Below, piece after piece: positions 1-50,279 of a DNA stretch of 50,279 bases. The notes under the pieces were generated by a model. It did not search any database. It was not told the origin of the DNA and was given only the letters and a program-made list of their open reading frames with translations. The stretch's first letter is position 1. Every line of letters begins with the position of its first letter. Location: IMG/VR virus record IMGVR_UViG_3300021964_000108, positions 1 through 50,279 of that record. One strand, given 5' to 3'. Source of the DNA: a virus. A program made the translations under genes and the position numbers.

Positions 1-228
1 AGATATGTAGACCAGTTAGCGAAAGCTCTAGACTTGTTCATCGATGAACAGCGGTCTGCCACGATCAACTTCCAAGGCGTGCCAAGTTCTGGCGTGGCAA
101 ATACACTAGAGACTGGAGACCTGTACGAAGACAACGGGTTAGTGAGGATCGTTCGGCAAAACGACAAACTTGTTGGATCAACACTAGGCACCACAGCAGT
201 AGGAACAGTGACGGTATTTATATCATGA
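1..228 (+). CDS. 3' end of a probable tail or receptor-region protein (partial)
   Basis: The reading frame is open from base 1 to a stop at 226-228, so only the last 75 residues are present. They are polar and rich in Gly, Thr and Val, ending in a beta-strand-like VTVFIS, which fits a tail fibre or baseplate-like protein. The next gene overlaps its stop (ATGA). The family is not recognised. The role is inferred only from its position before the lysis genes. Confidence 0.6.
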   Translation, partial: RYVDQLAKALDLFIDEQRSATINFQGVPSSGVANTLETGDLYEDNGLVRIVRQNDKLVGSTLGTTAVGTVTVFIS

Positions 229-449
229 CAGACACAATCACAATGCCTAACGGCTCGGTATGGAGCCCATCAACTTCACAAGATATTGTTCACTGTAAGC
301 ACTGCAATAACGCGGTGGACACGCCAGAAGAGGTATTATCATACCCAGAGGGCAACTGTCCTGACTGTGGCAATTCTTGGACTGGAACAGAACGCAAAGA
401 TATAAAAATAGTGGTGACACAGCCACAGCAACTGGGAGGCCACACTTAA
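225..449 (+). CDS. Small zinc-ribbon protein (74 aa)
   Basis: The protein has two CxxC pairs, CKHC near residues 24-27 and CPDC near residues 45-48, the usual layout of a four-cysteine zinc ribbon. Its ATG overlaps the upstream stop by four bases, so it is translationally coupled to the tail gene. No enzyme motif is seen. Small zinc ribbons like this are common in phages and the specific role is unknown. Confidence 0.65.
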   Translation: MTDTITMPNGSVWSPSTSQDIVHCKHCNNAVDTPEEVLSYPEGNCPDCGNSWTGTERKDIKIVVTQPQQLGGHT

Positions 450-462
450 TGAGGAAGGACAA

Positions 463-675
463 GTGGCCGAAATAGACCGTGAACTTGGGGAATTATCTGC
501 GCGACTAACGACACTGGAGCGCGAGATGTCTGAAATAAAAGGTGACATCAAGTGGATGCGTGACCAAGTACAACAAAGCAAAGGCGGATGGCGCACGATC
601 GCCTTTCTCATATCCGCATCAGGGATTCTAGGCGCGTTTGCTACGCTGGTAACACAGCACATGTGGTTTAAATAA
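463..675 (+). CDS. Small coiled-coil membrane protein (70 aa), possible lysis accessory
   Basis: It starts at GTG 463 behind GAGGAAGG at 451-458. Residues 1-40 are heptad-like and charged (a coiled coil containing LTTLEREMSEIKGDIKWM). Residues 44-64 form one hydrophobic membrane segment. This layout resembles XhlA-type haemolysin/holin-accessory proteins and small phage membrane anchors. It lies just upstream of the holin and amidase genes, which supports a lysis role, but similarity is only architectural. A copy of the 12-base palindrome follows its stop codon. Confidence 0.55.
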   Translation: MAEIDRELGELSARLTTLEREMSEIKGDIKWMRDQVQQSKGGWRTIAFLISASGILGAFATLVTQHMWFK

Positions 676-676
676 A

Positions 677-688
677 GTGCAACTGAAC
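677..688. repeat. Distributed palindrome copy (GTGCAACTGAAC)
   Basis: This is the first of 17 copies of GTKCANNTGMAC. It lies directly after the stop at 675 and is followed by a T-run and the Shine-Dalgarno AAGGA of the gene at 706. The arrangement palindrome, T-run, ribosome site, start codon recurs at most intergenic copies. Confidence 0.8.
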
Positions 689-705
689 TTTTTTAAGGAT
701 TTACT

Positions 706-1338
706 ATGAGTGGATTACCGTTACAGACTGCGCTTGCAAGACCAATGATGTATGTAGACACCAAGCCATCGTTTGAAACAGGCGAGCCTCGCGAACCGGG
801 GTATTCTGTTAGCGCTCCAAATGCTCCGGGCCCGAAGGGCGCATCGGATTACCCGCTTGGTCCAGATGACAAGCCTGTGACTCCGGGGTTTGATGAGAAA
901 CTCGGTTATGATCCATCAGATCCGTACTCAGGCAGGCCAGTTACTACTGAGTTCAGAACCAACGAAGAAGAAGAGCAACTAAGAAGAGACCTCTATCAGC
1001 GCACTTATGGAGGAGGACAACCTAGTTTGGCCCAGCCAGCTATTGCTGAAGCCTCCCCCTTCCAAGACACAATCAGAAGACAGCCACAGCGAAATTACAT
1101 TAACTACAACCAGTTTATGCCTAGGCCAGCGTATCAACCACCTATGTTTGGAGGTATGTATGGTATGTCTAATTACGGTATGCCTAATTACGGTATGCCT
1201 AATTATGGCATGCCTTCTTATATGATGGGTGGTATTGGCGGCATGTACGGTATGAACCCAATGATGTCTTATCAGGCATCCCCTTTTATGAGGTACGGTC
1301 TTGGCGGATTTAATCCGTTTATGGGCATGTTTGGATGA
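706..1338 (+). CDS. Proline/glycine/methionine-rich virion-type protein (210 aa)
   Basis: The protein has low complexity. Residues 1-90 are rich in Pro, Gly and Asp, and residues 140-210 are rich in Gly, Met, Tyr and Pro with a tandem N-Y-G-M-P repeat. No enzymatic motif or signal peptide is visible. It starts at ATG 706 behind AAGGA and ends in an ATGA overlap with the next gene. Such Tyr/Gly/Met-rich tails suggest a flexible structural or membrane-associated protein. The function is unknown. Confidence 0.55.
   Translation: MSGLPLQTALARPMMYVDTKPSFETGEPREPGYSVSAPNAPGPKGASDYPLGPDDKPVTPGFDEKLGYDPSDPYSGRPVTTEFRTNEEEEQLRRDLYQRTYGGGQPSLAQPAIAEASPFQDTIRRQPQRNYINYNQFMPRPAYQPPMFGGMYGMSNYGMPNYGMPNYGMPSYMMGGIGGMYGMNPMMSYQASPFMRYGLGGFNPFMGMFG
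1165..1224 (+). repeat. Tandem 15-base repeat inside the 706-1338 gene
   Basis: There are about four in-frame units of 15 bases (consensus ATGCCTAATTACGGT), encoding repeats of M-P-N-Y-G. The last unit has diverged. Copy number could vary by slippage. Confidence 0.85.
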
Positions 1339-1784
1339 TCTTTGAGGCTGTAGCGGCAATCAAGATAGCTAATGATGCTATTGGCGCTATCAAAGAATTT
1401 GCTGGGCATATCAACTCTGTCGGTGAACTAGGCCCACAACTAACCAAGCTTGCTGACGCAAAGGAAGAGATCGAGAAGAAAGCCAAGGAAGGCTCAATGG
1501 AGCACTTCTTTGAGCTCGAAAAGATCAAACAGCGAGAAGCGGAAATCAAACAACTATTTATCTATAGTGGTCGTGCAGGTCTCTGGGACGACTACTGCAA
1601 ATTCATAGCCAACCGGAAACAACTAAAAGAGAATGAACGTAAACGTATTGAGCAAGCCAAGGCCCGTAAACGCAGACAAATTAAGGAATGGACTATTGGC
1701 ATTGCTGTTACCATTGCCGCTCTTTCTGCTGTTGGCATACTTGGTTACATCTTATATTGGCTCATAGTAACCAAAGGACAATAG
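1335..1784 (+). CDS. Coiled-coil protein with C-terminal membrane anchor (149 aa)
   Basis: Residues 1-30 are an amphipathic Ala/Ile-rich helix. Residues 45-115 are highly charged and helical. Residues 121-145 form one transmembrane segment. The start overlaps the upstream stop (ATGA). Proteins of this shape often sit beside holin genes in marine phages and may assist lysis or the exit of internal proteins. That role is inferred from location, since no named family is recognised. Confidence 0.5.
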   Translation: MIFEAVAAIKIANDAIGAIKEFAGHINSVGELGPQLTKLADAKEEIEKKAKEGSMEHFFELEKIKQREAEIKQLFIYSGRAGLWDDYCKFIANRKQLKENERKRIEQAKARKRRQIKEWTIGIAVTIAALSAVGILGYILYWLIVTKGQ

Positions 1785-1785
1785 T

Positions 1786-1968
1786 ATGTGGATGTTATTT
1801 GTACTAATGCTTCAAGCAGATCAGTATTTTGTGAGGCCATATGGTCCCTTCCTAGACATGGATACTTGTTTCAAAGCACGCGAAACAATCTTAGAGCAGT
1901 TTCCGCAACCTAAACTTAACTACGAAGCTGTGTGCATTCAAACTGATTTCTTTGGAGATGGTACATGA
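1786..1968 (+). CDS. Small exported-type protein (60 aa)
   Basis: It begins with a short hydrophobic stretch (MWMLFVLMLQ) followed by a polar region holding two cysteines, C29 and C51. This suggests a signal-like or anchored small periplasmic protein. The gene starts one base after the upstream stop and overlaps the holin start (ATGA). The two cysteines could form a disulphide. It might be a spanin-type or lysis accessory protein, but no lipobox is seen, so this is a guess. Confidence 0.45.
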   Translation: MWMLFVLMLQADQYFVRPYGPFLDMDTCFKARETILEQFPQPKLNYEAVCIQTDFFGDGT

Positions 1969-2333
1969 TTGGCATATTAGGCAAAATACTTGGTTCCGGC
2001 GATGTTATCAAGAAAGGCATGGAGCTCATTGATGACATGCATACTTCCACAGAAGAAGAGATCGCCATTAAGTCGAAGGCCAAGATTGACCTCATGAATG
2101 CGTATGCCCCGTTTAAGCTGGCCCAACGGTACATCGCCCTGATGTTCACAGCCGTGTTCCTAAGTATGTTTGTTTTGGTACTTGCAATGACACTGGCAGG
2201 TGAAGGTGATATTCAGGCAGTCAAGCAGATCATCGGCGATTTCTGGATTGGAGAAATCATGCTAATGATCGTGGGTTTTTATTTTGGCGGAGGCTTGGTA
2301 GATTCCGTTGGTTCCGTAAAAAACAAGAAGTAA
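1965..2333 (+). CDS. Holin, 3TM family-like (122 aa)
   Basis: The family forms holes in the inner membrane at the end of infection, releasing or activating endolysin. Here a charged helical N-terminal region (1-50) is followed by strongly hydrophobic segments at about 56-78 and 93-112, and a short Lys-rich cytoplasmic tail (KNKK). This matches the GTA-type or 3TM holin layout in length and order. It overlaps the previous gene by four bases, and the phosphoesterase and amidase genes follow, which supports the assignment. Confidence 0.7.
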   Translation: MIGILGKILGSGDVIKKGMELIDDMHTSTEEEIAIKSKAKIDLMNAYAPFKLAQRYIALMFTAVFLSMFVLVLAMTLAGEGDIQAVKQIIGDFWIGEIMLMIVGFYFGGGLVDSVGSVKNKK

Positions 2334-2391
2334 CACACACTTAGCACATTTTATGGTAGGTTAGGTAAACCCGCAAAAAAGGAGACATTTT

Positions 2392-3396
2392 GTGACGGGG
2401 CCTAACGAGTCGTTAATGAAAGCTACGGCGAGGATGTATGCGAAACACAACGGATCAGTCCTCTCTGCCGCTAGGGAACTTGGAGTTCCAAGAACAACAT
2501 TCTCAAGTCGAGTTGAAACAGCAAAGACACATGGGTACATCACTGAAGAGGTTGTCGGAACAGACACCGAAGCAGAAATCAAACGAATCTACCTCAAACC
2601 TCATTACAAAATCTACAGACGAGGACCCGGTGACCAAACAAACGCCAGAGTCCTTGCCATTGGTGACGCCCATGACGGTCCGGAGATCCCGGATAAGTCC
2701 CGGTTCAAGGCGATGGGAGCGTATGCCAAGGAGAAGCAGGTAGAACACATTGTTCAGATCGGGGACTTTGCCTCAATGGACAGTATGTCGAGTCACGATC
2801 CAAACTGGACCGTTAAGGGTCAAGACAAGCCTAGCTTCAAGGAGGACATCGCCAGTCTCGAGGAGGCCCTCAGGGCATTCGATGATGGACTCGATGGGTA
2901 TGAAGTAACAAAGCATATCACTCTTGGCAATCACGAAGATCGAATCTCTAGATTCGTCAATAATAATCCCGAGATCATCGAGATGCTTTTCGAGCAGGTC
3001 TATCGCCTCCTCGAAGAGTTTGGATGGGACTACTCGCCATTCGGTGAGTTCCACTTCATCGGTGATGTGGGTTTTACTCATGTTCCTCTTAACCAGATGG
3101 GTAAGCCTTACGGCGGGATGCATTCGGAAAATTCGATTGCAAGAGATAGTTTACACGATGTGGTCTACGGCCACACCCACAAGAGAGTCGATAAGTCTTT
3201 CCCGAAGATTGGGCATGAGCACATCACGGTAATTAATTTAGGTTGCGCACTGCCTGACGGGCACATTGAAGACTATGCCAAGCATTCAGTGACAGGCTGG
3301 AGCTATGGGATCTACGACCTGACCATACGAGATGGTAAAATAAAAGAGCGCACATGGGTGCCTATGGATATGTTATTAGAGGGATACGATGCGTAG
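2392..3396 (+). CDS. Calcineurin-like metallophosphoesterase with N-terminal HTH (334 aa)
   Basis: It starts at GTG 2392 behind AAGGAG. Residues 1-50 look like a helix-turn-helix (AARELGVPRTTFSSRV). The catalytic domain has the full metallophosphoesterase set: D92/H94 (GDAHDG), D125 (GDF), N180/H181 (GNHED), and H261/H263 (GHTH). Family members hydrolyse phosphomono- or diesters using two metals. The substrate cannot be read from the sequence. The HTH-phosphatase arrangement is common in phages, often near structural or lysis genes, as here. The gene overlaps the amidase by 8 bases. Confidence 0.8.
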   Translation: MTGPNESLMKATARMYAKHNGSVLSAARELGVPRTTFSSRVETAKTHGYITEEVVGTDTEAEIKRIYLKPHYKIYRRGPGDQTNARVLAIGDAHDGPEIPDKSRFKAMGAYAKEKQVEHIVQIGDFASMDSMSSHDPNWTVKGQDKPSFKEDIASLEEALRAFDDGLDGYEVTKHITLGNHEDRISRFVNNNPEIIEMLFEQVYRLLEEFGWDYSPFGEFHFIGDVGFTHVPLNQMGKPYGGMHSENSIARDSLHDVVYGHTHKRVDKSFPKIGHEHITVINLGCALPDGHIEDYAKHSVTGWSYGIYDLTIRDGKIKERTWVPMDMLLEGYDA

Positions 3397-3796
3397 CATT
3401 GATTTAATCGTTGTTCATTGTTCGGCTACTCCGGAGGGTCGAGATGTCTCCACTGAAGAAATTAGACAATGGCACCTCGACAGGGGGTGGTCAGACATTG
3501 GCTACCATTTTGTTATCGAACTCGATGGGACCGTTTGTGACGGACGCCCCGTTGAGAAGTCTGGTGCACACGCTCAAGGCCACAACAAGAACTCCATCGG
3601 AGTCTGCTATGTTGGAGGCGTTGACTCCGACATGGAACCCCAAGATACCCGCACAGAAGAACAGAAAGAAAGCTTGGTGGAGCTTCTCACGGGGCTGAAG
3701 TCAGAATACCCAAATGCAAAGATCATCGGGCATCGCGATGTATCTGAGAAAGCGTGCCCTTCATTTGACGCAAAGACAGAGTACGAGGATATATAA
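3389..3796 (+). CDS. N-acetylmuramoyl-L-alanine amidase, T7 lysozyme-like endolysin (135 aa)
   Basis: It cleaves the amide bond between muramic acid and the peptide stem in peptidoglycan. The zinc ligands are H10, H115 and C123, with catalytic Y39 and K121. These sit at a constant offset of 7 from T7 lysozyme residues H17, Y46, H122, K128 and C130. The length is that of a stand-alone Amidase_2 domain with no cell-wall-binding module, typical of phages of Gram-negative hosts. No signal peptide is present, so it depends on the holin. The next gene starts right after its stop. Confidence 0.93.
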   Translation: MRSIDLIVVHCSATPEGRDVSTEEIRQWHLDRGWSDIGYHFVIELDGTVCDGRPVEKSGAHAQGHNKNSIGVCYVGGVDSDMEPQDTRTEEQKESLVELLTGLKSEYPNAKIIGHRDVSEKACPSFDAKTEYEDI

Positions 3797-4621
3797 ATGT
3801 TACCAGTGATTGGAGCCCTTGCAGGATCGGCGTTAGCCCCTACACTCGGCGTGTCTGCATTGACTGCGGGCGCTATTGGATCAGGTCTTGGTGGATTCAT
3901 TCAATCCGGAGATCTTGGTCAAGGTATCATGACGGGCCTTGGTTCTTACGCGACGGGTAATATTTACGGAAATGCCGTAGGCATGGGTAAGTTAGCGGAC
4001 AAGCAGATCATGGGCATGGCCGCACCTAAGGCGGCGCAGATTGCAGGCGCCGCTCTGGGTGGCGGAGCATCTATGCCAATTAAAAGTAATCAAGCCAAGA
4101 CAAGTGGCCCAGCAAATCCTTACAGGTTTAGAAGTGTAAAGGGTATGCAGGCGGGTGGTATTGCAGACATTGTCGCTCCTCAGGAGCTGAATGACAAAGA
4201 GATCATCTTGGCTGTGTCTTCTGCGCTTAGGGGTAATATGCCTAAGGAGCAGGCTGTAAGACTTATGGCGGAATTTGTCGCCCGTTTCGGCAAAGAAGCA
4301 TTGATTGATGTTGCAGAGAGGTCGCAAAAAGGTGCAATTGCACAAACTGACCGCCCTTCAGAGGGCAAGATAAATGGGGCTGGCGATGGCATGGATGACA
4401 TGGTGCCCGCAAATCTTGAGGGTCAAGAGGACATTCTTCTTTCTCAAGATGAATATATACTACCGGCAGATTTTGTTAGCCACCTAGGCAACGGGTCATC
4501 AGAAGCCGGAGCCAAAAAGATCGACCGAGCTATTGACGATGTAAGGATGCAGAGGACAGGCACGAGACAACAAGCCCCGCAGATTGACGGAGAAATGATC
4601 ATTGATCAAATGATCTCATGA
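3797..4621 (+). CDS. Internal virion-type protein (274 aa)
   Basis: Residues 1-85 are Gly/Ala-rich with weakly hydrophobic stretches (GALAGSALAPTLGVSALTAG), typical of podoviral internal or ejection proteins that enter membranes. The C-terminal half is acidic and includes a region rich in D/E and G near 195-225. It ends in an ATGA overlap with the acetyltransferase-like gene. It is part of a four-gene run leading to the giant polyvalent protein. One palindrome copy lies in its coding sequence at 4332. Confidence 0.55.
   Translation: MLPVIGALAGSALAPTLGVSALTAGAIGSGLGGFIQSGDLGQGIMTGLGSYATGNIYGNAVGMGKLADKQIMGMAAPKAAQIAGAALGGGASMPIKSNQAKTSGPANPYRFRSVKGMQAGGIADIVAPQELNDKEIILAVSSALRGNMPKEQAVRLMAEFVARFGKEALIDVAERSQKGAIAQTDRPSEGKINGAGDGMDDMVPANLEGQEDILLSQDEYILPADFVSHLGNGSSEAGAKKIDRAIDDVRMQRTGTRQQAPQIDGEMIIDQMIS
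4332..4343. repeat. Distributed palindrome copy (GTGCAATTGCAC), intragenic
   Basis: A perfect palindrome within the 274-aa gene, encoding G-A-I-A in the frame used by most other intragenic copies. It lies in a Gly/Ser/Asp-rich linker-like stretch. Confidence 0.8.
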
Positions 4622-5037
4622 TCTTTACGCTAGTCCCGCACGAATACACGCTCACTGTTTGGCCTGAAGTTGCAGAAATGCTACAGAAAGCGGCTAAAAC
4701 AACGGGTGGCAGATTTGATAAAATGAATATATTGGATGAGCTCATGGCCAGAACCATAGAGCTTTGGATTATTTACGAGGACAACACTCCTGTTGCGGCT
4801 ATCACAACAAGGGTTGTTTGGTACAAAGAGTTTAAAGCGCTGTCCATTGACTGGGTTGGCGGCACTCAGATGAAAGATTGGCTAGATGAAGTTATGAGCA
4901 CCTTAAAAAAATATGCGCAAGACAATGGGTGTACTCGGTTAGAAGGAAGGGGTCGCGCAGGGTGGAAAAGAGTCCTTTCCCGTTACGGGTGGAAGCCCGA
5001 CTATGTATCTTATGAACTGGAGTTAGGTGATGAGTAA
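4618..5037 (+). CDS. GNAT-fold protein, T7 gp13-like virion assembly factor (139 aa)
   Basis: The protein has the strand-helix pattern of a GCN5-type acyltransferase fold. A central W-I-I-Y-E-D strand is followed by the V-A-A-I-T strand and a C-terminal GRAGWKRVLSRYGW motif typical of phage gp13-like proteins. The clear Q/R-x-x-G-x-A acetyl-CoA loop is missing, so it may be an inactive structural version. Its place between internal virion genes fits a role in core protein assembly. It overlaps its neighbours by a few bases on each side. Confidence 0.6.
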   Translation: MIFTLVPHEYTLTVWPEVAEMLQKAAKTTGGRFDKMNILDELMARTIELWIIYEDNTPVAAITTRVVWYKEFKALSIDWVGGTQMKDWLDEVMSTLKKYAQDNGCTRLEGRGRAGWKRVLSRYGWKPDYVSYELELGDE

Positions 5038-5911
5038 AGGCGGCGGAACACAGAAAGTTGTGCAGGAAAACCTCCCAGAATATGCAGAGCCGTATCTGAG
5101 GCGCATATTTGCTACTGGCGAAGAGGAATTAACCAAGCCTTATGTCGAATACACAGGCGACAGGCTGGCCGAAGAAGCGCCACAAAGAACATTAGTCAAC
5201 GAGGCTATAGAAGGTCTTGCGGAAGTTGGCGCTCCATACTTTGGCGAATCGATGGATTTAACCCGTGGCATTATTGGCCAGTACGGCGAACCAACTTACT
5301 TTACTGGAGAAACAGCCGAAGCTTACATGGACCCTTTCCTTGAGCAGGTTATCGGTAGACAGAAAGCTGGAGCGCTTGAGGACTATGAAAGAAAAGCCGC
5401 TTCACGAGCGGCGAAGGCGGTTGAGGCCGGAGCCTTTGGTGGTAGTAGACAGGGCATTATGGAAGCTGAAGCAGAGCGAGGCCTTCTTAATAGACTTGCA
5501 GACATCGAGGCGACAGGCAGGAAGGACGCTTATGCATCAGCTCAGGACTTGTTCGCAAAAGATAGAGCGTATCGAGCCGAGTCTCTTGCCGCACAGTTAG
5601 AGGGAGCCGCAGGATTGGCTGGGCTTGGAGAAAGATCACAGACTTCATTGATAGAACGTCTTGCTCAGCTTGAGGGCGTTGGGAAGTCCGAAGAGGCACG
5701 CCAACAACTACAGTTAGATCAAGCCTACGAAGAGTTCCTTGCTCAACAAGATTATCCGATTGAGCAGATGGAGAGGCTTAACGCCCTGATTCGTGGTTAC
5801 ACGTTACCAACAACACAGACAACACGCGGGGGCGATGTTAACCCACTGACGCAGTTGGCGGGATATGGCCTGACTGGACTATCACTATATAACGCAGGTT
5901 TATTAGGATGA
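5030..5911 (+). CDS. Internal core/ejection protein, helical (293 aa)
   Basis: ATG 5030 is chosen over GTG 5027 because GGAG lies 7-8 bases upstream. The protein is mostly helical and Ala/Glu-rich from residue 40 to 250, with a Gly-rich hydrophobic C-terminus. The region RAAKAVEAGAFGGSRQGIME is a pattern often seen in marine podoviral internal proteins. No enzymatic motif is seen. Order and spacing with the next two genes suggest it forms part of the ejected protein set. Confidence 0.6.
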   Translation: MSKGGGTQKVVQENLPEYAEPYLRRIFATGEEELTKPYVEYTGDRLAEEAPQRTLVNEAIEGLAEVGAPYFGESMDLTRGIIGQYGEPTYFTGETAEAYMDPFLEQVIGRQKAGALEDYERKAASRAAKAVEAGAFGGSRQGIMEAEAERGLLNRLADIEATGRKDAYASAQDLFAKDRAYRAESLAAQLEGAAGLAGLGERSQTSLIERLAQLEGVGKSEEARQQLQLDQAYEEFLAQQDYPIEQMERLNALIRGYTLPTTQTTRGGDVNPLTQLAGYGLTGLSLYNAGLLG

Positions 5912-7101
5912 ACATAATTCAACTTCAAGATAGCTTAAAGAACATGAGCGAGCAACAACTTGCTCAAGAGATCAAGAGCCCAAGCGGCGCTGTTCCTACA
6001 TTCTTGGTTGCATCTGAGTTGGATCGCCGAACCAAGATGAAGCAACGCTACGCAGAACGAGCTCCGCAGTCCACAGTGGTGGATGACCTCACCATGGGGA
6101 TGGGGCTTGGTTCAATGATGGCACAAAGTGCAAATGCACCTTCTCAGCCGCGAGGTATGTTCATTGGTGGATTGATGCGGTTGATGCCGTTCATGGGCCG
6201 AGGTGCACAGACAGTTGTCCCTAGTGCGACACGCACACCAATCATGGGTAGAGGTGCGACAGTTGGAAGAACAGGCGTGGCCCCACAGTCAGGCGGAACC
6301 AATATGCCGATGGCACCTATCGATCCAAGCAAGTTGCCAGTTCCTTATGTCGAGCCAACAAAGACCCAGAAGGGCCTTAACTTCCTGAAAGGCACAGGTA
6401 AAGCATTGTTGGGAGCAACACCGATTGGTGCGGGTGCCTATGCAATGATGGGTGGAGATGGGCTTGGCGACGGCACAATGGCTGGCCGGTTCGGATTAAC
6501 TCCAGAAGAATATGAACTGCTTGTTGCTGAAGCTGAGAAGCGTGACATCACTCCGTATGATGAGCGCTTTGCGGAGCTCGCTCAATCGGTGGTTAATTCC
6601 CGTGGTGATGTCGCGGCAGGTCAGCGTGCGGCGGCTATGGATCAGTTGACTGGAAAAGGTCAGATTGCTAGCTCTCAAAAGACTCTTGCCGAAATGCTTG
6701 AAGAGCGAGAGAAATTCAAGAAAAACATGGCTCTTGCAAAGATGGGCCTAACAACAGTGCTGAATGCGGATCAAGACTTCGGCACTGCTGTAGCTAAAGG
6801 TGGCCTTGCGGGGCTAGGAGATCTAGCATCCGCTGGAGATGAAGCGTTTAACTTCAGGAAGGCGGTTGAGCTTGCTAAGATCAAGGGCCGTGGCAATCTA
6901 CCAGATATGATTAAGTACCGCGCAGAGCTTGGTAAAATGATGGCCGATCCATTGTTATCAGTAGACCAGAAAGAACAAGTTCGTTTGGCACTATCTCAAC
7001 TTGATGCCCGGATCCAACTGATGATGGGCATGGCAGGTGCGGCCCCTCAAGCAGACCTCAACCAACTATTGCAGGCAGAGTTAGCAAAACGTAGCGCATA
7101 A
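5908..7101 (+). CDS. Internal virion protein (397 aa)
   Basis: The N-terminal helix (1-50) is followed by a Met/Gly/Pro-rich, membrane-active-looking segment (55-110), a Pro-rich linker and a helical C-terminal half. It lacks recognisable catalytic motifs. It starts in an ATGA overlap and is followed by the giant polyvalent protein after 9 bases. A Gly-rich segment near 165-180 (GATPIGAGAYAMMGG) could insert in membranes. The family is unnamed. The role in DNA ejection is inferred from context. Confidence 0.55.
   Translation: MNIIQLQDSLKNMSEQQLAQEIKSPSGAVPTFLVASELDRRTKMKQRYAERAPQSTVVDDLTMGMGLGSMMAQSANAPSQPRGMFIGGLMRLMPFMGRGAQTVVPSATRTPIMGRGATVGRTGVAPQSGGTNMPMAPIDPSKLPVPYVEPTKTQKGLNFLKGTGKALLGATPIGAGAYAMMGGDGLGDGTMAGRFGLTPEEYELLVAEAEKRDITPYDERFAELAQSVVNSRGDVAAGQRAAAMDQLTGKGQIASSQKTLAEMLEEREKFKKNMALAKMGLTTVLNADQDFGTAVAKGGLAGLGDLASAGDEAFNFRKAVELAKIKGRGNLPDMIKYRAELGKMMADPLLSVDQKEQVRLALSQLDARIQLMMGMAGAAPQADLNQLLQAELAKRSA
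6128..6139. repeat. Distributed palindrome copy (GTGCAAATGCAC), intragenic
   Basis: Lies at codons for S-A-N-A-P-S in the 397-aa gene, just before its hydrophobic Gly/Met segment. The sequence CAAAG before it and CTTCT after it match the flanks of other copies. Confidence 0.8.
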
Positions 7102-7110
7102 GGGGGCCTC

Positions 7111-10100
7111 ATGGCTTTTGATTTATCAAGGCTCCGCACTGATCAGTTACAAAGATTAGCAAGCGTAGGTGGCGATCTCTCTCAACTCGAGACAGATGAG
7201 ATTGAGGGCTTATTGTCGTCCCAAGAAGACTTCAGTGACGTTGGCGCAGGGTTACAACGAGCAGGTGCAAGCTTGCAGTTGGGTCTTGCCGGTGCGCTTG
7301 GCTCAGAAGGCATGGCCGAATCAGCCATGCAGTCCCTCGAAGATGTCCAGAGACAATACACTCCAGACGTTCCTTCCTTCACAGATATCACAGGTCCCCT
7401 TTCGGGACTTGAGTACATCCAAGAACAACTCACTGCCTCAGCCCCACAGATGATCGCTCAGCTTGGAGCGGGTGCACTTGGTACACGTTTCGGTGGACCT
7501 CGAGCAGGTGTTGCGGCGGCTACTGGCGTAGGCACTCCGTTCTTTGCCGGTATGAACATCGAGCGGCAGATGGAAGAGCAAGGCATTGGCTTTGAAGATG
7601 CTCAGGTTGCTAAGGCGTATGGATTCGGCGTTGGTCAGGCGGCACTTGATGCCGCAATTGGTAGAACATTGGGTGTATTTGGGCCTAAAAAGGGTGCAGA
7701 AGAGATTGCCAAGGCCGCACAACAAGGTATGGCCAGACGCATTGGTGGTAAGTTTGTCGCAGGTGCGGCAGTGGAAGCGCCTACCGAAGCGGCACAGCAA
7801 GCATTAGAGATCATACAGGCTAACCCAGAGAAGCTTGCAGAGTTTGGACCAGAGGTTCGAGCGGAGCTCATGGAGGCCGCTGTCGCAGGTGGCTTGGTTG
7901 GTGGTGTAATCACTGCACCGACAGGCATCCCTAACCCACAAGATCCTGCGAAGCAGAGAAAAGAAGTAGCTGATGATCTGACTGCTCACCTCCAAGACGA
8001 GATGGCAGAGACTGCCAACATGGAAGGTATCGCGGCTCGCTTTGGTGGTCAGAAATTACTCACCAAGCAGGACTTTGAGCTCGAGGCGCAGGAACGCTTA
8101 GGCATTCCGTTCATTCCAGAAGAGCGTGCAGAGGCGGCGACAGATGATGTCATCGCAATGCCCGGTGATAAAGGGTTGCCCGAAACACCCCGCATCACAG
8201 ACCTCGAAGAAGACAGAACACCACAGTCAGACAAGTCTGGATCACCGATCACTCAAGCACAGAAGGCACTCGAAGAGCGTGGTCGCTTTGAGACGGCTAT
8301 CAATCGTTTCTATGACAACCTTCAGGCTGAAGAAGAGGCGGCTCCTGTTTCCCCTCTTATGTCTGGGTACGAGATCCCTCCAGCACAACGCAGACTTCCT
8401 CCCGGTGAAACCATCTATGCCGAAGGCACAGTTCAGGGCCGTTACGGAGAAGCCGTTCGAGACCCCGAAGCAATTCGGACAATGGACACCACGCCAGAAC
8501 AGATCCCTACAGTAGAGGGAGAGTTCGTTCCTGCTCAGCCCGCTCAGGCTCCAGAGACATTAGCACTCCCCACTCCCACTATTGAAGGCACGAGAGCTCT
8601 ACCTCGAGGCACTGGAGCAATCCAAGTGCCGCCAAGACCAAGCCAACGAGCTAACCTCATTGACCGCATAGCGGGCCTCACAGAATTAACAACAGGGGTT
8701 GCACCTCCTCCTGTCACAACAGACGAGAGTTTGTTGAGACTGCGTCGAGGTCTTGAGCTTGTTGATCCTTTCAGTGACGTAGAAGCACAGCGCCTACTCG
8801 ACAACTACACCAAGCAGACACAGGCAGGCAGAACAAGAGCGGCCACTAACGCCCGTAGAAAACTTGAGAAGTTATTAGTAGATCAGGGCTACACACCAGA
8901 AGGTGTGTCTCGAGCACTCAATAACATTGATGACACAGGACAATTACGCCTGTTCTCGAAGAGAAATGCCGCTGAGAACGCACAGAAAGCCCGAGACAAG
9001 GCGATTGCCGAAGCATACACTATGCCTACCATCGAGCTATTCAACGAGCGTGTAGGTGCTATACAGGGCCAGTTAAGAAAAGAGCTTGACCGCCTAGGGC
9101 TCAAGGATGTTGACCTGAATATGCAGGCACTCATCCGTCCAACCCCTGATTCACTGGCCGAAGGTGTGACCGATCAGGTTGCCTCTGGCCGTATCTCAAT
9201 CTCATTGGCGTCACAGATCTACGATCCAAGCATGACAGATGCTGATCTCAAGGCTCGCCTCCAAGAGGTGATGAACCACGAGATGATTCACGCCATGAAA
9301 ATGGCAGGCGTATTCAGTGACTCCGAGTATCAGACGCTAGTCAATGCCGCGAAGAAGCAGAAGTTTGTAGATCGTAATGGTAAGGAACGTAAGTTCACAT
9401 ACTTCCAGCGTGCCCGCGCACTGTACATGAACGACTCTGTGGTGGTTCAGGAAGAAGAAGCCGTTGCTGAATTGTTCCGTGACTGGGCGGCAGGACGCAA
9501 GAAGATTGGTGGCAAGCCACAGTCATTGCTCAACCGGGTTGTTAATTTCATCAAGGGCCTTGGTAAGTCACTCAGTGACAACGGGTTCAACAGTTCAGAT
9601 GATATCTTCCGTCGCATTCAGTCAGGAGAGATCGGAGGCCGAGACAGAAAAGGTGCAGTTGCACCTTCTAAGATGCACTCTCGAAGAGCCACTCCAAACT
9701 CCCCTGCATTCTATAACGCAACAGACCGCCAGATAGAGCAGTTAATTGACCGATGGGAATACCCAAGAGGCACTGTTGGTTACGCTGTCCGTATGCCTAT
9801 CGAGGACTTCATGTCCTTGACATATGCTATGGGCGAAGTCAGTAAGACCGACATGCGGAGAACAGCGAAAGAGTTCCTAGAAGATATGCCTTCCAATGAC
9901 AGGTCTGTCTTCTTAGATGGCGTTATCAGGGGTGTAGGTCAGGATCAAGAGATCCCAGATCAATACTTCAGAAGATTCGATCCGGAGAAGGTTGACTCGC
10001 AGAACTACATGGGCATCCCTTATCTTGAGTTAACTATTGACGAAGAGACTGGTGCCGTCCAAGTATTGAATCACGAGGGTAGACACAGGACTGCTTTAGC

Positions 10101-13100
10101 CGCAATCGATGGGGCGACAACAATCCCCGTTCAGGTTGAGTTCAAGGAGCCGTACAAGAGATGGGACACAGCCCGTCTATTTGGCGACATCCCTTCAGAT
10201 CAGCCGTTTGACTACGAAGACTTTGTTAAGTCCAGACCTGTTACACAGCAGTACTTTGGCAGAAGAATGGGTCTCAATGCTGAGCAAGAGGCAATGTTTG
10301 AGCGCACCCTTCCGAAGGGAGTGCCGTTCAACTTCCAGTACAGGGATCAGCTCAACGCATTGATCGGGCCGAAGTCTGATCCACTATTCCCAGATGACAC
10401 CAAAGGCACCCAACGCCTCTCTAAGAAGCTGAGCCTCAACGAGTGGTTAGGTAACTCTGCGATCCAGAATGATGTGTACCACGCAACATTCACCAGCTTC
10501 CCTGCGTTAGACCCGGACAAGACAGATGATGGTGCGGTCCATTTTGGTCCCAATAGGACCCAAGGGATTGAGCGCCTTGATGAGGTGGCTCGCTTCCAGA
10601 TCGTGCAAGAGTTGGAAGACGGCACGCCAATGTTCCCGCGAGTCATCACTGCCAAGATCAGAATGGAGAATCCACTGGTGGTTCCATTTGATCTAGGTAA
10701 CTGGGGCGATATCAACCTATGGAGGAGCGCACTCGAGCGCGGATCATTCGCATTCACTCAGTACGGAGCAGACCCAGAGACACTGCGCAGAGTGGTCACC
10801 GAAGACCCTGCATATCAAGAGATACTGGCCAAGCTCAAAGAGATGGAAGCCGGAAACAAAAGAAACCTTGAGAGACAGGGTGAAGACACAGACAGAATGA
10901 TGGCATATGACATTGTCGAGCCTTCTGATATCTGGCTTGTCATGGATGGCCTTGGTTACGATGGACTGATCTACAAAAACTTTGGTGAGACATCAACCGG
11001 AGAAGATTCCTATCTTGTCTGGAGTGCCCAGAACATCTACGTCAAGCAAGTTGATGACATTCCATACAGCGATATCTACTACGCTGACTACTACGGTGAC
11101 CCAAGAGAAGGGATGACCGAAGCGCAGATCGAAGCTCGAGCTACCCGTCCTATCCTAGGCGTCCAGTCTAAGTTCCTTGATGTCGAAGATGTTCGACGTA
11201 TGTCTCAGGACCCATCAGCATTCGCAGAGCGAAGCAGACAGTTCGCAGGTCAGGCAGGGACAGCTCCAATCGAAGACCCCGCAAGAATGTTTTCTCGCAG
11301 AGTCAGTCCAGTCAAGGCGGAATCAAACCCGTTTGAGATTGACCTTGGCGAGACAATCGTTCCCATCTATCCGGGAACGAGCAATGTCAGCGAAAGAAAG
11401 CCGGGGTCCAAGACAGTTGACGAAGCGATCCGTGAGATGTACGAGCGGTACGTTGCTGTCACAGGTAACACTGAGCCTCTTGAGTACAACGAAGAGAACA
11501 AAGAGATCATTGCTCGCAAGATGGCGACCGAAGCACTCAAGGCTTTGGAGTACGACAACAACGCTATCGGTTGGTACGATGAAAAGATCAGTGAAGCCAA
11601 GCGCATCCTCGCTGTCATTGAGCCACGAGCATTTGATACAGCAGAGCACGAAGCCGCATTCGATTACGCACTAGCGGTGACATCAAACGGCCAAGCGGTT
11701 ATTGACAACTTCCCTCTGGCACTTGATGCATTTGATTACTATCTCCGAACTGGCAGGTTCCCAGAGAATGAGTGGAAGGCCGGTGGTGAACGAGCTGGTG
11801 CCATGCGAAACGCATGGTCATTCTTTAACACGTATAACAGACTGTATGAAGAAGGTGCAGTTGAACTTTCTTTGTCAGAGTTCATGGACGCAGAGTTCGA
11901 CTTCAAGGAACTGCGCGACCGAGTCAAAGAGTTCAACAAAACATTCGGCACTAAGATTGCCGTGCCTTCCGGCGACCTTGTTGGTGCCAAGGTATACGGT
12001 AGCCGTTTACTAGGTCCCAAAATAGGACAAGGATTCTATCAGAACATTCGTGGAAACTTTGAGCCACTGACCGCAGACCTGTGGTGGATGCGGATGTGGA
12101 ACCGAATGACCAATGATCCGTTCAAGGCGAAGCCAAGCAAAGCCAAGATGGCAGAGCGCAGAGATGCAATCCGTCAGGAGATCAGGAATCCAACGAGCGA
12201 AGTCGAACGCCAAGTAATCAATGAGGCACTTGACTTAATCGGTGCCAAGGCAGGACAGGTTCGTTCGAATACAAAAGTTGACGAGCTGGCAACCGCCATC
12301 GCAAAACGATGGGAGCGGTACTTTGCAAACTACAAGAAGCAGAACGGTGTCAACCCAGAGAAGCCAAGCTTCTTTAATGTTGCACAGCGCCACGCCGAAT
12401 CTCTTGGTGACATCCCTGTAGCGGCTCCTCGCAATGGCAGAGAGAAGCAGTTCATGATTGAAACTGTGGACCGAGCCAAGCAGTTACTGTCAGAGCAAGG
12501 ACTGGATATAAATACAGCAGACTTCCAAGCCCTGCTGTGGTACCCTGAGAAGCGTTTGTTCAGGGCACTTGGTGTGAAGCCGGGCCGTGGCGAAGATAAT
12601 GATTACGTTGATGCGGCAATCTTTGCCGCAAAGCAAAGAGGAATACCAGATGCAAAAGTCGAAGAAGCACGCGCCGATTCAGATGTCAGACGAGGGTATG
12701 ATAGATCAGGTGCCGAAGGACAAGTTGGAAGCGTTGATCCTATCACTGGAGCCACTCGCTACTCCAAGAGGTACACAGCAGGACAGTCAGCAAGGCTTAT
12801 CGCCAACCGTGCAGGAGTTAATGGACAAGTTTGGAATGTCACAGGAGGAGGCACTACTGTACGAGGACTCGATGTAGTTCGCTCATTTGATGTTAGTAAT
12901 GAATACATCCCCACTTATGCAGAAGGGAACATCTCCACTCCCACAGTATATGAGCTAGCTCAGTCTCCTCAGGCGGCTCAAGAATTTGAAACAGCAATCA
13001 GAGCGGCAAGCGAAGCTAATCCGTTTGGCGCCGCTGTCTATGTGTACCCAGTACAGACAACAGAAAAAGAAACAGGCTACAGCGACATGCGTTTATTCAC

Positions 13101-16100
13101 TGTCGCTGATGGCACTGCTGGTTTCGCGTTAAAAGGAAATGACATTGTCAGCGTGTTCAACACTCCGGGCAATGGCTTAAAGAATGTCTCTAATGGATTT
13201 TTGCGATTGGCCATCGAGCAAGGTGGGCGAAAGCTTGATGCATTTGATACAGTTCTCCCGTACTTCTATGCCAACAATGGGTTCAAACCAATCACTAGAT
13301 TGGTCTGGGACGAGAAGCAGGCACCAGACAACTGGGATAAAGGACTGTTTAGCAAGTACAACAACGGTGAACCAGACGTTGTTTTCATGGCGTACAATCC
13401 AATCGCCACAGAGTACAAGCCTAACCAAGGTGAGTACGCGCTGAGTTATGCAGAAGCTGTAGCTAAGCAGGACGAAGCGGCAAGCAAGTACTCCAAGAGA
13501 TTTAGTGCAACTGCACCTTCTGGGTTTAACCTTGAAGAGGTTGTTGATCGACTGATCCAGACCGAGCCAGATACAAACCCAATCGGCAAGATGTGGGACC
13601 GCTGGGTACTTGGTAGAGTCGAGGGCGAAACACGGTGGGAAGCATTTACACGGAACGCAATCAACAGATTTATTCCGGGGTACATGTTAGACAACTATGT
13701 CAACGGAGAGATCTCAGATCCTGCGAACAGTGTGGGACGAGCCATGGAGCTTTCTCAGAACATGACCGGTAGAATCTGGGGTCTGTCAGAGTTGGGTGCC
13801 ATGCAGTTCGACAAGGACACAGGTACTATCTCTGTCATTGATGCTCCGGACAACATGGGACTGCGTCAGATCTTTGAGCCAATCGGTGAGCAGTACGAGA
13901 AAGAGTACTATGCCTACGCAATCACTCGCCGTGAGATCAAGCTTGCACAGCAAGGACGCAAGGGGTTCAAAAACCTATCGACCCAAGACGCAATGCGTGC
14001 TGTCGCAGAGTTCGAGCGCAAGTATCCGTTCTTCAAAGATGTCCATGACAACTACACCCGCTTCAACCAACGCATGGTTCAGATGGGTATCGACGCAGGC
14101 CTCATCACTAGAGAGCAGGGCGATGTATTCATGGATATGGATTACGTCCCTTACTACCGTTACGCCGAGGCACCAGAGGGTGTATCAGAGTTCTCTAAAG
14201 CAATGGCGGCTAAGGCTCATGCGTCACTGAAAGATCCGAACGTGTTCGAGAAAGAACTCGAAGGCGGAACCATTAAGCTTGGTGACATGTATGAGAACAT
14301 CACGCGCAACGCATCACTGATTGTCTCTGCCGCACTAAAGAACCACGCGATGCAGAAGACTGCTGACGCTCTTGATCAAGCAGAGAAGATGGGTGGACCC
14401 AAGACTTGGGGACGTAAGGCAGTCGAAGGTGAGACTGGCCAGATGATCACGTTCTATAAGAACGGCGAGAAGGTTCGGTACAAGATCGACGATCCCGCAC
14501 TATGGTCCGCTGTCTCAGGTTTGACCCAGAAACAAAAAGAGGGTTGGATAAAAGGGCTAGAGATAGTTGCAGGAGTCTTACGCTCAGGCGTCACACTCAG
14601 TCCCGGCTTTCAGTTAGCCAACTTATGGCGAGGCAAGATCGATGCGTATGTGAAGACAGGCATTGAGCCGCATCGTTTTGACAGGACGATCAAAGCGATC
14701 CGTGATGTGTACGCAGGCGACAAGGACGTAGAGCGGTTTAAGTTGGTTTCTGGAATGGGCGGATTCTTGTACGGTGCAGACTCCGAATCACTTGCTAAGA
14801 ATATTAAGCGTGGTTACCGCCTGAAAGATGGTGGCGGACCAGTCATGCAACAGATCGGCGACCGATTCATGCAGGGTGTGCAAGCTCTCGAGAAGACCGG
14901 TGAAGCATCTGAGATGGCGGAACGTATTGTCATCATGCGGAAGATGATGGAAAACGGCATGAGTGAGAAAGAAGCCATTTTCCAAGGGCTCAACCTTATT
15001 AACTTTGGACGCCGTGGCGCGGGCGGCAGTAACGTAATGTCTGCACTTGTTAACTTCTTAATCCCGACAGTGCCGTTCTTGAATGCCCGAATCCAAGGCC
15101 TATACAAGATGGCGGAAGATCCTAACATGCCGGGATCGGTGAGACAGCAGGCTCTTGTCGAGATGGCAGGGCGCGGTCTACTTGTCACCGCAGGATCAAT
15201 GGCCATGGCACTCCTTGCAATGCAAGACGAAGATCGTTGGGAAAACGAGACAGTCGTTGAGAAGGTGACTAACGACATCATCTATATTGGTGACTACAAG
15301 CTCCGTATTCCTAAGGCGTTTGAGATCGGTGCGATCTTTGGCACTATCCCAGTCATGGCTGTTGATGCGATTCGACAACAGGATGGATCTGACTTTGCAA
15401 CTGCGGCAGGGCATATCGTGTTGAGCACATTCGCATTCAACCCTGTGCCGCAAGGTCTTCTGCCAGTATTCGAGGTGATAGGAAACTACGACACATTTAG
15501 AGGAGCCCCCATCGAGGGCATCTCTTTGCAGAGGTTGCCTGAAGAGATGCGTGCCTACAGCTCAACCCCTGAGATATACAAGTGGCTGTCGCGCAATGGC
15601 GGGGCGATGATTGGACTGTCACCTGTGCAGATACAGCAGTTATTTGAGGGATACACAGGAACAATTGGTAGTAGCCTAATTGCTACAACTGATGTGATTG
15701 CAAGTGCAACTGGCGCCATACCCGAGAAGCCTGATGGGGTGTTTGGTAATGCGTTTGCTGATTCGCTAACGAATATCGCTGGGCTTAACCGGTTCATTCG
15801 TGAGGATGGCACTGGAGCATCACGCTTTGTGTCAGATTTCTATGCGCTGAAGCGCGATGTAGATCAGACATACACTGCAATTAGAGACGCCGCAACAGAT
15901 GGTAATCGAGCAGAGATTGACAAACTGCTTGGAGAGAAAGGCAAAGCAGTGGGCTTTAGGACCTACTTCAATGGGGTATCTCGACAGCTTACTGATGTGA
16001 ACAAGGCGATGGATGTTATCCGGAGAGATCCGAACATGAGCTCCTCCCAGAAGAAGGAAGAGCTCTTGCGTCTTAGGAAGTTAAAGGTTGAGCTGACTCG

Positions 16101-16143
16101 CAAGGTTGTGAAGACAGCTAAGCAGTCCGGATACTTTGATTAA
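7111..16143 (+). CDS. Giant polyvalent virion protein with peptidase, ParB-like, ART and LPD38-like domains (3010 aa)
   Basis: Probably packaged in the virion and ejected with DNA. Residues 60-200 are Gly/Ala-rich and membrane-active-looking. A zincin domain has HEMIH at 723-727, with a likely third ligand near E783. A ParB/Srx-like domain (HEGRHRTAL) lies near 988. An ADP-ribosyltransferase-like domain begins at VYHAT (about 1121), with HFG near 1140 and YDGLIY near 1290. QALLWYPEKRLF lies near 1810. A GNAT-like segment spans about 1990-2105. The C-terminus (about 2490-2800) matches large polyvalent protein-associated domain 38. Six hydrophobic-S-basic-basic motifs separate these parts. It starts behind AAGGGGG at 7100-7106. 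Domain calls are from motif memory, not searches. Confidence 0.8.
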   Translation: MAFDLSRLRTDQLQRLASVGGDLSQLETDEIEGLLSSQEDFSDVGAGLQRAGASLQLGLAGALGSEGMAESAMQSLEDVQRQYTPDVPSFTDITGPLSGLEYIQEQLTASAPQMIAQLGAGALGTRFGGPRAGVAAATGVGTPFFAGMNIERQMEEQGIGFEDAQVAKAYGFGVGQAALDAAIGRTLGVFGPKKGAEEIAKAAQQGMARRIGGKFVAGAAVEAPTEAAQQALEIIQANPEKLAEFGPEVRAELMEAAVAGGLVGGVITAPTGIPNPQDPAKQRKEVADDLTAHLQDEMAETANMEGIAARFGGQKLLTKQDFELEAQERLGIPFIPEERAEAATDDVIAMPGDKGLPETPRITDLEEDRTPQSDKSGSPITQAQKALEERGRFETAINRFYDNLQAEEEAAPVSPLMSGYEIPPAQRRLPPGETIYAEGTVQGRYGEAVRDPEAIRTMDTTPEQIPTVEGEFVPAQPAQAPETLALPTPTIEGTRALPRGTGAIQVPPRPSQRANLIDRIAGLTELTTGVAPPPVTTDESLLRLRRGLELVDPFSDVEAQRLLDNYTKQTQAGRTRAATNARRKLEKLLVDQGYTPEGVSRALNNIDDTGQLRLFSKRNAAENAQKARDKAIAEAYTMPTIELFNERVGAIQGQLRKELDRLGLKDVDLNMQALIRPTPDSLAEGVTDQVASGRISISLASQIYDPSMTDADLKARLQEVMNHEMIHAMKMAGVFSDSEYQTLVNAAKKQKFVDRNGKERKFTYFQRARALYMNDSVVVQEEEAVAELFRDWAAGRKKIGGKPQSLLNRVVNFIKGLGKSLSDNGFNSSDDIFRRIQSGEIGGRDRKGAVAPSKMHSRRATPNSPAFYNATDRQIEQLIDRWEYPRGTVGYAVRMPIEDFMSLTYAMGEVSKTDMRRTAKEFLEDMPSNDRSVFLDGVIRGVGQDQEIPDQYFRRFDPEKVDSQNYMGIPYLELTIDEETGAVQVLNHEGRHRTALAAIDGATTIPVQVEFKEPYKRWDTARLFGDIPSDQPFDYEDFVKSRPVTQQYFGRRMGLNAEQEAMFERTLPKGVPFNFQYRDQLNALIGPKSDPLFPDDTKGTQRLSKKLSLNEWLGNSAIQNDVYHATFTSFPALDPDKTDDGAVHFGPNRTQGIERLDEVARFQIVQELEDGTPMFPRVITAKIRMENPLVVPFDLGNWGDINLWRSALERGSFAFTQYGADPETLRRVVTEDPAYQEILAKLKEMEAGNKRNLERQGEDTDRMMAYDIVEPSDIWLVMDGLGYDGLIYKNFGETSTGEDSYLVWSAQNIYVKQVDDIPYSDIYYADYYGDPREGMTEAQIEARATRPILGVQSKFLDVEDVRRMSQDPSAFAERSRQFAGQAGTAPIEDPARMFSRRVSPVKAESNPFEIDLGETIVPIYPGTSNVSERKPGSKTVDEAIREMYERYVAVTGNTEPLEYNEENKEIIARKMATEALKALEYDNNAIGWYDEKISEAKRILAVIEPRAFDTAEHEAAFDYALAVTSNGQAVIDNFPLALDAFDYYLRTGRFPENEWKAGGERAGAMRNAWSFFNTYNRLYEEGAVELSLSEFMDAEFDFKELRDRVKEFNKTFGTKIAVPSGDLVGAKVYGSRLLGPKIGQGFYQNIRGNFEPLTADLWWMRMWNRMTNDPFKAKPSKAKMAERRDAIRQEIRNPTSEVERQVINEALDLIGAKAGQVRSNTKVDELATAIAKRWERYFANYKKQNGVNPEKPSFFNVAQRHAESLGDIPVAAPRNGREKQFMIETVDRAKQLLSEQGLDINTADFQALLWYPEKRLFRALGVKPGRGEDNDYVDAAIFAAKQRGIPDAKVEEARADSDVRRGYDRSGAEGQVGSVDPITGATRYSKRYTAGQSARLIANRAGVNGQVWNVTGGGTTVRGLDVVRSFDVSNEYIPTYAEGNISTPTVYELAQSPQAAQEFETAIRAASEANPFGAAVYVYPVQTTEKETGYSDMRLFTVADGTAGFALKGNDIVSVFNTPGNGLKNVSNGFLRLAIEQGGRKLDAFDTVLPYFYANNGFKPITRLVWDEKQAPDNWDKGLFSKYNNGEPDVVFMAYNPIATEYKPNQGEYALSYAEAVAKQDEAASKYSKRFSATAPSGFNLEEVVDRLIQTEPDTNPIGKMWDRWVLGRVEGETRWEAFTRNAINRFIPGYMLDNYVNGEISDPANSVGRAMELSQNMTGRIWGLSELGAMQFDKDTGTISVIDAPDNMGLRQIFEPIGEQYEKEYYAYAITRREIKLAQQGRKGFKNLSTQDAMRAVAEFERKYPFFKDVHDNYTRFNQRMVQMGIDAGLITREQGDVFMDMDYVPYYRYAEAPEGVSEFSKAMAAKAHASLKDPNVFEKELEGGTIKLGDMYENITRNASLIVSAALKNHAMQKTADALDQAEKMGGPKTWGRKAVEGETGQMITFYKNGEKVRYKIDDPALWSAVSGLTQKQKEGWIKGLEIVAGVLRSGVTLSPGFQLANLWRGKIDAYVKTGIEPHRFDRTIKAIRDVYAGDKDVERFKLVSGMGGFLYGADSESLAKNIKRGYRLKDGGGPVMQQIGDRFMQGVQALEKTGEASEMAERIVIMRKMMENGMSEKEAIFQGLNLINFGRRGAGGSNVMSALVNFLIPTVPFLNARIQGLYKMAEDPNMPGSVRQQALVEMAGRGLLVTAGSMAMALLAMQDEDRWENETVVEKVTNDIIYIGDYKLRIPKAFEIGAIFGTIPVMAVDAIRQQDGSDFATAAGHIVLSTFAFNPVPQGLLPVFEVIGNYDTFRGAPIEGISLQRLPEEMRAYSSTPEIYKWLSRNGGAMIGLSPVQIQQLFEGYTGTIGSSLIATTDVIASATGAIPEKPDGVFGNAFADSLTNIAGLNRFIREDGTGASRFVSDFYALKRDVDQTYTAIRDAATDGNRAEIDKLLGEKGKAVGFRTYFNGVSRQLTDVNKAMDVIRRDPNMSSSQKKEELLRLRKLKVELTRKVVKTAKQSGYFD
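9653..9664. repeat. Distributed palindrome copy (GTGCAGTTGCAC), intragenic
   Basis: Encodes G-A-V-A-P-S at residues 848-853 of the giant protein, immediately before the HSRR motif at 856-859 and so at a domain junction. Confidence 0.85.
11855..11866. repeat. Distributed palindrome copy (GTGCAGTTGAAC), intragenic
   Basis: Encodes G-A-V-E-L at about residues 1582-1586 of the giant protein. It falls inside the longest interval between junction motifs (1397 to 1884). Confidence 0.8.
13505..13516. repeat. Distributed palindrome copy (GTGCAACTGCAC), intragenic
   Basis: Encodes S-A-T-A-P-S starting at residue 2132, immediately after the YSKR motif at 2127-2130. It again marks a junction in the giant protein. 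Confidence 0.85.
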
Positions 16144-16648
16144 GTTCAATTGCACTTTTTGGAAAGCCAAGCTGAGCCTTGATATCACTGATAGGTTGTA
16201 GCTTGTCTTTGTGCATGACGCAACGTGGTCCGTATTTAAAGTCCTTGATCTCGTGCTCAGCCAAGAACTGGTCTCTACTGATCCACCCGACTATCTCTAC
16301 CCTGTCGTTCTCAACAAGCGATGTCAGTATCGCAACGTCAGCCCTGAACTGCTCCGGAATATCGAATATCAGATACCCAGTTGTTGTTGACTTCACATCG
16401 ACAGAGATATCGTTCCACCAGAGATCAACTCCGTAGTCAGATATGATTGACATCACTGGAGTGTGAAGGCCAAAAGCCCGAGCCACTGCGAATTCTGTCT
16501 TAAAGCCAATCACATTCTGCTCTTCTCTAGTTAGCCCACCCATGACCTCCTCCCTTGGAGTGAATCCAAGAGCACGACAGATAGCGACAGTGTCGTTACC
16601 CATCATTAAAGAAGCATGCATGTCCCGTCTACTTAGTGTCACTATCAT
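16118..16648 (-). CDS. PD-(D/E)XK nuclease-like protein (176 aa)
   Basis: E52 lies in the first helix (KTEFAVARAF), D75 in YGVDLWW, and D84-V-K86 in the next strand (ISVDVKS). This is the E/D-(D/E)xK signature of restriction-type and resolvase-type nucleases. The length is that of a single catalytic domain. The start at 16648 has GGGAGATGACTA before it and overlaps the upstream gene by 20 bases. Its last codons overlap the end of the giant gene on the other strand by 26 bases. The substrate is unknown; repair or host DNA degradation are possible. Confidence 0.7.
   Translation of the reverse strand: MIVTLSRRDMHASLMMGNDTVAICRALGFTPREEVMGGLTREEQNVIGFKTEFAVARAFGLHTPVMSIISDYGVDLWWNDISVDVKSTTTGYLIFDIPEQFRADVAILTSLVENDRVEIVGWISRDQFLAEHEIKDFKYGPRCVMHKDKLQPISDIKAQLGFPKSAIELNQSIRTA
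16144..16155. repeat. Distributed palindrome copy (GTTCAATTGCAC)
   Basis: Starts at the base after the giant gene's TAA and overlaps the 3' end of the convergent nuclease gene. It is followed by CTTTTTGGA, as at 37861 and at the minus-strand copy at 25799. Confidence 0.85.
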
Positions 16649-16898
16649 TAGTCATCTCCCATCCAAGTGCGGCGTACCCTGCAATGTCCATCCATGTATC
16701 TTCATGGTCCATTCGGTTTGCGAGGCGGGCTAGCTTCAGCCCAATCATCATTGCGGCGACCTCCTGCGGCGTGTACTCACGACCGGTGATCGCCTCCCAA
16801 ACAGCGGCAATCCGTCGGTGATTATCAATGGGGGTTCCGTACTGACTTTGACGGGCCCCATTGATCACCTTGTCTGCCTTTGCAAGCAGACTTGTCAC
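16629..16898 (-). CDS. DUF6378-like protein, MazG-type helical fold (89 aa)
   Basis: The sequence pattern (YGTPIDNHRRIAAVW, then EVAAMMIGLKLARLAN, then DTWMDIAGYAALG) matches small phage proteins of the DUF6378 type. These resemble the all-alpha NTP pyrophosphohydrolase fold (MazG/dUTPase-like) with acidic residues E and D in the last helices. Start is GTG 16898, behind GGGGGTAAG, overlapping the upstream stop by four bases. Nucleotide-pool control is a reasonable but unproven role. Confidence 0.65.
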   Translation of the reverse strand: MTSLLAKADKVINGARQSQYGTPIDNHRRIAAVWEAITGREYTPQEVAAMMIGLKLARLANRMDHEDTWMDIAGYAALGWEMTNDSDTK

Positions 16899-17119
16899 TG
16901 ACTACTTACCCCCATCTTTTCGTTTAACCACCCTTCGATGTCACGCACTTTCCATCGCTGTTTTCCGGGGGTAATCGCAACTGCCTTGGGAAACGATTCG
17001 TCTCCCTTGAGCTTGTTGTGTAACGTGGTCCTACTGATATTCAGGAACACACACACTTGCTTTGCAGTCATGACTTCCTCCCCAGCAATCTTCTCTAGCG
17101 TGCCGAGTTTTTCAGCCAT
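16895..17119 (-). CDS. Small helix-turn-helix protein, AlpA/excisionase-like (74 aa)
   Basis: Residues 15-70 fit the HTH_17/MerR-like fold: MTAKQVCVFLNISRTTLHNK, then FPKAVAITPGKQRWKVRDIEGWL. This family includes phage excisionases and small transcriptional activators. No integrase is in the window, so transcriptional control is more likely than excision. A GGAG lies 8 bases before ATG 17119. The 5' end overlaps the upstream gene by 25 bases. It is one candidate binder of the distributed palindrome. Confidence 0.75.
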   Translation of the reverse strand: MAEKLGTLEKIAGEEVMTAKQVCVFLNISRTTLHNKLKGDESFPKAVAITPGKQRWKVRDIEGWLNEKMGVSSQ

Positions 17120-17517
17120 ACTTGAAACTCCTCTCTCATGTCATTGAATGCGGCTCTGGCGTACTTGTTTGTGTCAAACTCAGAGCGCGAGTTAATTCCC
17201 AACTGCCCCTTCAACACATCAACCGCATTCTCTTCATTGACCTCAAGCTCTGTCCCACGGAGCAACCATGTCTGAAACTTTACGTTACGACACAGCGCCC
17301 CACAGGAAGCCTTCAGTCTGTCGATCTCCTCCTTGTTGGATTCGACCCTTTCGTACTCATCAATCTTAGCCATAGCGACCATGTATCGAGAGCCGACCCA
17401 GTCAGTCATGAGACTGGCGGGGCAATCATCTGGATGAACAGCGAGCTTGAGCACGATGCCATCCGATGACTGAGTCATAGAGATCTTCACTCCCTCGAAA
17501 TGGACAGCGTCTACCAC
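17095..17517 (-). CDS. Conserved phage hypothetical protein (140 aa)
   Basis: It starts at GTG 17517 behind GAGGTG. The N-terminal half is beta-rich and includes HPDDCPASLMTDWVGSRYMV, a pattern shared by small proteins in phage recombination blocks. The C-terminal half is helical. No catalytic motif is seen. Position between HTH and SSB-like genes suggests a recombination or replication accessory, but no family function is known to me. Confidence 0.6.
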   Translation of the reverse strand: MVDAVHFEGVKISMTQSSDGIVLKLAVHPDDCPASLMTDWVGSRYMVAMAKIDEYERVESNKEEIDRLKASCGALCRNVKFQTWLLRGTELEVNEENAVDVLKGQLGINSRSEFDTNKYARAAFNDMREEFQVWLKNSAR

Positions 17518-17720
17518 CGTGAAGACACCTCGCCATCCCGACTTGCATCAATGATGTCAATGTCACCGATGATGTACCCAGAACGCTTCAGAGTCTCCTG
17601 AAAGTTACGCTCCTGTTCTTCGACCTTTCTGATCGCGTCCTCTTGATTCTTAGCACTCACAGCCTTAGCGCGAGTGAAGTCAACGGTATAGGTCACGATG
17701 TATTTATGGTTTCCAGACAT
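17511..17720 (-). CDS. Hypothetical protein (69 aa)
   Basis: Starts at ATG 17720, sharing one base with the upstream TGA (TGATG), with GGGATGAAG as ribosome site. It has a beta strand (YIVTYTVDF), then a charged helix with AVSAKNQEDAIRKVEEQE, as in small phage proteins carrying a double-stranded-RNA-binding-like or ferredoxin-like fold. No function is recognised. Confidence 0.6.
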   Translation of the reverse strand: MSGNHKYIVTYTVDFTRAKAVSAKNQEDAIRKVEEQERNFQETLKRSGYIIGDIDIIDASRDGEVSSRW

Positions 17721-18019
17721 CACTTCATCCCCGCAGATAAACGGCGTAGGTGATCAACAGCGTACTTAATGAAGTGCTGTGATGGCTCAGATTCCATCGA
17801 GCTTTTGATGATCGCCTCCCTGTTTGATCGTGCTAGCACTGCGATCTGCGCTCTCTGCAAAGCAGAGGACAACTCTTGTGCAGTTGTGAAGTTAAGCTCT
17901 TCGATGACAGGGTCACCGTTGATGTAGACAGTCACAGCTCCGGAGTGCTTACCGTTCTTGTGAATGTCGTACTCGACAACGCTACCATCAAACTCTTCAT
18001 TCAGTGTAAAACCAGTCAT
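17720..18019 (-). CDS. Hypothetical protein (99 aa)
   Basis: ATG 18019 follows GAGGAG and overlaps the preceding stop (ATGA). Residues 8-40 form beta strands (VVEYDIHKNGKHSGAVTVYI). Residues 45-99 are helical. No metal or nucleotide motif is visible. Its tight coupling within the leftward recombination block is the only hint of role. Confidence 0.6.
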   Translation of the reverse strand: MTGFTLNEEFDGSVVEYDIHKNGKHSGAVTVYINGDPVIEELNFTTAQELSSALQRAQIAVLARSNREAIIKSSMESEPSQHFIKYAVDHLRRLSAGMK

Positions 18020-18282
18020 GAGTTATGCTCCTCAAATAATTTCTCTGCAATGGGTATTGGTTCAATCCCTTGCAGTGCCCACCATAATCGCTCATCGCCG
18101 AATGCGTGAAGCTCCATGTGGTGAGTGTGACAAAGAGGCACACACCAGTTGTCTCCAACCTTCATTCCCATCGCATTAGGCTCAGCGAATGTAAGATGAT
18201 GTGCCTCTGATTCAAACCCACATACGAGGCAAGGTCTGCCTCGCAGGGTTTTAAGGTACGCTTTAGAACGGAATCTTGTCAT
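18016..18282 (-). CDS. HNH-type zinc endonuclease-like protein (88 aa)
   Basis: After the start, RPCLVCG supplies CxxC, AHH is a likely catalytic His pair, and CHTHHMELH supplies the second metal site. This matches DUF968/Ref-like phage HNH proteins. ATG 18282 is preferred to an upstream ATG at 18354 that would overlap the SSB-like gene by 92 bases, although the ribosome site at 18282 is weak. Related proteins nick or cut DNA during recombination. Confidence 0.7.
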   Translation of the reverse strand: MTRFRSKAYLKTLRGRPCLVCGFESEAHHLTFAEPNAMGMKVGDNWCVPLCHTHHMELHAFGDERLWWALQGIEPIPIAEKLFEEHNS

Positions 18283-18577
18283 CAGTCGGCGGAGCCGGTG
18301 TGAAAGACTGCCCTGCCGGAGCAGATGGTGCACTTGCATCTTCTGGCTTGACATAAGGCTTGTTCGCTTGGATAGACAGATACTTCCCTGCCTTATCGCT
18401 GTGCTTTGTCCAAGCCACTAACTCGACCTTGCCGAACTGTTGGCCCGAATTAACTTGACTCTGCATCAAGCTGAGCAGTTCAGGAGTTAGCTCCAACTCA
18501 CCCCGTAGATCTGGATGAGTCTCTTTCTCTTTGCGATTGTTCGTGAACAACGCGCCGCGTGGTTTATCGTAAGCCAT
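18263..18577 (-). CDS. SSB-like protein with acidic C-terminal tail (104 aa)
   Basis: The N-terminus (RGALFTNNRKEKETHPDLRG) followed by beta strands (KVELVAWTKHSDKAGKYLSI) resembles small OB-fold-type phage proteins. A Pro/Ala/Ser linker leads to the end DDKIPF, which closely matches the DDIPF tail bacterial single-stranded DNA-binding proteins use to recruit partners. It starts in a TAATG overlap with GGAG upstream. It probably coats single-stranded DNA for the adjacent DUF1071 protein. The linker codons hold a near-copy of the palindrome at 18328-18339 with one mismatch. Confidence 0.65.
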   Translation of the reverse strand: MAYDKPRGALFTNNRKEKETHPDLRGELELTPELLSLMQSQVNSGQQFGKVELVAWTKHSDKAGKYLSIQANKPYVKPEDASAPSAPAGQSFTPAPPTDDKIPF

Positions 18578-19218
18578 TACTTCGTCTCCTTGAGTTCGTT
18601 GGCTTTAGCTGTGAACGCTTCGTATACCCGCTTGTAGTTGTCGGGATCGAGGTTCTCGAGGTGCTCGATTGGTTGCTTATTGATCGCCCAATACTGGCGT
18701 AAGCTGTCGAGCGTTTTATCATTACCTTGAATAAAGGTAAGAATGATTTCGGCAACAGCAGTCAAGTCAGTGACCTGCTCCTTGTTACCTTCGGTATCCT
18801 GCACCGAGTAAGACACAGGTGCATCAGGATTCATGGTCTCGCCTTGGTATATGTACATACCTAATCCCATATAGGCTAGGCACTTGACAAGACACCGTTG
18901 ATAGGCGGAGTTCACTGCAAAGCAGTCAGGGTTATGGACCGGCTTGTTCTTGAAATCAAGAACCGGAAGCATCTCAGTGACATCCTCAAGGACAGTGCCC
19001 GAATCAGATTCAATCCAGACCCGAACACCAACCATCTCTGAGCCATCGCTCATCTTTGAGGAGCCCAACTTCTCAAAGCGAGCTTGTGGATACAGCTCCT
19101 TGAGAGTCTTCCAAGCCCAAGCCCAAGACAGGTATGTGAACCCGTTCTTGACCTCTGTGTGGGCGTTACAGTCAATGACAGACAGCGTCTCCCAGACTGA
19201 CTTAGATTTTGTTGGCAT
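18577..19218 (-). CDS. DUF1071 family, probable single-strand annealing protein (213 aa)
   Basis: The N-terminal domain has NGFTYLSWAWAWKTLKELYP, the hallmark of DUF1071 phage proteins. These are generally treated as Rad52/Sak-like annealing proteins because of their operon partners. ATG 19218 (GAAGGAAC upstream) is chosen over a further upstream ATG at 19257. It lies between an SSB-like gene and, one gene upstream, a Cas4/RecB-like exonuclease, the usual set of a phage recombination system. The C-terminal 70 residues are a separate helical tail. Confidence 0.7.
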   Translation of the reverse strand: MPTKSKSVWETLSVIDCNAHTEVKNGFTYLSWAWAWKTLKELYPQARFEKLGSSKMSDGSEMVGVRVWIESDSGTVLEDVTEMLPVLDFKNKPVHNPDCFAVNSAYQRCLVKCLAYMGLGMYIYQGETMNPDAPVSYSVQDTEGNKEQVTDLTAVAEIILTFIQGNDKTLDSLRQYWAINKQPIEHLENLDPDNYKRVYEAFTAKANELKETK

Positions 19219-19915
19219 ACTTTGTTCCTTCGAAAATAAACTTGTATAGCTCTGCACCCATCTTCCTAGGCTGAATCCTGTAAGGCAGTCTAGTCATCTC
19301 GTAATCTGAGATCTCTCCAGTCTTAGCCATGTCTCGTATGTGTCTGTACTTCAGCCCACCACTTTTCCTGATACGGCTAGCAACGATCTTGGCCACCTGA
19401 ATCACCCGCTCTTCGGATATTCTTGGGCCATGCTTGCGTGGCTCTATTTGCCTGCTGATCACAAAATCTAGATCAGGATTGGATTCATCAGTTTTATTTA
19501 TCGCCTTGTTGACAACCTCGACTGGCTTTAACCAGTCAACATCAGGAAGGCACTCCTGCTTTGGAGTCTCCAATCGCGGCTCCACAATCCGATCACTATT
19601 CAGTGACAGACCCTCCTTTGCAAGGGCATCCTCTATTTCTAGCAAGCTTTTCTTCCCGAGATTTGGAAGTTTCATCAGCCCAATGTGCGTCAATCGGGTC
19701 AGCTCCTCCACTGTGTAAACACCCTCCGCCATGAGGCAGTTTATAGACCTCTGTGTGATAGGGAGTGTATTAATATGCCGACCAAGCTTGCCGGTTTCCG
19801 CGTCCATCTTTCTTAGAAGATCGGTTAGCACTTGTTTATGGTAAGAGTGGATGTTAAGTAGTTCATCAACCCCCCTTAACTCATCACTGATGAGCTTCTT
19901 CATTGCATCAGACAT
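19202..19915 (-). CDS. Protein with an RNA polymerase alpha C-terminal-like domain (237 aa)
   Basis: Residues 50-103 match the host RNA polymerase alpha CTD, which binds promoter UP elements and activators. The two helix-hairpin-helix blocks QRSINCLMAEG and LPNLGKKSLLEIED are present. Residues equal to the E. coli DNA contacts are all kept: R56 (R265), N59 (N268), C60 (C269), G87 (G296), K89 (K298), S90 (S299), E93 (E302). The N-terminal 45 residues are helical. Residues 150-237 form a second, basic domain of unknown type. ATG 19915 has AAGGAGACGAG upstream. It has no alpha N-terminal domain, so it is not a subunit copy. It probably regulates transcription or binds A/T-rich DNA. Confidence 0.8.
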   Translation of the reverse strand: MSDAMKKLISDELRGVDELLNIHSYHKQVLTDLLRKMDAETGKLGRHINTLPITQRSINCLMAEGVYTVEELTRLTHIGLMKLPNLGKKSLLEIEDALAKEGLSLNSDRIVEPRLETPKQECLPDVDWLKPVEVVNKAINKTDESNPDLDFVISRQIEPRKHGPRISEERVIQVAKIVASRIRKSGGLKYRHIRDMAKTGEISDYEMTRLPYRIQPRKMGAELYKFIFEGTKYANKI

Positions 19916-20792
19916 TTCTCGTCTCCTTATGCTGATCACAGAACTGAGCGACACCACAGAAGTTCTCACCGCAACGTGTGTATTCTCCTAAGCGACACTC
20001 GATATAAAGTGCATCTGCACCTTTTTGGTTGTTGATAAAGAGCTCTGCTTCACGCTCTGAATCAAACAGCTTCACCGCAGACTTGCGGCCCTTCTTCATG
20101 ACCGCCCAACGTGTAGGCTTAGCCCAACGCTCTGCATCCGTACAGAGAGGGAGCGGATCAGTGAAGTCAAAATTCTGCTGACACCCTTGATGCGCAGTGA
20201 TGCGCTTGCCAATGTAGTCCTGACGCTCCTCAAACGTCCATGAAGGAACATCAATGACTTGGATATTGGCTTGGGGGTAGCCAGCAGAAACCTTTGCTTG
20301 CCGCCGAGACCAGTCTCTGACAATGGCGACAATGCGAAGATCGTTGACAGGCATATCCTTGTTCTTCTGTACAAGGTATGCATAGCAATTCAGTTGTCTT
20401 TCCCACTCAGGCTTGTCGTTCATGACAGCCCAAGAAGAACAGACCTTGTAATCCATGATGGTGATTGAGCCATCGGGCTCGTACTTCTGCACATCGATGG
20501 CGCCCGAAAGAGTCCACCCGAACATCTCAGTAAAGAGACGCTCTTCATAGACCTCATCAGGCAAAGGCTCAGATTGCTCAAGGATATGATGACATGCAGT
20601 CCCAAGAAGGGAGTAGGTCATGTCGGTAACATCCATCTGCAATTGATCGGCGTGCAGACTCCTCAGCATCGATATGCGAGGAGAGTCAATCAGCGTGGTG
20701 ACACTGATGTCAGCCTTGCCTTTCGAATACTTGTCACTCTTTGCACAGCGAATGAACTGTTCTGGCACAGCGTGGTTATTTGTGATAATCAT
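19908..20792 (-). CDS. Cas4/RecB-like PD-(D/E)XK exonuclease, Fe-S type (294 aa)
   Basis: Motifs in order: G64-T-A-C-H68-H69, D100 in LSGAIDV, D114-Y-K116, and Q133...Y137. These are the RecB-type nuclease core. The C-terminus has cysteines C266, C274, C279 and C285, in the place where Cas4/AddB proteins hold a 4Fe-4S cluster. It probably resects DNA ends to feed the DUF1071 annealing protein downstream. It is the first gene of the leftward block. GGGAGACATT precedes ATG 20792, and the divergent RusA gene starts 53 bases away. Confidence 0.85.
   Translation of the reverse strand: MIITNNHAVPEQFIRCAKSDKYSKGKADISVTTLIDSPRISMLRSLHADQLQMDVTDMTYSLLGTACHHILEQSEPLPDEVYEERLFTEMFGWTLSGAIDVQKYEPDGSITIMDYKVCSSWAVMNDKPEWERQLNCYAYLVQKNKDMPVNDLRIVAIVRDWSRRQAKVSAGYPQANIQVIDVPSWTFEERQDYIGKRITAHQGCQQNFDFTDPLPLCTDAERWAKPTRWAVMKKGRKSAVKLFDSEREAELFINNQKGADALYIECRLGEYTRCGENFCGVAQFCDQHKETRNV
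20009..20020. repeat. Distributed palindrome copy (GTGCATCTGCAC), intragenic
   Basis: Falls in the minus-strand exonuclease gene, encoding G-A-D-A on that strand. It sits in the C-terminal part just before the cysteine cluster. Confidence 0.8.
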
Positions 20793-20844
20793 AATGTCTC
20801 CCGTGGTTTACAACCATGACACATATTAACAGGTATGAACAACT
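20793..20844. promoter_or_regulatory. Divergent promoter gap with inverted repeat
   Basis: The 52-base gap separates the leftward exonuclease and rightward RusA genes. It contains the inverted repeat TGGTT-TAC-AACCA at 20804-20816, a likely operator controlling both directions. CCCGTGGTTT is also found at about 30472 in the other large control gap. No convincing -35/-10 pair could be assigned. Confidence 0.45.
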
Positions 20845-21243
20845 ATGCAACCCCTTGAACAAAAAAAATTACCCTTGTCTTTCTGGATCATCGGCGAACC
20901 TGCTAGTAAAGCAAACTCGCGTAGAATGGTAAGTATTAAAGGGAGACCTCGTCTTATCAAATCGCAGAAGGCTCTTGACTACTGCAAGACCTTTGCTAAA
21001 CAATGTCCTCAACTGGATGATTTGATTGAAGATGATTTAGTAGTACACTTGCATGTGTATTACGCAAGCCGCAGACCGGATCTAGATGAGTCGGTTATAT
21101 TGGATGAGATGCAAGGAAAGATCTACAAAAATGACAGGCAAGTCAAAGTAAAACATGTTTACTGGCACCTCGACAGAGATAATCCAAGATCACACATCCG
21201 CATTGAGGCTTTGGAGAGCGGTGATATCCCAAGCATTGTATGA
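20845..21243 (+). CDS. RusA-family Holliday junction resolvase (132 aa)
   Basis: RusA enzymes cut four-way DNA junctions as dimers using acidic residues. Here D79 and D81 (RRPDLDE) and D97 (YKNDRQV) correspond to the family's D70, D72 and D91, and the N-terminal SKANSRR loop is also typical. The length is normal. It would resolve replication or recombination intermediates before packaging. It heads a rightward block with the primase-helicase. Confidence 0.88.
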   Translation: MQPLEQKKLPLSFWIIGEPASKANSRRMVSIKGRPRLIKSQKALDYCKTFAKQCPQLDDLIEDDLVVHLHVYYASRRPDLDESVILDEMQGKIYKNDRQVKVKHVYWHLDRDNPRSHIRIEALESGDIPSIV

Positions 21244-21439
21244 TGCCGCAAGTGAGAAGCGGTACAATCGTGTGCCTGTTGCACGATGGCTTTTGACTGA
21301 AGACTTTGAGACTGTCTGTGGGATGGCCAGTCTCCACCCGATCACAATAAGAAGATTGTTCGCGCAGGTACTTAACGAAACGCCCGTCAGGGCTCAAGTA
21401 ATCTGCAAGAAATTAGTGGACGAAATAGAACAACTGTAA
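21221..21439 (+). CDS. Small helical, possibly HTH, protein (72 aa)
   Basis: GTG 21221 is chosen with GGAG at 21213-21216, overlapping RusA by 23 bases. A longer ATG version at 21155 would overlap by 89 bases. The sequence holds a compact helical domain with RVPVARWLLTEDFETVCGMA then HPITIRRLFAQVL, which could be a small DNA-binding unit. The gene ends 12 bases before the primase-helicase. Function unknown. Confidence 0.6.
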   Translation: MISQALYDAASEKRYNRVPVARWLLTEDFETVCGMASLHPITIRRLFAQVLNETPVRAQVICKKLVDEIEQL

Positions 21440-21451
21440 CTGGGAGGTTGC

Positions 21452-23221
21452 ATGACTACCGAAGAAGCACTGGCTCAATACGCCCGTGATCTGCCTATTG
21501 GGCAGTACAAAAAGAAATGCCCTAGCTGTTCAGGGGAAAGAAGTAAGAAGTCCGATCCATGCCTGTCTGTACAGGTTGCACCCGACAAGATGGTATACAA
21601 GTGCCACCATTGCCAGATGGACGGCATCATTCCATTCAGGGAGCGTCACCAAATGGTTCAAATGCACAATTTCGAAGAAGCCAAAGTAAGAAAAGTTGAT
21701 CACCTCCCTCTGACAGAGGACGCGCTCGACTGGCTAGATGCGCGAGGCATCTCTCAGAGCACTGCAAACGCAGTCAAAGTATTCTCCACCACTCACTGGA
21801 TCAACGCAGAGGGAGCGAAGGTTCCATGCATTGGTTTCCCATACCATGAGAGCGGCAAAGAGAAGGGGGCGAAGATCCGCTCCCTCTCGACCAAAGGTTT
21901 CTCCTGCACCAGTCCGTTGCGTACATTCTTTAACGTGGACAGCATCGAAGAGAACGACATCCTGATCATCTGCGAAGGTGAGATGGACGCGCTGTCTTTG
22001 ATCGAAGCCGGAATGACATCTGTTGTCAGTGTGCCCAACGGTGCAGTGGCCAAGCTTTCTGATGGATCAATCGACCCAAGGGAAGACAAGTCGTTCTCGT
22101 TCCTGTGGGACTCCAAGGATCTACTTGATGCGGCATCAAAGATTGTCATCGCAACAGACGCAGACAAAGCAGGCCAGACCATGGCCGAAGAGCTCGCTCG
22201 TCGCATTGGCAGAGACCGGTGTTGGAAAGTTGAATGGCCACAAGGATGCAAGGACGCAAACGATGTGCTCTGCGAGCATGGAGGGGACGTTCTGGCTGAC
22301 TTGGTTGTCAACTGTAAACCATGGCCTATCGTTGGCATCTATGATGCAGACCACTTTGCTGATGAGGTTCGCAGTATTTATCTAAATGGTTTCGGAGGCG
22401 GAGCTACAACAGGATACGTTGGTCTGGATGAGTATTACACTGTGGTAGCAGGACAGCTTACTGTGGTGACAGGAGTGCCTAGCTCAGGTAAGTCAGAGTT
22501 CGTTGATCAGATCATGGTCAATCAAGCGAAGCAGTTTGGGGTGAAGTTTGCGATCTGTAGTTTCGAGAACGAGCCAAAGCTCCACATCGCCAAGCTGTTA
22601 GCCAAGCACAGAGAGAAGCCTTTCTTTGAGGGGCCAACACAAAGAATGAGTGAAGAGGAACTGGATGAGTCTCTTGCATTTATCGATGAGCACTTCACGT
22701 TTCTTTCATACAAGGACGGGAAGCTTGCATCACTGGATGACATTCTTGAGCGGCTGAAGATTGCGGTGATGCGTCATGGCATCAGAGGTGCGGTCATTGA
22801 TCCATATAACTACATCGCTCGCGACCACAACATGTCAGAGACTGACTGGATCAGTGAGATGCTGACTCGAGTGTGTGCTTTCGCGCCCAGCTATGATGTT
22901 CACATCTGGTTTGTGGCACACCCCACCAAGATGCAACGGGACAATGGTAAAATTCCAGTACCCAAGGGTTATGACATATCTGGATCTGCGGCTTGGTTCG
23001 CAAAGGCTGACTGCGGCATTACCGTGCATCGCCCGAACTATGAAACCACAGACGTTGAGATCCATGTATGGAAGTGTCGGTTCTCTTGGGTAGGTAAGCA
23101 GGGGGAGTGTAAGCTCACCTATGATCCTTCAACGTCAACGTACAGGGATTACAATGATCGGTACTTCAGCACCCACTTCAGCGGCAAGAAAAAATACATT
23201 GAAGCCGAAGTCCCCTTCTGA
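21452..23221 (+). CDS. Bifunctional primase-helicase, T7 gp4-like (589 aa)
   Basis: It primes and unwinds DNA at the replication fork. The zinc-binding domain has C23, C26, C51 and C54. The TOPRIM primase core has CEGEMDALS near 172-180 and ATDADKAGQ near 232. The RecA-like helicase has Walker A GVPSSGKS near 340-347, a FENEP strand near 370, Walker B GAVIDPYN near 446, and a sensor HIWFVAHP near 484. The length is near that of T7 gp4 (566 aa). The ribosome site is GGGAGG. No DNA polymerase partner is in the window, so it lies outside or comes from the host. Confidence 0.92.
   Translation: MTTEEALAQYARDLPIGQYKKKCPSCSGERSKKSDPCLSVQVAPDKMVYKCHHCQMDGIIPFRERHQMVQMHNFEEAKVRKVDHLPLTEDALDWLDARGISQSTANAVKVFSTTHWINAEGAKVPCIGFPYHESGKEKGAKIRSLSTKGFSCTSPLRTFFNVDSIEENDILIICEGEMDALSLIEAGMTSVVSVPNGAVAKLSDGSIDPREDKSFSFLWDSKDLLDAASKIVIATDADKAGQTMAEELARRIGRDRCWKVEWPQGCKDANDVLCEHGGDVLADLVVNCKPWPIVGIYDADHFADEVRSIYLNGFGGGATTGYVGLDEYYTVVAGQLTVVTGVPSSGKSEFVDQIMVNQAKQFGVKFAICSFENEPKLHIAKLLAKHREKPFFEGPTQRMSEEELDESLAFIDEHFTFLSYKDGKLASLDDILERLKIAVMRHGIRGAVIDPYNYIARDHNMSETDWISEMLTRVCAFAPSYDVHIWFVAHPTKMQRDNGKIPVPKGYDISGSAAWFAKADCGITVHRPNYETTDVEIHVWKCRFSWVGKQGECKLTYDPSTSTYRDYNDRYFSTHFSGKKKYIEAEVPF
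21656..21667. repeat. Distributed palindrome copy (GTTCAAATGCAC), intragenic
   Basis: Falls in the primase-helicase gene just after the zinc domain. Encodes V-Q-M-H, so it is read in a different frame from most intragenic copies. The T-rich flank is missing here. Confidence 0.7.
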
Positions 23222-23240
23222 GCCAAAGAAGAATGACACC

Positions 23241-23579
23241 ATGTGGGAGATCGACCGCATGCTTGTCAGACAGGACATTGATCTGGATGAACACGCTACA
23301 TTAGAGCAGTTCATCCATGATATTCATAACGTGAGGTTGTTCTCGCTTCCGCCTCAGACATTCGAGGTGAAGAGCTACACCGGCATGCCATCCTCAGGCA
23401 CTCAGCGCGAAGCAATTGCGTGGAAGAAACTCAGCAAGATCAGAGATCGATTCAAGAAGCACAGCATCGAGCTCGACACCATGATGATGGACTTGGGATT
23501 GGATGAGTCGAAAGACTATGACATGACCATGGTCAAGAAGGGAGTGGAGATCCTGAATCAGTTCTATCAGGACTGGTAA
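23241..23579 (+). CDS. Hypothetical protein downstream of primase-helicase (112 aa)
   Basis: ATG 23241, 20 bases after the helicase stop and behind AAGAAG, is preferred to an earlier start inside the helicase gene. The protein is acidic and helical, with a region VKSYTGMPSSGTQREAIAWK and a helical C-terminus. No motif is recognised. It is the last gene of the rightward replication block. Confidence 0.55.
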   Translation: MWEIDRMLVRQDIDLDEHATLEQFIHDIHNVRLFSLPPQTFEVKSYTGMPSSGTQREAIAWKKLSKIRDRFKKHSIELDTMMMDLGLDESKDYDMTMVKKGVEILNQFYQDW

Positions 23580-23581
23580 AA

Positions 23582-23593
23582 GTTCAGTTGCAC
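23582..23593. repeat. Distributed palindrome copy (GTTCAGTTGCAC)
   Basis: Starts two bases after the stop of the 112-aa gene and is followed by CTTTTTTA. It lies between convergent transcription units. Confidence 0.85.
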
Positions 23594-23605
23594 TTTTTTA
23601 CAGGC

Positions 23606-23640
23606 AAAAAAAATGCCCCCTACGCAGAGCGCAGGAGGCA
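23606..23640 (-). terminator. Rho-independent terminator for the leftward block
   Basis: On the minus strand, AGGAGGCA (23633-23640) pairs with 23614-23621 with one G-U pair. The inner pair GCG/CGC extends the stem, and eight U residues follow. It ends leftward transcription coming from about 23820. Confidence 0.85.
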
Positions 23641-23820
23641 GGCTATTACATGGATTAACCGTGTTATGAGCCGGACGCCAGTAAGATGTAAAACCCTAGT
23701 CCGACAGGTAGGACAGCTTGATCTTGAAAGACCGCCAATTTATTCAAGGGGAGCGATCAGGCAAGACATCCATGTCCTTCAGCCCGTTGCCATCGGGCAC
23801 GAGGAAACTCCTACCTCCCC
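23641..23820 (-). ncRNA. Structured noncoding segment ending at the terminator
   Basis: No gene with a ribosome site fits here. The segment has an imperfect long hairpin (23641-23673), a GTCC/GGAC hairpin (about 23699-23714), and a tRNA-sized branched structure (23748-23820). The branched structure is closed by GGGGAG/CTCCCC and has three inner hairpins: AAGGACA-type at about 23763-23779, GCCCG/CGGGC at about 23782-23798, and AGGA/TCCT at about 23802-23812. It may be a small RNA or a long 3' untranslated end of the neighbouring gene. It is not a standard tRNA. Confidence 0.4.
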
Positions 23821-24710
23821 TATAATCCTAGAGCCTTGAGCGACTCAGCCTTGATACGGCGATCCATCAGTGCCTTGGCTTTATCCATGGTAAGCCCGAC
23901 AGCAGAGACCGGAAGGCCGTCACTGTTCTTTAATCGATGCGACTCCAGATAGTACACACTGTATTTCACCGGAGACCCCGATTCATAGTTCGCCCTGAGC
24001 TCCTGTATTTGGTCCATGATCGAGCCACGGTCTGAAGCGCAAGCATCCTGAAGCTCCTCATCAAGACGATTGAGGTTGTGCTTGAACACAGTGTCACCCA
24101 TGATCCCGAACATGCTCGCCTTGTAGCAGATCACACCCTGATCATTCATCACTGGGTTGCGGAACTTTTCTGAGTCGTACATGAATGCCTTCTTGCCACC
24201 GATGGTCAGGCACCCACGGTTGAGGCCAACACGGCTCAGCCATGAAGGTGAGACCAACATGCGACACTTGTGTGAGCCGCTATACGCTTTGCCTAGGTAG
24301 ATTACATCCGGACGCTTTACAGAATCTCCATCAAAAGAGATGAAGTTGACATCATAGTGCCAGTCGTAGGTCCTGCCCTCCTGACCATACAAGACCTCAC
24401 TCAGCACTGACCGGCAACGACTGATCGCCTTGCGGACCTTCTTGTCGAATCCGGATGACTCGACTGACCGTGAACTGGTCCGAATCTCTTTGATGATATC
24501 GATCCACTTCTTGATGTCGTTGCTTAGTGTACTGGCATAGGAGCCATACTCTCTCTCAAGCAGTAACCCCCACTCAACAGCGTCACTTGAATGGGAGTTC
24601 TCTGGATCTGAGTACTTCTTCCTGACAGAGTAAGGCGCCTGAAGCCCCTCATACAATTCCTGAACGCGCTCCTTGGCATGAACCAGTGCGCGATAATCTG
24701 ATGCTTTCAT
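23820..24710 (-). CDS. Hypothetical protein (296 aa)
   Basis: ATG 24710 with GGAG upstream is preferred to an ATG nine codons earlier. The N-terminus is helical and highly charged. The middle (about 125-200) is mixed alpha/beta with aromatic residues (YDWHYDVNFISFDGD). The C-terminus is helical. No known catalytic motif was recognised. It is the last gene of the long leftward block, and its stop codon overlaps the closing stem of the structured segment. Confidence 0.6.
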   Translation of the reverse strand: MKASDYRALVHAKERVQELYEGLQAPYSVRKKYSDPENSHSSDAVEWGLLLEREYGSYASTLSNDIKKWIDIIKEIRTSSRSVESSGFDKKVRKAISRCRSVLSEVLYGQEGRTYDWHYDVNFISFDGDSVKRPDVIYLGKAYSGSHKCRMLVSPSWLSRVGLNRGCLTIGGKKAFMYDSEKFRNPVMNDQGVICYKASMFGIMGDTVFKHNLNRLDEELQDACASDRGSIMDQIQELRANYESGSPVKYSVYYLESHRLKNSDGLPVSAVGLTMDKAKALMDRRIKAESLKALGL

Positions 24711-24724
24711 AACATTCTCCAGTA

Positions 24725-24826
24725 TTAGAATTTCCATTTGTCCTCATCGCCCCAAAGGATATAGGCGATGACCAAGATAGGCACAGCCCACATCAAAGCG
24801 AGGGCTGTCGTTTCTGTTGTGTACAT
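24725..24826 (-). CDS. Small membrane peptide (33 aa)
   Basis: The frame runs from ATG 24826 to TAA at 24725-24727. GGAGAAGTGAC lies directly upstream. The product has one membrane segment (ALALMWAVPILVIAYILW) and a short charged tail. Ribosome site, tight spacing and hydrophobic design support a real gene. Function unknown; membrane or superinfection effects are possible. Confidence 0.6.
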   Translation of the reverse strand: MYTTETTALALMWAVPILVIAYILWGDEDKWKF

Positions 24827-24827
24827 G

Positions 24828-25223
24828 TCACTTCTCCAGTTCACTAATGGTGCGCTCTACTTTGTAAGCCTGCTCCTGTGCAGTGACGACTTGATCATTG
24901 ACTGTATCGAGAGCAGAGACTGCTGTGTTGAGCTTTCGAGCAAGCTCAACATTCAACCGAAGGATGGACAACAGTTGATCGACAGAGCACCCCCCAATGC
25001 CAACGAAATCGTCCCGTCTGTGCCAGTCTATCCCTGCCTCCTCAAGGATTTCTTTGAGCAATTCAGAAGCCTCGCTGACCTCAGAAAAAGCAGTGCGAAA
25101 CATCACGACATCAGGGATGTCCATGTCACCGCATGTCCATGATCGAAACTCATCAGTGTCCCGATAGAGTTCGTATTCATCATGGCCAAAGCCTCCGTAA
25201 TAGTGGTCCTTAAAGTAATTCAT
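24828..25223 (-). CDS. Hypothetical acidic protein (131 aa)
   Basis: ATG 25223 follows GAGGAAGAAAG. Residues 1-35 are rich in Tyr and Asp. Residues 36-65 (FRTAFSEVSEASELLKEILE) and 85-130 are helical and may form a coiled coil. Only short gaps or overlaps separate it from two small membrane genes. No function is recognised. Confidence 0.6.
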   Translation of the reverse strand: MNYFKDHYYGGFGHDEYELYRDTDEFRSWTCGDMDIPDVVMFRTAFSEVSEASELLKEILEEAGIDWHRRDDFVGIGGCSVDQLLSILRLNVELARKLNTAVSALDTVNDQVVTAQEQAYKVERTISELEK

Positions 25224-25341
25224 CTTTCTTCCTCACTAGCTTGGTGAAAGCCCATTTAAAAAATGCGCCAAGGAACATCGATGCCACGCCCGAAACAAAG
25301 AACGTGGCAAAGAGGAAAAGCTGTAGAACAGGATCGTTCAT
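25210..25341 (-). CDS. Small membrane protein (43 aa)
   Basis: The frame runs from ATG 25341 to TAA at 25210-25212. It encodes one hydrophobic segment (LQLFLFATFFVSGVASMFLG) and a basic tail (KLVRKK). It overlaps the start of the 131-aa gene by 14 bases and the end of the upstream gene by 4 bases (ATGA), as in a coupled operon. Inner-membrane anchor with a cytoplasmic positive tail is the likely form. Function unknown. Confidence 0.6.
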   Translation of the reverse strand: MNDPVLQLFLFATFFVSGVASMFLGAFFKWAFTKLVRKKDELL

Positions 25342-25589
25342 AGCTTATTCCTGATATGTTCGATGAATGAGTCAGCAATATGCGGAGACCGATCTCCAAC
25401 CATCGCTGAATCCTTGAGGAACTTCACAGCATTCTTGATCTCCGCGACATCGCTGTGCATCTCAGCCAACGTGTCTGGATCTGCGATGTGATTGTTCGCA
25501 CGATACTCGATATCCTCAGCCCGAATCACACAGTGATCTACAAGCACCCGTATTGCCTGCTTGATAGCAGTGTCATGAATGTCAGTCAT
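25338..25589 (-). CDS. Hypothetical helical protein (83 aa)
   Basis: ATG 25589 is preferred to ATG 25595 because GGAGG then lies at good spacing. The product is helical and acidic, with IKQAIRVLVDHCVIRAEDIE and a second helix with AEIKNAVKFLKDSAM. No motif is recognised. It overlaps the upstream gene by 8 bases and the downstream small membrane gene by 4. Confidence 0.55.
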   Translation of the reverse strand: MTDIHDTAIKQAIRVLVDHCVIRAEDIEYRANNHIADPDTLAEMHSDVAEIKNAVKFLKDSAMVGDRSPHIADSFIEHIRNKL

Positions 25590-25782
25590 CTTCATCCTCC
25601 ATTTCCTTTCGAGAGTCCTGTGTTTCGACGTAGAAAGTCAGGCTCCAGATTGGATTCTCACAATAGTCTTGACCAAGCACAGAGCGCCACTCGACGTTCC
25701 ACTCACGCTCAGGGAAATGTTTTTCCATCACTGCATCGATCTCCGATAGAGCCAATGTATAAGCTACATTAATATCAATCAT
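25582..25782 (-). CDS. Hypothetical acidic protein (66 aa)
   Basis: ATG 25782 with GGAGAAC is preferred to an earlier ATG lying in the palindrome region. The protein has a helix (AYTLALSEIDAVMEKHF), two strands with several Trp residues, and a very acidic end (EMEDEDD). Upstream, on the coding strand, are palindrome, T-run, GGAG and ATG, exactly as at 37861-37889. Confidence 0.55.
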   Translation of the reverse strand: MIDINVAYTLALSEIDAVMEKHFPEREWNVEWRSVLGQDYCENPIWSLTFYVETQDSRKEMEDEDD

Positions 25783-25798
25783 GTTGTTCTCCAAAAAA

Positions 25799-25810
25799 GT
25801 GCAATTGAAC
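25799..25810. repeat. Distributed palindrome copy (GTGCAATTGAAC)
   Basis: Read on the minus strand it is GTTCAATTGCACTTTTTTGG, followed by the ribosome site of the 66-aa gene. It occupies the gap after the VWA gene. Confidence 0.85.
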
Positions 25811-25818
25811 AAAATCGT

Positions 25819-26940
25819 TCAGGCCACTTGGGCCCGAACGACATCACCGAATGGCGCTTCATCAGCGTCAGTTGAAACCCACAGCACCGGATACTCAGGT
25901 GCAGTGTCAGGGAAGTCCCAGACATGCAGGTCAGTGAAGTAAATGAATGAGTCACACTCGAGTCCACGCTCCTCGACTAGATCAAACACAGGTGACACAG
26001 CAGTGCCGCCCCGTCCAGTAGAGTTGAGTGTCTCGATGGACTCCCCTTGCCCATACTCAGTCACAGACTGAATGGAAGAGTCACAGCCGATGACCGTGAC
26101 CGACTTGGGTTGCATGTCCTCAGCGACAGCGTTGATCTCACCAAGGAACTGAGAGAGCTCAGCATCGGAGACCGAACCAGATGTGTCCACACCAATGACC
26201 ACATGCCCTGCACCGTAGTGATCCACAGAAGGCATGTAGATGCCATAGGTCCCGTAGAACTTACGATTAGGACGGCGCCATGTGTAGTCGTCTGGCTGAT
26301 CACCGCCAATGAATGTCCGGAGCTTGTCGCGCCAGTCAACCTTGGGCTTGGAGATCTCCTCGATCAAACCGTCCACACCGGCAGGCAGTTTGCCCTGCAT
26401 CTTGGCAGTGGCGTGTGCCTGTAACACCTTGACCCCGATGTCCGCTGAGAGAGCCTCTATGTCGGCCTCAGACATGCTTGTGCCATCATCGTTGGCAGGG
26501 GTGACGATCTCGCCGAAGCCCCAACCATCTTCTGGCTCAGGAGTATCCTGAAGCAGGCGAGGGTAGATTGCCTCAGCAGACATGCCTCTGAACTGCCCAT
26601 CGAGCAGGCGCTTCTCAGGAAGTTGCAAGCCCGAATCAATGACGATCTGGTTGATCGCATAGTCAGTGGCCATATTCCAGACCTTGTGATCACGCTCACC
26701 AATACGCAGAGGATGCTGTAGTGCAACGTGCATGACTTCATGTGCGATGACACCCTCGATCTCCTCGATGGTGTACTGATCAACGAACTCTGGATTGAAG
26801 CGCACTGACTTGCCATCAGTGCACATGGTTGGGATCTCACTGTCCTCGATGAAAGGCAAGGACATGGCAAGTGAGCCAAAGAAAGGCTGACGCAACATCA
26901 GGTGCGTCTTAGCTCTCGCGATTGTTTTGGTTGCCTCCAT
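25819..26940 (-). CDS. VWA-domain protein with zincin-like N-terminus, DUF2201-type (373 aa)
   Basis: Partner of the MoxR-type ATPase encoded two genes upstream. The N-terminal domain has H67-E-V-M-H71, the HExxH metallopeptidase-like motif of DUF2201 proteins. The C-terminal VWA domain begins near 245 with the metal site motif DTSGS, then GGTAVS and the acidic YFTDL. MoxR-VWA pairs act as chaperone-like machines that insert metals or remodel complexes. The phage target is unknown. GGAGG precedes ATG 26940, which lies inside the end of the 70-aa gene. Confidence 0.8.
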   Translation of the reverse strand: MEATKTIARAKTHLMLRQPFFGSLAMSLPFIEDSEIPTMCTDGKSVRFNPEFVDQYTIEEIEGVIAHEVMHVALQHPLRIGERDHKVWNMATDYAINQIVIDSGLQLPEKRLLDGQFRGMSAEAIYPRLLQDTPEPEDGWGFGEIVTPANDDGTSMSEADIEALSADIGVKVLQAHATAKMQGKLPAGVDGLIEEISKPKVDWRDKLRTFIGGDQPDDYTWRRPNRKFYGTYGIYMPSVDHYGAGHVVIGVDTSGSVSDAELSQFLGEINAVAEDMQPKSVTVIGCDSSIQSVTEYGQGESIETLNSTGRGGTAVSPVFDLVEERGLECDSFIYFTDLHVWDFPDTAPEYPVLWVSTDADEAPFGDVVRAQVA

Positions 26941-27121
26941 GAAGCACCTCCGAAACTCCGACTTTGTTTAACGCAAAGCAGATGTACCGCGCTGTATCAC
27001 GGTCAACTGCCTCGCACCATAGATCACGACTGTGACAGACAACATGACCGGCCTCAATGACTTCAATGTCAGTGAGGAAGATCAGGTTGCCTTCTAGCTC
27101 AAACTGTTGATGCGAACTCAC
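26909..27121 (-). CDS. Small protein between MoxR and VWA genes (70 aa)
   Basis: It overlaps the end of the ATPase gene by 4 bases and the start of the VWA gene by 32 bases, so all three are coupled. The product is mixed alpha/beta with three Cys (CHSRDLWCEAVDRDTARYIC). Its position suggests an adaptor or substrate of the MoxR-VWA pair. No family is recognised. Confidence 0.6.
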   Translation of the reverse strand: MSSHQQFELEGNLIFLTDIEVIEAGHVVCHSRDLWCEAVDRDTARYICFALNKVGVSEVLHGGNQNNRES

Positions 27122-28137
27122 AGAACCAACTCCGCACCGCCAGAGAGAATCCAGTCACGCAACGCAGGCTCCTTCTTGAGACCCTCGTAGCGGGACATCG
27201 CAGACTTGACAGCGAACGCGCTGAACTCCTGCTGAGGGATCCGCTTGAGGTACGCCATGAAGTTGGCTGAGTTGGTCTTGTTCACACGGTATGCGATACC
27301 TGCGCACACGGCATACATGACCGAAGGGTCCTGAGGGATTGGAGCATTGACTGGATCCTTGAGTGGAAGCTCAGGATCAGGAAGCTCGCGATACACAGAC
27401 AGGAAAGCCTTGAAGTCGGAAGCCGCACCTAGGCCAACCTGACCCATGATCGCCTCCATCTCAGCGCCTTCATCAAGACCCCAGTTGAGGATGCCTGACA
27501 CCTTCTCCCATGACCGTGGTGATGGGCAGGCCTTGGCGTCCTTGTCGAACTTGGAGAGCTGATCCGGCTTGAAGCGCAGGAAGCCTGTGACCTCTGGACG
27601 CACACCATGGGCATTCATGTAGTGCAAAGCGTCATCGAGGTTGGGCTCGATCTCGAGGTGCAGTAGGCGGTCCTTGAGATGAGTGGGCATGGCGTTAGTG
27701 CCTGCACGGTGTGACAGGTCATTACCGGCACAGACAATGGACCATCCATCACCCAACTTATGCTCGCCAATGCGGCGCTCATTCACAAGTTGAGCGGCCA
27801 CGTTTTGATTGGCCACTGGGGCCTGTGGTAGCTCATCACAGAAGAGAATGCCCTCGCCTTCTAGTGGAAGGTATGCGGGGCGAGCCCGAAACATTTTACC
27901 GTCCTTCAAGATAGGGAAGCCTGCAAGCTCACCGGCGTCATATTGAGCAAAGATCACTACGCGACACTCCATGTCGAGGTGCTCAGCAATTTGCTCAACC
28001 GCTGATGTTTTACCTGTACCTGCAACACCCCAAAGCATTGGAGTGACGTACTGGCTAGAGCGAGCGCCTTTAGCCGCGATGGCTTGATTAGACTTAATCG
28101 ATGCGAGAACGATCTCGCGTGCAGTAGATAGATTCAT
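27118..28137 (-). CDS. MoxR-type AAA+ ATPase (339 aa)
   Basis: ATP-driven remodelling protein. Walker A is GVAGTGKT at 37-44. Walker B is ILFCDE ending at D101-E102. A sensor-1-like strand (SIVCAGND) follows near 135, and an arginine-finger region lies near RAGTNAMPTHLKDR. ATG 28137 is preferred to an earlier ATG because GGAG lies 7 bases upstream. The leader holds a palindrome copy and two hairpins. It heads the three-gene MoxR-VWA set. Confidence 0.88.
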   Translation of the reverse strand: MNLSTAREIVLASIKSNQAIAAKGARSSQYVTPMLWGVAGTGKTSAVEQIAEHLDMECRVVIFAQYDAGELAGFPILKDGKMFRARPAYLPLEGEGILFCDELPQAPVANQNVAAQLVNERRIGEHKLGDGWSIVCAGNDLSHRAGTNAMPTHLKDRLLHLEIEPNLDDALHYMNAHGVRPEVTGFLRFKPDQLSKFDKDAKACPSPRSWEKVSGILNWGLDEGAEMEAIMGQVGLGAASDFKAFLSVYRELPDPELPLKDPVNAPIPQDPSVMYAVCAGIAYRVNKTNSANFMAYLKRIPQQEFSAFAVKSAMSRYEGLKKEPALRDWILSGGAELVL

Positions 28138-28165
28138 GATGTGTCTCCTCAGACAAATGAAAAAA

Positions 28166-28177
28166 GTGCAAATGCAC
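28166..28177. repeat. Distributed palindrome copy (GTGCAAATGCAC)
   Basis: Lies in the leader of the AAA gene. On the coding strand it is followed by TTTTTTC and, 18 bases on, the ribosome site. Confidence 0.85.
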
Positions 28178-28181
28178 ATTC

Positions 28182-28224
28182 CGGTCAGTCAGACCGATCA
28201 TGTGCCCGAAACAATCAGGCACAT
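28182..28224 (-). promoter_or_regulatory. Two leader hairpins upstream of the AAA gene
   Basis: One hairpin pairs 28200-28206 with 28218-28224 (7 bp, 11-base loop). A second pairs 28182-28186 with 28192-28196 (5 bp). The three gaps upstream in this operon hold hammerheads. This one does not: no CUGANGA with GAAA is present. Confidence 0.5.
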
Positions 28225-28234
28225 GGGCAGGTGA

Positions 28235-28822
28235 CTATAAACCAAAGTTCTTTTTACAGACAGGACCAATGCCTAGCTCGACTGACTCAGGGTCAGTGAG
28301 CTCGCGGCCACAGCATGCACAGTCTCCTGTATCACGCCCGTACCGCACAGCAGTGCCCAATGGATCCTCAGCAAGATGGTACACAGGATCGATCATGTCG
28401 TCCCGAACACCCTTGCCTCGAAAGAAGTCCCCAGTTGGTGAGACCTTGCCAAGGTATTCGCCATCGCGATCCTTGACGTACAGGAACCCTGCATTGTGTG
28501 AGCTCTCACCGGCAGGATAAACCTTGACCGCACCTGCTCGAATGATCGGGCGCTTCAGTCCATTGGACTTGGCTGTCTCGAACACTTTGAACAGAGGGGC
28601 AAAGGCATTGCCGACAGAGGCGTCAGCTTGCGATCCCTTGATGATCTTCTCGACTGCTGAGATCTGACCATCGGTGAGCGAGCCAAACTTGTTGAGATTG
28701 TGTCTCAGAGAGAACCTGAAGTCGTTTTTCTCCTGCACCTTCAACCACTCCCATACAGGACGATTGGAGTCGCGCAAGTTTGCAAACGCAGGGACATCAT
28801 TGAAAAGTTGATCAATGTTCAT
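28235..28822 (-). CDS. Zinc-ribbon protein, DUF6011-like C-terminus (195 aa)
   Basis: The N-terminal 110 residues are helical and polar. A beta-rich part then resembles a small nucleic-acid-binding fold (AGFLYVKDRDGEYLGKVSP). The C-terminal segment CACCGRELTDPESVELGIGP followed by VC is the zinc-binding tail seen in DUF6011 phage proteins. GAGGAAATCGCC precedes ATG 28822, directly after a hammerhead ribozyme. It probably binds nucleic acid; no enzyme motif is seen. Confidence 0.65.
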   Translation of the reverse strand: MNIDQLFNDVPAFANLRDSNRPVWEWLKVQEKNDFRFSLRHNLNKFGSLTDGQISAVEKIIKGSQADASVGNAFAPLFKVFETAKSNGLKRPIIRAGAVKVYPAGESSHNAGFLYVKDRDGEYLGKVSPTGDFFRGKGVRDDMIDPVYHLAEDPLGTAVRYGRDTGDCACCGRELTDPESVELGIGPVCKKNFGL

Positions 28823-28838
28823 AGGCGATTTCCTCAGT

Positions 28839-28893
28839 TGGGTTTCGGCCTGCCATGGCCATCATCAGTGCACCGGCATCAGGTGCAGACCCA
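28839..28893 (-). ncRNA. Hammerhead ribozyme HHR-4, type III
   Basis: On the minus strand, stem III pairs 28893-28889 with 28843-28839 (UGGGU/ACCCA). C17 is 28888. Stem I is 28887-28882 with 28874-28869 (UGCACC/GGUGCA). The core CUGAUGA is 28868-28862. Stem II is GGCC 28860-28857 with GGCC 28850-28847, followed by GAA at 28846-28844. One extra U (28861) lies between the core and stem II, a variation tolerated in some natural hammerheads. Cleavage is predicted between 28888 and 28887, in the leader of the 195-aa gene. Confidence 0.85.
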
Positions 28894-28909
28894 CAAGGGG
28901 GAAGCGGCA

Positions 28910-29527
28910 TCAAGCCGCCGCCTCCTCGAGTGCCGCAAGCGTGTCAGAGATCGCATCAGCGTTGGCGTCAGCCTGAGCCTGTGCGGCCTCCTCTGCCTGC
29001 TTGGCTTCATCAAGCTCGCGAACCAGTTCCTCGAACCGGACACGATCATCAGCGTCGAGCTCCACAAACTTCTTGGCGAGGTTCAGGACATCATCGACTG
29101 GCGCCTTGAACTTGCCTTTGATCTTGGACTCAGTGTCCAGACCTTCACGGTGCAGAGCGACAGCAACCTGACCGAAAGCACCATCGTGGTCCTGAGCGCT
29201 GACAGTCAGCAACTCAGGCATGACCCGCAAGAGCCCGTTGGTGTTCTCTGCGTAGCGCTTGACCGAAGCAGACGACACACCGGCCTCAGAGAGCTGATCG
29301 CGCAGTGCAGTCATGACAGTCACAGGCAGGCCCTGCTTCTTGCCACGGGTTGTGAGCTTGACGCCAGAGAGAGCAAGGTCAGTCAAGATGTGTGTGTACA
29401 CCTCAACCTTCTTGCCTTCCATCACCTCGCGGACTTCTTTGCCGCGATTTTTCAAGCCCGAAACATCACCATCGAGCTTTTCAATAGTGGCGCCAGAAGT
29501 AAGAGTGAAGTTGATTTTAGTAGCCAT
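28910..29527 (-). CDS. Hypothetical protein (205 aa)
   Basis: ATG 29527 follows GAGGAGACTATC. Residues 1-25 are beta-like (INFTLTSGATIEKLDG), residues 35-150 helical, and the end is an Ala/Glu/Asp-rich coiled-coil tail. No motif is recognised. Ribozymes flank the gene on both sides, so its mRNA would be released as a single unit with short untranslated ends. Confidence 0.6.
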   Translation of the reverse strand: MATKINFTLTSGATIEKLDGDVSGLKNRGKEVREVMEGKKVEVYTHILTDLALSGVKLTTRGKKQGLPVTVMTALRDQLSEAGVSSASVKRYAENTNGLLRVMPELLTVSAQDHDGAFGQVAVALHREGLDTESKIKGKFKAPVDDVLNLAKKFVELDADDRVRFEELVRELDEAKQAEEAAQAQADANADAISDTLAALEEAAA

Positions 29528-29551
29528 GATAGTCTCCTCAATTGACTAAGT

Positions 29552-29614
29552 GATCCTGTCTCATCAGTGCCGGTAGGATCGGTATCCGGCAGACCCGCAA
29601 GAGCGGGTTTCGAC
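29552..29614 (-). ncRNA. Hammerhead ribozyme HHR-3, type II
   Basis: The molecule is open at stem II (GUC 29614-29612 with GAC 29560-29558). GAA is 29611-29609. Stem III is ACCCGC 29608-29603 with GCGGGU 29598-29593, capped by UCUU. C17 is 29592. Stem I is UGCCGG 29591-29586 with CCGGCA 29573-29568. CUGAUGA is 29567-29561. Loop I bases 29580-29575 can pair with 29557-29552 (GAUCCU/AGGAUC), a pseudoknot. The first base of stem II is the last base of the stop codon TAG of the 86-aa gene. Cleavage is predicted between 29592 and 29591. Confidence 0.9.
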
Positions 29615-29874
29615 TATGCTTGAGTGATGCCCTCAGTGATGTAGATGAGGTTGAGCTTGTTGACCAGATCAGCTTTGTAGTCAGCACGGGCGATGACACG
29701 GCTGAAGCCATGCTCATTGCGAATCGAATCATCGCGTGCAATCCAACCAGAAGCGATCTGAAGCACAGTGATGTGCTCAGCACCTTTCACAACCCATTCG
29801 GCTGAGTCAGTGCCCATGCCGTTACCGCGCCAGACAGTTGGGCGAGTCTTGGTCAGCTTGATGTAGTTTTTCAT
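29614..29874 (-). CDS. Hypothetical protein (86 aa)
   Basis: ATG 29874 follows GAGGAAACTGTT. The product starts with beta strands and Trp residues (RPTVWRGNGMGTDSAEWVVK) and then alternates strand and helix, suggesting one small compact domain. No motif is recognised. HHR-2 and HHR-3 lie on either side, so a unit of about 340 nt (29931-29592) carries this gene alone. Confidence 0.6.
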   Translation of the reverse strand: MKNYIKLTKTRPTVWRGNGMGTDSAEWVVKGAEHITVLQIASGWIARDDSIRNEHGFSRVIARADYKADLVNKLNLIYITEGITQA

Positions 29875-29894
29875 AACAGTTTCCTCAATTGATT

Positions 29895-29954
29895 GGCCTG
29901 TCTCATCAGTGGCAGGAGGCCGTATCTGCCAGACGCCCCGTGGGGCGTTTCGAC
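29895..29954 (-). ncRNA. Hammerhead ribozyme HHR-2, type II
   Basis: Same plan as HHR-3 with different stems. Stem II is GUC 29954-29952 with GAC 29902-29900. GAA is 29951-29949. Stem III is ACGCCC 29948-29943 with GGGCGU 29938-29933, capped by CACG. C17 is 29932. Stem I is UGGCAG 29931-29926 with CUGCCA 29915-29910. CUGAUGA is 29909-29903. Loop I GGCCU (29921-29917) can pair with AGGCC (29899-29895). The stop codon TAG of the 75-aa gene again runs into stem II. Cleavage is predicted between 29932 and 29931. Confidence 0.9.
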
Positions 29955-30181
29955 TATGCGTGGGCGTTCTTTGCTCGCTCTGCGATCCCCCTGACCTTCA
30001 TGACTGTGTCGCCGTGGTTCTCGCAACCCAACATGATCTGGAGGCATTCCCATTTTGCTGATCTGCTTGTTGAGTAGGCACGCTTCAGCGACTGCTTGGT
30101 CACCATTGAGCCCACGTTCTCATCGCGGCAGATTGATTCATAAATGGCTAGGATTTTTGTAACTGTGATTGTCTGGTTCAC
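29954..30181 (-). CDS. Hypothetical protein (75 aa)
   Basis: Starts at GTG 30181 behind GAGGAAATAGTC, which follows directly on HHR-1. The product is helical and basic (KQSLKRAYSTSRSAKWECLQ) and may be a small nucleic-acid-binding protein. It is the first gene of the ribozyme-punctuated series. No family is recognised. Confidence 0.55.
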   Translation of the reverse strand: MNQTITVTKILAIYESICRDENVGSMVTKQSLKRAYSTSRSAKWECLQIMLGCENHGDTVMKVRGIAERAKNAHA

Positions 30182-30194
30182 GACTATTTCCTCA

Positions 30195-30248
30195 ATGTGT
30201 TTCGCCGATACTACGGCTCGTCAGTCAGGCTGATTGCCTGAGACACAT
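30195..30248 (-). ncRNA. Hammerhead ribozyme HHR-1, type III
   Basis: Stem III is AUGUGU 30248-30243 with ACACAU 30200-30195 (6 bp). C17 is 30242. Stem I is UCAGGC 30241-30236 with GCCUGA 30230-30225, loop AAUCA. The core CUGACGA is 30224-30218. Stem II is GCCG 30217-30214 with CGGC 30207-30204, loop UAGUAU. GAA is 30203-30201. All invariant hammerhead positions are met, including the GUC cleavage triplet. Cleavage is predicted between 30242 and 30241, 60 bases before the first gene of the operon. Confidence 0.92.
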
Positions 30249-30584
30249 ATGAGCCCCAACACAGATCACATCGCGTGACATGTGCTCGACTCTTTCCGGC
30301 CCTGCTCGCGCTACACAGTCTTACGGTATCGACTGGCTCAAAGCGGTCTGCATGCTGTCAAGGTATGACCTGATGGTCTGCCTGCTCAGCACTCCCCAGA
30401 AAAGGGGCCCTCCGGAGGGAGGTGAGGAGCGAGTCCCGATTGGGTAGAGCTCCATTACTGCGAATGGTAATCCCGTGGTTTGACAATTGCAAACACTTTT
30501 TTGATTTTTTTTACATCTCTTTACATCCCTGAACAGATAAGGGCTCCAGACGGTAAGTAAACTGGTAAGTGAACAGGCGAGAAG

Positions 30585-30596
30585 GTGCACTTGCAC
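30585..30596. repeat. Distributed palindrome copy (GTGCACTTGCAC)
   Basis: Upstream of the small terminase gene, followed by TTTTTC. A GCCCGAA heptamer follows at 30607. Confidence 0.85.
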
Positions 30597-30645
30597 TTTT
30601 TCACAAGCCCGAACCAATCCAACCGAAACCCTATAGGGACATACA

Positions 30646-31113
30646 GTGGAAGAGAAGAGACTACAGGTAGTCGCAGGACAGTCAGTGAAGCGTGCTCTGA
30701 CCGCCAAGCAGGAGACGTTCTCGCAAGCAGTGGCTGAGGGAAAGACCCTGAGCGATGCTTACAGGCACGCCTATGACTGCGAGAACATGAAGGATGCGAG
30801 CGTCTGGACTGAGGCGAGTAAGCTGATGGATCACCCGCAGGTTGTACAAAGGGTGCACAGCATCCAGAAGGCTCAGGAGGAGAGATCACTGCATGATCAT
30901 GCTCGCTTGAAGAGGCTCGTGTTGGAACAGCTCCACACAGAGGCCATGACCGCTCCCAGTGACTCAGCTCGTATCAGGGCACTCGAACTGCTAGGCAAGA
31001 GCATCGCGATGTTCACTGACAGAGTGGAGCAGGAAGACACACAGCGGAGCGCAGGAGAGATCGAGAGTGAGCTCATGGCGAAACTGGCTGAGCTCTCTAG
31101 AAAGACAGGGTAG
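30646..31113 (+). CDS. terS: Probable terminase small subunit (155 aa)
   Basis: It begins at GTG 30646 behind AGGGA. Residues 18-75 have the Terminase_2-like pattern: LTAKQETFSQAVAEGKTLSD, then AYRHAYD, then ASKLMDHPQVVQRV, a helix-turn-helix that recognises the packaging site. The remainder is helical, as needed for a ring oligomer. It lies 2.8 kb from terL with leftward genes between, an unusual split. Assignment rests on pattern and context. Confidence 0.75.
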   Translation: MEEKRLQVVAGQSVKRALTAKQETFSQAVAEGKTLSDAYRHAYDCENMKDASVWTEASKLMDHPQVVQRVHSIQKAQEERSLHDHARLKRLVLEQLHTEAMTAPSDSARIRALELLGKSIAMFTDRVEQEDTQRSAGEIESELMAKLAELSRKTG

Positions 31114-31439
31114 GCCCGAGCGATCTGGATGAGTGCTGTACCCCACCCATCCCCCACCCCCAAGTAGCGGCTTGGCGTGCTGGCCTACATACACACATTA
31201 TTCCACACATCCCACCACACAAATTTCATGGATACCCCATTATCTATTCACTCGCCTAATGCATTGTTACGGACAACACCATATCCGTTCAGGAAGGCTG
31301 ATTTTGCTATGGCTCATGGGGATATTTGACAAAAAGAGTACTAGGGTACCCCCTAAAAGAAAAAACCGCTCAGAACGGCTTAGAATCGCTCTCAGCGGCT
31401 TTCAGATAAGTGCCAAGGAATCCTAGGCACCCAGTAGTA
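31114..31439. other. Convergent gap (326 bases) with terminators
   Basis: GTAGGCC near 31109-31115 can pair with GGCCTAC near 31182-31188 and close a long hairpin at the end of terS. A C-rich run (CCCCACCC) follows. Beyond it lie a leftward terminator (31354-31381) and a near-perfect hairpin TGCCAAGGAATCCTAGGCA (31411-31429) followed by a T-rich run, which can stop rightward transcription. No supported gene. Being next to terS, it could also hold a packaging site. Confidence 0.5.
31354..31381 (-). terminator. Rho-independent terminator of the leftward 31-33 kb block
   Basis: On the minus strand AAGCCG (31381-31376) pairs with CGGUUU (31368-31363), with one G-U pair. U-rich sequence UUUUUCUUUU follows. 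It lies about 60 bases after the last gene of the block (stop at 31440). Confidence 0.65.
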
Positions 31440-31577
31440 TTATTTTTTAAATTGAGATTGGAACTGTTCCATTTGTTCCATTGCTTCCTTGACAGACTTC
31501 TCCCATTGGAAGAGTGCCCACTCTGAAGCTTGACGGATGTTCTTAACTGTAGTTTCTAAGATCTCTTTGTAGTCCAT
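31440..31577 (-). CDS. Small amphipathic helical protein (45 aa)
   Basis: ATG 31577 follows GGAGG with good spacing and ends at TAA 31440-31442. The product is one long amphipathic helix (KNIRQASEWALFQWEKSVKE) rich in Gln, Glu and Lys. Its pattern recalls short phasin-like helices, but this is only a resemblance. It is the last gene of the leftward block. Confidence 0.6.
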   Translation of the reverse strand: MDYKEILETTVKNIRQASEWALFQWEKSVKEAMEQMEQFQSQFKK

Positions 31578-31679
31578 TGCATATCCTCCTTTGTGCAGTG
31601 CAACAACTCCTATATTATCTTATTTTTTGGGTGGTTGTGGGGTTATATTCCCGGTCTACACGAATGATACAGAACTGGA

Positions 31680-31862
31680 TTATTGGTGTTGACCTAACCA
31701 TTGCATGTATTCACCTTCAATCATGTACTGCTGTAGTACGATTTTGATCGCAGGCTTGAGGCTTTCGATGTCGTGCCATTCTTCATCAAGGCGTTCGTAT
31801 AACTCTTTGAGCTCTGCGACAACAACCTCATCAATAGCTTCGTCTGTAATCTCAACCTTCAT
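31680..31862 (-). CDS. Hypothetical acidic protein (60 aa)
   Basis: ATG 31862 with AAGGGGGAAC is preferred to an ATG 30 codons upstream. The product is helical and acidic (DEVVVAELKELYERLDEEWH). No motif is recognised. A 100-base gap with no clear gene separates it from the 45-aa gene. Confidence 0.55.
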   Translation of the reverse strand: MKVEITDEAIDEVVVAELKELYERLDEEWHDIESLKPAIKIVLQQYMIEGEYMQWLGQHQ

Positions 31863-31942
31863 GTGTTCCCCCTTGATTGGTTTATATATGTACCAATTCG
31901 CATACTTATGGTACGCATATGATCCATTTACTAAACCGTGAA

Positions 31943-32182
31943 TCACTTCCATCCGCAGTCTCTCACTGACTCTGGAAGGTTACAGAACCCTTCATAGATC
32001 TCATCTGCTAGATTCCGCTCGAACTCGAACTTATCGTCAATCTCTGACCAGATGGCATCATCAATTGTCTGCCGGATGTGTTCATCACTTGGGTCATCTG
32101 AATATTTATAGGCCCGTGTGTGCCCAGCAATGATCCCACACCGGATGCACTCCTCAAGAATCGCTCTCGTCTTCGCTCTCAT
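31943..32182 (-). CDS. Hypothetical protein (79 aa)
   Basis: ATG 32182 with GGTGGGACA is preferred to a TTG five codons earlier. It overlaps the preceding gene by 29 bases. The product is helical and acidic, with three Cys. No family is recognised. Confidence 0.5.
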   Translation of the reverse strand: MRAKTRAILEECIRCGIIAGHTRAYKYSDDPSDEHIRQTIDDAIWSEIDDKFEFERNLADEIYEGFCNLPESVRDCGWK

Positions 32183-32462
32183 TGTCCCACCAGTCAATTA
32201 ATGTGAAGTCATAAGGCTCGTGCCCGGAAGATGTGTACGCAAGGATTAAGTCGAGCGCTTCGATTCTCCTGCTGATCTCGAACGCCTCGGCCTCCGGATC
32301 ATTCAGTTTAAACATTGAAGTTGGCATGCCATCAAGCGTCTGCTCATAGGCGTCAATAAAAATTTCTCTGAGATCTCTCAGGCTTAACACTGACAACCTG
32401 TCAAGTAGTTCGCCAACACTTTCATTTAGCTTGATGTCATCAATGACGTCCACGATCTTCAT
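32154..32462 (-). CDS. Hypothetical protein (102 aa)
   Basis: ATG 32462 follows GGGGAGAAC. A palindrome copy lies just upstream on the coding strand. The product is acidic and mostly helical (LRDLREIFIDAYEQTLDG), ending in a D/E/S-rich tail. Such acidic early proteins in phages are often inhibitors of host DNA-binding proteins, but there is no direct evidence here. Confidence 0.55.
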   Translation of the reverse strand: MKIVDVIDDIKLNESVGELLDRLSVLSLRDLREIFIDAYEQTLDGMPTSMFKLNDPEAEAFEISRRIEALDLILAYTSSGHEPYDFTLIDWWDNESEDESDS

Positions 32463-32477
32463 TGTTCTCCCCATTAG

Positions 32478-32489
32478 GTGCATTTGCAC
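32478..32489. repeat. Distributed palindrome copy (GTGCATTTGCAC)
   Basis: Lies between the 98-aa gene and the start of the 102-aa gene, upstream of its ribosome site, overlapping the extended frame of the latter. Confidence 0.85.
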
Positions 32490-32521
32490 CTTTCTTGTTA
32501 AAGATACGGTCCCATCCCTCG

Positions 32522-32818
32522 TTAAATTTTTTCTTGTCCGAAGGACGTTGCTTGCTCCCTTTGCCCATTCTTTTCCACCCATTGGTTCTTTGTTACACTT
32601 TCGTAGATATCCATTAGCTTCCTGAAGCGCATCTCTGTAGTGAGTGCCAGACCATGAAGCGCGGAGAATGTGTCATCGCTGTCCATCCCCTCGAGCTCGT
32701 CTCTGATCAACTTCAGATCGTCCACAACGTGCCAAGCCTTAAATATCTCCTGTTCGAGATCAAAAGAGTCAAGAGGCTTGCTTGTTTCTAGGTTGACATA
32801 CTTGCCGTTAATGATCAT
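32522..32818 (-). CDS. Hypothetical protein (98 aa)
   Basis: ATG 32818 follows AAGGAAAAG. The product is mostly helical (FKAWHVVDDLKLIRDELEGM), with a polar Lys/Gln-rich end. It overlaps the upstream gene by 11 bases. No motif is recognised. Confidence 0.55.
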   Translation of the reverse strand: MIINGKYVNLETSKPLDSFDLEQEIFKAWHVVDDLKLIRDELEGMDSDDTFSALHGLALTTEMRFRKLMDIYESVTKNQWVEKNGQREQATSFGQEKI

Positions 32819-32960
32819 CCATCTTTTCCTTGAGTGTTAGTTCCAGCATGATCGCTTTGTCTTCAAGCCGGTAGGCCTTTTCCATTAACCGTTTGGCATA
32901 GGCACTCAACATCTTTGAATACGTCTTTTGTAGCTTACGCTTGATCTTTTCTATCTTCAC
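32808..32960 (-). CDS. Small basic coiled-coil protein (50 aa)
   Basis: GTG 32960 with GGAGATATTCG is preferred to an earlier ATG inside the upstream gene. The product is a single long Lys-rich helix (KIEKIKRKLQKTYSKMLSAY). It may bind nucleic acid or act as a dimerisation helix. Function unknown. Confidence 0.5.
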   Translation of the reverse strand: MKIEKIKRKLQKTYSKMLSAYAKRLMEKAYRLEDKAIMLELTLKEKMDDH

Positions 32961-33180
32961 CGAATATCTCCAGATCTGCTTGTGTCTCAATCCAAACCTT
33001 GGCCCCGCAGGCAAGAGGTTTGTCTGGGGAATAGATCACCTCTGAGGTGCCATGGATGACAACTCTGTCACACTTAGTGTTACTTTTTGATGTCTTTACT
33101 GTGAGGACGGGCTTTTGATCATCAGGGTTTTTGAGGTTGTGCCTGATGTGATGTTGATTGACATGTATCCGCTTAATCAT
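32935..33180 (-). CDS. First leftward early-type protein (81 aa)
   Basis: ATG 33180 follows GGGAGATAG. It is the first gene behind the repeat-flanked promoter at 33285-33312, with a leader of about 100 nt. The protein is basic and beta-rich (KPVLTVKTSKSNTKCDRVVI). Position suggests an early regulator or host takeover protein. No family is recognised. Confidence 0.55.
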   Translation of the reverse strand: MIKRIHVNQHHIRHNLKNPDDQKPVLTVKTSKSNTKCDRVVIHGTSEVIYSPDKPLACGAKVWIETQADLEIFGEDRKDQA

Positions 33181-33192
33181 GACTATCTCCCG

Positions 33193-33292
33193 GTAGTCTA
33201 GACTACTACAGTCTATAACAGTACTTTGTTTTATTATCAGTACCTAGACTACTACAACCTATACTCCTGTAGTCTAGACTACAGATTATACA
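33193..33292. promoter_or_regulatory. Three operator-like repeats (CTAGACTAC core)
   Basis: CTAGACTAC recurs at 33193-33219, 33241-33264 and 33267-33292. Two copies are inverted repeats: GTAGTCTAGACTAC at 33193-33206, and the perfect 18-base palindrome CTGTAGTCTAGACTACAG at 33267-33284. The last one starts at the -10 box of the leftward promoter, so a bound repressor would block it. The layout is that of a phage control switch. Confidence 0.75.
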
Positions 33293-33312
33293 CAACAAAA
33301 ATCTTGTGGCAA
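33278..33312 (-). promoter_or_regulatory. Leftward sigma70-type promoter
   Basis: On the minus strand: -35 TTGCCA (33312-33307), 16-base spacer, -10 TATAAT (33290-33285). The start point falls near 33278, inside the operator palindrome. It would drive the 31440-33180 block. Confidence 0.75.
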
Positions 33313-33405
33313 CCCTAAAAAAATCAGTGAAAAGTAGCGTGACTATTGTGGTACTATGTGCTTAGTAACTCGTCTCCCAGTTGCTATTGGGCACACGCCC
33401 TCTAA

Positions 33406-33428
33406 GGGGTCCATCGGACCCCGTTTTT
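33406..33428 (+). terminator. Leader terminator/attenuator before the late operon
   Basis: GGGGTCC-ATC-GGACCCC followed by GTTTTT is a strong intrinsic terminator only 30 bases before ATG 33458. A GGGC/GCCC hairpin precedes it. Rightward transcripts starting in the control gap must read through it, which suggests antitermination or a block against upstream readthrough. Confidence 0.8.
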
Positions 33429-33457
33429 AACTGAGGAGATGCACATAGGGAGAACAT

Positions 33458-33673
33458 ATGTATTTCAAGATCGAGTACTTGACGCCCACCGCATCCTTCG
33501 AACACGCAATCCGCACTGAACATTCCGACATCAAGGCTGTCTTGACAGGCCTCACCGCCTTTCTTGAGACCGTGATGGAAGAGACAGATACACCAGAAGA
33601 CATTGATCAGGTCAGAGAAAACCTGTACAGCGCTGTGGATGAGATCATCGAAGAGATGCAGAACGATGGCTGA
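33458..33673 (+). CDS. Hypothetical acidic protein (71 aa)
   Basis: ATG 33458 follows AGGGAGAAC. The product is acidic and helical (DIKAVLTGLTAFLETVMEET). It is the first gene of the rightward packaging/structure operon and overlaps the next gene by 8 bases. No motif is recognised. Confidence 0.55.
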   Translation: MYFKIEYLTPTASFEHAIRTEHSDIKAVLTGLTAFLETVMEETDTPEDIDQVRENLYSAVDEIIEEMQNDG

Positions 33674-33899
33674 GGTAATTAACTTCCCCGGAGGCACTGC
33701 CTATCTAGACCTTGATCCTCAGGAGATGGTCAAGAACGCGATGGAAGAATACGCATTCGACAAGGTCATGCTCATTGGTTGGACGGGCACTGGAGAGGAA
33801 CGTGATTTCACAGTTTGCTCGTCCATGGGTCAGACAGCGGAGATGATCCACTCCCTCGAGTTGGCAAAGAAGGCCATTCTCGATGCTAGCGAATATTGA
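33666..33899 (+). CDS. Hypothetical protein before terL (77 aa)
   Basis: ATG 33666 overlaps the upstream stop. The start NFPGG, then strands (KVMLIGWTGTGEERDFTVCS) and a closing helix, resemble a small conserved phage protein often found near terminase genes. It overlaps terL by 17 bases. Function unknown. Confidence 0.55.
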   Translation: MAEVINFPGGTAYLDLDPQEMVKNAMEEYAFDKVMLIGWTGTGEERDFTVCSSMGQTAEMIHSLELAKKAILDASEY

Positions 33900-35400
33900 T
33901 CCGGACCAGATACAGAGCTTAATCAAGACGCTCCCGCCTGATCAGAAGCAGGAGCTCCTTAAACTTGTTAACGATCTGTCGATAGCGCAAACACGTGAGA
34001 ACTCTCGTGTACACTTTTTGGACTTCGTTAAACATGTCTGGCCCGCATTCATTGCAGGCAGGCACCACAAAACCATGGCCGATGCGTTTGAACGTGTTGC
34101 CAACGGCGAGCTCAAGCGACTCATCATCAATATGCCACCCCGGCACACTAAGTCAGAATTCGCCTCATACCTATTCCCAGCGTGGTTCCTAGGTAGATAC
34201 CCAGAGAAAAAGATCATCCAGACTGCGCACACCGCCGAGTTAGCGGTTGGTTTTGGCCGTAAGGTGCGTAACCTGACAGACAATCAGGACTACAGGGAAG
34301 TATTTCCTGAGATGTCCCTATCATCTGACAGTAAGGCGGCTGGCCGATGGGCCACATCCAAGGGCGGTGACTACTTCGCGATTGGCGTTGGCGGTGCGGT
34401 AACTGGTAAAGGTGCCGATGTATTGATTATTGATGACCCCCACTCGGAACAAGACGCCGCAATCGGGGCATACAACCCGGAAGTTTACGACAAGGTCTAC
34501 GAATGGTACACATCTGGACCACGACAGCGTTTGCAACCGGGTGGCGCCATCATTATTGTGATGACTCGGTGGTCTGTCAGGGATCTAACGGGCCAAATCA
34601 TCAAGAAATCTGCGGAAAGACAGGGCTCTGATGAGTGGGAAGTCATTGAATTACCTGCAATTATGCCTTCAGGTAAGCCATTGTGGCCTGAATTCTGGCC
34701 ATTACCACAACTTGAAGCACTGAAAGCGGAACTTCCCGTCTCTAAGTGGCAGGCGCAGTACCAACAAGACCCAACAAGCGAGGAAGGGGCTCTCATCAAG
34801 CGCGAATGGTGGCGCAACTGGGACACAAACAGTCCTCCTCGCTGTGATGCCATCATCCAAAGCTGGGATACCGCGTTCCTGAAGACTCAGCGCTCGGATT
34901 ACAGCGCCTGTACAACTTGGGGAGTGTTCTATCACCCAAATGATGACGGCAAGAACGTCCCCAATCTGATATTATTAGATAGCTTCAAAGACAAATTGGA
35001 GTTCCCTGAGCTCAAGCGTAGAGCGTATGAGCATTACTGGGAATGGGAGCCCGATCAAATGATCGTGGAGAAGAAAGCCTCTGGCGCTCCATTGATATTT
35101 GAACTGCGTGCCATGGGTATACCAGTGACAGAGTTCACCCCATCACGCGGGCAGGACAAGATAGCGCGGGTAAACGCAGTCACAGACCTGTTTGCTTCAG
35201 GTGTGGTGTGGGCACCCCCAACTCGTTGGGCAGATGAGTTGATTGAGGAGTGCGCGGCATTCCCGTCAGGGGATCATGATGACTTGGTTGACTCCATGAC
35301 TCAGGCCCTACTAAGGTTCCGACAGGGCGGATGGATTCGCTCTGAAATGGATGACTGGGAAGAGCCAGTCTATAATCACCGCAAGATTGAGTATTATTGA
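33883..35400 (+). CDS. terL: Terminase large subunit (505 aa)
   Basis: The packaging motor that cuts concatemers and pumps DNA into the head. The ATPase domain has Walker A PPRHTKSE near 84-91 and Walker B VLIIDDPH near 180-187. The nuclease domain has SWDTA near D329 and DHDDLVDS near 464-471, the acidic RNase H-like pair. Length and order are normal. It overlaps the portal gene by 4 bases (ATGA-type coupling). Confidence 0.95.
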   Translation: MLANIDPDQIQSLIKTLPPDQKQELLKLVNDLSIAQTRENSRVHFLDFVKHVWPAFIAGRHHKTMADAFERVANGELKRLIINMPPRHTKSEFASYLFPAWFLGRYPEKKIIQTAHTAELAVGFGRKVRNLTDNQDYREVFPEMSLSSDSKAAGRWATSKGGDYFAIGVGGAVTGKGADVLIIDDPHSEQDAAIGAYNPEVYDKVYEWYTSGPRQRLQPGGAIIIVMTRWSVRDLTGQIIKKSAERQGSDEWEVIELPAIMPSGKPLWPEFWPLPQLEALKAELPVSKWQAQYQQDPTSEEGALIKREWWRNWDTNSPPRCDAIIQSWDTAFLKTQRSDYSACTTWGVFYHPNDDGKNVPNLILLDSFKDKLEFPELKRRAYEHYWEWEPDQMIVEKKASGAPLIFELRAMGIPVTEFTPSRGQDKIARVNAVTDLFASGVVWAPPTRWADELIEECAAFPSGDHDDLVDSMTQALLRFRQGGWIRSEMDDWEEPVYNHRKIEYY

Positions 35401-37859
35401 TGGCAATTGAAAAACCTTTGACACCCACAAATATCGTAGAGATCGAGACACCGGAGGAAGAATCCGAAATAGATCTTGAGATTATCAATCCAGATGCGGT
35501 GAGCATCAACGAAGAAGACGGTAGCATGACCATTGTCCTCGATGAGGGCATGCAGGAAATGCTGATCGGTCCGGATCACGACTCCAACCTTGCTGAGTTT
35601 ATCGACGAGTCTGACCTAGAAGACATCGGCACTGACCTAATCGAGTCATTCAAGGGTGACCGAGAATCACGCAAAGAGTGGGCTCAGGCCTATGTCAAAG
35701 GCCTAGACCTCCTCGGACTAAAGATTGAAGAGCGTGACCAGCCATGGCCCGGCGCTTGTGGTGTGTTCCACCCAGTACTGACAGAGTCTGTCGTTCGATT
35801 CCAAGCGCAGGCAATCACCGAAGTATTCCCTGCCTCAGGTCCAGTCCGAACCAAAATCATGGGAACAATCACTGACGACAAAGCTCGCCAAGCATCCCGT
35901 GTAGAAACCGAAATGAACTACATGACCACGGAGGTCATGACAGAGTATCGAGACGAGTTTGAGCAGTTGCTGTTCAAATTGCCGCTCGCCGGTTCAGCAT
36001 TCAAGAAGGTTTATTATGACCCAATGCTGGAACGGCCTGTGGCCGCTTTCGTCCCGGCAGAGGATTTTGTTATCTCATACGGTGTATCCGACTTGGCAAC
36101 AGCCGAGCGGTACACCCATGTGATGAAGAAGACACCGAACGAAGTACTCAAGTACATGGTGTCAGGATTCTATCGTGATGTTGACCTGCCAGATCCATCG
36201 GCAGAGTATTCAGACATCGAGGAGAAGTACGATGAGATCGAAGGCGAATCAAACTACTCGATTGAAGATGATGACCGATACACCATCCTTGAAATACACG
36301 CAGACATTGATCTCCCCGGAGAGTTCGCTGATCCAGATGGGATTGCGAGACCGTATGTTGTTACAGTGGATAAGTCTTCCCGGACTGTTCTCTCTATCCG
36401 TAGAAACTGGTATGAGGACGATGAGAAGAAAAGTAAGCGGTTGCACTTTGTGCATTACCCATACCTCCCCGGACTTGGCTTCTACGGCATTGGGCTTATC
36501 CATCTTATTGGTGGCCTAGCCAAGTCAGCCACATCGATTCTCCGTCAGCTTGTTGATGCAGGCACACTTGCAAACTTACCAGCAGGACTCAAGGCTCGAG
36601 GACTCCGAATCAAGGGGGATGATTCTCCACTGATGCCCGGTGAGTTCCGTGATGTAGATATCCCCGGCGGAGCCATCCGAGACAATATTTACCCATTGCC
36701 ATACAAAGAGCCGTCTACAGTTCTTTACCAATTGTTGGGCAATATCGTAGACGAAAGCCGCCGCATCGGTTCCGTTGCTGATGTAGACATTTCATCAGCG
36801 AACCCGAATGCACCTGTCGGCACAACTTTGGCACTGCTCGAAAGAAGCATGAAGGTAATGTCCGGTGTTCAGGCTAGATTGCATGCCGCGCTACGCAAAG
36901 AACTAAGAATACTGTCACGAATCATCCACGACTACATGCCAGCTCAGTATGCCTACGAGATGGAAGGTGATTTTAATCGGATTGAAGACTTCGATGGACG
37001 AGTGGATGTTATTCCTGTTTCTGACCCGAATGCGGCAACAATGTCCCAGAAGGTCATGCAGTATCAAGCCGCACTACAACTTGCACAGCAGGCCCCGCAG
37101 ATCTATGATCTCGGAAGACTGCATCGCCAGATGTTAGAAGTGCTAGGCATCCAAGATGCAGATAAGATCGTGAAGCTCGAAGACGAGATCGAGCCAACGG
37201 ATCCTGTTACAGAGAACATGAAGATTCTCCAGCAAGAGGGTGTGAAGGCGTTTGCGTATCAAGACCATGAAGCTCATATACAGGTCCACATGGCGATGCT
37301 CAATGATCCCAAGATCAAAGAGCTTGTCGGTCAGAGTCCTTTTGCTCCTGTCATTCAGAAGGCAATGATAGAGCACATCACCGAGCACGTTGCATTCCAG
37401 TACAGAAAAGAAATCGAAGGACAGCTTGGAGCCTCACTCCCAGACCCAGATCAGCCACTGCCGGAAGATGTAGAGTTTGATCTCGCAAGCACCGTTGCCA
37501 AAGCGGCTGAAAAGCTACTGCAAAAAGATAGTGCAGAAATGGCTCAGATGCAGGCGCAAAAACAAGCACAAGACCCATTGACGCAAATTCAACAGCGTGA
37601 GCTTGCGCTCAAAGAAGCAGAGTTCCAGCACAAGCGCGAACTAGATATGGCGAAACTCAACCTAGACTCACAAGCGAAAGCGGCGAACATCGCCAATGAG
37701 CAAGACCGCATTGCATCACAAGAGCGTCAGGAAGGGGCTCGCCTAGGAGTTAAGATTGCAACAGAGAAAGACAAGGCGGAGCGCAAGGATCAGTTAGAGG
37801 GCGCTAAGCTTGGGGTTGAAATTGCGAAGTCAATTGCTCAGAATACAAAAGGACAATAA
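35397..37859 (+). CDS. Portal protein (820 aa)
   Basis: Forms the dodecameric DNA channel at the head vertex. The N-terminal 60 residues are acidic. The central region contains PWPGACGVFHPVLTESVVRF and the portal-type stretch HFVHYPYLPGLGFYGIGLIH. The C-terminal 130 residues form a long Gln/Lys/Glu coiled coil (barrel-like). Its place right after terL and before the scaffold confirms the role. Length above 800 is typical of podoviruses with large portals. Confidence 0.88.
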   Translation: MMAIEKPLTPTNIVEIETPEEESEIDLEIINPDAVSINEEDGSMTIVLDEGMQEMLIGPDHDSNLAEFIDESDLEDIGTDLIESFKGDRESRKEWAQAYVKGLDLLGLKIEERDQPWPGACGVFHPVLTESVVRFQAQAITEVFPASGPVRTKIMGTITDDKARQASRVETEMNYMTTEVMTEYRDEFEQLLFKLPLAGSAFKKVYYDPMLERPVAAFVPAEDFVISYGVSDLATAERYTHVMKKTPNEVLKYMVSGFYRDVDLPDPSAEYSDIEEKYDEIEGESNYSIEDDDRYTILEIHADIDLPGEFADPDGIARPYVVTVDKSSRTVLSIRRNWYEDDEKKSKRLHFVHYPYLPGLGFYGIGLIHLIGGLAKSATSILRQLVDAGTLANLPAGLKARGLRIKGDDSPLMPGEFRDVDIPGGAIRDNIYPLPYKEPSTVLYQLLGNIVDESRRIGSVADVDISSANPNAPVGTTLALLERSMKVMSGVQARLHAALRKELRILSRIIHDYMPAQYAYEMEGDFNRIEDFDGRVDVIPVSDPNAATMSQKVMQYQAALQLAQQAPQIYDLGRLHRQMLEVLGIQDADKIVKLEDEIEPTDPVTENMKILQQEGVKAFAYQDHEAHIQVHMAMLNDPKIKELVGQSPFAPVIQKAMIEHITEHVAFQYRKEIEGQLGASLPDPDQPLPEDVEFDLASTVAKAAEKLLQKDSAEMAQMQAQKQAQDPLTQIQQRELALKEAEFQHKRELDMAKLNLDSQAKAANIANEQDRIASQERQEGARLGVKIATEKDKAERKDQLEGAKLGVEIAKSIAQNTKGQ

Positions 37860-37860
37860 A

Positions 37861-37872
37861 GTTCAATTGCAC
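37861..37872. repeat. Distributed palindrome copy (GTTCAATTGCAC)
   Basis: Starts the base after the portal's stop triplet and runs into CTTTTTGGAG, whose GGAG is the ribosome site of the next gene. Identical over 20 bases to the copy at 16144 apart from the last base. Confidence 0.88.
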
Positions 37873-37886
37873 TTTTTGGAGTGAGC

Positions 37887-38072
37887 ATGACTGAATTAGA
37901 TTACATCCGGAACCGAATCCGGGACAACTTGGATCAGATGGCAGACCACATGGCGACAGGTGGCTGTGAAACATTTGATCAATACCAATACTGCTGTGGC
38001 ATGGTGAAGGCGTTTGCTGTGATCGAAAGAGAAATCATCGATCTCGAAGAGAAGATAAATAACGCCGAATAA
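37887..38072 (+). CDS. Hypothetical protein (61 aa)
   Basis: ATG 37887 with GGAG six bases upstream is preferred to GTG 37881. The product is helical, with two adjacent Cys (YCCGM) and an acidic end. Many phages carry a short protein of this type after the portal. Function unknown. Confidence 0.6.
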   Translation: MTELDYIRNRIRDNLDQMADHMATGGCETFDQYQYCCGMVKAFAVIEREIIDLEEKINNAE

Positions 38073-38159
38073 CCCTGTCAAGGGGTGGTATACTGTAAGC
38101 AGTGAATAGTACGCCTTGAGCGCAGGTTACTACGGACCTCAACCGTAAGCAGGAAAAAT
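38073..38159 (+). promoter_or_regulatory. Structured leader before the GroES-like gene
   Basis: The 87-base gap has an ACCCT/AGGGGT hairpin at its start, a CGC/GCG hairpin, an AGGT/ACCT hairpin or alternative TACGG/CCGTA hairpin, and a direct repeat GTAAGCAG (about 38095 and 38146). Possible translational control of the co-chaperonin. TATACT near 38089 is a weak -10 candidate. Confidence 0.35.
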
Positions 38160-38528
38160 ATGCAAGTTAAGAACTTCGAAATGTCGGAAGATCTAGAAGA
38201 GATCCTTCCAGTCCCACAAGGATACAAGATCCTTGTTGCATGCCCTGAGATTGAAGAAAAGACTGAGGGCGGAATCATCATCGCGAACGAGTATCGCGCA
38301 AAAGAATCTACAGCCTCTATCTTTGGTCGAGTCATTGAGTTCGGCGAAGATGCCTATGGCGATCCAGACAAATTCCCAAGTGGTCCGTATTGTAAGCCGG
38401 GTGACTGGGTTATTTTCCGTTCTTATTCCGGCACCCGTTTTAAGGTGAAGGGACAGGAGTTCCGTCTCATCAATGATGACACGGTTGAAGCAGTTGTCGA
38501 AGATCCGAGAGGCATTGAACGCGCATGA
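38160..38528 (+). CDS. GroES-like co-chaperonin (122 aa)
   Basis: Residues 17-115 follow the Cpn10 fold: LPVPQGYKILV start strand, the EKTEGGIIIANEY mobile-loop region (host form ETKSAGGIVL), GRVIEFGEDAY, KPGDWVIFRSYSGTRFKV, then a closing strand with DDTVEAVVED. Phage GroES proteins replace or adapt the host lid so GroEL can fold the capsid protein, as T4 gp31 does. It lies between portal and scaffold/capsid genes and overlaps the scaffold by 4 bases. Confidence 0.85.
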   Translation: MQVKNFEMSEDLEEILPVPQGYKILVACPEIEEKTEGGIIIANEYRAKESTASIFGRVIEFGEDAYGDPDKFPSGPYCKPGDWVIFRSYSGTRFKVKGQEFRLINDDTVEAVVEDPRGIERA

Positions 38529-39427
38529 ACGAACTAGATCAAGAAGTCGAAAACACAGAGGTTGAAGTCGGAGAGTCTAATGACTCAGGCTTTGAAGTCG
38601 AAATCATAGACGATACTCCGGAAGGGGATCGTGGTCGCCCACGCAGGGCTGACGACAAGGAGCCAGAGGTTCCTGATGATGACGAGATCTCGAACTATTC
38701 CGATAACGTACAAAGCAGAATCAAAAAGCTACGCTTCGAGTATCACGAAGAGCGTAGACGTAAAGAGGAAGCGGAGCGGATTCGTGAGCAAGCCGTCACT
38801 GACATGCAAAAGCTCTACGAAGAAAACCAAAAACTCCGAGACACTCTGACAAAAGGTGAAGGCGCATTAGTCAATCAAGCAAAAGGCCGTGTTGCGGCAG
38901 AGCTTGAGAAGGCGAAGCAAGCATACAAAGACGCATACGAAAGCGGTGACTCAGATGGGATGGTCGCCGCGAACGAGCGTTTGACAATGCTGACGAACGA
39001 AAAGATTCGTTATGACTCATACAAGCCTAAGCCAGTCCAGCAACAGCAAATGCCACAGTACACACAGGCACCAACTCAGGAAATTAGTGTAGACGACAAG
39101 GCGATTGACTGGGCAAGCAGAAATGAATGGTTCCAGAAAGATAAAGCCATGACTGGTTATGCTTACGGGATCCATGAAGAATTAGTGGAGCAAGGTGTTG
39201 ATCCTCGTAGTGATGAATACTACCAGCAGATCGATTCTAAGATGCGTGAAGCATTTCCACACAAATTTGGGCATCAACGTCAACAGGGTTCCGTAGTGGC
39301 CCCGGCGAGTCGTTCGTCAAAATCACCACGCAAGGTTACGTTGACCCAGTCTCAAGTTGCTCTCGCCAAGCGCCTTGGGATCTCGCCAGAGACATATGCG
39401 GCGCAACTCATGAAGGAGACACGGTAA
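38525..39427 (+). CDS. Scaffolding protein (300 aa)
   Basis: Acidic N-terminus (1-60) with DDTPEGDRGRPRRADDKEPE, a long charged coiled coil (65-165), a Gln/Pro linker, and a basic C-terminal helical domain. This is the classic layout of podoviral scaffolds placed between portal and capsid genes. The basic end probably binds the capsid protein. Assignment is by layout and position. Confidence 0.75.
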   Translation: MNELDQEVENTEVEVGESNDSGFEVEIIDDTPEGDRGRPRRADDKEPEVPDDDEISNYSDNVQSRIKKLRFEYHEERRRKEEAERIREQAVTDMQKLYEENQKLRDTLTKGEGALVNQAKGRVAAELEKAKQAYKDAYESGDSDGMVAANERLTMLTNEKIRYDSYKPKPVQQQQMPQYTQAPTQEISVDDKAIDWASRNEWFQKDKAMTGYAYGIHEELVEQGVDPRSDEYYQQIDSKMREAFPHKFGHQRQQGSVVAPASRSSKSPRKVTLTQSQVALAKRLGISPETYAAQLMKETR

Positions 39428-39879
39428 TGAGTAACCGTACACCAAGGGAAACCTCTACCCGCGAAAAAACAGAGCGCAAGAAATCATGGGCCCCAGCGAC
39501 TCGAGTACCCACGCCTGAACAGGCAGAGGGTTACGCATATCGCTGGATCAGAACATCAACAATGGGTCAAGCTGACAACACAAACGTCTCTGCTAAATTC
39601 CGTGAAGGTTGGGAGCCTGTAAAGGCCGCTGACCACCCAGAGCTACATGTGATGTCTGACATTGATTCCCGGTTTGATGGGAATGTTGAAGTCGGTGGAC
39701 TTCTCTTGTGTAAGAACACAAAGGAGAACATCGAAGGTCGGACAGAGTATCACCGCGAAATGAATGATCGCCAAATGGAGTCAGTTGACAACAACTACCT
39801 CCGTGAAAACGATCCTCGCATGCCGATGCTCAAGCCCGAACGATCAACAAAGGTATCATTTGGTAGCGGCAACTCGTAA
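39427..39879 (+). CDS. Structural hypothetical protein (150 aa)
   Basis: Overlaps the scaffold stop by one base (TAATG). The N-terminus is basic and Thr/Arg-rich. The middle contains AYRWIRTSTMGQADNTNVSA, then KFREGWEPVKA, then VEVGGLLLCKNT, a pattern frequent in marine podoviral head clusters. No enzyme motif is seen. It is probably a minor head protein. Confidence 0.6.
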   Translation: MSNRTPRETSTREKTERKKSWAPATRVPTPEQAEGYAYRWIRTSTMGQADNTNVSAKFREGWEPVKAADHPELHVMSDIDSRFDGNVEVGGLLLCKNTKENIEGRTEYHREMNDRQMESVDNNYLRENDPRMPMLKPERSTKVSFGSGNS

Positions 39880-39919
39880 TTATTCGGGTGCCGCATTGTA
39901 GACATTAAAGGAGAAACAT

Positions 39920-40540
39920 ATGTCTTCAGTAGCCGCACCCTTCGGACTTCGTCCGATTGGTCGTCTCGACTCCGGTTCTCTCGAGCCTTTCCGCCAGTAT
40001 CCGATTGCATCGGGTTACGCGGCAAACATCGCTGTAGGTGATGTTGTACAGCTCGTAGACCAAGGTAACGAGATCACAATCCAACGCATGACAGACGGTG
40101 AAGATGGTGACACTGCCGTTCTATTCGTTGGTATCTTCGTGGGTTGTGAGTACACAGACCCAACTTCAGGACAACTTCGCCAAGATTCGCTCTGGCCAAC
40201 AGGAACTGTAGCATCAGACGCAATGGCGTATGTTGTCGCAGATCCAAACGTGTTGTTCGAAATCCAAGCAGATGGCTCAATCACTAACACTAAGGAAGTG
40301 TATGGCCGTAATGCTCCAATCGTGAACACTGCACCGAACGCTACGTTCAAGCAGTCTCGCATTGCATTGGACATCTCTGCTATCGGTACAACAACCACAG
40401 ATATGCTCAAGATTGTTGACTATCGTGGTGGAGCAAAGGGTGACGAAATTGGATCAGATTATCCAGTATTCGTTTGTCGTTTCAACAATGTCGCGGCCTT
40501 CCATCAGTTGGCAACTAACGCGGCGCCAGCGGCTGTATAA
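39920..40540 (+). CDS. Head decoration/minor capsid-like protein (206 aa)
   Basis: Starts behind AAGGAG. The N-terminus FGLRPIGRLDSG is followed by mainly beta structure, as in proteins found just upstream of the major capsid gene in marine podoviruses. It is close in size to decoration proteins. The capsid gene follows after 11 bases with its own strong ribosome site. Confidence 0.6.
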   Translation: MSSVAAPFGLRPIGRLDSGSLEPFRQYPIASGYAANIAVGDVVQLVDQGNEITIQRMTDGEDGDTAVLFVGIFVGCEYTDPTSGQLRQDSLWPTGTVASDAMAYVVADPNVLFEIQADGSITNTKEVYGRNAPIVNTAPNATFKQSRIALDISAIGTTTTDMLKIVDYRGGAKGDEIGSDYPVFVCRFNNVAAFHQLATNAAPAAV

Positions 40541-40551
40541 GGAGCTAAGAC

Positions 40552-41460
40552 ATGGCTATTACACGCGCCCAGCTCCTGAAGGAGCTATTACCGGGTCTTA
40601 ATGCATTGTTCGGTTTGGAGTACGGTAAGTACGAAAACGAGCATGCAGAGATCTATGAAACAGAAAACTCTGAGCGTTCATTCGAAGAAGAAGTGAAGCT
40701 CTCAGGCTTTGGCGCCGCGCCAGTTAAGCCTGAAGGCGGAGCAATCTCTTACGATTCAGCTCAGGAGAGCTTCGTTGCTCGTTACAACCACGAAACAGTG
40801 GGCATGGGTTTCTCTATCACTGAAGAAGCGATGGAAGACAACCTGTATGACTCTTTGTCAGCTCGTTACACCAAGGCACTTGCTCGTGCAATGGCGTACA
40901 CAAAGCAGACAAAAGCGGCATCTTTGCTCAACACTGGTTTCGATACATTCCAGTCTGGTGACGGCGTGACTCTGTTCAACGCTTCACACCCAACTGTATC
41001 TGGCGGTACCAATGCGAACCGTCCATCAGTTGCGGCTGACTTGAACGAAACTTCACTTGAGCAAGCTGTGATCGATATCGCAGGTTATGTTGATGAGCGT
41101 GGTCTTTTGATCGCGGCCCGTCCTCGTAAGCTGATCGTTCCACCTGCATTGATGTTCGTTGCAACTCGTTTGCTCGAAACAGATCTGCGTGTTGGTACAG
41201 CAGATAACGATCTCAACGCTATCCGCTCTAACGGGTCAATCCCAGAAGGCTATCGTGTCAACCACTACTTGACTGACAACGATGCGTTCTTCTTGACTAC
41301 AGATGTTCCTAACGGCATGAAGCACTTCGTGCGGACTGCAATGCAGACATCTATGGACGGTGATTTCGATACAGGAAACGTCCGCTATAAAGCTCGTGAG
41401 CGTTATAGCTTCGGCGTATCCGATCCACTCGGAATCTATGGCTCACCCGGAGCCGCATAA
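40552..41460 (+). CDS. Major capsid protein, HK97 fold, Mu gpT-like (302 aa)
   Basis: Main shell protein. The sequence has the gpT-type pattern: FEEEVKLSGFGAAP then SITEEAMEDNLYD (the spine helix region), DTFQSGDGVTLFNASHPTVS, a P-loop-like stretch RPRKLIVPP, and the ending ARERYSFGVSDPLG. Strong ribosome site AAGGAG and a strong terminator after the gene fit a highly expressed product. Codons look well adapted (for example frequent CGT and GTT). Confidence 0.88.
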   Translation: MAITRAQLLKELLPGLNALFGLEYGKYENEHAEIYETENSERSFEEEVKLSGFGAAPVKPEGGAISYDSAQESFVARYNHETVGMGFSITEEAMEDNLYDSLSARYTKALARAMAYTKQTKAASLLNTGFDTFQSGDGVTLFNASHPTVSGGTNANRPSVAADLNETSLEQAVIDIAGYVDERGLLIAARPRKLIVPPALMFVATRLLETDLRVGTADNDLNAIRSNGSIPEGYRVNHYLTDNDAFFLTTDVPNGMKHFVRTAMQTSMDGDFDTGNVRYKARERYSFGVSDPLGIYGSPGAA

Positions 41461-41466
41461 TAGACT

Positions 41467-41492
41467 AGGGGCCTTCGGGCCCCTTTTCTTTT
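41467..41492 (+). terminator. Strong terminator after the capsid gene
   Basis: AGGGGCC-TTCG-GGCCCCT (7 bp stem, UUCG loop) followed by TTTTCTTTT. It limits transcription into the tail genes; partial readthrough or a new start beyond it is needed. Confidence 0.93.
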
Positions 41493-41504
41493 CCTGACAG
41501 AAAA

Positions 41505-41516
41505 GTGCAAATGCAC
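41505..41516. repeat. Distributed palindrome copy (GTGCAAATGCAC)
   Basis: Lies between the capsid terminator and the ribosome site of the next gene. A bound factor here could restart transcription. Confidence 0.88.
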
Positions 41517-41547
41517 ATTCTGACACTTGCCACGACAGGAGATTCTC

Positions 41548-42057
41548 ATGGCTAATACCACATTTTCAGGTCCAGTCCGGTCCGAAAGCACTTTCAAAAC
41601 GATCAGCAAGAACACAACAACAGGTACAATCACTGAAGTATCAACTCTTGGTGGAGCTCCTGTTGAGCTAACTGATGCTGATGTTTCTCTCACAAACGCG
41701 GCGCATAGCGGAAGAGTTATCGTTGTTCCTGCTATCACTGCGAATCGTACAGTGACACTTCCATCGCCTGTTGCAGGCTCTACCTTTAAAATCATCTATG
41801 GTGGTGCGGCGACAGAAACAGAAAACCTAATCATTGATACGGGGTCTGATACAAACTTCTATATCGGTGGTGTCCAGCACCTCGACACAGATGCAGATAA
41901 TGTTGCTGTTTACTCAAATGGTAGCTCCAACTCAATCCTTACTCTGGTAGATTTTGGTGTAATGGAAATCAATATCGTTGCAAAGGACTCCACCAATTGG
42001 TATGTGTGGGGCAACGTAATTTCAGCTACAGTCCCAACATTTACTGATCAGCCATAA
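41548..42057 (+). CDS. Beta-rich virion protein (169 aa)
   Basis: ATG 41548 follows ACAGGAGATTCTC and is preferred to an ATG seven codons earlier. The product is rich in Thr, Ser, Gly and Val with few charges, as in head decoration or fibre-like beta-sandwich proteins. It begins a series of three similar proteins. No family is recognised. Confidence 0.6.
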   Translation: MANTTFSGPVRSESTFKTISKNTTTGTITEVSTLGGAPVELTDADVSLTNAAHSGRVIVVPAITANRTVTLPSPVAGSTFKIIYGGAATETENLIIDTGSDTNFYIGGVQHLDTDADNVAVYSNGSSNSILTLVDFGVMEINIVAKDSTNWYVWGNVISATVPTFTDQP

Positions 42058-42067
42058 GGAGTGAGTT

Positions 42068-42694
42068 ATGTCTCAGTCTGATATTCAGTCGGTACACATT
42101 ACCGCTGATACGACTGCGGCTGACCCAGATGGGGTTTGCCAATCGCAGACCCCTGCTGGCGGAGGTTCGCAGACATTAACGATTAATGGCGCCGAATCAT
42201 CAGGAGGAGTTGCTACGTTTACTGCGGCCCGATTCATCACAATCACTTGTGCTGGCAATGATGCAGGGAGGACCTTCACCATTACCGGCACAGATGTTAA
42301 TGGAAACGCTCAAACTGAAACAATCTCCGGGGAGGATATTGGGTCATCTACTGGAACAAAATACTTCCGTACAGTGACAGAGGTCGCCGTTGATGATGAC
42401 ACTGCAGGAGCAATTACAGTTGGGATGTCGAATGATGCTCTTGATGTTGTTTACAATGGCCGTATGCGTTTGCGTGGAGCTTTTATCGTAAACTCTGGAA
42501 CAGCGGGAATTGTTTCTTTTACCGACGGAAGCGCAACAGGAACCAACAAGCTTAGTCTTGGAACGGTTGCAAGTGCTACGGCGGAGAGAGACGTTACTAT
42601 CCCAGACAAGGGATTACTGTTCGACAACGGTGCATACATACCATATACAGCAGGGACAACCGTCTTTACTAACATGACGGCATTTTACGCATAA
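42068..42694 (+). CDS. Beta-rich virion protein (208 aa)
   Basis: Starts behind AAGGAGTG. Thr/Gly/Ala-rich with alternating strands (FTAARFITITCAGNDAGRTF). The segment TFTITGTDVNGNAQTETISG resembles one in the following gene, suggesting related Ig-like or decoration domains. Overlaps the next gene by one base (TAATG). Confidence 0.6.
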   Translation: MSQSDIQSVHITADTTAADPDGVCQSQTPAGGGSQTLTINGAESSGGVATFTAARFITITCAGNDAGRTFTITGTDVNGNAQTETISGEDIGSSTGTKYFRTVTEVAVDDDTAGAITVGMSNDALDVVYNGRMRLRGAFIVNSGTAGIVSFTDGSATGTNKLSLGTVASATAERDVTIPDKGLLFDNGAYIPYTAGTTVFTNMTAFYA

Positions 42695-43428
42695 TGGGCA
42701 ATTCACTGACATCCGTGTCCCGAATGGGGACCACAGAAGACTTCGATCTACAGGTCTCCAGAGGACATATTCCGTTTCACGGTACGTTGTTCAAATACGG
42801 ATACAACCCGCTGATCGTTAACGCGAATGAAACGATCTGGGATGTCGGTGGCCTTTATTCATACCCATCATCAGCGCTTACAATGACTGCAACATCAGCA
42901 TCCGCAGGCACTGATGAGGACGTTGAAATTACCGTTGTAGGTCTAGATGCTGACTATAATGAAGTAACACAGACAAAGACGCTGAACTCATCAGGTGTTG
43001 CGGTTCTGGACACTGACTTATTAAGGGTTTACCGGGCTTATGTCAGCGGAAGCCAATCGCCTGTTGGTAACATAAACATCGCAAGTGACGGGACAACATA
43101 TGCCCGAATCACTGCAGGCGAAAATCAAACGCTAATGGCTGTGTATACAGTGCCAGCAGGATACACACTGTATGTAACACAAGGTGTCGCAACGCATGGT
43201 ACAGATACATCTGGCGCGTACATGACTGTTCGATTCAAGGTGCGCTCATACGGCGGCGTATTCAGAACAGCAACAAAGATTGATATTATTGGCGGCGAGA
43301 TACTATTCCCGTACAAGTATCCGCTGAAGGTTACAGAGAAGTCTGATCTTGAAGTGCAGGCAATCTGTAGTAAGAACCAGAACAATGCTATAGCGGCTAC
43401 GTTCGAAGGCATCTTGGTGAAAAACTAA
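42694..43428 (+). CDS. Structural protein (244 aa)
   Basis: N-terminus DFDLQVSRGHIPFHGTLFKY followed by beta strands and VEITVVGLDADYNEVTQTKT, similar in pattern to the previous protein. Conserved in podoviral structural clusters. It is probably a virion decoration or head-tail protein. Overlaps the next gene by one base. Confidence 0.6.
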   Translation: MGNSLTSVSRMGTTEDFDLQVSRGHIPFHGTLFKYGYNPLIVNANETIWDVGGLYSYPSSALTMTATSASAGTDEDVEITVVGLDADYNEVTQTKTLNSSGVAVLDTDLLRVYRAYVSGSQSPVGNINIASDGTTYARITAGENQTLMAVYTVPAGYTLYVTQGVATHGTDTSGAYMTVRFKVRSYGGVFRTATKIDIIGGEILFPYKYPLKVTEKSDLEVQAICSKNQNNAIAATFEGILVKN

Positions 43429-43721
43429 TGGCAGTTCCAGAGCGCGTCAAAAACAAGATGAAGGAGTTAGGCCTCAGTGGTGTCAATAAGCCAAAGAAAA
43501 CTCCTAGCCATAAGACTAAGTCCCATGTCGTTATGGCTAAAGAAGGGGATACCTATAAGGTCGTCCGGTTCGGTCAACAAGGCGTCAAAGGTGCTGGCAA
43601 GGCTCCGAAGACTGCCAAAGATAAGGCCCGGAAGCGGTCTTATTACGCTAGGCACAATGCGCAAGGGAAGCCGTCGAGTAAACTATCGGCAAAATATTGG
43701 TCGCACAAGGTTAAGTGGTAA
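43428..43721 (+). CDS. Small basic protein (97 aa)
   Basis: Very basic, with YKVVRFGQQGVKG, then KAPKTAKDKARKRSYYARH and the ending SAKYWSHKVKW, a pattern common to small phage virion-associated proteins near basic DUF5872 genes. It may bind packaged DNA. The next gene starts inside its TAA. Confidence 0.65.
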   Translation: MAVPERVKNKMKELGLSGVNKPKKTPSHKTKSHVVMAKEGDTYKVVRFGQQGVKGAGKAPKTAKDKARKRSYYARHNAQGKPSSKLSAKYWSHKVKW

Positions 43722-46168
43722 TGGAACGATACCTCAAGGCACTGCAGGAACTGACTGGCGACACTGGTTTCAGTAGAGAGCCTGTCCGACGTTTCAGATC
43801 AGGCTCATACACTTCCGATGATGCATACGATACTCCAGACTCTATTGCAACAGAGGGTGATTCTTTCTATAGTCCAGAAACCGGAAGTGTAATTGAAGTT
43901 GTAATCAGTGACCCAGAGGATGAACCTACTGTCGGTGCCCCACAGGATGACCCTACTTCAGAAAGAGGCTCCGGAGGCGAAGGGTCAGATGGGACTGAAA
44001 CGGTTTTCCCTGATCGCCCAAGTCTCCCTGAAGGATTTGATCGGGAAGCCTACCTGCAGGCCAACCCAGATGTAGCGGCGGCTGGAGTTGATCCAGCAAG
44101 ACATTATTTAGAATATGGGCGAAACGAAGGAAGGTCGTTAGCTCCAGCTCCAGCTCCAGCCCCAGCCCCCCCAGCAGGGTTTGATGGTGCGGCGTATTTG
44201 AGAGCCAACCCAGATGTAGCGGCGGCAGGCCTTGACCCGCTTTATCACTATGAGACATATGGTAGAGCAGAGGGAAGAAGGTTGCGACCTGCGACACCTA
44301 GTGCTCCTTCGACGCCAAAGAAGCCAAAGACGCTAACTAAGAAAGACATTAACAGAACTCTTGATAAAGCAATTGATGATTTTAATGATCTAGTTGATGT
44401 TTTTAGTCCGGCAAAAAAATCCGTAACACTTTCTGACGGCACTGTAACCTCTGCTGATGGTTATAGCTCTGTTCAAGAATCAGCAATCGCCAATGCCGTT
44501 AACGCCTATCGGAGTAACCCGATGGTAGCAAGAAGCACAACGCTTGATCCAACAAAGCAAGAAAACATTGATCAACTTGTTACAAGACTTGAGAAGATGT
44601 CCATTGCCCAGATCGAGAACTTTACTACTCAAATGGGCGGCACTGTTAATACAAAGGCGGCACCATATAGCTTTGCAGAGCCCGCTACAGAGGATGATGA
44701 AGTTGTTGCTTTTGGCTCCAAATCCTTTGACGATGAAAATAGAGAGCTTTTCGATCAGTCAAAAGAAGAGCCCGAAGCACCATCCGTAGCGGCAACTCTA
44801 ACCCCAAAAGGGGTCGGTTTAGGAATGCCGATAACAGAGCTAACCGAAGGAGCTGATTACTCTATCGGCGATGATGGAAATATGACTCTGTATGAAAGCG
44901 GTGCAGAGAAGGTGCAGGCGTACAACGATGCCTTGAAAGGCAAGGATAACAAGTACGGCATCACTCAGGACGAGGCGCTTTCAATACAGCGACAAGGCGA
45001 CATTATGGGTCTACCTACTGTTCAGGTTAACCTAAAAAGCTCGACATTCTCTTTCGTTCCCGGCAAATCAGCCGCTGAGGATGAAGGCGCAAAGGGTTCG
45101 ACAGATCAGAAAGAGGGAACCCCGGAGGACACATCATCCGGATCACTTAGGGGCGGTAGCGGCAGGATCGGCGAGTCAACAAAGAAGATACCGGGAGTGG
45201 ACACCGGCGATAAAAGCATATATGACAACAAAGTAGCCGAGCCAATGAGGCCACCAGAGGACCCAGATTGGTTTGCTCCGGAGTATTCTGAAGATCCTAA
45301 TGCGACAATCCCATCGACTCCAGAGGAGCAAGATCCGTCAGGACTTGGCATTCCGGAAGACCCGGGTGGCATTGGTATTATACCGGGGCAACCTAGCATA
45401 ATTGGTCCGGGTGGCGATGACTTAATAGGGTTTGAGTATGACTACCCAGAATACCCGCCATCAGACGATGTCCCTGAAGACCGGGGTAGCCCAATAACAC
45501 CTCCATCAACAGAACCGGGAAAAGGCCCCGGAGAAGGTGATGAGGGTGTTGGTCCGGGTGGTGGAGGCCCTGATGGCCCCGGAGAAGGTCCCGGAGTAGG
45601 CCCCGGAATCCAAAGCCCTTCTACAGGAGTACAAGATAGTGGTGGAGATGCAGTTCAGACTGCTCCCGTTGATAATGTAGATCTACCGTATGACTTTGGT
45701 GAATCATTAACATATGATCCGGGTCTCAACCTTCAGTACAGAACGCCTCAAGTAGATCGAGCTTATGACTTTATGCGCGACTTTGGGCGCTATACCTTGT
45801 CTGAGGGTATTGCTGATGATTACGCCAGAAAAGCTGAAACATCCAAGATGAGTCTCCCGTATACTCCAGAGTATATGGAGCCAATATCCATGATGGATGA
45901 GGCGAGACAGGCGGAACTTCTTCCTTTAATTGGACAGCGTTTTGAACCGGGTCTTGGTGAATTTGATTATAACTTAACAAAAGACCCACTAGAATCAGCT
46001 CAAGAAATTATCGACGCTCTTGAGGCGGAAGAAAAGGCTAAAGCTTTTACCTTCGAAGATCTTTTGCCACCTGATTACAACGATCTTGATAGCTGGCTTG
46101 ATTTTTACAGGAATCAAGGTGTTTCCTCAGGCGCCTCATCTCCTGCCGGGTCAATAACTAATGATTAG
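43721..46168 (+). CDS. Large virion protein with two NPDVAAAG repeats (815 aa)
   Basis: ATG 43721 shares one base with the upstream stop. Residues about 105-140 and 154-188 are two copies of a repeat (FD..AYL.ANPDVAAAG.DP..HY..YGR.EGR.L) known from bacterial surface and calcium-binding proteins. An Ala/Pro linker separates them. The middle (200-340) is helical. Residues 450-640 are disordered and very rich in Pro, Gly, Asp and Glu. The C-terminus is acidic. It is probably a virion component; the repeats may mediate protein or surface binding. Confidence 0.6.
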   Translation: MERYLKALQELTGDTGFSREPVRRFRSGSYTSDDAYDTPDSIATEGDSFYSPETGSVIEVVISDPEDEPTVGAPQDDPTSERGSGGEGSDGTETVFPDRPSLPEGFDREAYLQANPDVAAAGVDPARHYLEYGRNEGRSLAPAPAPAPAPPAGFDGAAYLRANPDVAAAGLDPLYHYETYGRAEGRRLRPATPSAPSTPKKPKTLTKKDINRTLDKAIDDFNDLVDVFSPAKKSVTLSDGTVTSADGYSSVQESAIANAVNAYRSNPMVARSTTLDPTKQENIDQLVTRLEKMSIAQIENFTTQMGGTVNTKAAPYSFAEPATEDDEVVAFGSKSFDDENRELFDQSKEEPEAPSVAATLTPKGVGLGMPITELTEGADYSIGDDGNMTLYESGAEKVQAYNDALKGKDNKYGITQDEALSIQRQGDIMGLPTVQVNLKSSTFSFVPGKSAAEDEGAKGSTDQKEGTPEDTSSGSLRGGSGRIGESTKKIPGVDTGDKSIYDNKVAEPMRPPEDPDWFAPEYSEDPNATIPSTPEEQDPSGLGIPEDPGGIGIIPGQPSIIGPGGDDLIGFEYDYPEYPPSDDVPEDRGSPITPPSTEPGKGPGEGDEGVGPGGGGPDGPGEGPGVGPGIQSPSTGVQDSGGDAVQTAPVDNVDLPYDFGESLTYDPGLNLQYRTPQVDRAYDFMRDFGRYTLSEGIADDYARKAETSKMSLPYTPEYMEPISMMDEARQAELLPLIGQRFEPGLGEFDYNLTKDPLESAQEIIDALEAEEKAKAFTFEDLLPPDYNDLDSWLDFYRNQGVSSGASSPAGSITND

Positions 46169-46517
46169 CCGTTCTAGTATTTCTAAACAGCTTACAGGTG
46201 ACCGCATGAGCAGAACAGCAAAGTCGAACTATGGACGGTTCGCCTCAACCGGCACGGATGCCGGTGACTTAAATTTAATACGTCAAGCCCGAAATATTGA
46301 TGATGGACCATCAGAAATGAAGAAGGGTGGCAAGGTAAAAAAGAAGAAGAGTCGTGTCAATGAAGCCGGTAATTATACCAAACCCGCACTGCGAAAGCGC
46401 TTATTTAACGAGATCAAAGCTGGCGGAAAGGGTGGAAAGCCGGGTCAGTGGAGTGCAAGAAAAGCACAGATGCTCGCTCAACGATACAAGAAGGCAGGCG
46501 GAGGCTACCGCGACTAA
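46161..46517 (+). CDS. Basic virion-type protein (118 aa)
   Basis: The start at 46161 overlaps the previous stop by 8 bases. A later ATG at 46206 (behind AGGTGA) is also possible. The product is Lys/Arg/Gly-rich (KKGGKVKKKKSRVNEAGNYT) with a conserved end GGKPGQWSARKAQMLAQRYK seen in many phages. Probably DNA-associated. It ends in a TAATG overlap. Confidence 0.7.
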   Translation: MISRSSISKQLTGDRMSRTAKSNYGRFASTGTDAGDLNLIRQARNIDDGPSEMKKGGKVKKKKSRVNEAGNYTKPALRKRLFNEIKAGGKGGKPGQWSARKAQMLAQRYKKAGGGYRD

Positions 46518-46774
46518 TGCCACTCAAGAAGCCTCAAAAGTCCTTGAAGAAGTGGACCAAACAAAAGTGGCGCACGAAATCAGGAAAGCCTTCGACGCAA
46601 GGACCCAAGGCCACTGGGGAGCGCTATCTGCCATCCAAGGCTATCAAAGCGCTTTCGGACAAAGAGTATGCCGCTACTACGAGAAAGAAGCGAGCGGATA
46701 CCAAGAAAGGAAAACAACACTCTGCACAGCCTAAGAAGGTTGCAAAGAAGACCGCTAGACATAGGAAGAAGTAA
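46517..46774 (+). CDS. DUF5872-like basic protein (85 aa)
   Basis: The start ATG overlaps the upstream TAA. The pattern LKKWTKQKWRTKSGKPS, then GERYLPSKAIKALSDKEYAA, and a Lys-rich end matches DUF5872 proteins of marine phages and other large viruses. About a third of residues are Lys or Arg. Likely a DNA- or RNA-binding virion protein. Overlaps the next gene by one base. Confidence 0.75.
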   Translation: MPLKKPQKSLKKWTKQKWRTKSGKPSTQGPKATGERYLPSKAIKALSDKEYAATTRKKRADTKKGKQHSAQPKKVAKKTARHRKK

Positions 46775-47457
46775 TGGCAGTAGTTACACCAGACCTACCA
46801 GAGATCTTTGAAGAAGCGTTTGAACGCGCCGGTCTCGAGATGCGTACTGGTTACGATCTGAAGACTGCGCGAAGATCATTGAACCTACTGACACTTGAGT
46901 GGCAAAATCGTGGGCTAAACCTATGGACAATCGAGCCCGGAACAATTAGCCTGACTCCGGGGACTGCCACATACACAATGCCATCAGACACTATCGATGT
47001 TATCGAGATGGCACTGCGTACAGGGACAGGCGTTAATCAGATAGACACAAACATCGAGCGAATCAGTGTATCGACTTATTCTCAGCAATCTAACAAGAAC
47101 ACTACCGGAAGACCCACTCAAGCGTTCATTCGCCGTTTGGCAACGGAAACAACTGTTACGCTGTGGCCTGTGCCGGATTCAACTGACACTTATACTTTGT
47201 CGCATTACTATCTCCGTGGCATTGAAAGCATTAGTTCGGGCGTTACAGGGACGGCTGACGTACCTCCGAGATTCGTTCCATGTATGGTTGCAGGGCTTGC
47301 CTACTACATTGCGATGAAGAGACCAGAGGTGAATGACCGAGTTCAGCCTCTGAAGCAAGAGTATGAGTTTCAGTTCGAGCTTGCCGCAGGTGAAGACCGA
47401 GACAGCTCAAGCATTAAGTTCGTTCCATTCAATACATTCTATGGAGCGGGCGGCTAA
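46774..47457 (+). CDS. Tail adaptor protein, P22 gp4/T7 gp11-like (227 aa)
   Basis: Helical N-terminus with FEEAFERAGLEMRTGYDLKT, then ARRSLNLLTLEWQNRGLNLW, the typical opening of podoviral head-to-tail adaptors. A beta-rich middle follows (YTMPSDTIDVIEM), and a helical end with YYIAMKRPEVNDRVQPLKQE. It joins the portal to the short tail and plugs packaged DNA. Confidence 0.78.
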   Translation: MAVVTPDLPEIFEEAFERAGLEMRTGYDLKTARRSLNLLTLEWQNRGLNLWTIEPGTISLTPGTATYTMPSDTIDVIEMALRTGTGVNQIDTNIERISVSTYSQQSNKNTTGRPTQAFIRRLATETTVTLWPVPDSTDTYTLSHYYLRGIESISSGVTGTADVPPRFVPCMVAGLAYYIAMKRPEVNDRVQPLKQEYEFQFELAAGEDRDSSSIKFVPFNTFYGAGG

Positions 47458-47780
47458 TGTACGCGAAAGCAAAACATGCTTATGGATTCTGCGACAAGAC
47501 AGGGTTCAGATATCCACTCAAAGATCTGGTGGTAGAGATTAAGGACGGCACCCCAACAGGATTTCGTGTTGGCAAGGATGTCGTGGATCCAGATCACCCG
47601 CAAAACTTTTTAGGTCGAATCAAGGTTAACGATCCTCAGTCACTGAAGAACCCGCGTCCTGATCGATTTACAGAATCGTATACATTCAAGTACCCAAGCT
47701 TGGATGAAGCGACACTAGATCCTTTTGGTTCGCCCGAACCACTTAGGGGGCAAGTAGGAAACGTCACAGTCAATGTATGA
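47457..47780 (+). CDS. Small structural protein (107 aa)
   Basis: Begins MYAKAKHAYGFCDKTGFRYP, with strands (LVVEIKDGTPTGFRVGKDVV). A conserved small protein of podoviral tail clusters. GFCDKTG has a single Cys, so no zinc site is complete. It may be part of the tail adaptor. It overlaps its upstream neighbour by one base. Confidence 0.6.
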   Translation: MYAKAKHAYGFCDKTGFRYPLKDLVVEIKDGTPTGFRVGKDVVDPDHPQNFLGRIKVNDPQSLKNPRPDRFTESYTFKYPSLDEATLDPFGSPEPLRGQVGNVTVNV

Positions 47781-47785
47781 GGTGA

Positions 47786-48313
47786 ATGATGGCAAAGATG
47801 CCTATGAAGAAAGACCCCAAGACGGGGAAGAGTGTTCCGGCGTTCGCGATGGACGGGAAGGGGTCAGGCGACCTCAAGAAAGCCAAAGCAGGCGGAGCAA
47901 TGAAGAGCACCAAGGGATACTCCAAAGGCGGAGTTATGAAGAAGAAAGCTGGTGGCGCGATGAGTCCTGTTAAGAAGATGAACCAAGGTTCACGCAGACC
48001 CGCACCAACAGAAGAGCCGAAGTACAAGGACCCGCTTCTTCAGGCGCTAGAGGAAGAGCGACGCATCAAAGAAGCCAATGAGAAAAAGACCGAAAAGAAA
48101 AAAGCTGGCGGACAGATGAAGAGCACCAAGGGCTACTCAAAAGGTGGCGCCATGAAGAAGACCAAGGGTTATTCGAAAGGCGGTGCCATGAAAAAGACAA
48201 AAGGTTATTCTGCTGGTGGCAAGATGAAGACAACTAAGGGATACTCTCAGGGTGGTGTTGCACGCGGCATGGGCGCGGCAACAAAAGGAGGACGATTCAC
48301 CCGAGGTGCTTAA
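47786..48313 (+). CDS. Lys/Gly repeat virion protein (175 aa)
   Basis: Contains at least six copies of a [A/G]-M-K-x-T-K-G-Y-S-x-G-G unit in residues 35-60 and 108-160, split by a charged helix. Very basic and probably disordered. Similar repeats occur in proteins of many marine podoviruses and may bind DNA or RNA in the capsid. GAGGTG is upstream; ATG 47786 or 47789 are both possible. Overlaps the next gene by one base. Confidence 0.65.
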   Translation: MMAKMPMKKDPKTGKSVPAFAMDGKGSGDLKKAKAGGAMKSTKGYSKGGVMKKKAGGAMSPVKKMNQGSRRPAPTEEPKYKDPLLQALEEERRIKEANEKKTEKKKAGGQMKSTKGYSKGGAMKKTKGYSKGGAMKKTKGYSAGGKMKTTKGYSQGGVARGMGAATKGGRFTRGA

Positions 48314-48990
48314 TGCCTTATTTAGTTTCAAACTGTCCCAGCTTCAAATGCTGGGTACGCCGAGAGTTTACCTGTAATCACCAGCGCTATCACGGGGAGT
48401 TTATCCACGCGATAGCGTTTGCAGTTAACACAATGCCTGACCGCTCTCTGAGCTTTCAGGTTGTATTCACTGGATGCGAAACCGATCTAGAGGACGGTCC
48501 GGATGAAAACGTACATGGAGGTGCGATGTGGGCAAGGATGCCCATCCAAGCACTGGTCGCAGACATCCCGCTAGAGGAGTGGCCAGACCGCATGGAGGAC
48601 CATATCGCACAGCCTTGGGACTGCATGTCCCGTCACCATGACACAGTTGTTTTTAACAGAGTTAGTTCCAGTCCGTGGTTGGCTAAAGTAAATCACGAGT
48701 TCTTCGGAGCCCGATACATGTTTACAGTTGACTACACAGACCACGAAATTGCTGACTCACCTGACCAACACAAACAATCCCATGTCCTCTACCTTACTGA
48801 AGGTCCTTGGACTGGTAATATCGTTGCACTGCCCAACAATCGCGTCAGAGCAACGAGCCCTGCCCTGTGGCGCACAGGCGAAGGGGCACCTGACTTCACG
48901 CCAAGTCAGTACACACATTCCGCTGAGGGGCACCCAAGTTACTTGGATCCCGAAATAACATTTGACAATTTGTACATGGATAGCGAATGA
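48313..48990 (+). CDS. Conserved structural hypothetical protein (225 aa)
   Basis: Mixed strands and aromatic residues, with Cys-rich start (CPSFKCWVRREFTCNH). The central part has VVFTGCETDLEDGPDENVHG then GAMWARMPIQALV, and the end YLDPEITFDNLYMDSE. It resembles unnamed proteins in podoviral tail clusters. Starts in a TAATG overlap and ends in an ATGA overlap. Confidence 0.6.
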   Translation: MPYLVSNCPSFKCWVRREFTCNHQRYHGEFIHAIAFAVNTMPDRSLSFQVVFTGCETDLEDGPDENVHGGAMWARMPIQALVADIPLEEWPDRMEDHIAQPWDCMSRHHDTVVFNRVSSSPWLAKVNHEFFGARYMFTVDYTDHEIADSPDQHKQSHVLYLTEGPWTGNIVALPNNRVRATSPALWRTGEGAPDFTPSQYTHSAEGHPSYLDPEITFDNLYMDSE

Positions 48991-49628
48991 CTTACGCAGA
49001 GCTCAAACAACAGATACAGGATTACTGTGAGAACAGTGAGACTACTTTTGTTAGCAACTTAGGTAATTTCATTGAGAGCGCGGAAGAGCGGATCTTTAAA
49101 AATGTTCAATTGAACTTTTTCCGCCGGAACCAAACAGGGACGCTAACGTCTTCTAATCCATACCTGAATTGCCCGAGCGATTTCTTGGCGCCTTACTCTC
49201 TAAGCTTTACCTCAGGCACAACAAAGACTTTCCTGTTATATAAGGACGTTAATTTCCTGCAAGAGGCGTATCCAGACACATCCACAACAGGGTCGCCTAA
49301 GTACTATGCATTTTTTGACATCAGCAACTTCCTGATATCCCCAACACCAGACTCAGGTTACACCGTTGAACTTCATTACTACTATAGGCCTGCTAGTTTG
49401 ACAGTCCAAGGAGATAGCGGAACAACATGGCTCAGCACTAATGCTTCACAGTCTTTACTGTATGGCGCTCTTATTGAAGCGTACACATTTATGAAAGGCG
49501 AGACCGACGTAATCACAAACTACATCAATCAGTTCAACGCATCGTTAGAAAGATTGAAGAACTTTGGTGAGGCTGTTGAGGACACTGATGCATACAGGAC
49601 AGGCTTAATTATTAGGCAGAAGACATAA
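48987..49628 (+). CDS. Phage adaptor/tail protein, gp6-like (213 aa)
   Basis: TYAELKQQIQDYCENSETTF then FIESAEERIFKNVQ is the standard opening of the phage-adaptor (HK97 gp6-like/podoviral) family. It is followed by beta-rich LNCPSDFLAPYSLSF and a helical end with LIEAYTFMKGETDVI. It probably forms a ring below the portal or in the tail. One palindrome copy lies in its N-terminal coding region. Confidence 0.75.
   Translation: MTYAELKQQIQDYCENSETTFVSNLGNFIESAEERIFKNVQLNFFRRNQTGTLTSSNPYLNCPSDFLAPYSLSFTSGTTKTFLLYKDVNFLQEAYPDTSTTGSPKYYAFFDISNFLISPTPDSGYTVELHYYYRPASLTVQGDSGTTWLSTNASQSLLYGALIEAYTFMKGETDVITNYINQFNASLERLKNFGEAVEDTDAYRTGLIIRQKT
49104..49115. repeat. Distributed palindrome copy (GTTCAATTGAAC), intragenic
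   Basis: A perfect palindrome of the GTTCA half-site inside the adaptor gene (encodes V-Q-L-N). Followed by TTTTTCC. The only copy with two GTTCA halves. Confidence 0.8.
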
Positions 49629-49918
49629 TGGAGCTTAATTTACAGGTGCCCGAAACACCCTTCGTGAAGGTGTATACAACAGACAACAGGGGCTTTACCC
49701 CAGAAGAAATCGCAGAGCGATGTGCAGACAAGCTGATCAGTATTTCTGACACAGCGGACCCTGTCTTGCAACAGCAAGCCAGAGCATACCGCGAAGCAAT
49801 GGTGAAGGTTATTTCCTTCTACATGAAAGAGGCCATCCAGTCCGACAGGACAACCATATATAATGCTCTTATGGAAGCAGGCCAATCAAAACTTGCCAAT
49901 GCAGTAAGGAGTTTATGA
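49628..49918 (+). CDS. Conserved phage hypothetical protein (96 aa)
   Basis: Starts in a TAATG overlap. The pattern TPEEIAERCADKLISISD then ARAYREAMVKVISFYMKEAI is frequent in small phage proteins of tail clusters. It is all helical after residue 20. It may be a tail assembly chaperone-like protein. Function not established. Confidence 0.6.
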   Translation: MELNLQVPETPFVKVYTTDNRGFTPEEIAERCADKLISISDTADPVLQQQARAYREAMVKVISFYMKEAIQSDRTTIYNALMEAGQSKLANAVRSL

Positions 49919-49920
49919 CA

Positions 49921-50279
49921 TGGCAATTACTCAAGCGATGTGCACATCTTTCAAGCAGGAGTTGCTGGAAGGGAAGCACAACTTCCGCTCAGGTGGACAC
50001 ACGTTCAATCTGGCACTGTTTACGTCCTCAGCAACGCTGGGTGCGGCAACAACAGATTACTCAACATCAAACGAGGTTTCTGGAACTGGATACAGCGCTG
50101 GCGGATCCGCATTAACAAATGTTTCTCCAACAACATCAGGTACCACAGCGTTCACAGATTTTGCTGATTTGACATTCTCAGCGGCAACAATCACTGCGAA
50201 CGGCGCTTTGATTTACAACACCACAACAGAAGGCGGGTCAGGAACAACAGACTCTGTTATCGTTCTTGCCTTCGGTGGT
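49921..50279 (+). CDS. Virion protein, 5' part (119+ aa, runs off the window)
   Basis: ATG 49921 begins a frame open to base 50279. The start AITQAMCTSFKQELLEGKHN, then FNLALFTSSATLGAATTDYS, then NEVSGTGYSAGGSALTNV, and ATITANGALIYNTTT are typical of a podoviral structural protein family found before tail fibre genes. Thr/Ser/Gly-rich, beta. The 3' end is missing. Confidence 0.7.

Follow-up and report, generated by a model that had tools for sequence, protein, structure and literature searches.

Four Hammerheads Precede Four Successive Genes of a Phage Operon

The window, i.e., the whole 50,279-nucleotide stretch of viral DNA analyzed here (IMG/VR record IMGVR_UViG_3300021964_000108), carries four hammerhead ribozymes (H1 to H4) on its minus strand, one ahead of each of four successive small genes. 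Read leftward, the operon comprises a leader, H1, gene 1, H2, gene 2, H3, the "CC" gene, H4, a gene encoding a DUF6011 protein, a palindrome with a T-run, and genes encoding a MoxR ATPase and a VWA protein, with the hammerhead types following one another as III-II-II-III. The features are listed in transcript order.

30195..30248, minus strand: H1, type III-like hammerhead in the operon leader; RF00008, 41.0 bits, E = 5e-6, below the cut-off of 48.5; predicted cut 30242/30241
29954..30181, minus strand: gene 1, 75 aa, GTG start; ORF with a GAGGAA ribosome site; weak PHROG match only
29892..29954 (core 29900-29954), minus strand: H2, type II hammerhead with pseudoknot tail; RF02276, 42.1 bits, above the cut-off of 37; predicted cut 29932/29931
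29614..29874, minus strand: gene 2, 86 aa; ORF with a ribosome site; ortholog in the related locus L003
29550..29614 (core 29558-29614), minus strand: H3, type II hammerhead with pseudoknot tail; RF02276, 37.9 bits, above the cut-off of 37; predicted cut 29592/29591
28910..29527, minus strand: gene 3, the CC gene, 205 aa; homologs in 67 loci among those searched, some being copies of one contig
28888..28926, minus strand: strong hairpins immediately 5' of the predicted H4 cut; the 45 nt preceding it fold with z -2.5
28839..28893, minus strand: H4, type III-like hammerhead; RF00008, 34.9 bits, E = 3e-4, below the cut-off of 48.5; predicted cut 28888/28887
28235..28822, minus strand: gene 4, 195 aa; C-terminal DUF6011 domain (PF19474, phrog_4046)
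28160..28177, minus strand: possible terminator, the palindrome GTGCATTTGCAC followed by a T-run; from the sequence and a palindrome search
27118..28137, minus strand: MoxR-type AAA ATPase (phrog_1297, 9e-74); likely start at 28137, chosen by its ribosome site
25819..26940, minus strand: VWA/metallopeptidase-like partner of the ATPase (PF13203 and PF09967)

The MoxR ATPase gene itself has no hammerhead in front of it. An earlier note on this DNA had placed the four hammerheads in consecutive gaps; this holds for H2, H3, and H4, which lie between genes, but H1 is found in the leader before the first gene. Its other statements on the anatomy were borne out. A start codon with a GAGGA-type ribosome site follows the end of each ribozyme by 13 to 30 nt, within the roughly 40 bases claimed, and recomputing the predicted cuts returned the same positions and the same single-gene units of 310, 340, and 704 nt. 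If transcription ends at the T-run, the downstream remainder would be a fourth unit, again with one gene, of roughly 730 nt; the palindrome and T-run at 28160..28177 were not flagged by the terminator pattern scan.

Rfam and a strict descriptor, which required the whole core and all three stems in any of the three permutations, agree on four complete minus-strand hammerheads in the places first proposed. All four have CUGANGA, GAAA, and the anticipated C at the cleavage site, here within a GUC triplet, and all contain the full hammerhead core (C3 U4 G5 A6 N7 G8 A9, G12 A13 A14, A15.1-U16.1, and H17). The covariance-model search that had been suggested as a check divided the set, with two of the four, not all of them, below threshold. 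H2 and H3 exceed the curated RF02276 cut-off, keep the pseudoknot that pairs loop I with the 3' tail, and show no essential difference from that family. H1 and H4 keep type III topology and a complete core, H4 having one surplus U between A9 and stem II, but since they score below the RF00008 cut-off they were filed as type III-like by structure and not as curated members. In the 19 kb searched with Rfam, they were the next best matches after H2 and H3, and the best chance-like match had an E-value of ~1; low-scoring matches, e.g., mir-BART17 and snoR143, were set aside as chance. Over both strands of the 50 kb window, the strict descriptor returned H1 to H4 and nothing else, while 2000 dinucleotide shuffles of the window gave a mean of 0.04 matches and a maximum of one. 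The stems had been described as fully different, which fails for H2 and H3, as these share core-side stem II and part of stem III. Each of these two begins at the final base of the upstream TAG stop codon, so that stem II opens with the G of that codon.

Covariation and Recurrence in Related Phages

Covariation was scrutinized in 13 type II hammerheads from the window clade and Roseobacter phage CRP-7, aligned with MAFFT blind to structure. In this alignment, 96.1% of cells pair and 49 cells hold changes on both sides, versus 12.7 after shuffling (matched in 0 of 500 shuffles). Both-sided changes occur in 12 of the 20 pairs (again 0 of 500 shuffles), and pairing fell to 32 to 45% when the partners were shifted by one to three bases. 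The loop I-to-3'-tail pseudoknot, already known for type II hammerheads (PMC3088659) and formed in H2 by GGCCU and AGGCC, covaries in four of its five pairs in the same 13 sequences. Across the 184 distinct type II hammerheads among the matches listed, the longest loop-tail complement averaged 3.95 bases, compared with 2.58 when tails were permuted. For the individual elements, stem II of H1 has both-sided changes in the related loci L003 and L012, stem I of H3 has a single both-sided change relative to L003, and H4 is conserved in L003. The minimum-energy fold of H4 is the hammerhead; that of H1 differs from the hammerhead, which is its centroid fold.

Loci surrounding the ATPase gene were taken from viral contigs, bacterial genomes, and phage records. 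With the two copies of the window excluded, the descriptor gave 65 sense matches, 0 antisense matches, and 0 in shuffles, some loci repeating one contig. The arrangement, for which a search of related phages had been proposed, recurs in L003, L012, and L013, where four to six are found upstream of the MoxR-ATPase gene. L003, whose ATPase is 90% identical, has five (III-II-II-II-III) and one gene unit more than the window, L012 has six (III-II-II-II-II-III), and L013 has four. Three type III hammerheads each were found in L018 and L020, and one or two of type I, as called by the descriptor, in many marine contigs. Types II and III of the relatives were confirmed by Rfam; type I was assigned by the descriptor only, as RF00163 and RF02275 did not recognize these elements, most of which have an extra base after A9.

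The hammerhead type at a given boundary differs between relatives. Before the CC gene it is type II in the window clade, type III in L018 and L020, and type I in another clade. The types thus track three clades, which on the ATPase tree requires at least two type changes at this boundary, and rampant type switching there was rejected. At the DUF6011 boundary, type III is present in the window and L003, and type II in L012 and L013. Many relatives have a plain hairpin without a hammerhead at the CC-gene boundary, so the ribozyme is not required.

An alternative is that the hammerheads are passengers of gene-plus-ribozyme cassettes with little function of their own. The gene content between ribozymes varies, L003 having one cassette more than the window, and in the wider set of matches listed many ribozymes are fused with a stop codon in a way that suggests joint copying of gene and ribozyme. 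Against passengers stand the strongly covarying stems and pseudoknot, the intact cores, and the retention of three different permutations at one boundary, and we give this explanation little credence. That real hammerheads occupy consecutive gaps and would cut the message into one-gene units finds good support in the anatomy, in the covariation, and in the recurrence among related phages.

Weaker elements were also observed near these loci. In L009, an AT-rich phage, hammerhead-like elements at 3568, 4893, and 5918 have a UGUGUG loop I and either altered cores or a mismatched stem II; they stand before other genes of the same operon and are possibly decayed or variant ribozymes. The L005 record (G002) has two sub-threshold type II hammerheads (12733-12796 and 13968-14031, minus strand) beyond the fetched ATPase region.

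Position Relative to Stop Codons, Start Codons, Hairpins, and Promoters

Among the matches listed, mostly pattern-selected, 125 of 184 type II hammerheads start -4 to +3 nt from the upstream stop codon. These matches do not amount to a census, and the pattern scan, which accepted a type II stem II only if it read GUC/GAC, favored TAG stops at this offset. Only 13 of ~1561 non-ribozyme GAAAC sites in the same sequences lie equally near a stop codon (138 of 1745 with the ribozymes counted in). The median distance from the cut to the next start codon, again among the matches listed, is 42 nt for type I, 57 nt for type II, and 67 nt for type III.

Cleavage by types I and II would leave the stem III hairpin at the 3' end of the upstream RNA, whereas type III has no hairpin of its own there. 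The strong hairpins at 28888..28926 would form the 3' end of the mRNA upstream of H4. Within this operon family, type III hammerheads located after a gene have a strong hairpin just before the cut (z -2.5 to -5.3), namely H4 and those of L003, L013 at 6392, L018 (twice), and L008 at 3867. Strong pre-cut hairpins also occur at L008 2963 and in the L003 leader. None was found in the leaders of the window, L012, L018, L020, or L250, and the type III cuts of the unrelated contigs L174 and L254 lack one; the promoter-proximal hammerheads of L012 and L013 have a GC-rich hairpin farther upstream instead.

In L012 (TTGACC-17-TATACT) and L013 (TTGATG-17-TATAAT), only a few bases lie between the end of a sigma-70-like promoter and the hammerhead; on cleavage, the transcript would thus lose just its first nucleotides and gain a different 5' end. 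These loci bear on the possibility that end chemistry is the purpose, with hairpin-bearing 5'-OH mRNAs resisting 5'-end-dependent decay and intergenic gaps being merely where such ends are most often needed. Because H1, which separates nothing, and the promoter-proximal hammerheads, which mainly alter the 5' end, both fit a 5'-OH role, this explanation keeps some weight. We nevertheless consider it unlikely: The promoter cases are only two and are related to each other, and type I leaves the downstream RNA without a hairpin yet occupies the same boundary. A promoter at hammerheads is not supported as a general rule, given 5 promoter-like sites versus 2.8 expected for 222 ribozymes among the matches listed.

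Proposed Transcript Processing and Its Precedent

We propose that the four hammerheads punctuate the leftward operon, most likely by cutting its message into single-gene pieces. Membership in a self-cleaving family points to cleavage at H1 to H4, and their position suggests cistron separation together with protection of RNA ends. Each hammerhead would fold and cut once while the RNA is made. H1, located before the first gene, would trim the 5' end of the leader and separate no two genes, and H2, H3, and H4 would part the cistrons. Downstream pieces would carry a 5'-OH, to which types II and III would add a terminal stem I hairpin ~40 to 70 nt before the start codon; upstream pieces would end in a 2',3'-cyclic phosphate behind the stem III hairpin (H2 and H3) or a separate hairpin (H4). 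The outcome would be single-gene mRNAs with decay and yield set individually. Where type II overlies a stop codon, the terminating ribosome would cover the GAAA strand, and cleavage could, speculatively, be coupled to translation.

Two ribozymes flanking a gene would excise a unit that bears both a 5'-OH and a 2',3'-cyclic phosphate, exactly the ends needed if such units were joined into circular mRNAs. Circularization from such ends is known for retrozymes and viroid-like RNAs. However, Perreault et al. 2011 sought spliced or circular products and found none (PMC3088659), and no RNA ligase was recognized in the scanned subset of window proteins, making circular mRNAs scarcely credible here. 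Punctuation into single-gene mRNAs has a precedent. The earlier note knew of no phage operon punctuated in this way, and this part of its reading falls, whereas the part concerning hammerheads in gaps and one-gene units fits the anatomy, covariation, and recurrence described above. Perreault et al. 2011 reported prophages in which single genes or short blocks are flanked by several hammerheads, and proposed that these process long phage transcripts into single-gene mRNAs (PMC3088659). Their prophage examples include Agrobacterium tumefaciens, with a triple array around ardA, Azorhizobium caulinodans, and Clostridium scindens; three arrangements were tested, the triple array cleaved both in vitro and in Escherichia coli, and of 18 consensus hammerheads tested 14 were active and 4 inactive (PMC3088659). 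As in those clusters, several same-strand hammerheads flank single genes of one phage operon in the window, and the arrangement is therefore of a known kind, not unprecedented. The window differs in having four hammerheads in successive gaps, the order III-II-II-III, a MoxR-ATPase operon, and relatives with up to six, while the largest array named in the text of Perreault et al. has three (PMC3088659).

Theta ribozymes of gut phages are likewise phage-borne self-cleaving RNAs used in RNA maturation, but they have an HDV-like fold and lie beside tRNAs (PMC10879173), whereas the window hammerheads sit between protein genes. Near Mu-like phage genes, hammerhead and twister ribozymes are enriched, as they also are in one another's vicinity; the reasons for this, and for hammerhead gene associations in general, are given as unknown (PMC10085705, citing earlier work for the enrichment), and the purpose of bacterial and phage hammerheads is regarded as an open question (PMC6155905).

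Hammerhead Arrays in Other Phages

A pattern scan of viral contigs, with at least 120 matching stretches, revealed arrays in unrelated operons, the largest among the matches listed being nine hammerheads in L250 and eight in L196, followed by arrays of five (three contigs), four (three contigs), and three (five contigs). Many of these array members were confirmed by Rfam. RDJL Phi 1, RHph_Y60, R6L, and Tedan, portal-protein kin of L250, had no hammerheads in the stretches read, and 297 genomes around Pseudochrobactrum, with few candidates scored per genome, returned two type II matches.

Searching with H2 as the query led to Streptomyces phages. In the isolate Marav, Rfam gave thirteen type II matches, eleven of them above the cut-off; of the 13 gaps that measure 50 nt or more in its annotated leftward part, hammerheads occupy 11. 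The isolate Triumph has ten, eight above the cut-off, and the classical phage R4 has nine, all above the cut-off. These phages resemble the window in carrying multiple hammerheads between leftward genes but are unrelated to it, have type II only, and lack annotation of the ribozymes in their GenBank records. In R4 (L302), annotated gp60.1, gp67.1, and gp75.1 largely coincide with type II hammerheads (3763-3846, 6126-6218, and 9074-9175) and are thus probably not real genes. Two type II hammerheads lie head to tail within one gap of Marav (L299; 13556-13690).

Taken with the window, these phages lead us to lean toward arrays being a general form of phage-operon punctuation. Up to nine to thirteen hammerheads per region would be set against the stop codon and ~40 to 70 nt before the next start, in any permutation per boundary and with 3' hairpins added for type III, and gene regions such as that of R4 would be resolved into single-gene 5'-OH mRNAs. 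In the literature searched, mostly open-access papers, we found no description of arrays on this scale, of a conserved operon with changing permutations, of the stop-codon rule, or of R4-type arrays. New here are the four to six hammerheads per MoxR-ATPase operon, the occurrence of types I, II, or III at one boundary, the usual abutment of type II on the upstream stop codon, and, beyond this operon, unrelated metagenomic phages with arrays of eight or nine as well as R4, Triumph, and Marav with nine, ten, and thirteen Rfam matches. Conserved arrays in a definable operon, together with nine or more hammerheads in a cultured S. coelicolor phage, open the question of hammerhead purpose to direct experiment. 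If this is confirmed, ribozymes would in some phages take over much of the early-mRNA processing otherwise done by nucleases and terminators.

Other Elements in the Window

The palindrome GTGCANNTGCAC occurs at 17 places between 677 and 41505 with at most one mismatch, 9 being exact among the matches listed, where 2.4 would be expected and none of 100 shuffles exceeded 7; spacing is mostly 1.6 to 3.6 kb. It is also enriched in L003, L012, and L013 and not in L020 or L047, and it may be a repressor, partition, or terminator element. The minus strand at 19202-19969 encodes a possible regulator of host transcription, 255 aa long and containing an RNA polymerase alpha C-terminal domain (PF03118, 6.8e-16). 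On the plus strand, a Mu-gpT-DE RNA (RF03012, 54.1 bits) lies at 41492-41550, just downstream of a Mu gpT-like capsid gene, and a 3010-aa protein with an LPD38 domain is encoded at 7111-16143.
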